A stretch of DNA of 35,014 bases, taken from NCBI GenBank assembly GCA_015660995.1, contig JACTUC010000023.1, positions 1 through 35,014 of the forward strand. Direction: 5' to 3'. The position numbers were made by a program, and so were the translations under genes. The notes under the pieces were generated by a model. It had not been told where the DNA came from. It was given only the letters and a program-made list of their open reading frames with translations, and did not search any database. This document shows, in pieces, positions 1 to 35,014 of the stretch. The stretch's first letter is position 1. Each line of letters starts with the position of its first letter. This stretch comes from Candidatus Methanomethylicaceae archaeon. Lineage in GTDB: Archaea > Thermoproteota > Methanomethylicia > Methanomethylicales > Methanomethylicaceae.

Positions 1-89
1 GGACTTAACCCCCACCACAATGGAGATGTCAACCGCAACTCCCACTTTTCTCTGATGTGTGCCAGCATGCACGCACTCAAGGTTCGTTG

Positions 90-124
90 GATAAAATTTA
101 ATCCCCAACCCAAACCCAAACCCA
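90..124 (+). repeat. Dispersed palindromic/CCCAAA element, copy A
   Basis: An AT-rich half-palindrome (TAAAATTTAATCCCC) is followed by a run of CCCAAA units. The same arrangement recurs near 850, 1250, 2050, 2870, 4215 and 33775, always in this strand orientation. This copy lies before the first complete gene, presumably behind a plus-strand gene that ends upstream of the window. The function is unknown; a 3'-end or processing signal is an inference from position. Confidence 0.7.
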
Positions 125-154
125 CGTAAAAAATGCAAATTAACTGCCCCGAGA

Positions 155-231
155 AATAGTTATCTAACAGTAACCATTCATTGAATAGTAATCGTTTATT
201 GGACTTTTTATCATCATTTATGATAACTATT
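155..231. promoter_or_regulatory. Promoter region with TATA-like box and 10-bp inverted repeat
   Basis: A perfect inverted repeat (AATAGTTATC at 155-164, GATAACTATT at 222-231) brackets the region just upstream of the gene at 251. A TATA-like TTTATGATAA at 217-226 lies about 26 nt before position 250, which would place transcription start almost on the ATG and give a leaderless mRNA, as is common in archaea. An operator role for the inverted repeat is inference. Confidence 0.4.
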
Positions 232-250
232 AAGTACAACTTACAGCATA

Positions 251-790
251 ATGCATTCTACTAGAGCGCCGAGGAAGGGCGCGATGATAAGAAGTACCCA
301 AAAATGGAGGTTGTTGGGAATGGAATTGTCTGAGGAACAGATGAAGTTTGTGGAACCTCTAACTATGACACTTGGTCTCATGTTAGCCAACTACAAAAAG
401 TTTGGTGATGAGGCGCTCAAAGTTGCCAGCGACTACTTCTATAATGTTGGCAAATCAACGGGAAAGAGTGCTAAGCAGAAGATGGGTATTACTGGAAGTG
501 ACGCCCACGCGCTAGCAGCTGTATTGAACGCTTTGCTGCCAGCATATGGAACAGAGGGCACAGTGAAAGTAGAGGGCAACAAAGTTATAATTGATGCCGC
601 CGGCTTCTGCCCAATGATGGAAGCTGTTAAAATCTTAAACGCCCCTTGGGAAACTGTGTGTAGAAACTGTTCTTGGCGGATCATGGAAGGGGCGGAGGCG
701 GCGGTGAACCCTAATATCAAACGCGAGATGCTGGAGTATAGGGCTCGGGGCGATAAGCGCTGCATAGAAGTAGTAACGGTTCCGAAGTAG
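251..790 (+). CDS. ATC-hydrolase/4VR-like cysteine-rich protein
   Basis: This 179-residue protein has a helical N-terminal half and a C-terminal half with four cysteines (C120, C137, C140, C171). The pattern CPMMEAV, PWETVCRNC and the terminal GDKRC-x-EVV resembles the L-2-amino-thiazoline-4-carboxylic acid hydrolase-like and related V4R-type small-molecule or metal-binding families of archaea. The role is not known; the cysteines could bind metal. The start at 251 fits a TATA-like box about 30 nt upstream, but the conserved part begins near residue 24 (ATG at 320), so a shorter protein is possible. It stands alone, followed by a dispersed repeat element. Family assignment is by motif memory only. 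Confidence 0.6.
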   Translation: MHSTRAPRKGAMIRSTQKWRLLGMELSEEQMKFVEPLTMTLGLMLANYKKFGDEALKVASDYFYNVGKSTGKSAKQKMGITGSDAHALAAVLNALLPAYGTEGTVKVEGNKVIIDAAGFCPMMEAVKILNAPWETVCRNCSWRIMEGAEAAVNPNIKREMLEYRARGDKRCIEVVTVPK

Positions 791-844
791 AAATCGGAAC
801 CTACCTAACTTTTTTATGGAACTTAGGACCTGTGGGTGTGTTTT

Positions 845-884
845 TGTGTGTGTGGGTGATTAAAATTTAATCCCCAAACCTCCC
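845..884 (+). repeat. Dispersed palindromic/CCCAAA element, copy B
   Basis: It lies about 60 nt behind the stop of the 251 gene. It contains the perfect 15-nt palindrome GATTAAAATTTAATC at 858-872, preceded by a GT-rich run and followed by CCCCAAACC. Same orientation as the other copies. Confidence 0.75.
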
Positions 885-942
885 AACTCATACTGCATAG
901 ATTTAAGGCGTCAAGCTCCAAATAATGAAGGATGTAATGTAA

Positions 943-1170
943 ATGAAGGCTGATGATAATAGAGACGAAAGAGCACGCGCGCTAAGGATTTTGGGCATAA
1001 TCGTTCTCGGCATTGGTTTGTTAGTAGCGGTTGGACAAACTTTCGGGATAAGTGATGGAATTTATTGGGGCAACCAAGCAGGCTTGTTAGGTAATTTGTG
1101 CTGGATCGCTATCGGAATGGCACTCGAGATCTTCGGCATAGGTCTAATTATCGTTGGCAACAGAAAATAA
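943..1170 (+). CDS. Small two-helix membrane protein
   Basis: This 75-residue protein starts with a charged, arginine-rich segment of about 15 residues, then has two hydrophobic helices (about residues 16-34 and 47-71) separated by a short polar loop. It ends in GNRK, so both termini probably face the cytoplasm. No known family is recognised. It starts at an ATG 152 nt behind the previous gene and is followed by another copy of the dispersed element, so it is probably its own transcription unit. The function is unknown. Confidence 0.55.
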   Translation: MKADDNRDERARALRILGIIVLGIGLLVAVGQTFGISDGIYWGNQAGLLGNLCWIAIGMALEIFGIGLIIVGNRK

Positions 1171-1235
1171 CGAGCGCCACAAGCACAACGAGCACCCACC
1201 TTATTTTTACAATCCAAATTTCTTTCATTACACAC

Positions 1236-1290
1236 GTGTGTGTGGGGGGGTTAAAGTCTAGTCCCCAAACCCAACCACACACACCCAAAC
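1236..1290 (+). repeat. Dispersed palindromic/CCCAAA element, copy C, with 10-bp arms
   Basis: Behind the 943 gene. The core TTAAAGTCTAGTCCCC is enclosed by perfect 10-bp inverted arms, GTGTGTGTGG at 1236-1245 and CCACACACAC at 1275-1284, so this copy could fold as one long hairpin. It ends in CCCAAACC. Confidence 0.75.
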
Positions 1291-1369
1291 CTGCTGCTGC
1301 CTATTGTTCGAAATCCTAGAACATGGCAAGCAGTATAAGCGAAAATCCAGTAAGTTTCTACTGAGCCCA

Positions 1370-2023
1370 ATGAAGACAATGGAGGCGGTGGTTGTAATAC
1401 TGGTAGTTGCCCTAGGCGTCTCCATCATTGCCAACTTTGCCCTCTACGCTTATTATACTGGAGGCACGACGAATCTGAATGAGACTTTTCCACTGAGTGG
1501 GTCCGCAACAGGTGCATCTGGCCTGAACCTCAGTATTGCATTGAATAGAGCATCTATTATGCCAGGACAGGGCATCGAGGTTACCATAAGCGAAACGAAT
1601 ACGCTGGGCACGGCGAACACAGTAAGCGTTGCTAGTGATTGGCAGTTTTCACCGTTGAGTGATAGCCCATGCGGGGTAGGCAGCTATCCAATGGGAATTG
1701 CAATTTGTCAGGGCTATTATACAGCCTCAGATATTTCCAGTGCCGAAGCCCTATGGGTTTATTCATACGGCGTGTATGCGTGCCCAATGCTTGAGCAGCT
1801 AATAGCTTCCTATACCTTCCAGCCTTTGAGCAACATGGCGAGCATAAACTCTGGTCCGCCATTCAATTCCTCCTACACCCAACCCATTAACGCTACATTG
1901 TCTGCAAACGGATACTGGGGCATGACGGCAAAAGACTTCCACAGTTTCTCGCCTGGCATTTATACAGTGGTAGGCGGCGATGAGTGGGGGCAGTTAGTCT
2001 TACTCCACTTCCTAGTCGTCTAG
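1370..2023 (+). CDS. Membrane-anchored extracellular protein, unknown
   Basis: One N-terminal transmembrane helix (MEAVVVILVVALGVSIIANF, starting a few residues after the chosen start) is followed by about 190 residues rich in Ser, Thr, Asn, Gly and Tyr with several N-x-S/T sequons. This is typical of an archaeal surface protein anchored by an uncleaved signal helix. The reading frame is open from an ATG at 1304, but the extra 22 residues are basic and overlap the preceding repeat region, so the ATG at 1370, directly before the helix, is preferred. Four cysteines in the outer part could form disulfides. No family is recognised. Confidence 0.6.
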   Translation: MKTMEAVVVILVVALGVSIIANFALYAYYTGGTTNLNETFPLSGSATGASGLNLSIALNRASIMPGQGIEVTISETNTLGTANTVSVASDWQFSPLSDSPCGVGSYPMGIAICQGYYTASDISSAEALWVYSYGVYACPMLEQLIASYTFQPLSNMASINSGPPFNSSYTQPINATLSANGYWGMTAKDFHSFSPGIYTVVGGDEWGQLVLLHFLVV

Positions 2024-2031
2024 CGATACCG

Positions 2032-2093
2032 ATCTGTGTGTGGTTAAATTTTAATCCCCAACCCAAAAACAGACTCTTGATTAAAATTTAATC
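2032..2093 (+). repeat. Dispersed palindromic element, copy D, double
   Basis: Directly behind the surface-protein gene. A copy of the element (GGTTAAATTTTAATCCCC then AACCCAAAAA) is followed within 25 nt by a second perfect 15-nt palindrome GATTAAAATTTAATC at 2079-2093, identical to the palindrome of copy B. Confidence 0.75.
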
Positions 2094-2194
2094 GCTCTCC
2101 TTCATTTTATTGCAGACAAAAACCGTTAATAGCTCACTGCTGAGAAACTATTACCATATATGAACTTCAATGCCTTGCTTCTGGCTATCATTAC

Positions 2195-2800
2195 TTGCTT
2201 CTCAACATTGTTAGGCGGAATAGCGCGCGCGGGGAGGCGGTAGCCATCAACGGACGTGACCTTCTGATGACTGGGGCACTACAGGTAGTCAAGACACTGA
2301 GGCTCTTCAGGTTTCAAAGCATCATTGGGACTACGCGTCCCTTCGGTGACTATTTCAGGGGTTTTGACAAAGTTGAGGCTGTTCGCAGAATTTTCGGTGA
2401 CAAGACTGAGCAGGTGCTTCGCGATTTGAAAGTTGAGTTCATTTGGGCAGGCGGCTACATGGGAGTTAACAGCGTAAACGGGCATCTCATGGTCAGTCCC
2501 AAGTACCTGAACAAAGGTGACAAAACAGACATCTATCTGGACGTAATCCACGAACTCGTTCACGTTAGGCAGTTCATGGAGGGCAGAGATCTGTTTGACA
2601 GCCGTTATAGCTACACTGAAAGACCGACTGAGATTGAAGCCTATCGCCACGCTGTTGAGGAAGCGAGGAGACTGGGTCTTAGTGACGCAAGAATATGCGA
2701 GTATCTCAAGACCGAGTGGATGAGCGGGAAAGAGTTGGAGCAACTCGCATCAGCCGTGAATGTTCACTGTAAACAAGTACAGAAACATGCAAAAAAATAG
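2195..2800 (+). CDS. HExxH zinc metallopeptidase-like protein
   Basis: The HELVH motif (H119, E120, H123 in the long form) lies in a predicted helix and is followed about 25 residues later by ERPTEIEAYRHA, whose glutamates could supply the third zinc ligand. This is the usual zincin arrangement. No transmembrane segment is visible, so it is probably cytoplasmic. The substrate is unknown. The longest frame opens with TTG at 2195; an ATG at 2267 is an equally plausible start and leaves the catalytic region intact. A TATA-like ATATAT near 2155-2160 favours the upstream start. It stands alone between two dispersed elements. Confidence 0.6.
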   Translation: MLLNIVRRNSARGEAVAINGRDLLMTGALQVVKTLRLFRFQSIIGTTRPFGDYFRGFDKVEAVRRIFGDKTEQVLRDLKVEFIWAGGYMGVNSVNGHLMVSPKYLNKGDKTDIYLDVIHELVHVRQFMEGRDLFDSRYSYTERPTEIEAYRHAVEEARRLGLSDARICEYLKTEWMSGKELEQLASAVNVHCKQVQKHAKK

Positions 2801-2859
2801 CACTTGCAAACCAGATTCTTAGCTGATTTTTCAATTACAGCAACTAGCACGCGCTAGGT

Positions 2860-2899
2860 TATGTGTGGGGATTAAATTTCAGCCCCAAACCCAAACCCC
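2860..2899 (+). repeat. Dispersed palindromic/CCCAAA element, copy E
   Basis: Behind the metallopeptidase gene. GTGTGGGGATTAAATTTCAGCCCC gives a GGGG/CCCC stem, followed by two CCCAAA units. Same orientation as the other copies. Confidence 0.7.
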
Positions 2900-2935
2900 T
2901 CCATAGCCTTATCCATAGTATTATCCATAGTTCGA
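2900..2935 (+). repeat. Triple 12-bp direct repeat before the MFS gene
   Basis: TCCATAG occurs at 2900, 2912 and 2924, exactly 12 bp apart. The last copy ends 12 nt before the ATG of the transporter gene. The spacing and position suggest a regulator-binding site or a 5'-leader element; this is inferred. Confidence 0.55.
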
Positions 2936-2942
2936 TTCTATA

Positions 2943-4184
2943 ATGGATTATCTCGCGCGAGGATCAGGTATGCAAGATACATCGGGAGAAAGCAATGGTC
3001 ACCTGAAGGGCATCCCGCGAAACGTACTGCTGATGATAATTGCCCTTTCGGTAAACGGCTTTGGCATCGGCTACCTGTTCATCTACATACCCGCTTACCT
3101 CCCGCAGATCGGGGTGCCGTCTGCGACCGTAGGGCTCCTCCTCGGGGTGGAGGGCCTTACCATGGCGATCATGGCAATACCCTTCGGCATGCTTTCAGAC
3201 CGCAAGGGAAGGAAACGCCTGCTCATTATAGGCTCCTTTGGTCCTGTGCCCATGTTCTTCGTCTTCGCACTGACCATTGACCCAGTTGCGATGACGCTGG
3301 CTGCTGCACTCGGAGGGATCTTCGAGGGGATCTACCTGGCCACGGTGAATGCCCTGATCGCCGACCAGACCGCCCTCAAGTACAGGGACACCGCCTTCAC
3401 CCTCTCCTTCATAGTGGGGGGGACGGGCATGGCCTTGGGGACAGCCCTGCCTTTCTTCATACCGGAACTGAGCGGAATCCTTGGAATCAATAGCGCGGCG
3501 CTCCACACGGACCTTCTGTACTTGCTGGGCTTCATAAGCCTCTTGATCCCCTTCGCCCTCTATTTCATACTGAAGGGGGTGAAGGAGACGATCAGACCTG
3601 CGACGATCCCGTGGAGGGGGAAGAGCATCCGAACTCTCCTGAAGTTCTCAGGCATAAACGCAATAATAGGCCTGGGAGCGGGGTTCATAATACCCCTCAT
3701 CCCAACTTGGCTTCTCTACAAGTTTGCCATCCCGGATTCTATAAGCGGGCCCATATTGGCCATATCAACCACCACCATAGGTCTTGCTGCTGCCTTCAGC
3801 CCCATGCTCGCCAGGAAGATAGGCACGGTCAGGGCAGTCGTGCTGACCCAGGGGCTTTCACTGGCATTCATGGTCGCCCTGGCTTTCGTGGGGAACTTCA
3901 TCACCGCAGCGGTCATATATGTCATAAGGACCGGCCTGATGAACATGGCTCAGCCGCTCCTCGACTCCTACCTTATGGGGATCGTGGACAAGGATCAGCG
4001 GGGGTTTGCCAGCTCACTCAATTCGGTCATATGGAGGGTTCCCAACAGCGTGACGACCATCGCTGGCGGGATCATACTGGGCTCGGGCAACTATGATCTT
4101 CCCTTCCTTCTGGCTGGGGGATGCTATATCGTGGGGATATCGCTCTTCTACGCGACCTTTAGGAACATCAAACCATCAGAATAA
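2943..4184 (+). CDS. MFS transporter
   Basis: This 413-residue polytopic membrane protein has about 12 hydrophobic helices, the usual Major Facilitator size. The classic motif A (GMLSDRKGRKR, residues 82-92) sits between helices 2 and 3, and a weaker counterpart (ARKIGTVRA) lies in the second half, as expected from the internal duplication. It would exchange a small solute or drug across the membrane using an ion gradient; the substrate cannot be read from sequence. An ATG nine codons downstream is an alternative start. It is monocistronic by context, with a repeat array before it and a repeat plus hairpin behind it. Confidence 0.9.
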   Translation: MDYLARGSGMQDTSGESNGHLKGIPRNVLLMIIALSVNGFGIGYLFIYIPAYLPQIGVPSATVGLLLGVEGLTMAIMAIPFGMLSDRKGRKRLLIIGSFGPVPMFFVFALTIDPVAMTLAAALGGIFEGIYLATVNALIADQTALKYRDTAFTLSFIVGGTGMALGTALPFFIPELSGILGINSAALHTDLLYLLGFISLLIPFALYFILKGVKETIRPATIPWRGKSIRTLLKFSGINAIIGLGAGFIIPLIPTWLLYKFAIPDSISGPILAISTTTIGLAAAFSPMLARKIGTVRAVVLTQGLSLAFMVALAFVGNFITAAVIYVIRTGLMNMAQPLLDSYLMGIVDKDQRGFASSLNSVIWRVPNSVTTIAGGIILGSGNYDLPFLLAGGCYIVGISLFYATFRNIKPSE

Positions 4185-4205
4185 TTAACCAAGTTGCAGG
4201 ACTTT

Positions 4206-4272
4206 TGGTTTGGGGGGTAAATCTTAATCCCTAAGTCCAAAGGCAAAGACATGGCCCAGAAGACCTTTATCG
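4206..4272 (+). repeat. Dispersed element, copy F, with 27-nt extension
   Basis: Behind the MFS gene. A degenerate core (GGGGTAAATCTTAATCCC) leads into a 27-nt segment at 4246-4272 that begins AAGACATGGCCCAGAAG and recurs without change at 33813-33839 behind copy G. An open frame begins within it but is not supported as a gene. Confidence 0.7.
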
Positions 4273-4279
4273 CAATAGA

Positions 4280-4313
4280 AAAAATACATCAATGGGGTAA
4301 TAGGTGTATTTTT
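4280..4313. terminator. Hairpin between convergent genes
   Basis: AAAAATACA at 4280-4288 and TGTATTTTT at 4305-4313 form a 9-bp inverted repeat with a 16-nt loop. It gives a T-run on either strand and lies between the convergent MFS gene and phosphohistidine-domain gene, so a two-way terminator is likely. Confidence 0.5.
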
Positions 4314-4349
4314 GATGGTGTGCCAGGTGGGGGGCCTCGGCATTATTGC

Positions 4350-4700
4350 TTATTCTATCAGCAAGAGTTCCCCATTTTTGCCTTCGCTTGGGCGGATTTG
4401 AACCTTCTTTTTGTGGATGTTCTCAAGGGTTTTCATCTTCGTCCCCATCAGAGCGGGGATGGAGAACTCCCTGGTCACAATTGCCAGATGAGATCCCAGA
4501 CCCCCTGACATGCAGACTACCCCTGCCAGCTTTGGCAGGATCGGGCCAAGGGTCGTTATTCCCGCATCATCTACCATGACGATCTTGCCGCTTGCCCCTT
4601 CCTTCCAGAGGGTGATCACATCCTGTACCGATTTGATGATTCGCAATTCACCCTCGGCAGAGAGGTTGAGAGTGATCAGGCCTTCCCCAATTCTCTTCAT
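4350..4700 (-). CDS. Stand-alone PEP-utilising (phosphohistidine swivelling) domain
   Basis: The protein is essentially one PEP-utiliser mobile domain. GGLGSHLAIVTREFSIPALMGT matches the GG-x-x-SH-x-AIVARE-x-GIPA signature of PEP synthase and related enzymes, with the phospho-accepting histidine at residue 71 of this form. No ATP-grasp or PEP-binding domain is encoded beside it. The frame is open to an ATG at 4853, but that would overlap the divergent gene at 4818 by 36 nt. The ATG at 4700 lies about 12 nt beyond the start predicted from a TATA box at 4736-4743 and leaves a complete domain, so it is preferred. It may shuttle phosphate with a partner encoded elsewhere. Confidence 0.7.
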   Translation of the reverse strand: MKRIGEGLITLNLSAEGELRIIKSVQDVITLWKEGASGKIVMVDDAGITTLGPILPKLAGVVCMSGGLGSHLAIVTREFSIPALMGTKMKTLENIHKKKVQIRPSEGKNGELLLIE

Positions 4701-4735
4701 GCCCAACACATTGGCATAGGGTTTGATGGATGGTC

Positions 4736-4743
4736 TATAAATA
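4736..4743. promoter_or_regulatory. Shared TATA box in a divergent promoter
   Basis: TATAAATA reads as a good TATA box on the plus strand and as TTTATA on the minus strand. It lies between the two divergent starts (4700 minus, 4818 plus). Confidence 0.45.
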
Positions 4744-4817
4744 GAGTAAGGTGAGCCAAGGCGTACCAAATCTTTTATGCTTTCAGAATCAGATGTTTCT
4801 TTCAATGGGGCCAGACC

Positions 4818-5999
4818 ATGAATGTCTCCGAAATAAACGTTCAGATTTCTCACCTAAGCAAAGTATTTTCAGCCATTGTCCAGGAGAGGAGCCTCCTGGA
4901 GTCCAAGCTGTTTCCAGTTAATGCCTACATATGCGTTGGGTTCTACCAGACCTACGATCAACTCTACAACGTAATGAAACAGGTCTGGGACAGGATCTCG
5001 CCAGAGGACCTGGCAAGGAAAAGCAAGACCCTCCTCTCCCCTGTGCAGGCCTTGTCCATCTCCTACCTTTGGCTCTACTATTCCCTTGCCCGGATGGGCG
5101 AGATCTACAACAAGTGCGGGAGCGACGCGTCAAAGGAGCCGGCAGACAAGAGGGAGCAGTGGCAGTATATGCTCGAGAATTGGTACAGGCTTGCGACCAA
5201 CTATTTCAGTTCAGGCAAACCTACGGTGGCGGCATCGGGCGCTACAAATCTGGCCTTCGATGACAAGTCCTTGGGATGGCTCAAGGACCACCTGCAGCCC
5301 GTGACCCAGGACCAGGTTGTAAAAACCAGGCGCGCCATCGGTTCCGTCGACCTCTACGCATTCCTAGATGAGTGCGAGGCTCGGGCGAAGATCGTCGACC
5401 ACGGGCCTTACCCATTTGGAAATGGCGAGATACTTGTGGTCTCCGAGTACACAAACCTCTATGACGGCCGCGGCAGGCTGTGGCTGCCATGGTCAGCTAC
5501 CGAGGCAAAATTGCCCTCCTCGTCCTTGGGGGTTGCAATGACGATAAAGGGCGCCAAGGCCACCTTCAACGACATCGGCACAATGAATATCGAGCCTGGC
5601 AATTACTTCGACCGCGTAACTGGAATGGCAGCCTACACGAGAAGCGGGGATAACATTGTCCCTGTCGGCATCGACGAGCTGCCAGCCTATGGGGAGGCTG
5701 CGACCAACGCCCAGGGCGAACTATACATCAAATTCGCTGGCATGGACCGTAGGCAGCTGCTGCTTGCTGGGGCTGAAGCCTACTGGCGGGGGTTCGCCAG
5801 GTTCACGGATCAAGTCGGCATTACGGAGAACGTAGACTGGAAGGTCTCCCAGAAAGTGCTGGACGAACACCTCGAATATTTCATGAAACACAATGAGGAC
5901 CCCGCATTTACCAGGCTGAAGCTGAAGGTGTTGAAGTCCAAGGCGCTCCCATTCCTCAAGGAGAAGGATCCGGTACTTTACCTGCTGCCAGAACGGTAA
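4818..5999 (+). CDS. Unknown protein, first gene of a two-gene operon
   Basis: This 393-residue soluble protein matches no family I recognise. The N-terminal 150 residues look helical, with many Tyr, Trp and Leu. The C-terminal half (from about residue 195) is richer in Gly, Asp and beta-type patterns, ending in a helical lysine-rich tail. There is no signal peptide or membrane helix. The next gene begins 22 nt downstream on the same strand and encodes a lipocalin-like protein, so the two probably act together, perhaps on a hydrophobic metabolite; that is an inference. Codon choice is G+C-rich like the MFS gene, which suggests resident DNA. Confidence 0.7.
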   Translation: MNVSEINVQISHLSKVFSAIVQERSLLESKLFPVNAYICVGFYQTYDQLYNVMKQVWDRISPEDLARKSKTLLSPVQALSISYLWLYYSLARMGEIYNKCGSDASKEPADKREQWQYMLENWYRLATNYFSSGKPTVAASGATNLAFDDKSLGWLKDHLQPVTQDQVVKTRRAIGSVDLYAFLDECEARAKIVDHGPYPFGNGEILVVSEYTNLYDGRGRLWLPWSATEAKLPSSSLGVAMTIKGAKATFNDIGTMNIEPGNYFDRVTGMAAYTRSGDNIVPVGIDELPAYGEAATNAQGELYIKFAGMDRRQLLLAGAEAYWRGFARFTDQVGITENVDWKVSQKVLDEHLEYFMKHNEDPAFTRLKLKVLKSKALPFLKEKDPVLYLLPER

Positions 6000-6021
6000 T
6001 CAGCCAAAGGAGCGTCCGCCC

Positions 6022-6912
6022 ATGAGGCTCAACGATTCCGACGATTCCCCCCACAGACCATCCGATAACCCAGACTGGCGGGAGAGTTACTACTTCAACT
6101 TTGTAGATCCCGCAAAGGGCATATCGGGTTTTACGACCATAGGGGTCCTGCCAAAGGTGAACATGAGGGAGTTCGTCTTCGTCCTCTTTCACGGGGACAA
6201 GCGCGAGGTCTACTATGTGGAAAGCCGAAAGAAGTTTCAGCATAATTCGCTCAAATCCCTCTCGGACGGCCATCTCTCCTACGAGCTGGTGGAGCCGCTC
6301 ATGGAGTGGAGGATCAGGTTCGCTATCGACAAAATGGGCGCTGACATAAACTGGAAGGGGAGGTTCCCGGTCTACAACTTTGGAGGCGGGAGCATGACCT
6401 CCTGGAGCGATCACTTCGAGCAGTCGGGCCGCATCTCTGGATTCGTCAGTGTCCCGGGAGGGAGGATGGTGAAGATCGAGGGGATGGGGCAGCGGGACAA
6501 GAGCTGGGGTCCCCGCGACTGGCACATTGAGAGCTGGTTCGCGCTCCACGCCCAGTTCGATTCCCTTTCCATAGCCCTCAGGCGTGATATCGTCGAGGGG
6601 GTGGTCCATGTCTCGGGAGCCATATCCAGCCCGGAAAAGCATGTAGCCATAGCGAAGGTGGACCTGGAGACCGAGTTTGCAGGAGCGGAGACGAAGATAC
6701 CAGTCCGCGCTACGACCCGAATCCATGGAGTTGATAGGAGCTGCTACACGTTGCACTCCTCGCTGATCTCTCCCACCAGCTTTGTCAGGTTTGCGAGACC
6801 ATTCCCGGGCGGGAGCACCGAATTATTCGAGGATATGGCCATCCATGAATGCGAGGAGACTGGAGAGAAAGGGACAGGGCTAATCGAGTGGCTCTTCACC
6901 CACACGGGGTAA
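6022..6912 (+). CDS. CrtC/AttH-like lipocalin-fold protein (DUF7064/7065 type)
   Basis: This 296-residue protein carries the motif GMGQRDKSWGPRDW (from about residue 154), typical of the AttH/hydroxyneurosporene-synthase-like superfamily, whose members have two lipocalin-like beta-barrels and act on or bind lipids and isoprenoids. The surrounding sequence is rich in alternating beta patterns, as expected. No catalytic assignment can be made. It follows the 4818 gene by 22 nt with a purine-rich CAAAGGAG leader. Its stop codon is only four bases from the stop of the convergent tnpB-like gene. Confidence 0.7.
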   Translation: MRLNDSDDSPHRPSDNPDWRESYYFNFVDPAKGISGFTTIGVLPKVNMREFVFVLFHGDKREVYYVESRKKFQHNSLKSLSDGHLSYELVEPLMEWRIRFAIDKMGADINWKGRFPVYNFGGGSMTSWSDHFEQSGRISGFVSVPGGRMVKIEGMGQRDKSWGPRDWHIESWFALHAQFDSLSIALRRDIVEGVVHVSGAISSPEKHVAIAKVDLETEFAGAETKIPVRATTRIHGVDRSCYTLHSSLISPTSFVRFARPFPGGSTELFEDMAIHECEETGEKGTGLIEWLFTHTG

Positions 6913-6916
6913 ACTC

Positions 6917-8095
6917 CTAGGCAATCCTCACAAAGGAGGGGTTTGCTCTTCGAGCAATATTGATCGCCGCATTTGCATCGGCGTGGACCCGATAGCCGCA
7001 TTTTAGGCACTTGAAGTGAACACCATGGCGGTTCTTCGGGTTTATGAATCCGCATTGGTTGCACTCCAGAGATGTGTGTCTTGGATTGAAATAGCGGACT
7101 GGAATTCCGTTTCGTGAGGCCATTCCCTCAATTGCTCTTTGCAGTGTGGCTGTTGGGGTTAAATCTCCGCCTTTCCCAGAAGAAGGAATCAGGTCATCTT
7201 CGAGAGAGATGCCGTATTGATATTGCGTGGCTATCTCTTTTAGTTCCTTGCAGATGATACCGATGGCATTTTTTCTATACTTTCTATTCTTTTGATCCCA
7301 CAGCTTGCTGGATGGTGGAGAGTTGTCAAATGTCTGCCGCAGATGAGTAAGCTGCATCATTTGTGTCTTCCAATCCTTTTGTTCCCTAGGCTTCCCCTTC
7401 CAATCTCGCGCCAAGAAGGTTACACCGTGAACTTTCCCGGTGAGGTCCGTTAGAGCTGCCACCACAAGGTGATTCCAGCCGACGCCAACCCCGATCCAAC
7501 CCTTTGGTGCGAAGGGCTCGGGTGCAGGAAGCTCTATCGTTATGTAGACTCCGTACCACGGCTTATGGGCGGGTTCTGTCAGCCGAGCGCTTTTATAGGA
7601 TCCTGGCGTTCGGGCGGCTTGGCGAAGCAAATCGTTTTTATGCTCACTGCAGGTCACCAATGCCTTAGCTACCTGACCCTTGTCTGATCCATAGGGAGTT
7701 CCTGAAACCTTCAGATACAGGCAAACACTGTTGTTTTCCAGTGCCAGCCAAGACTGCTTATCCAAAGCTAAAGTTATGTAGTCGATGCCTGTTTTAGGAA
7801 GATTTTTCATGGCTTGTATGGAGACTTTGTAAAGCTTGTCGGAATAGTCTCTGTAGGCCCTAAGCTCCTTGGCCAAGGCTTGATGATCGGCGCTTTGAAC
7901 ACTCTGGAAAGGGATGTAGCCTTTTATGGTAATGGTATATGTTTTTTGAGTAGCATCCCTGCGGATATCCTTCCTAGGTTGGACAATAGAAGCACCCGTT
8001 GGGGAAAGCGAATCCGTCTCACATGTAGTTGGAGAGTTATGCTCTTCAACAATCTCCTTCAATGCACGTTCAGACGGATCGTCAGGTTCAGCCAT
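6917..8095 (-). CDS. tnpB: TnpB-family protein with altered RuvC-I site
   Basis: This 392-residue TnpB (IS200/IS605 accessory, RNA-guided nuclease family) ends in the usual zinc ribbon (C345-x2-C348, C363-x2-C366) followed by HADANAAINIARR with the RuvC-III aspartate at 373. The RuvC-II glutamate is present in GISLEDDL (E299). The RuvC-I motif, normally G-[IV]-D-x-G, reads GVGVG at residues 202-206, so the catalytic aspartate is glycine 204 (codon GGC, one transition from GAC). The product is therefore probably unable to cut DNA. No tnpA is beside it, and its stop lies 4 nt from the neighbouring gene's stop, leaving no obvious right end. The first 45 residues are polar and look disordered. 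Confidence 0.85.
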   Translation of the reverse strand: MAEPDDPSERALKEIVEEHNSPTTCETDSLSPTGASIVQPRKDIRRDATQKTYTITIKGYIPFQSVQSADHQALAKELRAYRDYSDKLYKVSIQAMKNLPKTGIDYITLALDKQSWLALENNSVCLYLKVSGTPYGSDKGQVAKALVTCSEHKNDLLRQAARTPGSYKSARLTEPAHKPWYGVYITIELPAPEPFAPKGWIGVGVGWNHLVVAALTDLTGKVHGVTFLARDWKGKPREQKDWKTQMMQLTHLRQTFDNSPPSSKLWDQKNRKYRKNAIGIICKELKEIATQYQYGISLEDDLIPSSGKGGDLTPTATLQRAIEGMASRNGIPVRYFNPRHTSLECNQCGFINPKNRHGVHFKCLKCGYRVHADANAAINIARRANPSFVRIA

Positions 8096-8226
8096 GGTTT
8101 CACCTTTTGGGTAAGGGCTTCCTTTGAACTACCATATTATGGAATGAAAACAGTTCTTCACTTTTAACCTAGTTGCTTTGCTAGCTTGCTGCTGTAGTTT
8201 TATCTCACTGAACTTGTGATAATAGG

Positions 8227-8233
8227 TATATAA
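8227..8233 (+). promoter_or_regulatory. TATA box
   Basis: TATATAA lies 28 nt before the ATG at 8261, the normal archaeal distance for a leaderless or short-leader transcript. Confidence 0.45.
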
Positions 8234-8260
8234 GCAGAGATGCACATTATGATAAGCCCA

Positions 8261-8518
8261 ATGTTCAAGATGTTGTGGTATAAACAAACACAACGTCCCA
8301 AAGAAAGAATATTGGAATCATTCAGAGCAGGAGTATTCTACGAGTTCAAGGTAGTGATATAATTGATAGATCGCATTAGAGAGATGCAAAGGATAGCCAG
8401 TAAAAAGCTTCTTAAAGAAGGGTTAAAGAAGCCTGGCATTCGTGGAGTGAGGTATTGTAGCAGCGATAACAGCTTGGCATCACCAGTGAGCCAATATGAA
8501 GAGTTTTTGAATGCCTAA
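8261..8518 (+). pseudogene. Short frame interrupted by TAA, basic protein remnant
   Basis: A 33-codon frame beginning MFKMLWYKQT ends at TAA (8360-8362). The same frame continues for 51 codons (LIDRIREMQR to EEFLNA) to a TAA at 8516-8518. Both halves are lysine- and arginine-rich and together would make an 84-residue protein. A TATA box precedes the first ATG. It could be a small pseudogene or two tiny genes; no family is recognised. Confidence 0.3.
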
Positions 8519-8830
8519 ATCCAGTTGAAATACTTTAAAGATGTTTTTCTCTGCTTTATCTCCGAGGACAAGGTTTCAGTCACTTGACTGAGGCTCATGC
8601 ATGGCCATCTGGCTATGCCCTGTGGACCTTGGAAGCTGCTCTTCTTCAGCCCCTCTGAATCCTGCTCGAGACGTAGAGGCAGCAAGTTGGTTCCAGCCTG
8701 TACTTCTTTACCTTCAACGTCCTCTTTTCCTACTACCTAGGGGATATCGGAAGGTTTCAATGCTTGCAACCCCGGTGCTGCTTTGACTCTCTAATTGGAT
8801 CAATCATGACTACAAAGATTTAGAGTTGTT

Positions 8831-9463
8831 TCAAATAAAAAGTCGCATGAAATCAGATCTTGTTAATATCCCAGTCACTTTTCCTTCCTCTTCCACAAGA
8901 ATGGCCGGATAATGTATCATCACCTGCGCGACAACTCTCAAGGGTTCATTTCCCTCATATTTTGGGAGGGTTTCAATAATATCTGCTTCAAGCAACGTCA
9001 TGTCGCTAAGTTTTTTCAGCCAGCTCCTTTCGTTTCCTTTTTCTGGTGTTAGCATTTTTTTTATTAGGGCATCCTCAGTTATGACTCCAAGATAAGCTTC
9101 GTTTTCGCTTCTTACAGGCAGCTGGCTGAATCCATTTCTAAACATCAGTTTAGCAACATCCCTGATCTTGTCATGCGAGTTTGCCCACGTGAGGTCCTTG
9201 CCTTTTACTGCCAAATCTTTCACTACTTTATTGTAGGGTATTGGCGAGAGCACCATAAGCAAGAACTCCACCAAACCCTGAGCCTCATAGTACATCAGAT
9301 TCCTCTCTTCATGGAAGATTTTCCAAATTGAGGTCTGTGGCAATCCGAGTGGCTCGCCGAGAGATCGATCGGAAATTCCCAGCTCCTTTTTCATTCGCTC
9401 AACACGGGTGAGGAGTTTTTTTTCATCGGGAAGGGGTTCAAACGACTCCATCTTGATCATCAC
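8831..9463 (-). CDS. HTH-CBS domain regulator
   Basis: This 210-residue protein has an N-terminal helix-turn-helix of the Cro/C1 type (about residues 16-60, with a G-x-x-x-x-S-x-G-x-P pattern) followed by two CBS motifs (about 80-130 and 155-210, ending ILVEEEGKVTGILTRSDFMRL). Archaeal proteins of this design are DNA-binding regulators whose CBS pair senses adenosyl ligands. The first Met could also be M2 or M5. Its promoter region (9464-9530) is very AT-rich and shared with the divergent operon beginning at 9617, so it may control that operon; this is inferred from position. Confidence 0.85.
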   Translation of the reverse strand: MMIKMESFEPLPDEKKLLTRVERMKKELGISDRSLGEPLGLPQTSIWKIFHEERNLMYYEAQGLVEFLLMVLSPIPYNKVVKDLAVKGKDLTWANSHDKIRDVAKLMFRNGFSQLPVRSENEAYLGVITEDALIKKMLTPEKGNERSWLKKLSDMTLLEADIIETLPKYEGNEPLRVVAQVMIHYPAILVEEEGKVTGILTRSDFMRLFI

Positions 9464-9603
9464 TATTCTATTTTAGAATAATAATTATTATTTAATATAA
9501 CTTTATCTTAATATAATGATTGGTAATGACTGTGGGAAAAATGCAACAAAAGCTATTGTCGGAAGAAGAAAATGCTGGAGGCCGAGAAGGTGCTGTGGGA
9601 CCA

Positions 9604-9609
9604 GGGTGA
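9604..9609 (+). promoter_or_regulatory. Ribosome-binding site of the 9617 gene
   Basis: GGGTGA lies 7 nt before the ATG and matches the archaeal anti-Shine-Dalgarno; it supports this short frame as a gene. Confidence 0.5.
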
Positions 9610-9616
9610 ATGAAAA

Positions 9617-9811
9617 ATGGCAAGGACTCCGGATAGTTCGCCCTTCATTAAGGGACTCTATATGCAGGCTGTGACTTCGGGCGAGAGTGCTGCAAACATA
9701 CTGAAGACCAAAAAGAACCTTTCATCCGTAGAGCGGAAAAGACTTGAGCGGATAGTGAAGCAAGGCGAGAGGGCGAAGGAACACCTATGCGAGATGGGGG
9801 TCAACATATGA
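9617..9811 (+). CDS. Small basic protein, first gene of a coupled operon
   Basis: This 64-residue, lysine- and arginine-rich protein is mostly helical by pattern (residues 10-60) with no recognised family. Support comes from the ribosome-binding site and from the 4-nt ATGA overlap with the next gene. The operon sits between a regulator and a repeat tract, a setting typical of archaeal plasmids or integrated elements. The function is unknown. Confidence 0.55.
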   Translation: MARTPDSSPFIKGLYMQAVTSGESAANILKTKKNLSSVERKRLERIVKQGERAKEHLCEMGVNI

Positions 9812-10074
9812 GAAAGCCAAAGCGTCAGGTCTATTCTAAGGGGGAGCTGAACCTAATGATTGACAGCATACTGCACCCCCTGGCCACTGGTGATAGTGCG
9901 GTTGCGATCCTGCTGCTTGATGGCCTCCTCCACTCTGCTGTCGAGCAGGACCCCGGGCAGAGCATCCAGAAATTCATCCGCTACAGCCTCCCTCTAATAG
10001 TGAAAAATAACCACGATAAGCCCAAGAGGGCAAGAAGAAATTCTCTTATGATTCATGGAGGTGAGAAAAGATGA
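9808..10074 (+). CDS. Small helical protein, second gene of the operon
   Basis: It is 88 residues from the ATG at 9808, which overlaps the preceding stop as ATGA. The frame is open a little farther upstream, but the overlap start is the better choice because translation is then coupled. The N- and C-termini are basic, and the middle (about 20-65) is an amphipathic helical stretch (IDSILHPLATG, AILLLDGLLHS). No family is recognised. Confidence 0.55.
   Translation: MRKPKRQVYSKGELNLMIDSILHPLATGDSAVAILLLDGLLHSAVEQDPGQSIQKFIRYSLPLIVKNNHDKPKRARRNSLMIHGGEKR
10058..10065 (+). promoter_or_regulatory. Strong Shine-Dalgarno of the 10071 gene
   Basis: GGAGGTGA lies 5 nt before the ATG, inside the end of the previous gene. 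It is a near-perfect complement to the archaeal 16S 3' end and decides the start. Confidence 0.7.
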
Positions 10075-10646
10075 TAACGGATGAAGAATTCAAAGAGGCA
10101 ATAATCCAGTATGTTAGGGAGCACTACGAGCACTACAGAGAGGCACCCTCTCTAGGGGAGATTATTAGGCACTTCGAAGGCGAGAAGCTGAGCTTCTCTC
10201 GCTTCTACAAAGTCTTCCCTAAGGGCATGTCTGAGGTCTGCACGCTGGCTGGTGTACCGGTCCCAACTGAGCGGATGAAGAGGACTGCTAAGGCAATAAG
10301 AGCCGGAAAGAACGGACGACAGGTCGCAATCATGACTCAGGGGACGCAGGTACCCTCAAGGGTTGAAGAAGACAGGAAAAATACTTTTCCAACAGGACCA
10401 GGCGGTGCGAGGTGTCCAGCAGAAGATTGGCCTGAACATGATGGAGCGAGCAACAGTATCTGGGATGATTTGCTTGACTTGAAAGCCCGAGTAGCGGAAG
10501 TGGAGAAGTACCTTATGATAGCGTTTAAGATGGTCAAGTCGCTCGATGCAGTGTGCCCTGAATGCGGAAACAAGCTAGTTCTGTGGAGTTTGTGTACTAA
10601 CTGCCAGAAGGACTACACAATAACCCTCAATGTCCCAACCTCATAG
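10071..10646 (+). CDS. HTH and zinc-ribbon protein, third gene of the operon
   Basis: This 191-residue protein begins with a helical domain (about 1-75) containing APSLGEIIRHF and SFSRFYKVFPKGMSEVC, the pattern of winged-helix-type domains found in archaeal plasmid and virus-like proteins. A polar linker and a coiled-coil-like helix (about 131-155) lead to a C-terminal zinc ribbon (C162-x2-C165, C175-x2-C178). It is likely a DNA-binding protein for replication or control of an element. It overlaps the previous gene as ATGA. The exact role is inferred, not known. Confidence 0.7.
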   Translation: MITDEEFKEAIIQYVREHYEHYREAPSLGEIIRHFEGEKLSFSRFYKVFPKGMSEVCTLAGVPVPTERMKRTAKAIRAGKNGRQVAIMTQGTQVPSRVEEDRKNTFPTGPGGARCPAEDWPEHDGASNSIWDDLLDLKARVAEVEKYLMIAFKMVKSLDAVCPECGNKLVLWSLCTNCQKDYTITLNVPTS

Positions 10647-11122
10647 ACCATGTGAGATGATCCACCCAGGTTATGCAACTAATAAGTTTGCGAGAAATTT
10701 CAAAAATCCGGACTTCCATTTTTTTAATTTATCTCTTCGCTCTCCGTTTCCCCCTCTACTCTAAGCAAACATTAGTTCAATATTAAGGGGCTCTTTAATG
10801 ATTTCTGAGAAGTGGAAGGGGAAGCAAAACAAGGAGGGGAGATAGCACGTTATCATTTTTGGGTGCTCGCTCCACCAACGTTCTTAGACGTTCCTGAACA
10901 TTCCAGACTCGTTTTAAACACGCTCTGGTACACTCTGTCCCGCTCTGAGACGTTCCAAGACGCTCTGGGACGATGTCCTCACTCTAAGAATGTTCCAGCA
11001 ACAGCCTGCTGGGTATCCCTAGGCAGATGCATAAGAATAGAGAAAGGAAGAGTGGAAGACGCAACGGGTGATAAAGTGGACTGGGTGGGATTTGAACCTC
11101 AGACTAGTGAAAGCAATATCTG
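10647..11122. other. Non-coding interval with decamer repeats
   Basis: Between the plus-strand operon and the minus-strand defence island. An open frame at 10812-11147 crosses the repeat tract and has no family resemblance, so it is not called. The notable content is the 10-bp periodic tract at 10879-11000. A tRNA T-arm-like word near 11090 is discussed among the rejected items. Confidence 0.5.
10879..11000. repeat. About twelve degenerate 10-bp tandem repeats
   Basis: Units of ten bases with consensus CG[TC]TC[TC]RRGA follow one another: CGTTCTTAGA, CGTTCCTGAA, CATTCCAGAC, then after one 12-base unit CGCTCTGGTA, CACTCTGTCC, CGCTCTGAGA, CGTTCCAAGA, CGCTCTGGGA and three weaker ones. The period equals one DNA turn, so a bound protein would meet every unit on the same face. 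Iteron-like or protein-array function is an inference. Confidence 0.65.
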
Positions 11123-11818
11123 CTATCTCTTCTGTTTTAATGACTGAGGGTACTTTTCATCAAAACAATCGACTGAATTGGTAAGTATCGACTCAACCAA
11201 GTTATCTAGTATCGGTGATACCCAATAAGGACCTGCTGTGCCTGTGCTTTCGAAGAGCCTTGTCCTCGCGTTAAAGGGGGGAAGGGGGTTGATGAACTGG
11301 GTATAGTCCTTGCTGCCAAAGACGTAAATTGCAGTTGGATTGAACCGAGCAAATATTGCATTACATATTGCCGTCAGACTCTGTCCCCATATTTTTGCAG
11401 TATATGGGATATCATTTTGGTGGGCAATCGTGTAATTGAAGGACGCCTGATAGGATTGTGCTTCCTCGAAAGCATCTATTATTCCATAACCGCCTGAAAG
11501 GAAAAACCATTCTACGTCGTTGGTATTGAGTAGAAATGATTTGATTTGTGGATATCTTTTTCGACGTATTGCTCGATAGGCACTTCCTGCATTGACATAT
11601 AGATCAAAGGCATACGTTTTTTCAGTTCCTAGGCATGCTCGCGGATCTCGGAATATTCTTTCTCTTGTAGTCAGTAGGGAAGGAAGTAGGCGCTCCTCTA
11701 AATAATAGGAAGGACATGTTATCTTGGAACCTTTATCGATGGGGATAAACGGATACTTCGAGGCTGAACACGATGTAATGACAATGATGGTCAGATTACA
11801 TCACCTGTTTGCTCTCAT
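11123..11818 (-). pseudogene. YaaA/DUF6884-like gene with in-frame TGA at codon 6
   Basis: The minus strand encodes a 226-residue frame beginning right after a TGA. It contains TIIVITSCSASKYPF, then SGGYGIIDAFEEAQSYQ and a long acidic/aromatic C-terminus, resembling the YaaA/DUF6884 superfamily (start CS-x-[ST]K, later LSA-x-YG-like). The ATG at 11818 overlaps the stop of the preceding gene as ATGA and is in the same frame, but after MRANR comes TGA. No ATG, GTG or TTG lies between that stop and the conserved start, so the gene is either inactivated by one nonsense change or uses a non-standard start. It is last in the type I restriction operon. Confidence 0.65.
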
Positions 11819-12198
11819 GTGTGATCCACATACTTTGGAAGCCTGCTAAATTTTAACATATATTTTTTATGCAATTCTTCTTCAACGGCGCAGGGTCTTT
11901 CAGTTGTTGCCCATCTTACAACTATCTTAGAGGTATCCTCTTTTTCCCGGATTTTCTCCCCAGCTGAATGCGGCAATTTCCCTTTTGCCAACCCCTGTTT
12001 GACCCGCATTCTTAGGTTGGACGCTTTCCCAATAGTAAGCCTCTCTTCCTCTTCTAGAAGTTTAGCCTCATAAACACCTGATTCGTTAGGAACGCTTATC
12101 CCAAAATTGAACCTCAAGTCAACTTTAAGATCGTCCCACTTTGCCCAATCGGTCCAATCAAGGGTGATTTTTGGTATTTCAATAATTTCCTTATCCAT
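11815..12198 (-). CDS. GIY-YIG nuclease-like protein
   Basis: This 127-residue protein matches the GIY-YIG fold: SGVYEAKL (residues 40-47) for the first strand, LTIGKASNLRMRV (54-66) for the second motif with conserved arginines, and a helical E-rich segment (CAVEEELHKKY, 103-113) holding the metal-binding glutamate. The motif reads GVY/TIG rather than GIY/YIG. It follows the metallopeptidase by 30 nt and overlaps the next gene as ATGA, so it belongs to the operon. It may nick or bind DNA, or be a structural relative; activity is not certain. Confidence 0.7.
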   Translation of the reverse strand: MDKEIIEIPKITLDWTDWAKWDDLKVDLRFNFGISVPNESGVYEAKLLEEEERLTIGKASNLRMRVKQGLAKGKLPHSAGEKIREKEDTSKIVVRWATTERPCAVEEELHKKYMLKFSRLPKYVDHT

Positions 12199-12228
12199 GG
12201 TTATTTACACGCTCCCTTAGAGATACTT

Positions 12229-12906
12229 CTAGACTGTAAAGTATGAACCTAATCGTTGTTGTCTCTCGCTGAAATCGGGACACATCTTTGACAGTTCTTT
12301 TTTGAACCTCTTTGAGTGGTTAAATTCCGATAAATGAGCAAATTCGTGTAGAATTATATACTCTGAGAGTTCCTCAGGCAGGGCTATCAGGTGCCAGTTG
12401 AAAGTGAGATCACCGTTCCTAGAGCATAGCCCCCACTTGCTGATGCTTCTGATGTAGATGTTTTTTACCTCAACATCAAAACGCTTGGACAATTCATCTA
12501 CTTTGCCTCTCACATAGGAACTGGTTTCAGACTTCATCCAGTTATGAATCAAGCTCTGGGGATCAGCACCCTCGTTGATATGGACTATGAGTTTATTACC
12601 TGTAAATTCGACATCGCCCAGCCTGCCCGATTCGCTTTCCCTCTCGATAGGATAATACTTGCCCCTGTAAAGGATGCGATTCGGCTCGATAGTCTTCTTC
12701 GACCTGCTCAGCTCATCATATTTTCTCTGAATCCATTTGCTCTCCTTTTTCAGAAAGTCCTCAACATTGATCTTCTCTCCGCTCGGGATAACGACTTCAA
12801 CGGTAAGGTCCCTTCTGATTTTTAGAGTGGCATTCTTGCATCTGTCGCTGGTCTTGGCTAGATATGTAATGCTAAGGTCACCTAGCTTCAATTCTGGCAT
12901 GGGCAC
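12229..12906 (-). CDS. YgjP-like (DUF45, WLM-type) metallopeptidase
   Basis: This 225-residue protein ends with LHEFAHLSEFNHSKRF, the YgjP/DUF45 signature: zinc ligands H187 and H191 with catalytic E188, then NH-S-x-x-F with H197. The preceding SKWGLCSRNGDLTFNWHLIALPEE also fits the family. It starts 3 nt behind hsdR, so it is translated with the restriction enzyme. Genes of this family are often found next to type I restriction subunits, where their role is unsettled. Confidence 0.88.
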   Translation of the reverse strand: MPMPELKLGDLSITYLAKTSDRCKNATLKIRRDLTVEVVIPSGEKINVEDFLKKESKWIQRKYDELSRSKKTIEPNRILYRGKYYPIERESESGRLGDVEFTGNKLIVHINEGADPQSLIHNWMKSETSSYVRGKVDELSKRFDVEVKNIYIRSISKWGLCSRNGDLTFNWHLIALPEELSEYIILHEFAHLSEFNHSKRFKKELSKMCPDFSERQQRLGSYFTV

Positions 12907-12909
12907 TAC

Positions 12910-15768
12910 CTATGGGTTGTATTTGACCAGAAACTTCATCATCTCTGTGCTCATTCGTGAAATCTCTTCTGTTTTTAACTCCGTAGAGTATTTTTCAAAG
13001 TTGTGTTGGAAGACCTTCTCCTCCGTCTCGTTATAGACCTTGACCTTTTTATACCAACCAGGGAACAGGCTCTCTCCCAAGCTTTTGCGAAGATCTTTCA
13101 CATAGCCTACGGTTTCAGTCTCCTTGACAGACGGGAGATGCTTCTTCACAACATTAAGCAGGGCGAACTCTTCCTTTGTCGCCCCGAGCTTCTTGCCGTG
13201 CTCCTCTACGGCAACCACCTCATTGATTAGCTGCTGCATGTCATTGATGAGCTTGCTCTTGTCTGTGGATTTGAGTATCCTCTCCATCCTTTCGCCGAGG
13301 GTTTCGTATATGGGGTTGGTCTCGAGGTTTATCCTTATGGTGTACTCGAGGGCTTGCCTCATCTCCATAACTTTTTCCTCGGTGGAGTATCCCCTTTCGT
13401 TGAGTTTCTTTATGTATTCGCTGTTGATGTCGAAGGTTGGAAGATTCTTTTCCAGTTTGTCGATGATCAGCTTCTCTCTGATGAGGTCCTTTGTTTTTTC
13501 CTCATAGTCCGCTAGGTCTGAGACATTCCTATTGCGAAACTTGTTGTAGGCTTCATTATTCTCGATTAACCAGGAATAGTCATCCATATACTTGAAGAGC
13601 ATGGGATCGGGTGCCAGAGTCTCGTATAACATCTTCAGCTTCGATAGTTTGCCCTTGAACTCCTTGAATGTCTCCTCGTCTTTCAGTATTGCTATGAATT
13701 GCAGAATTGAGCTTCGGCTGCCATCTCTGGGAACATCACGAAACATCTTCAGGAGAGAGTTGATTGTTCTGTCAAACTCTTCCTTGAGGATGTCGTAGTT
13801 GTATGCGACGCCTTCTATGTCCTGCTCTTGGAAGTTGAGAGCTTTAACCAAATTATTGAATATGCCCACATAATCGAATATGATCCCTGCTTCCTTCCCA
13901 TGATAGGGTCTATTGGTTCTGGCTATCGCTTGGAGGAGCTTGTGGTCCCTCAGAGGTTTGTCGAGATACATCACCTGCTCAATGGGTGCGTCGAAGCCAG
14001 TGAGCAGCATGTCAGTCACGATGAGAATGCGGGGGTTGGTTCCTTTCTTCTGGAAGTCTATTCTGGCTACTCGAAACTGCTCGGTGCTATCCATATGGTA
14101 TTTCCTGAGCAGTCCGGGGTCATTGAGCCCTTTGGTGTAGATAACGGAAGAATACTCAGGGGGGAGATACTTGTCCAGGGCTTCCTTGTATAGGGCACAC
14201 CCTTCCCTATCTACTGCCACTAGCTGTGCCTTGAATCCATTGGGTTCTATATGGGCTTTGAAGTGCTCTGCGATGTCTTTGGCGACAGAATCCATCCTAT
14301 CCTTTGATTTTAACCATGTTCGAAGGGTTGCACTCTTCTCGAGCACCCTGTCCTGCTCCTCTTCGGTGAGGCCAGCAGTTATTTGGTAAAATTCCCTGTC
14401 CAGGGTTTCTTTGTCGACATGGGCCCTCGGCAGCCTGGCTTGGTATACCAAGCGGACTGTCGCTCCGTCCTCGATGGATTGCTTGATTCCATACTTGTCG
14501 AGGTAGATTTCACCCGTTGGGCAGAATGTCCTGAAGGTGCTCTTCCCACACTCGCTCTTCTCGATCGGGGTGCCAGTGAACCCAAAAATGAAGGCATTGG
14601 GGAATGCTTTCCGCATCCTCATCGCAAGTTTCCCATACTGGCTCCTGTGGGCCTCGTCAACAAAGATGATGATGTTTTTCCTCTCGCTGAGCACATTCTC
14701 GATGTCTTCGAACTTCTGAATGGTGGTGATGATAACTTCTCTGCTGTCTTTCATCAGCTTGTCTCTGAGGTCTTTGACACTTTCCGCTTTCGAAGTGTAG
14801 GGGAAATCGACATTCGAGAATGATCCCCATAGCTGTTTCTCTAGGTGTATCCTGTCCTCGATAAGCAGAATAGTGGGGTTGTCCATCTGAGGTGCTTTCT
14901 TCAGCTTCCACGCTGCCAGGAGCATGGTCAATGACTTACCCGACCCTTGGGTATGCCATATAAGCCCGCTCCTTACTTTCCCCTCGAGAACACGGGAAAC
15001 AATCTTGTTGGCAGCGATTACCTGCTGATACATAGCAATCTTCTTTCTGACCTGCTCCATCTCCTTCTCGAAGACGATGAAGTTTTGGACAAAGTCGAGG
15101 AAGAACTCTCTTCTGAAGAGGTTCTTTATCGAGTTCTCTAGGGGGTCTTCGTATTCCCTGCTCTTCCATTGAAAATACTTGTCTTGAGTTATCCAATCGT
15201 ATCTGAAGTTGATACCGTCCGTGGCACATGCCAGGGCGAGATACTTGAAGAACTGGGGAGCTTCCTCGTTGTATCGGAGTATCTGCTTTATCCCTTCGTG
15301 GTAATCAAGAAGCTGATGGGCGGGTGCCTTCGCTTCTATAACGACTAGAGGGATACCATTTACCATTAGAACAATGTCGAATCTGACATTCTCATAGCCA
15401 GAGAACTTGAACTGATTTGTTACAACATACTCGTTATTGCCAGGGTTGTCATAATCAATGAGGCGTATTGTTTGAGCGGTTTCACCCTGGCGTAGGATAA
15501 TACTTTTCTCTCCCTTTACCCAATCAAAAAAATCGCTATTGCCATAGATGTTGTTGGAAATCACCCGCAGTTGATTGATAACTCTATCAACATCGGAATC
15601 GTTTCTGATAACTGAATTGAACTTTATTATTGCTCTTTTCAATGAAGGGAGATGAAATGGTTCATCAGCGTCTCTAACCATTTCATTTGGTGGAACATAC
15701 TTCCAACCGAGTTCAACGAGCCAATCGATTATTGGCTTTTCAACGGTCTTGAACTCGGTAAAAGGCAT
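12910..15768 (-). CDS. hsdR: Type I restriction endonuclease subunit R
   Basis: This 952-residue protein has the full HsdR layout. The nuclease domain comes first, with FDIVLMVNGIPLVVIEAKAP (D131, E145, K147 of the PD-(D/E)XK fold). The translocase follows, with Walker A TQGSGKS (273-279), DEAH (371-374), and later helicase motifs including FTGTP, TDMLLTGFDAP and QAIARTNRP. A helical C-terminal region would contact the methylase. It starts directly behind the hsdS2 stop (TAAATG). With HsdM and one HsdS it would cut unmethylated DNA far from the recognition site. No frameshift is seen. Confidence 0.96.
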   Translation of the reverse strand: MPFTEFKTVEKPIIDWLVELGWKYVPPNEMVRDADEPFHLPSLKRAIIKFNSVIRNDSDVDRVINQLRVISNNIYGNSDFFDWVKGEKSIILRQGETAQTIRLIDYDNPGNNEYVVTNQFKFSGYENVRFDIVLMVNGIPLVVIEAKAPAHQLLDYHEGIKQILRYNEEAPQFFKYLALACATDGINFRYDWITQDKYFQWKSREYEDPLENSIKNLFRREFFLDFVQNFIVFEKEMEQVRKKIAMYQQVIAANKIVSRVLEGKVRSGLIWHTQGSGKSLTMLLAAWKLKKAPQMDNPTILLIEDRIHLEKQLWGSFSNVDFPYTSKAESVKDLRDKLMKDSREVIITTIQKFEDIENVLSERKNIIIFVDEAHRSQYGKLAMRMRKAFPNAFIFGFTGTPIEKSECGKSTFRTFCPTGEIYLDKYGIKQSIEDGATVRLVYQARLPRAHVDKETLDREFYQITAGLTEEEQDRVLEKSATLRTWLKSKDRMDSVAKDIAEHFKAHIEPNGFKAQLVAVDREGCALYKEALDKYLPPEYSSVIYTKGLNDPGLLRKYHMDSTEQFRVARIDFQKKGTNPRILIVTDMLLTGFDAPIEQVMYLDKPLRDHKLLQAIARTNRPYHGKEAGIIFDYVGIFNNLVKALNFQEQDIEGVAYNYDILKEEFDRTINSLLKMFRDVPRDGSRSSILQFIAILKDEETFKEFKGKLSKLKMLYETLAPDPMLFKYMDDYSWLIENNEAYNKFRNRNVSDLADYEEKTKDLIREKLIIDKLEKNLPTFDINSEYIKKLNERGYSTEEKVMEMRQALEYTIRINLETNPIYETLGERMERILKSTDKSKLINDMQQLINEVVAVEEHGKKLGATKEEFALLNVVKKHLPSVKETETVGYVKDLRKSLGESLFPGWYKKVKVYNETEEKVFQHNFEKYSTELKTEEISRMSTEMMKFLVKYNP

Positions 15769-17061
15769 TTAATTCACCTTAACTCTTAATCTGCCTGTAA
15801 GAAGGTCACTCATTAGCCCTTTTTTTAGGCTGTCTAATTCTTGTATTATATGCAGATCATTTTCTATTTTAGCATCAACATTGGAAAGTATTGATACGAT
15901 GTAATCTTGTTCAAATCGTGTGTTTGGTAACGGTATAATTATTGACAATAAGTCACTGGAGCTGAAACTCACTTGAAATACAGCGGGTTTTAGTTTCTTT
16001 TTTATTTGTTGTGAGATCTCGCTTAACATAAGAATATATTTCACGCAATGCGGGTTGATGTTATGATTTATTGTTAAAGCAAAGTTATTGAAACCGATAA
16101 TATATTTATCATCATTGCCTTCATACATGGCAACTTTTCCTATCTTTTCAGGACTGTTAACACAATTTATTATTATGTCATTAGATTTAATATAATATTT
16201 ATTTTTGTCATCAATTAATAACTCATCTAAATATTTTATGCTATTAAAATTTAATATATTGTTATCATCGATGCAATCAGAAGTGATGTATCCGATGCCT
16301 TTTTTTTCGTTGTTTGTCGCCTGTGAAGGTCCCCTTTTAATAACATCCACTATCTTTCCAAGTTCATCTATATTCCATTGTTCGGGGATCTCCCCAATCT
16401 CTGTCTGCTTGAATCTGGTATGCCTTATCCCTTTTGTGAGAAGTTTTTGCATTAATGCCTTTTTTATTTTTTGATTCCCATGAATTCTCATCTGCGTTAT
16501 TTTGATCTGTTGATCTACTGACCACAATATTGCGACGATTTTTTGTTGCTCTTCAATTTTTCGAGGCACAGGTATCTTTATCTTTCGTATACTTTCCAAA
16601 TACAGCCCTTTTCGAGTGGTTGAGGTTTGAAGAGCCTCCATTTGATATTTAGTCATTGACAAATGTAAAAGATAAGCCAGAAAATAAGAATTAATTCGAG
16701 TTGCGGGTCGTAATAAGGCTACACTTCGCACTATATTGAACTCTTCTTGAGTTTCTACAACTGCAGTTCTACCAAGAGTCCCTACGCATGTCAGCAAAAC
16801 ATCCTTATCTTGTGGATGGCATCTTTTCATTTCTTTTCTATGTTCTTCAATCGATATTTTGTCGACATTGTCAAAATGGATTTTATCATCATAGATATTC
16901 TCAACTTTTATTAAAGCAATGCCATTAGGAGCTTTTTTAGGAGTATTGTGAAAACCATCAGTTATATCAATACAAACATGACCATTTCCAAGTTCCAATA
17001 AATCCCAATCTTCGGGGATCTCCCCAATCTCTGTCTGCTTATACCCTGGCTTACTGCTCAT
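15769..17061 (-). CDS. hsdS: Type I specificity subunit, second copy
   Basis: A complete HsdS (about 430 residues) with two target-recognition domains separated by conserved helices. Each half starts with KQTEIGEIPE-x-W and each ends in a helical run (QKIVAIL..., QDYIVSIL...), and the tail is LLTGRLRVKVN. The two TRDs differ from each other and from those in the first copy, so the DNA target should differ. The frame opens at 17067; the ATG at 17061 (MSSKPGYKQ) matches the start of the first copy and is chosen. It overlaps the end of hsdM by 11 nt. The second TRD is notably AT-rich, as TRDs often are. Confidence 0.93.
   Translation of the reverse strand: MSSKPGYKQTEIGEIPEDWDLLELGNGHVCIDITDGFHNTPKKAPNGIALIKVENIYDDKIHFDNVDKISIEEHRKEMKRCHPQDKDVLLTCVGTLGRTAVVETQEEFNIVRSVALLRPATRINSYFLAYLLHLSMTKYQMEALQTSTTRKGLYLESIRKIKIPVPRKIEEQQKIVAILWSVDQQIKITQMRIHGNQKIKKALMQKLLTKGIRHTRFKQTEIGEIPEQWNIDELGKIVDVIKRGPSQATNNEKKGIGYITSDCIDDNNILNFNSIKYLDELLIDDKNKYYIKSNDIIINCVNSPEKIGKVAMYEGNDDKYIIGFNNFALTINHNINPHCVKYILMLSEISQQIKKKLKPAVFQVSFSSSDLLSIIIPLPNTRFEQDYIVSILSNVDAKIENDLHIIQELDSLKKGLMSDLLTGRLRVKVN
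16381..16410. repeat. HsdS coding repeat, copy 1 (middle of hsdS2)
   Basis: These 30 bases are identical to 17011-17040 and encode the KQTEIGEIPE segment. Start of the word on the plus strand: TTCGGGGATCTCCCC. Confidence 0.85.
17011..17040. repeat. HsdS coding repeat, copy 2 (start of hsdS2)
   Basis: Identical over 30 bases to the copy at 16381-16410 and in direct orientation. Recombination between them would remove one TRD. Confidence 0.85.
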
Positions 17062-18538
17062 AGCCAAGTTCCTTCATGAAACCCTTCACTTTTTCTTCGA
17101 TAGCCTTCCGCTCTTCTTCAAGTTTCTTCAGTTCCTGCCAGACCTTGGCTATATCGACAGGTTCCTCCTCCTCGAAGACATTAACATACCTCGTCACGCT
17201 GAGGTTGAAGTCATTCTTCTGTATCTCAGGAAGCTCCACAACCCTGGCATATTTTTCAATGTCCTTGAAACCTGAATAAGTCGAGATAACCTTTGAGATG
17301 TCTTCGCCTCTCAATCTATTCATATTCTTCAGCTTTTCAAATCCTTTCGCAGCATAGATGAAAAGAACCTTCCCTTTCCTTTCCTTGGGTTTGTTACAGT
17401 TGATGAATATAAGACAGCCAGGTGCTCCAGTGTTGTAAAATATCTTCTCTGGCAATGCTACAACGCAGTCGATCAAGTCCTCCTTAATCACCTTCTCCCT
17501 GATCTTCCCTTCGGCTCCTCCCCTGAATATGGCACCCTGATCCAGCACCACCCCCATCCTACCGTTCGATCTTAAACTGGCAATCATATGCTGTATCCAC
17601 CCCCAATCAGCGGTGCTGTTGGGGGCAATACCATAGGTGAATCTTCCGAACCTATCGTTCTCCATCAGTGGCTTGAAACCATCCTGATTCCACATCGGAT
17701 TAGCAAGAACAATTTCGAACCTCTTGAGGGAAGAACCATCAAGGAACTTTGGGTCGACGAAGCTGTCACCCTGGCGTATGTCAGCCTCCATATCGTGGAG
17801 TATGACATTCATCGATGCTATTGCCCAGGTGTCGCCGTTTATCTCCTGGCCAAAGAGGAAGAGTTTCTTCGGGTCCTTCTTGTTTTCCAGAAGGTGATAA
17901 TGGGAGACTATCAGCATTCCTCCGCTCCCGCAACAGGGGTCGTAAACCTCGCATCCCTCGCCAGGGTTCAATATCCCGACCATCACCTTGACGACTTCCC
18001 TTGGGGTATAGAACTCACCAGCCCTGGCAGGAGCTTCCTCGTTGAACTGCTTCAGGAGATACTCGTATGCGTTCCCCAGCATGTCAGGGGAGACTTGATC
18101 GTTTCCGAGCTGAAGTTGGCTAAAGTGCTCGATCAGCCGGACTAGCCGATCCTGGGGAATCTCGTCCTGCTTATTAAAATCGATTCGGTTGATAACCCCG
18201 TCTAATGGTGGATTGTTCTTTGCGATGGATGCTAGGGTGTCGTTCAGCTTCTGACCAACATTCTGGCTCTGCTTCCGTATATCCTCCCAGAGACACCCCT
18301 CGGGGATGATAAACCTATGGAACTTCTTCTTTGCGATCTCCTCGTTTCCATACTTCTTCAACAGCTCCTGATACTCTGTAAGATAGACATCGGATAATCT
18401 CTTGAAGAATAGCAGGGGGAGAACATAATCACCATACTTCTCTGGCTTCACTGCCCCCCTGAGGATGTCCGCAGCCTTCCATAATACCTGTTCAAGACCC
18501 TGTTGATTGAGACCGTCGTCAATGAGTTTTTTTTGCAT
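17051..18538 (-). CDS. hsdM: Type I DNA methyltransferase subunit M
   Basis: This 495-residue N6-adenine methylase has the helical HsdM N-terminus (1-150), GEFYTPREVV (about 174-183), the AdoMet motif DPCCGSGGM (200-208) and the catalytic region VLANPMWNQDGF (motif IV at 280-283). Motif IV is usually NPP[FYW]; here the second proline is methionine. The rest, including a coiled C-terminal tail (VWQELKKLEEERKAIEEK), is normal. The gene starts directly behind hsdS1 (TAAATG) and overlaps hsdS2, so all four hsd genes form one operon. Either HsdS could join it to form the modification complex. Confidence 0.95.
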   Translation of the reverse strand: MQKKLIDDGLNQQGLEQVLWKAADILRGAVKPEKYGDYVLPLLFFKRLSDVYLTEYQELLKKYGNEEIAKKKFHRFIIPEGCLWEDIRKQSQNVGQKLNDTLASIAKNNPPLDGVINRIDFNKQDEIPQDRLVRLIEHFSQLQLGNDQVSPDMLGNAYEYLLKQFNEEAPARAGEFYTPREVVKVMVGILNPGEGCEVYDPCCGSGGMLIVSHYHLLENKKDPKKLFLFGQEINGDTWAIASMNVILHDMEADIRQGDSFVDPKFLDGSSLKRFEIVLANPMWNQDGFKPLMENDRFGRFTYGIAPNSTADWGWIQHMIASLRSNGRMGVVLDQGAIFRGGAEGKIREKVIKEDLIDCVVALPEKIFYNTGAPGCLIFINCNKPKERKGKVLFIYAAKGFEKLKNMNRLRGEDISKVISTYSGFKDIEKYARVVELPEIQKNDFNLSVTRYVNVFEEEEPVDIAKVWQELKKLEEERKAIEEKVKGFMKELGYEQ

Positions 18539-19732
18539 TTAGTTCACCTTTGCTCGCAGTCTACCAGTGAGAAGCCCTCTCATTAGCCCTTCTTTTATCT
18601 CCAATAAATTGCATGATATTCGTGACATATTTTCTATATCACCATCAATGGATAAAAGAATTCTTGTTATTTTTTGTTGTTCAATAATAGGTGGTGTTTG
18701 AATAACGAGTGTCGATAGTATTGACGCATTTATTCCGCTCTGTGCACTTCCTACCTTCTTTTGACTAATTTGATGCCAATAATATTGGGAATTGAAAAAA
18801 TATTGAAGAAATTCAGGGGTTATTTCTCTTGTGGGTCTAACCCTGATAAGATAAGAAGCAAAAACTGCCTTTGGGACATTTCTTATTAAGAGACTTTTTC
18901 CTGTGGTCGCTCCTGTTCTGGCAAAGAGGATGTCCCCTTCGTGCAATTGGTATTTAAGGAATAGATCATCAGAGCATTCGCAATATGGAACGGTATTCCA
19001 ATCTACTTTTCCGTCTTGAATATCTGTAATTCGAAGAAATTTAATTCCTGTTTGTGCTTCTTTTGCACTTTGAGTGTAACCGTATTCTGGTTTTTCGCAT
19101 ATACTTGATAATATATTAATTTTCCACTCTTCAGGTATCTCCCCGATTTCTGTTTGCTTAAATCGGGTGTGACCTACGCCTTTGATCAGGAGCTGGTGCA
19201 TGAGACCCTTTTTTAAAGTTAGGGCTTTCGCTATATTTTCAGCAGTCTTTTCTATAGCATCGTCGACTATTGAAAGGATTGATGCAATAATATCTTGTTC
19301 ATGAGCAGGTGGTAACCTGATTATTTGTGAATAACATTCGACTCGGTTTAAGCCTGGCACGCCAGTTGCTGCATTCAGTCGGTGAAGTTCTAAAAAAATG
19401 AGCAGGTAGTATAACCACTTCAAATTCATTTTGTCATCTTTTACGGAAATATAATATGTAGTATCTATTGCCCAAAAATTTGTAGTGACCCATTGTATTG
19501 CCCCAACAGTTCCCTTTCGCCCTACGACTATCCCTGGCTGCGTAACCATTGATTCATTATGAAAACCAACAATTCCGTTTGAGCCAAATACAGGAATTTT
19601 CCCATCTATTCTTTTTTGAACAGGTAGGCTTCTACCATATTCAAGTGAAATAATATCTCCTAATTTCTTAATTCCCCATTCTTCAGGAACCTCTCCAATC
19701 TCTGTCTGCTTATAGCCTAGCTTACTGCTCAT
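18539..19732 (-). CDS. hsdS: Type I specificity subunit, first copy
   Basis: This 397-residue HsdS has two TRDs, each led by KQTEIGE[VI]PEEW, and spacer helices (HEQDIIASILSIVDDAIEK in the middle, a similar run at the end). It ends LLTGRLRAKVN, nearly the same as the second copy. The order S-M-S-R in one strand points to duplication of hsdS. It is the first gene of the operon; the start ATGAGCAGTAAG is shared with the second copy. Its TRDs (SLEYGRSLPVQ and CEKPEYGYTQSAKEA regions) differ from those of the second copy. Confidence 0.93.
   Translation of the reverse strand: MSSKLGYKQTEIGEVPEEWGIKKLGDIISLEYGRSLPVQKRIDGKIPVFGSNGIVGFHNESMVTQPGIVVGRKGTVGAIQWVTTNFWAIDTTYYISVKDDKMNLKWLYYLLIFLELHRLNAATGVPGLNRVECYSQIIRLPPAHEQDIIASILSIVDDAIEKTAENIAKALTLKKGLMHQLLIKGVGHTRFKQTEIGEIPEEWKINILSSICEKPEYGYTQSAKEAQTGIKFLRITDIQDGKVDWNTVPYCECSDDLFLKYQLHEGDILFARTGATTGKSLLIRNVPKAVFASYLIRVRPTREITPEFLQYFFNSQYYWHQISQKKVGSAQSGINASILSTLVIQTPPIIEQQKITRILLSIDGDIENMSRISCNLLEIKEGLMRGLLTGRLRAKVN
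19130..19159. repeat. HsdS coding repeat, copy 3 (middle of hsdS1)
   Basis: A diverged copy of the 30-base HsdS repeat in direct orientation; it begins TTCAGGTATCTCCCC. Confidence 0.75.
19682..19711. repeat. HsdS coding repeat, copy 4 (start of hsdS1)
   Basis: A copy sharing the last half of the repeat (CCAATCTCTGTCTGCTT) without change with copies 1 and 2. Confidence 0.78.
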
Positions 19733-19790
19733 AGATTCAATATCCTGCTAGAGTTGGGTTTTCTAATCGCACATCTGGGCAAGTCTTACA

Positions 19791-19800
19791 TTTAAGATAA
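19791..19800 (+). promoter_or_regulatory. TATA-like box of the 19833 gene
   Basis: TTTAAGATAA lies about 40 nt before the ATG, giving a leader of roughly 15 nt. The same 100-nt gap must also hold the minus-strand promoter of the hsd operon. Confidence 0.4.
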
Positions 19801-19832
19801 ACTGATTTACTCCTTATTTCCAAAGTTCAATT

Positions 19833-20552
19833 ATGTCAAAACAGATGGACTCGTCTTCCACTCTGAGGGAGGGGCACCTGTTTTTGACATGGAATGGCAA
19901 ACCGATTATGTCTTTTAGATTCGATTCAACTACAGATAAAGGAATTACATTAGGGCCATCAATGGAAGGCAATGATATTCATTTAACAGTATGGGAAAAT
20001 ATGGGTAAAGTCCGTTATCATGTCAGACATAAGGGGATCAAGGAACCTGCTGACGAAAGCCCTCTAAGTGCTCAAAAATCGTCGAAACTTGTTGCTAATG
20101 ATATTGAAAAAATGATAAAAAAACGACTAAAAACATATAATCGGGATAGTCTCTGTTGGGCCTTTACTTTTCCTAGGTGGGAAAAAATAAAGTCAATTTT
20201 GCCAAAAACTGACTTAGCAGGCAACGTCTATGTGCCTCTAGAAATCAACTTTGCACAGTTGGACATGGATTTTTCAAAAAGTGATCTTTGGATAAGGGTT
20301 CGCATTCAAGAGCTTCTTACAACTGAACCTTTTTTTGGCTTTAAGGAAATTAGAAGGGAGCTCAGATTAGTTAAACCAATTTCTAAGAATCAAATGCTAG
20401 CCTGGCCATTATCTAAGGTAGATGAAATCCAAAGGTATATGTTGGAAGTCTTCGGAATTGACCAATTTTTCCAATATCTAGAAAATACTCCTGAAGGGAG
20501 GCAATATATTTCTCAAGCCCAAAGCAAATTAAGACAGTTGATTGGACTATAG
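19833..20552 (+). CDS. Unknown protein divergent from the hsd operon
   Basis: This 239-residue soluble protein is not recognised. The N-terminal 70 residues look beta-rich (HLFLTWNGKPIMSFRF, IHLTVWENMGKVRYHVRH). The middle holds a basic helix (DIEKMIKKRLKTY) and the C-terminus is helical (FGIDQFFQYLENTPEGRQYISQAQSKLRQLIGL, given here as a region from about 207). It is the only clearly intact plus-strand gene inside the island, divergent from hsdS1 with a 100-nt gap. Control of the hsd operon or self-protection is possible by position only. It is AT-rich like its neighbours. Confidence 0.65.
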   Translation: MSKQMDSSSTLREGHLFLTWNGKPIMSFRFDSTTDKGITLGPSMEGNDIHLTVWENMGKVRYHVRHKGIKEPADESPLSAQKSSKLVANDIEKMIKKRLKTYNRDSLCWAFTFPRWEKIKSILPKTDLAGNVYVPLEINFAQLDMDFSKSDLWIRVRIQELLTTEPFFGFKEIRRELRLVKPISKNQMLAWPLSKVDEIQRYMLEVFGIDQFFQYLENTPEGRQYISQAQSKLRQLIGL

Positions 20553-20578
20553 CAGCTTTTAGTAATCAATTGCCTGTT

Positions 20579-21313
20579 TTAATTTTCAGACTCGTCAATC
20601 CATTTTAATCGCAAATTTGTTGGTGGATGAGTTTCTGATGGTTCATCAAGATTTTGATTATCTTCCAGTGCCAATAGTGCTGTTTTTATTGCATCTTTCC
20701 CTACATATCTTACTGCAGCGTGATCAGCCCTTTTTTCGAACCACCATTGAATAGGTGCGAGAGCTATCATCATATATGCAAATAAACCTAGATCAATAAT
20801 TATCGGGTTCATGTTATACCAACTAAAATACAGACAAATCATTATTGGAAGAATGTAAATGATCTGGATGAATCTGTGTTTTTCCTTTATATGCCAGAAT
20901 TCATGGGCACCTACAGCTTTGATCTGTTCCATACTAAGTTTCCTAAGAAGCTCATCACCCATGAAGAATTGTTTCCCCCAAACATAAGCATTGCAGAGGT
21001 TTGGGATGACTTTCATTCCATCTATTCTGAGTTTCATTTTTCTTGAAAGAATTGCTAGCTCATTAGGAAGAGGTTGTTCAATGCCCTTATTTCTGAAGGT
21101 GAACCTGATTTGACTTGCAAATAAAGGATAATAACAGTAAATAAACAACTCCGCAGAAACTAACATGACAATCGAAGAAAAGAGCTTGACCAAGGGAATA
21201 TTGAAGGCGGTAAAGAGGGTAATACTCGCAACAAGAATACTACAGATTATCAATCTTTTCCAAAAGCCTATTTGAACATATTTTACATATGCCTTGACTT
21301 GGCTAGCCTTCAT
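20579..21313 (-). CDS. M48 (HtpX-like) membrane metallopeptidase
   Basis: The protein is about 244 residues from the ATG at 21313. Two membrane helices precede the catalytic region (about 24-63), HEFWH supplies zinc ligands H137 and H141 with E138, two further helices follow, and WWFEKRADHAAV supplies the third ligand E193 and the conserved AD. This is the M48/HtpX plan, with the active site at the cytoplasmic membrane face. The chosen start overlaps the end of the RHH gene by 11 nt, so the two are translated together. The family digests membrane or misfolded proteins; pairing with an RHH regulator suggests a regulated, possibly toxic, protease. Confidence 0.85.
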   Translation of the reverse strand: MKASQVKAYVKYVQIGFWKRLIICSILVASITLFTAFNIPLVKLFSSIVMLVSAELFIYCYYPLFASQIRFTFRNKGIEQPLPNELAILSRKMKLRIDGMKVIPNLCNAYVWGKQFFMGDELLRKLSMEQIKAVGAHEFWHIKEKHRFIQIIYILPIMICLYFSWYNMNPIIIDLGLFAYMMIALAPIQWWFEKRADHAAVRYVGKDAIKTALLALEDNQNLDEPSETHPPTNLRLKWIDESEN

Positions 21314-21515
21314 CAGATCTACTCCCTTCCTCAATTTTTTCTTTTATCCTTTCTTGCAACTTTGAGATTTGATCGACGTCATCAGAAAAATGGAATCCCT
21401 TTTTTATCATCAAGTCAATATACTCGCTTCGGCTCATACCCAGTGCCTTCGAAGTTGTATCCATTTTCCCGATTGCTTCTTCTGACAAGGCCAGACTCAC
21501 AATTTTTTTTGGCAT
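21303..21515 (-). CDS. Ribbon-helix-helix (CopG-like) regulator
   Basis: This 70-residue protein begins KKIVSLALSEEAIGKMDTTS, a beta-strand then helix, followed by LGMSRSEYIDLMIKKGF, the typical second helix of CopG/Arc-type repressors. A charged helical tail follows (KLQERIKEKIEEG), which could bind a partner. It is the first gene of a pair with the M48 peptidase, with overlapping reading frames. A perfect palindrome lies directly before the start, a normal site for self-repression. Confidence 0.82.
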   Translation of the reverse strand: MPKKIVSLALSEEAIGKMDTTSKALGMSRSEYIDLMIKKGFHFSDDVDQISKLQERIKEKIEEGSRSDEG

Positions 21516-21523
21516 GAATATAT

Positions 21524-21537
21524 TATTAATATTAATA
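21524..21537. promoter_or_regulatory. Palindromic operator candidate of the RHH gene
   Basis: TATTAATATTAATA is a perfect 14-bp palindrome 8 nt upstream of the RHH start codon. RHH repressors bind short palindromes of this sort; the link is inferred. Confidence 0.5.
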
Positions 21538-21623
21538 GTCTTATTAAGATAATGGTTTTTATAGTAGCACCCAAGTGACTATCGAGACCACTTATATGGG
21601 ATTAGAATTAGACTAGCAATCAC

Positions 21624-22454
21624 TTATTCATATCTTGAAACAGATCGCTTGAATTCCTTTTTCTCTTCATTCTTCTCATTCTCCGCAATTGCCTTTTGGA
21701 CGCTAATCTGCAGGTTCTGGAAAGCTGTGTTCTTGGGAGAGAACTCCAAAGCCTTGCTGATCGCCCTCGTTGCCTCCTCCAACCTCTTCTGACCATAAAG
21801 CCGCTTGGCAAGGCTATAAAATATTACTGGGCGCTCGCCAATCATCTTTGCCAAAGAACTCCTATATTCCGCATCATTTGGCGACAGCTTAACCGCACCT
21901 TCCATAGTCGAGATGGCTTGGTCGATGCTGTCGGGATAGAGTTTCTTCGCCTCTTCAGCAAGTAACTGTGCCCTGTGGTAGTTCGCCAGCTCTTCCAGCT
22001 GCCGTGCCAGAGATTGGTTGTTTGGGTCGAGTGTAATCGCCTCGGCAACCAGCATCATTGCAAACCCAAAATTCTTCCCTCTAGCATACCCCTCCGCAGA
22101 TGGCACCAAAAAAGAGGGGAAGGGTTGCCTTCCAGTATCGCCCTTATTGGCTTCAGATGCTTTTTCCGACAGGGTAGATCGTTTGTCTGGATATTGGCAT
22201 GTTAATGATTCTGCACACTTCAAAGCAACTGTAAAGTTGCCTGATTTGATATTAGCGAGTATTTTTTCCGAGAGCGCTGCTGGGTCAAGGCTCCGTTCGA
22301 TCTCTTCTCGCGCATCTTTGTAGGTATTACTGCAGGGGGCGTAACTGATTGCCAGCTTTATCTCATTCAACGCACTGATGAAGTCACCAGCCTCCTTGTA
22401 GGCCAGCGCTTTTTCGTAGTAACCATATGCAGTTCTTCGCTGATCAAGCGCCAT
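21624..22454 (-). CDS. TPR-repeat protein
   Basis: This 276-residue all-helical protein has tetratricopeptide-type repeats, for example YGYYEKALAYKEAGDFISALNEIKLAI (a region starting at about residue 11), SFLVPSAEGYARGKNFGFAMMLVAEAITLDP and SLAKRLYGQKRLEEATRAISKALEFSP. The C-terminus is a charged helix. It would be a cytoplasmic scaffold. It lies 111 nt behind the other TPR gene on the same strand and may be the last gene of the McrBC-linked operon. Partners are not known. Confidence 0.78.
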   Translation of the reverse strand: MALDQRRTAYGYYEKALAYKEAGDFISALNEIKLAISYAPCSNTYKDAREEIERSLDPAALSEKILANIKSGNFTVALKCAESLTCQYPDKRSTLSEKASEANKGDTGRQPFPSFLVPSAEGYARGKNFGFAMMLVAEAITLDPNNQSLARQLEELANYHRAQLLAEEAKKLYPDSIDQAISTMEGAVKLSPNDAEYRSSLAKMIGERPVIFYSLAKRLYGQKRLEEATRAISKALEFSPKNTAFQNLQISVQKAIAENEKNEEKKEFKRSVSRYE

Positions 22455-22565
22455 TAACGTTCTCTTTTCTTCGTTCTAAGAAATAATCATTCCTTAAATT
22501 CTCGTCCTGCCTTAGCCGTGATAGTTCGCATGTTTCAAGGATTAATAACATCCAGCAACAAGAGC

Positions 22566-23168
22566 CTATTTTTCATCTAATTTCTGAAAGAAATATCCAC
22601 GCCGTATTTCAAGTGCGCCTTCATATCTCAGAGGATGCCTTTCAAAATCTTCTGTCATTGTATGTACTTTGTTCTGCTCCTCCAGTGCTTCTGTTGTTCT
22701 CCCTAATTGGATAAGCGCTTCTGTTTTCGCCTGATGAAATTCCGAGCTATCGGGAAGTAACTCCAAAGATGAATCAAACTCCATCAATGCTTTTTCGTAA
22801 TCCTTCATTGATGTGTGAACCAGCCCTTTGAAGTAGTGATAATCGGCATTTCTTGGGTTGAGTTCTATAGCCTTATTCATCTCATCAATGGCTTCATCAA
22901 AGCATCCCAATAATGCAAGGGTGTCTCCCTTTTCAAAGTGAGATTGCACATTCCCAGGTTTTAATTTGATCGCATTATCAAACTCAACCAAGGCGTTTTC
23001 GAAAGAACCAAACTCAGCCATGCATTTAGCCAACCAAAGATGCAGGCGATAGTCTTTTTGATTAAGCCTGACCCCTTTTTCAAATTGAGTACATGCGTCT
23101 GGAATTTGATCCTTATCAAAGAGCACTATTCCTTTCTGCAAAAACTTGTCTGCTTTCTTTTGGTTCAT
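22566..23168 (-). CDS. TPR-repeat protein coupled to the nuclease
   Basis: This 200-residue protein contains about five clear TPR units, several with the W/LG-Y-A-P pattern (such as FENALVEFDNAIKLKPGN and FDEAIDEMNKAIELNPRN). The frame can begin with TTG at 23171, but the ATG at 23168 overlaps the nuclease stop (TGATG) and is preferred. The tight coupling says it works with the Cas4-like nuclease, perhaps holding it to other components. TPR scaffolds are frequent in defence loci. Confidence 0.85.
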   Translation of the reverse strand: MNQKKADKFLQKGIVLFDKDQIPDACTQFEKGVRLNQKDYRLHLWLAKCMAEFGSFENALVEFDNAIKLKPGNVQSHFEKGDTLALLGCFDEAIDEMNKAIELNPRNADYHYFKGLVHTSMKDYEKALMEFDSSLELLPDSSEFHQAKTEALIQLGRTTEALEEQNKVHTMTEDFERHPLRYEGALEIRRGYFFQKLDEK

Positions 23169-24346
23169 CAATCCTCTTCCTCGACAATCCTGTTGGACAA
23201 GGTTATACGATATGCATTTTCCTTTTTCGCGAGGCTTGCGATGTCCTGGTCTATTTCGTCATGCGCGATCCGCGATGATATTGCAGGATAATTAAGCATC
23301 GACAATTCATCGTAAAGGCCCTTTTCTCTTATGAGCGAAATCAACTCTCCCTTATCCTCAGGGAAGCATATTCGGACGTATTCCTTCACTGAGGCTTTTT
23401 TGTTTGAGCCGTACACCCGGCTTAATCCTTTTTGCAATGCAAACTCAACGAGCTCGCCTCGCAACTCCTGAATTTCCTTATTGGCAGTGCTCATTAATTC
23501 CTGCAGCTTAGCTAGCCTGTCCACTAGCTTTACGCCGTCATCGTTCTTGAACTCTTTGACGGTCTTTTCCTCCAGTTCAACTTCATGCATGAACAGGGGA
23601 CAGCGTTCCCGGTAGAGGCAGTAGTCGCACAAGGCGCTTTCATTCGGAGTAAAGTTTTGGCAAGATTCAATTTCTTTAATTCGCTCCATGACATCCTGCT
23701 GGAGCTGCTCCAACTGCTTGTGTGTTCGCTCAGAGACAACCTCCTTATCGAAGGCAAGCATATGCCAGACCAGATTGATTTTTTTAGCATCTTTGAACTT
23801 GTCCTTTACCCAGAGAGAGTACATGGCCAGCTGTCTGTCATCATCTGCCTCCTCCTGATCCTTCAGCCTGTTGCTGGTCTTGTAATCGCAGACGTAATAC
23901 TCATCGCCTTTGCAGCCTAGTCTGTCTATCCTGATATGGTAATAATTGCCATCGGGCAGGGGCAGCATCTCTTGCGTTTCTAGGCCAATTACAGTCATCT
24001 GATCAAAGGGTTTGTAATGATTGTAATAGTCTGAGAGGAATTTTTCGCCCATCTTTTTGTAATTCTGTTTAGTGTATTCGCTCTTAGTGATCTGAATTTC
24101 ATCGGTCCATTCCTTCGCCCATAGCTTGTCATAATAGGCGAGCAAATCATTTAGCGAGTTCATCTTTTGATACTTTAGATCTCTGTAAAGCTTCTCAAGA
24201 GTCCTATGTACGAGATTTCCTAGGAATGCTTCAATCGTGTTCGGCGTCTCGACTTCAACGCGTTCGATGTATGCAAGTTTATACTTGTAGCGGCATTGTT
24301 CAAAGGTGCTAAGTTTTGAGTTAGAGTATGTAGCCATTTCAACCAC
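23168..24346 (-). CDS. RecB/Cas4/AddB-like PD-(D/E)XK nuclease with Fe-S cysteines
   Basis: This 392-residue protein has all parts of the AddB/Cas4-type exonuclease domain. These are a first cysteine (C18 in FEQCRYKYKLAY), the helix GNLVHRTLEKLY with H47, D141 in HIRIDRLG, the catalytic CDYKTSNRL (D154, K156), the QLAMYSLW helix, and the C240-x2-C243-x5-C249 cluster that completes a 4Fe-4S site. A helical and coiled C-terminal third (about 270-392) is extra. It should process DNA ends. It lies 70 nt behind mcrC and is coupled to a TPR gene. No cas1/cas2 or CRISPR is present, so it is not a CRISPR adaptation gene here. Confidence 0.9.
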   Translation of the reverse strand: MVEMATYSNSKLSTFEQCRYKYKLAYIERVEVETPNTIEAFLGNLVHRTLEKLYRDLKYQKMNSLNDLLAYYDKLWAKEWTDEIQITKSEYTKQNYKKMGEKFLSDYYNHYKPFDQMTVIGLETQEMLPLPDGNYYHIRIDRLGCKGDEYYVCDYKTSNRLKDQEEADDDRQLAMYSLWVKDKFKDAKKINLVWHMLAFDKEVVSERTHKQLEQLQQDVMERIKEIESCQNFTPNESALCDYCLYRERCPLFMHEVELEEKTVKEFKNDDGVKLVDRLAKLQELMSTANKEIQELRGELVEFALQKGLSRVYGSNKKASVKEYVRICFPEDKGELISLIREKGLYDELSMLNYPAISSRIAHDEIDQDIASLAKKENAYRITLSNRIVEEED

Positions 24347-24416
24347 TATAATGGTGTCTATTGCGAGTCAAACCTTAAAACAGATTTGTCAGCAACGAAA
24401 TGGAAGTAAACGAGTA

Positions 24417-25712
24417 TTATGATGCTTCAGTCATAAAGTCTGACATTATCTGTTTCAATTGCTCTTTGACCCCAGCAATGTAATCTTCGTATCCAATTTC
24501 GTTGCAGTCGTCTAGGTGAAGGTCAACGGTTCTCGCGTAGATTTTGACCTTGCTTGAGTCCTCTCCTGTAAGGTCCCGTACCAAGGTCAATTCCCTGTCA
24601 ATTTCTGAGGCTTCTGATTTTGGATAAATAAGGCAGCATGCTTTGCTTTTCCGCAATGCCAAGCTGTAAGCTATGACCTGATAGTAATCTGCATTTGCTG
24701 GATCCTTCTTATATTTAGTATCAATTATGAAAGGATATTCCGCTTTACCCTTACGCAGCACAATGTCTGGTTTCGTTACTATTGTCTTTTCCTCAACGAG
24801 TTTGTTGAAGCGAGGTTGTCTTTCGATTATTAAATCTTTGAATTCAGTGCCTATGACTTCTTCGACCATTTCAGTGATAAAATCCTCATAAACTTTATTC
24901 ATGTCTACTATGAAGTTGAACCCTCTCGACTCTCCTTTGTAAACACTTCTGATGAATCTCTCTTCAAGGATGAGCCTGGACAGACGGATTATATCTTCAT
25001 AGTGTTGGTTAATTCTGTTGAACCTGATGAAGCTACATTCATGAGGATCCATGTTAACTAATGTAATGAAATCTTTTAGTGCTATTTCATGCCTTCTCAA
25101 CTTACTTCTTAACTTCTGATCGAACTTTATAAGGGATATAAGGGAATGCAAAGCGCTTAGAACCATTTGATTTTCCTTGTTGTCAAAAGTGAGATCCTCG
25201 AATTCGCAAAAAAACCTTGACTTGTAGATCATGTTCTTCTTTATCTGACCCTTGATTAAGATCTTGCCTTTTGCAAAGCGCGCGTTCTCCTGTTTTCTAA
25301 CATATTTTCTCAGTAGCCCTTTTCTAATTACATCGTCGAGCTCTTTCTGGAAGAATCGCCCTAAAATGTCAAAGAAATTCATACCTTCTTTGATTTCAAT
25401 TGGAGTTTCTGGGTCGTACAGAAATTCTTCTTCGTCTTTCAAGGAGCTGAGTAAGTAAAAGAGGTTCGTATTCACTTTCGTGGAGAAATGTATTCGTTTC
25501 TCTGAAAGTTGAATTATGCCTGCGTAGGGGCCAACTGTGATCTTGGGTTTGTATTCATGGTCGCTTAGACGAGTGTAGGTAATTCTGATATTTTTTTTCG
25601 AACCTCTGTTAAAGTATTTGCTATGAAGATATGCCTCATCTTCTTTTGACGGATAGAACTCCAGTTCTTTCTCTAATGAATTCTCTGGGACTGTAATTAA
25701 TTCTTCAGCCAT
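24417..25712 (-). CDS. mcrC: McrC-type nuclease subunit of a McrBC system
   Basis: This 431-residue McrC-family protein has the N-terminal beta region that plugs into the McrB ring, helical middle regions (FFDILGRFFQKELDDVIRKGLLRKY) and the C-terminal PD-(D/E)XK domain with TKPDIVLRKG (D316) and FIIDTKYKK (D331, K333). The first ATG overlaps the McrB motor gene by 8 nt, so the two are made together. In known systems McrC stimulates the McrB GTPase and cleaves DNA with modified bases. Catalytic residues look intact. Confidence 0.95.
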   Translation of the reverse strand: MAEELITVPENSLEKELEFYPSKEDEAYLHSKYFNRGSKKNIRITYTRLSDHEYKPKITVGPYAGIIQLSEKRIHFSTKVNTNLFYLLSSLKDEEEFLYDPETPIEIKEGMNFFDILGRFFQKELDDVIRKGLLRKYVRKQENARFAKGKILIKGQIKKNMIYKSRFFCEFEDLTFDNKENQMVLSALHSLISLIKFDQKLRSKLRRHEIALKDFITLVNMDPHECSFIRFNRINQHYEDIIRLSRLILEERFIRSVYKGESRGFNFIVDMNKVYEDFITEMVEEVIGTEFKDLIIERQPRFNKLVEEKTIVTKPDIVLRKGKAEYPFIIDTKYKKDPANADYYQVIAYSLALRKSKACCLIYPKSEASEIDRELTLVRDLTGEDSSKVKIYARTVDLHLDDCNEIGYEDYIAGVKEQLKQIMSDFMTEAS

Positions 25713-26703
25713 TTGTGGAGCCTGCTTTGTTAAGCACTAGGTCCAGAAAACTATCCAGTTCTTCTATCTTTGTGAAGCCTTTTATGCCAATTCTGTTGTT
25801 AATGTAGAGATTTTGTTCTGTCACTTCAAGAGCTTGAAGTATCTTGTCATAATCACAGTCAAAGTACTCCTCTAGCAAGGGAAGAATTTCGTACTGCCAA
25901 ACTCTCATTAAGGCGCCTTGATCAAACACTCTAAAGAAGAAAGAATGACCTATTTGTTTGTCTCTCCCTAGTTCTTTGATTATTTTACCATTGATTTTTG
26001 TGACAGCATCAATGGATTTACTTAGATATTGATAGACATCGTTCTGTTGGAGTACTGCTTTGTTTCGCTCCATATGATTAGATCGTAATATGTCAAAATC
26101 TGGAGGCACCTCCACGAAGCCGAACCTTCGTCTGAGCGCAATATCTACAAGAGCAATACTTCTATCAGCTGTGTTCATCGTTCCTATTATATGCAGATTT
26201 GGTGGGACGCTAAATTCATCATTTGAATATGGGAGTCGAACGACTATTTCGTTTTCCTGAGCTAACCTCTTGTCTTTTTCTAGTAGAGTAACTAGTTCCC
26301 CAAATATCTTTGATGCATCTCCTCTGTTGATTTCGTCTATGATAAGAACAAAGTCCTCTGCTTTGTCCCAAATGTCATTTCTGATTGCTTCTCTTAATTT
26401 GCCTTTAACCTTGCTCTGGTACTTCTCAAATATGCTTCGCCATTGGTCTTCCCAAGGTTCCAAGCTTCCATTTAGGTTTTCTCCGATTGCTTTCGCTAAC
26501 GCAAGGGTACAGATTTTCTTAAATATCCCCCATTTTCTGATGTAGCTTATTTCTCCATTATTTTCTGCTTTTCCTTGGTCAGTGTTGACAGTTATTCCTT
26601 CAATGAACTCTTCATAGCTGTAAGAGGGGTGGAAGGTAATGAATTCTAGACGCCCCTCGGTGCGAAGCTGGTTGTATTGAGCATGAAAATCATTCTCAGA
26701 CAT
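25705..26703 (-). CDS. mcrB: McrB motor without P-loop (C-terminal AAA+ part)
   Basis: This 332-residue protein begins with ...RLEFITFHPSYSYEEFIEG (the region after the P-loop in McrB). It holds the Walker B segment FVLIIDEINRGDASKIFGE (118-136), the McrB signature MNTADRS (176-182) and the arginine-rich LRRRF motif, then the lid domain. No Walker A is present. That motif lies at the C-terminus of the preceding gene and again two genes upstream. This frame has its own ATG with AAGGAGAG 8 nt before it, and is neither in the frame of the preceding gene nor joined to it. It should form a hexameric motor only with a P-loop partner. Confidence 0.9.
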   Translation of the reverse strand: MSENDFHAQYNQLRTEGRLEFITFHPSYSYEEFIEGITVNTDQGKAENNGEISYIRKWGIFKKICTLALAKAIGENLNGSLEPWEDQWRSIFEKYQSKVKGKLREAIRNDIWDKAEDFVLIIDEINRGDASKIFGELVTLLEKDKRLAQENEIVVRLPYSNDEFSVPPNLHIIGTMNTADRSIALVDIALRRRFGFVEVPPDFDILRSNHMERNKAVLQQNDVYQYLSKSIDAVTKINGKIIKELGRDKQIGHSFFFRVFDQGALMRVWQYEILPLLEEYFDCDYDKILQALEVTEQNLYINNRIGIKGFTKIEELDSFLDLVLNKAGSTNG

Positions 26704-26711
26704 ATTTCTAA

Positions 26712-26719
26712 CTCTCCTT
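26712..26719 (-). promoter_or_regulatory. Shine-Dalgarno of the P-loop-less mcrB gene
   Basis: AAGGAGAG on the minus strand, 8 nt before the ATG at 26703. It indicates independent translation of the motor part rather than loss by a chance frameshift. Confidence 0.6.
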
Positions 26720-26771
26720 TATCTGATTTAACTTTGCTCCTATCAATTTCGAAAACATTTGCTCGAATCTC

Positions 26772-27734
26772 CTATGGTTCTCTCCCATTAGCTTGCGTGC
26801 TACGTAACAGATAACCTACTGCAAACCTTTGAGCCTCGTAGGTTTTGCCAGTACCTGGCGGGCCATACAAAATAATCTGTTTCTTCTCCTGCAATAATTT
26901 AAAAAAGGGTGATTCGCCATCTTGTTGTCCGCGTCTGTTTACTGCTGAACCGAAGCTGACTTCAAGTCCTGCTTTTTCAAGACTTCTCACAAGAGCTAGT
27001 TTGTCATAATTCTCTGCACAAATCAATATTGTTCCCGGAACCTTAACTTTCTCATCAAGAGGAGGAGGCAATTTTGATCTATTGAAGTTCCTTGGTTTTT
27101 CCCACCATACTACTTTGCGCTGGTTGGCATATCCTAATTCTCCATTTATGTTTCCAACCCTGTTCTTGTCATCGAAGTAGTAATCGCCTTCAATCTCTCC
27201 TATCATGGCAACGGTATTATTCCTACTATAAGCAATTATAAGATCCCCTTTGTGGATTTTATCTCTAAAGGTAATCAGCTGATTTGCGTCTTTTAGACTA
27301 CTTAGATTAGAACCACCCCACTTTGCTTGACTAATTTGCTGTATTTCATCTTTTGTTTTACCAGTTAAATCACCGAAATCAGTCCAACCTACTGCGACAA
27401 CTCCATCTTCGTAAAGGATCTCAGCTGCCCTTTTAGGATCTTTATGATGGGTAACTATCTTAATTACTTGCACATTGGTTGTTTTTTCTACAATGTCGAA
27501 TTCTTTTCTTTTTAGGAAGTTGTTTGTCTCATCACCCCCAGAGAATTGCGAAGGGTCTAATTCACGACCATTAGCGAACTTATTTGCTAAGGAAATTACG
27601 TACTTTGGGGGAAAGTGTTCTCCGTTGTAAAGAATACTCCATGCAGTCGATTCGCGATAAGGTGGGATCTTGCCTTTCTTTATCTCGCTTATAGCTTGGA
27701 GAATGTGTTGACGAGTAATGTTTGACGGAATCAC
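26772..27734 (-). CDS. ScoMcrA-head plus EVE-like sensor ending in a P-loop
   Basis: This 320-residue protein has three parts. Residues 1-84 match the ScoMcrA-type N-terminal head (RESTAWSILYNGEHFPPKYVISLA, given as a region from about 27, and FSGGDETNNFLKRKEFDIVEK). Residues about 88-240 look like an EVE/PUA-fold modified-base reader (VVAVGWTDFGDL, GDLIIAYSRNNTVAMIGEI, KVVWWEKP). The end carries IILYGPPGTGKTYEAQRFAVGYLL with Walker A at 291-298, and then stops at residue 320. The start is GTG at 27734. A 68-nt gap separates it from the motor gene, so the P-loop seems to be supplied in trans. Confidence 0.82.
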   Translation of the reverse strand: MIPSNITRQHILQAISEIKKGKIPPYRESTAWSILYNGEHFPPKYVISLANKFANGRELDPSQFSGGDETNNFLKRKEFDIVEKTTNVQVIKIVTHHKDPKRAAEILYEDGVVAVGWTDFGDLTGKTKDEIQQISQAKWGGSNLSSLKDANQLITFRDKIHKGDLIIAYSRNNTVAMIGEIEGDYYFDDKNRVGNINGELGYANQRKVVWWEKPRNFNRSKLPPPLDEKVKVPGTILICAENYDKLALVRSLEKAGLEVSFGSAVNRRGQQDGESPFFKLLQEKKQIILYGPPGTGKTYEAQRFAVGYLLRSTQANGREP

Positions 27735-27798
27735 AAGTCAAGCCTCATCAAGCCATTTACGACATTTATTTTCTGTTGGCGATTCTTAGTCATCAATT

Positions 27799-29256
27799 TC
27801 ACCTATTGTCTTTGTCAGACAGGAATTCTACAGCAAGTTTTTGAGCTTGAAAGGTTTTCCCCGTGCCAGGTGGACCATACAAGATCACCTGCTTTTTCTC
27901 AGATAGCAATTCGACGAAGCCCTGAGGTGCTTTTTTCATGACTGGTGCGATGGTCCCTAGCGTCTTGAGAAGCGTTCTCAATTTTACTAGATGCTCTTCT
28001 GCTTCATTGTTCGGAGGGTTCAGTTTAACAATTTTCTCATATCGATCTATCACATCTTCAAGGATTCTTTTTGCGTTTGAAGGTTCAAGATAGTTGAATC
28101 CTCCTTGTCCGACTCTCTGGCCGTTCAAGTGAGGCTCAGAAGCATCTAGGTAGGTTTCAGGCAAGAACCCGAAAGACACTCTTCTATCGCCTGAGATGTT
28201 GAAATAAACATTCCCTCCTATTGCTGTGTTTTTATCTAGAACTCCTTTCTCCAAAAACTGGGCATTTCCGTAGATTCCAACAATCCTTCCATTGGAATGG
28301 AAAAAGATGATTTTTCCTTGACCTTTGTTTTCAGCGAAAGCTCTTGGTGTGCCATGGCACTGAAAGAATCCATAGACTACTTCTGGCGTATCGACTGCTT
28401 TATCGAATTTGAAGTCTAAGGTTTCATGAGGCATATTTCCCTTTGCAACGTATCTGTACCCTGATTTTGGTGGTATTTGGGGTTCCATCCATCGATGGTC
28501 ATTCCAAGCAAGATTAGCAACAATATAGCTCCCATGAATGAATTCATTCTTTGAGCTGGGTTCTTCGAAGGCTGAATAGATAAAATTATAGATTGGCTCA
28601 AGTTTTTTGAAATCTTCAATTATTGAGTTAACCAATTGAGGAGACGTTACCATAGGGTCATTTAGGTCATATTTACGAACTATCTCCATATTGTCCGATT
28701 GGAGCCAATTACTTAGACTAACTTCATCCACAATTCTATTTTTTTCTGGTGGCACATTATGAGAAGGTATGTTTCGAGTGATCGGAAATGTAAATTCAAG
28801 GGGCAGTGCCTTCGCATACTCTACGAAAGTGCTTTTTTCACGTTCTGCCTTTTCTCTAAATTGATTTTTCATTGGTTCCTTTACCCTACTTCCCCAAAAA
28901 ATTCCTGTCTCGAAAAAAGAATCGTGAACAGTGATGTAGAGTTGAAAATCAGACGACTTATTTCCACTCGCTTTTCTATAAAATGCTGCCCATAGATATT
29001 CTTGATATATCTTTCTATCTTTTGTTGGAAATCTTCTATTGATTACCGACAAGCAATGCAATGAATCAGCCTTAACCTCCAATGAGGGATATGTTTTTGA
29101 AATATACTGTTCAGCTATGTCTTCAACTAAAGCTTTGACTCTCTTGTTCAGATCGTCTAGCCTAGATCTATTTGCATCCATCCATTTTTTGTTATTGTTG
29201 GACTTTAACTCTGCTAAGAAATTAAATGAATCCCGGGTGAAACCGGTAAATCTCAT
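27799..29256 (-). CDS. DUF2461-like and PUA-like sensor ending in a P-loop
   Basis: A 485-residue protein. Residues 1-150 resemble the DUF2461/TIGR02453 family (FTRDSFNFLAELKSNNNKKWMDANR as a region from about 7, later DRKIYQEYLWAAFYRK and FFETGIFWG). The part from about 290 to 370 has alternating beta patterns (VVYGFFQCHGTPRAF, KIIFFHSNGRIVGIYGNAQF) that could be a PUA/EVE-type reader. It ends QVILYGPPGTGKTFQAQKL with Walker A at 461-468 and a stop 17 residues later. No AAA+ remainder follows; the next gene starts after 64 nt. It is the first gene of the McrBC operon. Confidence 0.78.
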   Translation of the reverse strand: MRFTGFTRDSFNFLAELKSNNNKKWMDANRSRLDDLNKRVKALVEDIAEQYISKTYPSLEVKADSLHCLSVINRRFPTKDRKIYQEYLWAAFYRKASGNKSSDFQLYITVHDSFFETGIFWGSRVKEPMKNQFREKAEREKSTFVEYAKALPLEFTFPITRNIPSHNVPPEKNRIVDEVSLSNWLQSDNMEIVRKYDLNDPMVTSPQLVNSIIEDFKKLEPIYNFIYSAFEEPSSKNEFIHGSYIVANLAWNDHRWMEPQIPPKSGYRYVAKGNMPHETLDFKFDKAVDTPEVVYGFFQCHGTPRAFAENKGQGKIIFFHSNGRIVGIYGNAQFLEKGVLDKNTAIGGNVYFNISGDRRVSFGFLPETYLDASEPHLNGQRVGQGGFNYLEPSNAKRILEDVIDRYEKIVKLNPPNNEAEEHLVKLRTLLKTLGTIAPVMKKAPQGFVELLSEKKQVILYGPPGTGKTFQAQKLAVEFLSDKDNR

Positions 29257-29342
29257 CCTTAAAGCACCTTTAATTCTCTTTTCAAGAACAGCATTAATTG
29301 AGCTTCTGTATTCTTTACTAATTACCGTTTCATTTTCTGTGG

Positions 29343-29364
29343 TATAAGAAGTGTACTTCTTATA
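29343..29364. promoter_or_regulatory. 22-bp perfect dyad before the McrBC operon
   Basis: TATAAGAAG (29343-29351), spacer TGTA, CTTCTTATA (29356-29364). Both arms match over 9 bp. It is about 87 nt upstream of the first sensor gene and contains TATA-like words in both directions, so it could be both promoter and repressor site. Confidence 0.55.
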
Positions 29365-29392
29365 GCGCCCCTCAGACGCTCAATACGATTCA

Positions 29393-29590
29393 TTGGGATA
29401 CAATTTGCAATTAATGGCCGCTTTAACAATAATGCAGACATTTTCTTGGATTACGTACGATCAACATCACAATTGCATTCGTCCATATGAGACTTTGGAT
29501 GGAAAGACGCTTACTGAGGCTTGCGAGATTGAGGTCAAGGGTGAAAACAAATGGAAGATGCTAATCCAGAATGCAAGTCATCATACTTAA
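29393..29590 (+). pseudogene. Transposase C-terminal remnant
   Basis: The last about 50 codons read TFSWITYDQHHNCIRPYETL, then DGKTLTEACEIEVKGENKWK and LIQNAS. This is the characteristic end of archaeal DDE (integrase-core) transposases, where [YF]N-x-RPHE-x-L-GKTPAEA is usual. No catalytic D, D or E and no N-terminal domain is present, so it is a fragment of an insertion sequence. It lies directly upstream of the McrBC promoter dyad, marking past transposition at this edge of the locus. Confidence 0.65.
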
Positions 29591-29710
29591 TATTTGTAAT
29601 GAAGTTCTTGACGGCACCATGTTAGATTCTTCGGAGCAGAATTTGTAAATGTAAACTCATATTTTTCAATATTGATGATATAATCTGCTTTTGCTGGAAG
29701 TTTTAGGGAA

Positions 29711-30796
29711 TTAGACATAGGTTCCAGCCCCTGGATTCTTATTCCAAGACCCACATTTAATATTTATGGATGGAATCTCTCTATTTATCATGTTTGGAAT
29801 TAATAGAGGAGGATAAACAACGCCGTCAGATATCCAAATATAAGAATTATTAGCATTTTCAATCGCCCCAAGTTTAACTTTGAAAGGAACGGGGTTAGGT
29901 ATAGTCTGGTTTAATTGAGTAATTATCGTTTGATATCTGTATTGTTGAGGTAATAGTATCTCAGCATCGAAAGGTTCTGCCATTTTGAATTCCTTTGCGT
30001 AAGAATAGTATATTTTCATCATTAATTCTTCCTCCACGGTAGAGGGTTGGACAACCTTCAGCCCAATTTCTTTAGCTAAATCTCTTGTAATTTGAAAATC
30101 GTGAGTATATACTTCAGTAAGAAACCTAATGATGTTTTCTATTTTCTCTTCATTTGTCTGCGAATCCATGTGTAATGATAGAACCTCTTTGGCAATTCGT
30201 CTTATTTCATTATATACTCGATTAACATTTCCAAGTGCTAAAGGCTCACAGTTTTTTGTCAATTCTTTAAATACTTCCAATTTATGATCTTCGCCACAAA
30301 GTCCGACTTTGTCTCTTGCTAAATTTAGGTATGCTTGAACATCTTCAACGCTGATCTGCTTTCTATTTAATGGATTAGAAGGGTCAACTTGAGGATTTAA
30401 TATAGGATTAAAAACACTACCTGTTGAAGGATCAACTGGGCTAAGAACGCCCATCTTCCCCATCACAATATTATTCGCTCCCAATGCGAGCTGTGTTCCA
30501 GCACTATGAGCCCGGAATGGAACTAAAACGTTAAATTCTTTGGTATATTCTCGAAATAATTTTACTATACTATATGCAGACATCATAGCCCCACCTCTTG
30601 TATAGAGGAGGAGTTCAATTCTATCCCTAGTCCCAGTTTCTTCTAATAAAGAATGCAATGGTTCAATAGCATCATCTGCGATCATAAGATTTGTCATGTT
30701 TGTACGATCTGTTAATGTAAAATAGGTAATCAAAACGGAGTTCCTTTTTTTCTGCAATTCATCAATAAGCTTTTTTCGCTCTTCAAAATTACTCAT
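29711..30796 (-). CDS. SDH-type Clp-fold serine protease-like protein
   Basis: This 361-residue protein resembles the SDH (serine dehydrogenase proteinase) family of the ClpP/SppA fold. It has ELLLYTRGGAMMSAYSIVKL (61-80) with the oxyanion GG at 68-69, and PFRAHSAGTQLALGANNIVMG with the nucleophile S98, followed by LSPVDP. A helical region (170-260) and a beta-rich C-terminus follow. No signal peptide is seen, so it is cytoplasmic or peripheral. These proteases occur in genomic islands, and one can imagine a role in defence or in regulated proteolysis. The next gene upstream encodes a membrane protein and is 100 nt away. Confidence 0.82.
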   Translation of the reverse strand: MSNFEERKKLIDELQKKRNSVLITYFTLTDRTNMTNLMIADDAIEPLHSLLEETGTRDRIELLLYTRGGAMMSAYSIVKLFREYTKEFNVLVPFRAHSAGTQLALGANNIVMGKMGVLSPVDPSTGSVFNPILNPQVDPSNPLNRKQISVEDVQAYLNLARDKVGLCGEDHKLEVFKELTKNCEPLALGNVNRVYNEIRRIAKEVLSLHMDSQTNEEKIENIIRFLTEVYTHDFQITRDLAKEIGLKVVQPSTVEEELMMKIYYSYAKEFKMAEPFDAEILLPQQYRYQTIITQLNQTIPNPVPFKVKLGAIENANNSYIWISDGVVYPPLLIPNMINREIPSINIKCGSWNKNPGAGTYV

Positions 30797-30896
30797 GACC
30801 CATACCCTATATATTTTGAAGTAAATGATAGTATAACATTGTCACAAAAATAGTTTTGGTTTTTTAAATATTAAATTATTTAAACTTTGACTTTTG

Positions 30897-31817
30897 CTAC
30901 CAAATAATCCCAAAGTAATATGTTATAGCAACCAGAGCCAAGATAATATAAGGTAAAAACAGCAGTAGAGTTTCGAATTTCTTGGATAAAGTCCATTCAT
31001 TAGATGCCCTAAATAAAGCTACAAAACCTGCTATAATGCTAATGACTATTGAAATGAGAAATATTTGTACGCTGAGAATAAGCGACACGAATTGGTGATT
31101 TACACTTAGAAAGAGATACAGAAAATAAATGTTCATCACTTCAAGGAAAGTAATACTTATCAAAAGCACAATACCTGGAAGTTCTGGGTCTTCTGGTTCT
31201 GGTTTCGAAGCGATTTGAAAAACACGAAATGCGTACAACGCTGCGAAAAGAAGAAAAACAATACCTACAATGAAAAATGCGATTTCAGGACTATTTGAGA
31301 GAAAGAATGGTGCAGCCATGTCGCATAGTATTGAAAATAAGAAAAATAATCCTGCTAAAAAGAATAACATTGAACTTTGGTTGAGCCAATCAATAGGCTG
31401 ATCTGCTTCCTCGTATTTTATTCCTAGATCAATTATAGCCTTACGCTTTTTATCATCAAAAGCGCTGGTACTTTCTGCTTTGATACTTTCCACTAACTGT
31501 TTTGCGTCATCATCGAGTTTTTTCAGTATTGCCTTTCGAGCTTGTTTCATTTTATCTTGGAATGCTAAATACAAAGTTAACCAAACAAGCCAACAAACGC
31601 CTAGTAAACCAATGCTTGCTTCTAGGATTGCAGACACAATTAACAAGAATAGTGATAGGGTAAATATAAGTGTGACAATTAATCCTCTTAGAATCTTTAT
31701 CAAAACTTTTGTATTTTCTGGCTCATCACCCGATTCTTTACAATGGAGTAGATGACCCGATAACGTTACAGAACCCAAAATAATAATCCTTATTGACTTC
31801 GAGACATTCCCAGCCAA
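30897..31817 (-). CDS. Polytopic membrane protein, unknown
   Basis: This 306-residue protein has about seven hydrophobic segments (near 44-62, 68-90, 148-168, 178-200, 215-236, 243-270 and 283-303). A charged cytoplasmic-type region of about 55 residues (90-145, many K, D and E) lies between the second and third. No family is recognised. It is AT-rich like the island and ends it, with tRNA-Pro starting 106 nt beyond its start codon. Association with the Clp-fold protease (same strand, next gene) is possible. Membrane proteins of this sort sometimes act as effectors; no such claim can be tested here. Confidence 0.7.
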   Translation of the reverse strand: MAGNVSKSIRIIILGSVTLSGHLLHCKESGDEPENTKVLIKILRGLIVTLIFTLSLFLLIVSAILEASIGLLGVCWLVWLTLYLAFQDKMKQARKAILKKLDDDAKQLVESIKAESTSAFDDKKRKAIIDLGIKYEEADQPIDWLNQSSMLFFLAGLFFLFSILCDMAAPFFLSNSPEIAFFIVGIVFLLFAALYAFRVFQIASKPEPEDPELPGIVLLISITFLEVMNIYFLYLFLSVNHQFVSLILSVQIFLISIVISIIAGFVALFRASNEWTLSKKFETLLLFLPYIILALVAITYYFGIIW

Positions 31818-31890
31818 AACTTGACCGCTACTTTAGGATAGTACTGGATCACAAAATCATTATTGCCTTAATTTTTACTCTGAGCAATAC

Positions 31891-31898
31891 TTTTTAAA
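31891..31898 (+). promoter_or_regulatory. TATA box of tRNA-Pro
   Basis: TTTTTAAA lies 25 nt before the tRNA 5' end, the standard archaeal spacing. Confidence 0.6.
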
Positions 31899-31923
31899 GA
31901 AGTGTCATCAATTGATGGCGTAA

Positions 31924-31999
31924 GGGGTCGTCGTCCAGCTTGGTTCAGGATGCAAGCCTGGGGCGCTTGTGATCTCGGGTTCAAATCCCGACGGCCCCA
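31924..31999 (+). tRNA. tRNA-Pro (GGG)
   Basis: A full cloverleaf can be drawn. The acceptor stem is GGGGTCG/CGGCCCC with one T-G pair, the anticodon stem is CAAGC/GCTTG around CTGGGGC (anticodon GGG), and the T arm is TCGGG-TTCAAAT-CCCGA. The discriminator is A at 31999, with no encoded CCA. No intron. It forms the border between the minus-strand island and core plus-strand genes. Confidence 0.95.
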
Positions 32000-32059
32000 T
32001 CACTTCTCCCAATCAAATCCCCGAAATACTTTTTTAGTTGTGCTGTCTGCCCTAGGTGT

Positions 32060-32539
32060 ATGAAGCCGCTTGTTGTTTATTATTCGAGGACTGGTATAAC
32101 AAAAAAGGTAGCCGAGAGCATCTCAAAGGAACTCGGCTGCGATTCTGAGGAGATAATCTCCAAGAGGGGCAGAAATGGGCCCTTCGGTTTCATGTACTCA
32201 GGCTATGAATCCTACCGAAAGAAGCTTGCTGAAATTGGTGAAACCAAGAATGACCCCTCCGCCTACGATCTTGTAATAATCGGAACCCCCATCTGGGCAG
32301 GCAGGATGTCTAGCCCAATTCGAACCTACATCACTAAGAACAAGGATCGTTTTCCGAAAGTTGCATTCTTCGTCACCTGTGGCGGCATGGATCTTACGAA
32401 AGCCATGGCAGAACTCGAAGATCTCTGCGGAAAGAAATCAGCAGGAACGCTCACCGTAACGACTGAAGAAGTGTCAAAAGACAAGTACCTTCAATCGGTC
32501 AAAGACTTTGCAGCCAAAATCTCCAAAGGAGAAAATTGA
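32060..32539 (+). CDS. Flavodoxin-family protein
   Basis: A 159-residue single-domain flavodoxin. The FMN phosphate loop is VVYYSRTGITKKVAE (residues 5-19), followed by DLVIIGTPIWAGRMSSPIRTYI, in which IGTPIWAG is the isoalloxazine-contact loop, and later FFVTCGGMD. Such proteins carry electrons one or two at a time between dehydrogenases and reductases. The short length (no long-chain insertion) is normal for this archaeal type. It is monocistronic, with the promoter presumably between tRNA-Pro and the ATG. Confidence 0.92.
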   Translation: MKPLVVYYSRTGITKKVAESISKELGCDSEEIISKRGRNGPFGFMYSGYESYRKKLAEIGETKNDPSAYDLVIIGTPIWAGRMSSPIRTYITKNKDRFPKVAFFVTCGGMDLTKAMAELEDLCGKKSAGTLTVTTEEVSKDKYLQSVKDFAAKISKGEN

Positions 32540-32660
32540 TATCGCCGCATCAATATAACCCCAGTCTATTTAATTTTTTAGATAGTTCTATTGAAAACCT
32601 TCATAAGCATCCTATGGGCAAATCATTTTTGAGGAAAGAAAACAGGAGATTTGCCACTGA

Positions 32661-33119
32661 TTGGAGACTAGCTTTATCGTTCCTCGTGATATCGAAGAAG
32701 CGTCATTGTACCCACATGTCAGCAGGCTCCTCTCCGACAAGGGCTATTTCACCTTCCAGAAATTCCCCCACGGCAAGTACAGCCCCTTCGAGGTCGACGT
32801 TCTCGGTTTCAAAAAAGAGATCAACGAGCTTTACATGGTCGAGGTCAAGCTCTGCCACATAAACAAGGCCCTGAGGCAGGGATCCATGAGGCTGCCCTAT
32901 GCAGACTATGTATCGTTGGGTTTCCCCCAAGCATATGCCGAGTGGGTCTACAGCAAGTTCAGGCCTGCCTTTGAGCAGAAGGGGTTCGGCCTGATTGCAA
33001 TCAACGGATGCGCAAAGGAGCTCATTTTTCCGAGAAAGTCAGTCCGCCAGAAGCAGATTTACAAGGAGTTCATCCTCAGGGACATTTACAAGAGTCTCCA
33101 GCAGGATATGCCTACGTGA
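32661..33119 (+). CDS. PD-(D/E)XK nuclease-like protein
   Basis: This 152-residue protein has a helix with E12, then SPFEVDVLGFKKEINELYMVEVKLCHINKA, in which D46 and E61-V-K63 fit the PD-(D/E)XK core (shown as region 41-70). A helical C-terminal half follows. The arrangement resembles small archaeal restriction-like or Holliday-junction-like folds, or a non-catalytic relative. The start is TTG at 32661, as no ATG precedes the conserved part. It is convergent with the YkgJ-like gene, 9 nt away. The biological role is not known. Confidence 0.7.
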   Translation: METSFIVPRDIEEASLYPHVSRLLSDKGYFTFQKFPHGKYSPFEVDVLGFKKEINELYMVEVKLCHINKALRQGSMRLPYADYVSLGFPQAYAEWVYSKFRPAFEQKGFGLIAINGCAKELIFPRKSVRQKQIYKEFILRDIYKSLQQDMPT

Positions 33120-33128
33120 TTGGGCCTG

Positions 33129-33566
33129 TTAGGTTCTCTCGAAGTCGTGAATATGGCTTTTTGTAATGGAGACTATCTCAGGCCAGTTTGATGTGCGTCC
33201 GCTGCCAATGCCAGGACATTTTTCGTCGTATATAATTACATAGCTCTCCCCGTCATCCGAGATGCGGATTGCTGATTCCGGGATTTGCTCTTTCATTTCT
33301 TCCAGATCGGCGACGGGTATAGCAAGGAAAGGGTACACCCTGCAGAGTTTTGGCCGCGACTCATAGATGGCACAGGCGTTTCCTTTGAGCAAGCAGCACA
33401 CAGGATCGGATGGACCCATTACCTTTCGGGTCGTGTGCCATTTTCGATCGACATCTTCGCCCAATCTTTCCATCTCTTCGTCGCTCAGCATCACATCCAG
33501 GGAGCAGCACCGGGAGCAACGGGTGCATTCGAAGAGGGTTGCATCGGTGGCGAAGTTGAATTCCAT
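33129..33566 (-). CDS. YkgJ-type cysteine-cluster protein
   Basis: This 145-residue protein has FECTRCSRCCSLDV (cysteines 14, 17, 20, 21), CCLLKGNACAIYESRPKLCRVYPF and a late CPG. The C-x2-C-x2-CC and C-x-IY-x-x-RP-x-x-CR-x-[YF]P pattern defines the YkgJ/UPF0153 family, thought to bind zinc or an Fe-S cluster. The function is not established in the family. Convergent with the nuclease-like gene. Confidence 0.9.
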   Translation of the reverse strand: MEFNFATDATLFECTRCSRCCSLDVMLSDEEMERLGEDVDRKWHTTRKVMGPSDPVCCLLKGNACAIYESRPKLCRVYPFLAIPVADLEEMKEQIPESAIRISDDGESYVIIYDEKCPGIGSGRTSNWPEIVSITKSHIHDFERT

Positions 33567-33630
33567 AGGATTCAGTTCCCGAGATGGAGGCTATTTAGCC
33601 TTTTGCGGTTCGCTCATCCCATTAGTAAAG

Positions 33631-33638
33631 TTTTTTAG
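33631..33638 (+). promoter_or_regulatory. TATA box of tRNA-Gly
   Basis: TTTTTTAG lies 25 nt before the tRNA 5' end. Confidence 0.5.
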
Positions 33639-33663
33639 AGTATTGCCCTCTCTTACCGAGTAA

Positions 33664-33757
33664 GCGGCCGTAGTCTAGCCTGGTCTAGGACGTCGGCCTT
33701 CCATGGCCAACAAGCCGAAGACCGCCGAGGACCCGGGTTCAATTCCCGGCGGCCGCA
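33664..33757 (+). tRNA. tRNA-Gly (TCC) with a 19-nt intron
   Basis: The acceptor stem is GCGGCCG/CGGCCGC, the T arm is CCGGG-TTCAATT-CCCGG, and the discriminator is A at 33757. Reading straight through gives no 7-base anticodon loop. With an intron at 33704-33722 the loop is CTTCCAC with anticodon TCC. The precursor folds into a perfect bulge-helix-bulge: outer helix TCGGC/GCCGA, 3-nt bulge ACC, central helix CTTC/GAAG, 3-nt bulge CAT, inner helix GGC/GCC. The intron sits at the canonical 37/38 position, and the mature tRNA is 75 nt. Confidence 0.93.
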
Positions 33758-33766
33758 CCTTCTTTC

Positions 33767-33839
33767 TAGGGGTCAAATTTTAATCCCAAACCCAAACCCA
33801 AACTCAGGGGCTAAGACATGGCCCAGAAGACCTTTATCG
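33767..33839 (+). repeat. Dispersed element, copy G, with 27-nt extension
   Basis: Ten nucleotides behind tRNA-Gly: GGGGTCAAATTTTAATCCC, then three CCCAAA units, then the 27-nt segment (33813-33839) identical to that of copy F 29.5 kb away. Same orientation as the other copies. Confidence 0.78.
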
Positions 33840-33989
33840 TACAGCTGACTGGTTGAATCAATGTTTATTTGATCAATCCAACTTAGGTATTACTACCCGT
33901 TTTTTTAATGTTAATTAATTGAATAATCGCTCTAGGATTAAGGCACCCCATTGAAAATTGTTAAATGTATTTTCCGCCTATAGGTACCT

Positions 33990-33994
33990 GGTGA
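33990..33994 (+). promoter_or_regulatory. Ribosome-binding site of the first RAM gene
   Basis: GGTGA lies 4 nt before the ATG at 33999. Confidence 0.5.
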
Positions 33995-33998
33995 TTGT

Positions 33999-34232
33999 AT
34001 GAGAGCTTATATCCTAATCCAGACCAAGCCAGGTACTTCGGAGGAGGTCGTGAAGAGGATAAGGAAAAATGTGAAGGAAGTCGTTCAGGCAGACACAATC
34101 TACGGCCGCTATGACGCCATAGTTATGATAGAGACCGCAGCCATTGACAACATCAACAAGATAGTATACAAAGTCATCGAGAAAGACCCCAACATAGTAC
34201 ACACCGAAACATCGCTAACCCTGTCGACCTAA
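33999..34232 (+). CDS. RAM-domain (Lrp/AsnC ligand-binding) protein
   Basis: A 77-residue stand-alone RAM/ACT-like domain without a DNA-binding part. MRAYILIQTKPGTSEEVVKR opens it, YGRYDAIVMIETA is the central strand region, and DPNIVHTETSL closes it. Such domains form dimers or octamers that bind amino acids and can pair with full Lrp proteins. It sits next to a paralogue and upstream of glnA, so a nitrogen or amino-acid sensing role is likely by context. Confidence 0.88.
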   Translation: MRAYILIQTKPGTSEEVVKRIRKNVKEVVQADTIYGRYDAIVMIETAAIDNINKIVYKVIEKDPNIVHTETSLTLST

Positions 34233-34277
34233 ATCATAAGAGTGATGCCATTGACCTCAAAGTTGCAACGTAAGTTG

Positions 34278-34520
34278 ATGAGAGCCTTTGTTTTAGTCAG
34301 GACCAAACCAGGGACTTCCGAAGAAGTCGTTAAATCGAGGCGGATAAAGGGTGTGAAGATTGCCAATTCCGTTCTTGGCAGGGTTGATGTGATCTTGGTT
34401 ATCGAAGCCTATACCCTTGAAGAGATCAGGAACATATTGTACGAGATGGTTGAGAAGAACCCTAACGTGGTTCGAACAGAAACGTTGATCTCAATCACGC
34501 CCGAAGCAGAAGAAGAATAG
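34278..34520 (+). CDS. RAM-domain protein, paralogue of the previous gene
   Basis: It is 80 residues from the ATG at 34278, aligned with the first paralogue from the first residue (MRAFVLVRTKPGTSEEVVKS, then GRVDVILVIEAYTLEEI, NPNVVRTETLI). The frame is open to a GTG at 34242, but the extra 12 residues are not part of the domain. The gap to the first gene is 45 nt, so one transcript may carry both. The C-terminus is an acidic tail absent from the partner. Confidence 0.85.
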   Translation: MRAFVLVRTKPGTSEEVVKSRRIKGVKIANSVLGRVDVILVIEAYTLEEIRNILYEMVEKNPNVVRTETLISITPEAEEE

Positions 34521-34857
34521 AAAGCGGGACAGTAGCGAAGACAGCGGTTAAATTGAGTACCTGCGGCTGATAATTCAGCAACATAGATTTATGATAATCA
34601 TTGAAAGAAAAAACTTTTTACTATTAGATTATATACGCTAATTGGCTTTACAGGATTCAAGTACTTTCTCTAATTCTGATGCCAAATGTCCTCACAAAAG
34701 AAGATCAAAGAGGAGATCGACCTCGCCAAGGCATGGAGTTGGGACATATTTAGCAATATACCATGATTGATATTTGCAAAATGTTCATATTTTTTCCAGA
34801 AAGTTTTATATTCAATCACAGTAAAGGTAGTGAAGTTATTCAGAATTGGTGTTGGAC
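34521..34857. other. Intergenic region before glnA
   Basis: It holds a TATA-like GATTATATACG near 34627, a 26-codon frame at 34686-34766 (MSSQKKIKEEIDLAKAWSWD and a few more) that could be a tiny gene or remnant, and the glnA promoter. No family is visible in the short frame. Confidence 0.4.
34804..34810 (+). promoter_or_regulatory. TATA box of glnA
   Basis: TTTTATA lies 48 nt before the ATG, giving a leader of roughly 20-25 nt. Confidence 0.55.
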
Positions 34858-35014
34858 ATGGAAAAGTACACAGCTGAGGAAGTAGTAAATGCGATAGCGA
34901 AGGAAAAGGTAGCCTTCGTTGACCTTCAGTTCACGGACCTCCCAGGGAAAATGCAACACGTTACCATCCCGTACCACCGACTGGAAGTGGAGTCCTTCAC
35001 GGAAGGTGTCCCGA
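34858..35014 (+). CDS. glnA: Glutamine synthetase, N-terminal part (runs off window)
   Basis: The first 52 residues are visible. KEKVAFVDLQFTDLPGKMQHV is the beta-grasp N-terminal domain of type I glutamine synthetase (usual form V-x-F-x-D-x-x-F-x-D-x-x-G-x-x-x-H). This enzyme makes glutamine from glutamate, ammonia and ATP as a dodecamer. The upstream RAM-domain proteins may report amino-acid supply. The rest of the gene, including the catalytic domain, lies beyond the window. Confidence 0.93.
   Translation, partial: MEKYTAEEVVNAIAKEKVAFVDLQFTDLPGKMQHVTIPYHRLEVESFTEGVP

Follow-up and report, generated by a model that had tools for sequence, protein, structure and literature searches.

An McrBC-type operon in a Candidatus Methanomethylicaceae archaeon encodes its McrB in separate pieces, with two sensor proteins that each end shortly after a P-loop and a motor protein that has none. 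We think it probable that McrB in this operon is a split protein whose sensor tails complete motor subunits in trans, and that these subunits form a hexamer with McrC. This interpretation rests on the observed anatomy of the genes, their conservation in other genomes, selection acting on the P-loop tails, and an exact tiling of the AAA+ domain. It suggests that, in a few archaea, one motor is common to several detectors. The operon is located on the reverse strand of the window, by which we mean the whole stretch of 35,014 nucleotides of DNA that was analysed.

Anatomy of the divided McrB

Sensor 1 (27799..29256, reverse strand) is a P-loop-ended protein of 485 amino acids encoded upstream of sensor 2. 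It carries a DUF2461 domain at residues 10-225 (PF09365, 3e-19), a region without assignment at approximately 230-430, and then the beta1, P-loop, and alpha1 elements of an AAA+ domain. The P-loop GPPGTGKT (27853..27876, reverse strand; residues 461-468) is followed by the base-stacking aromatic F469, and the C-terminus reads ILYGPPGTGKT-FQAQKLAVEFLSDKDNR, with the stop codon 17 amino acids past GKT. Sensor 2 (26772..27734, reverse strand; 320 amino acids) is located between sensor 1 and the motor, and is composed of an N-terminal head (approximately residues 1-85) and an EVE/PUA-like domain (approximately 96-221) ahead of the same three elements. Its P-loop (26841..26864, reverse strand; residues 291-298) is followed by the aromatic Y299, and the protein ends as ILYGPPGTGKT-YEAQRFAVGYLLRSTQANGREP, with the stop 22 amino acids past GKT. 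Profile matches for this protein are PDC-S02 (1e-14) and positions 251-461 of PDLC03448. In both cases, the DUF2461 or EVE-like sensor domain lies N-terminal to beta1 on a chain separate from the motor. The initial annotation saw no similarity over most of the length of the two sensors, which is correct outside the tail, but the last ~38 residues of the two proteins are 61% identical.

Each subunit of an AAA+ motor is normally a single chain that contains both Walker A and Walker B. In the window these two motifs are not in one chain, as the P-loop is confined to the two upstream proteins. The McrB motor (25705..26703, reverse strand; 332 amino acids), which was assigned by PF07728, structure mapping, and a structure model, is without beta1, P-loop, and alpha1. 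It begins with MSENDFHAQYNQLRTEGRLEFITFHPSYSYEEF, at a start 23 residues ahead of TFHPSYSYEEF, and carries LIIDEINR (Walker B, with D123 and E124), GTMNTADRS (NxxD, with N177), ALRRRF, and QIGHSF (IGH, with H253). The Pfam AAA_5 profile (PF07728) is aligned over its positions 50-139 only. The motor gene has a Shine-Dalgarno-like sequence, AAGGAGAG (26712..26719, reverse strand), 8 nucleotides before its ATG. Its frame differs from that of sensor 2, and several stops separate the end of sensor 2 from the motor start. The gene for the partner nuclease McrC (24417..25712, reverse strand; PF10117, 3.9e-52; DUF2357/PD-(D/E)xK) overlaps the motor gene by 8 nucleotides. These open reading frames bear out the earlier description of two proteins that end at the P-loop, followed by a P-loop-less motor with its own ribosome site in another frame after a stop. 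The nearest relatives of this motor are archaeal.

To locate the cut, we used the AAA+ chain of Thermococcus gammatolerans McrB (TgMcrB) as reference (6ut3_A, where the residue number equals the chain position plus 185 in the numbering of PMC7680126). Residues 450-482 of sensor 1 map to chain positions 19-51, residues 279-314 of sensor 2 to positions 18-53, and the motor profile to positions 54-361, with a match to TgMcrB of 1e-81. Together, the sensor tails (residues 203-238) and the motor (residue 239 on) tile the AAA+ domain with neither gap nor overlap. This sequence-based mapping puts the cut in the loop that joins alpha1 to beta2 in the AAA+ core. The sensors carry the counterparts of Lys221, Thr222, and Trp223, the last being F469 in sensor 1 and Y299 in sensor 2, and the motor carries those of Asp356, Glu357, Asn410, and His501 as D123, E124, N177, and H253. 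In TgMcrB, Trp223 makes a stacking contact with the guanine base, and the elements that read guanine are located upstream of, and outside, the core AAA+ fold (PMC7680126). This guanine-reading side upstream of the core falls on the sensors in the split system.

A structure model of the motor based on 31 sequences (pLDDT 87.5) has TgMcrB as its closest solved fold, and the beta5 strand is not formed in it. The sheet order of AAA+ domains is 5-1-4-3-2, in which beta5 pairs with beta1. We count the missing beta5, the normal partner of beta1, in favour of a split motor. We also count the absence of another motor or matching sensor from the same genome, where a search found no second match to the motor and a search with sensor 1 matched only itself and the P-loop tail of sensor 2. 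A single-sequence model of sensor 1 (pLDDT 36) was not usable.

Split, half-split, and fused relatives

In a scan of genome contigs, the best match to the motor is found in Candidatus Methanoperedens MnB_21 (locus L047, 52% identity), where the gene order is that of the window: sensor 1, an EVE-like sensor 2, a P-loop-less motor, and McrC. Sensor 1 of this locus (259 amino acids, ending in ILYGPPGTGKTYNARIIAVKFIGEVD) is helical and its domain is not DUF2461. Sensor 2 (212 amino acids) is EVE-like and ends in ILYGPPGTGKTYKAREFAVNFIKNHIKED, and the motor without a P-loop (319 amino acids) has McrC next to it. A third locus, L228 (G832), was found in a more distant archaeon by scanning all retrieved loci for P-loop-ended open reading frames, and encodes a 139-amino-acid sensor 1, a 213-amino-acid sensor 2, a P-loop-less motor of 433 amino acids, and McrC. 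The kind of sensor 1 varies by locus, with DUF2461 in the window, a helical protein in L047, and a small beta domain in L228. Sensor 2 is EVE-like in the first two loci and similar in the third. The end point and the gene order thus recur in two unrelated genomes, which upholds the contention that the matching end points go beyond chance. The question of whether relatives preserve the order of the three genes and a stop following the P-loop is answered positively by L047 and L228, with a further locus (L169, below) being intermediate.

The genes at L047 and L228 abut or share a few bases, and a strong Shine-Dalgarno sequence is present ahead of the motor gene in all three split loci. In L047 (AAGGAGGACTAAAGATG) and L228 (TTGGAGGAGTGAAAATTG) this sequence falls within the final codons of sensor 2. 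One might propose that the active protein is a fused sensor 2-motor McrB produced by frameshifting or stop codon readthrough, and that the split products are by-products or regulators like E. coli McrBS. At L047, the four codons upstream of the motor ATG are open in the motor frame, which overlaps with the end of sensor 2. L228 has sensor 2 and the motor in one frame (starts at 10816 and 10171, 645 nucleotides apart), with only a single TGA and one codon between them (10172-10177, reverse strand; GGAGGAG lies just before). Because this in-frame TGA alone parts sensor 2 from the motor, readthrough could yield a fused product at this locus, which weighs against the split-motor interpretation. 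In the window, however, no single shift can join sensor 2 to the motor because of the intervening motor-frame stops, and a frameshift between them is thereby ruled out, as is a readthrough fusion. Moreover, sensor 1 cannot be joined to the motor at any of the three loci, as had been claimed for frameshifting in the window, and each motor start has its own Shine-Dalgarno sequence. We consider recoding unlikely as the general explanation.

Other relatives show only part of the split, or none of it. L169 (G653) encodes a 432-amino-acid sensor ending in IIYYGPPGTGKTYKTKSIAIQLIKDN, then a full-length McrB of 563 amino acids with another sensor, and then McrC, such that a P-loop-ended sensor is present without any separate motor. 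No Shine-Dalgarno-led internal motor start that might feed this lone sensor was seen in the fused McrB of the locus. The partner of such a sensor beside a full-length McrB is unclear, as it has no obvious free motor, and this weighs against the split-motor interpretation. In L168 (G751), a homologue of the L169 sensor (55% identity over 418 amino acids) is fused to the motor; the sensor is cut in one locus and fused in the other, so the module boundary is identical in both states. The closest relatives of the window locus are mixed: L047 is split, L169 half-split, and L168 fused. In trees of the motor and of McrC, these three loci and the window form a single clade (100/96 and 100/100), and L228 falls outside it, near fused haloarchaeal McrBs. 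From these positions, the split either arose repeatedly at one point, or is ancient and was followed by re-fusions. The trees do not decide between the two.

Selection on the tails was assessed with seven P-loop tails (21 pairs), which have 70% protein identity and differ at 68% of four-fold sites (145/212). Codon positions 1, 2, and 3 differ by 27, 14, and 62%, respectively, and the motor and McrC genes exhibit the same codon pattern between the window and L047. All seven tails stop 14-22 amino acids past GKT, and every one has the P-loop lysine and threonine and the base-stacking aromatic. Retention of the protein while four-fold sites diverge indicates purifying selection on the tails. This constraint bears on the possibility that two McrB genes were independently truncated and that only pseudogene fragments remain. 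Restriction genes often decay, and the fused relative L045 (G286) has an McrB interrupted by a frame change, with the motor end in another frame. Decayed stubs, however, would not retain the constraint seen in the tails. In addition, three genomes share the end point and gene order, the open reading frames are all intact at 52% identity, and McrC and the motor are intact with every motif present. The initial annotation disfavoured decay, and proposed that full-length McrB in close relatives would overturn its view. The relatives proved to be split, half-split, or fused, with their genes all intact and conserved, which supports neither decay nor sequencing error. Conservation in L047 and L228 and the codon-level constraint rule out a sequencing error or pseudogene, and the decay explanation, already largely refuted, retains almost no credibility.

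The retained residues also speak to the idea that the P-loop tail merely fixes a sensor to the motor, with no nucleotide binding or hydrolysis by the rings through the tail. A P-loop-tailed sensor adjoining a full-length McrB in L169 would be compatible with such a docking role. The P-loop lysine and threonine and the base-stacking aromatic are nevertheless kept in seven of seven tails, and the motor retains Walker B, NxxD, and IGH, leaving this idea very unlikely. Alternatively, the P-loop might be a recombination hinge for sensor swapping, and the unfused sensors might be an idle stock. The sensor that is fused in L168 and P-loop-ended in L169, as well as the wide sensor variety within one motor clade, could be cited in support. 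However, the P-loop DNA is unconserved, as seen at the four-fold sites, and so it is not a DNA homology hinge at present. The motors of the window, L047, and L228 also have no P-loop of their own, and hence no sensor in the fused state. We regard an idle sensor stock as very unlikely.

Several other loci have unusual McrB arrangements. The L045 McrB (5724-8750, reverse strand) carries an insertion of ~200 residues at the split point, between alpha1 and beta2, indicating that this loop tolerates large changes. L174 (G494) was rejected as a split case because its P-loop and motor open reading frames overlap by 100 nucleotides in two frames with extra sequence, consistent with a frame error or a frameshift; another EVE-like stretch follows its P-loop. 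L084 and L109 have P-loop-less motor open reading frames without a P-loop-ended sensor upstream, and were not counted.

Full split loci appear to be rare, with only three found, a small number that counts against the split-motor interpretation. Among the 80 best genome-contig loci, P-loop-ended open reading frames were present only in L047, and none of the 80 viral loci matched by a tail profile contained one. A plasmid search with sensor 1 gave no case, although phage and plasmid matches to the motor were outside the split scan. When the motor was searched for in the class to which the window belongs (40 genomes), in part of that phylum, and in two classes of the phylum, no additional split loci emerged, nor did any from the L047 class or the part of the L047 phylum that was covered. 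All of these searches are samples.

Proposed assembly and comparison with known McrBC systems

In the split-motor interpretation, each sensor would supply half of the nucleotide site, comprising the central beta1 strand, the P-loop lysine and threonine, the base-stacking aromatic, and the upstream guanine-reading segment. The shared motor would supply the other half, with Walker B, NxxD, the histidine positioned over the base, and the trans residues. The sensor tail (beta1, P-loop, and alpha1) would co-fold into a motor subunit, completing the GTP site together with the sheet. Subunits completed in this way might then assemble into the usual hexamer with McrC and work as in known McrBC. A single motor and a single McrC could in this way serve several sensors, and rings with either or both sensors may be possible. 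Because beta1 is a central strand, the motor alone probably cannot fold fully, which counts against the interpretation, and assembly would need to be co-translational, with sensors probably loaded during folding. The tight operons and coupled starts fit such loading. That the subunits complement each other in trans and form mixed rings, as the initial annotation also proposed, is inferred, and so are sensor-motor binding, GTPase activity, and the targets. We give roughly even chances to a more specific model of a ring with a two-polypeptide GTP site in each subunit, in which sensors compete to donate beta1 and the P-loop, only sensor-loaded subunits bind GTP, and several DNA marks are read at once.

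As far as sequence can establish, the system is McrBC by its motor, its McrC, and its gene order, and it does not meet the defining feature of a single chain with Walker A and Walker B. McrC (PF10117) is encoded beside McrB, and the AAA+ motor has Walker B, MNxxDRS, IGH, and RRRF. The McrBC systems of T. gammatolerans and E. coli (PMC7680126; PDB 6ut3-6ut8) are alike in catalytic motifs, PF10117 McrC, placement of the sensor N-terminal to beta1, and operon order. In known McrB, however, a single chain holds sensor, P-loop, and motor (PMC7680126), whereas the split system is cut after alpha1 and has two sensor genes per motor gene. The E. coli McrBL and McrBS proteins form mixed rings in which some subunits have a sensor and others have none, as is proposed for the split system, and McrBS indicates that McrB rings may be short of some sensors (PMC12707154). 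McrBS lacks only the sensor and keeps its P-loop (PMC12707154), whereas the split motor is also without a P-loop and cannot bind nucleotide alone.

CoCoNuT systems likewise comprise McrB and McrC relatives with some parts separately coded, such as the coiled-coil CnuA (PMC11090510). They differ in that their McrB GTPase is intact and has an NxD motif, and in having coiled coils (PMC11090510). The split motor has NxxD (MNTADRS) and not NxD, and CoCoNuT identity is ruled out on this basis. The CoCoNuT census does not mention a split, a frameshift, or DUF2461 (PMC11090510). In the archaeal EVE- and YTH-McrB proteins, an EVE-like sensor is located right before the McrB GTPase, as in the split system, but these are fusions (PMC7641849), whereas the EVE-like protein of the split system stops at the P-loop. 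The accessible literature, which mostly excluded subscription papers, yielded no account of a split McrB or a split AAA+ motor.

A conserved natural cut between Walker A and Walker B would make motor activity depend on sensor loading, and the split would explain how one motor-nuclease pair serves several recognition domains. A natural split motor would also offer a test system for the coupling of sensing to GTP hydrolysis. For annotation, P-loop-ended proteins and P-loop-less motors of this kind would be labelled as truncated McrB.

Genomic neighbourhood

A type I restriction-modification operon at 12910-19732 (reverse strand) encodes HsdR and HsdM, with one HsdS gene on each side of HsdM. TPR genes are found on the same strand as the split McrB operon. 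The presence of the type I operon and the TPR genes on this strand places the split locus within a defence-rich stretch. The type I enzyme has two HsdS specificity subunits, and its neighbour is the split McrB with its two sensors. Directly downstream of McrC, and near enough to belong to the operon, is a gene for a PD-(D/E)xK nuclease (23168-24346, reverse strand; PF12705, with Cas4-like matches). Just upstream of sensor 1 lies a fragment resembling the C-terminus of an integrase-type transposase (HHNCIRPYETLDGKTLTEACEIEVKGENKWKM; 29430-29590, forward strand), and a ClpP-like SDH-type serine protease (PF01972) is encoded upstream of the operon at 29711-30796 (reverse strand). The window also encodes a Cas12f/TnpB-like protein (PF07282) at 6917-8095 (reverse strand).
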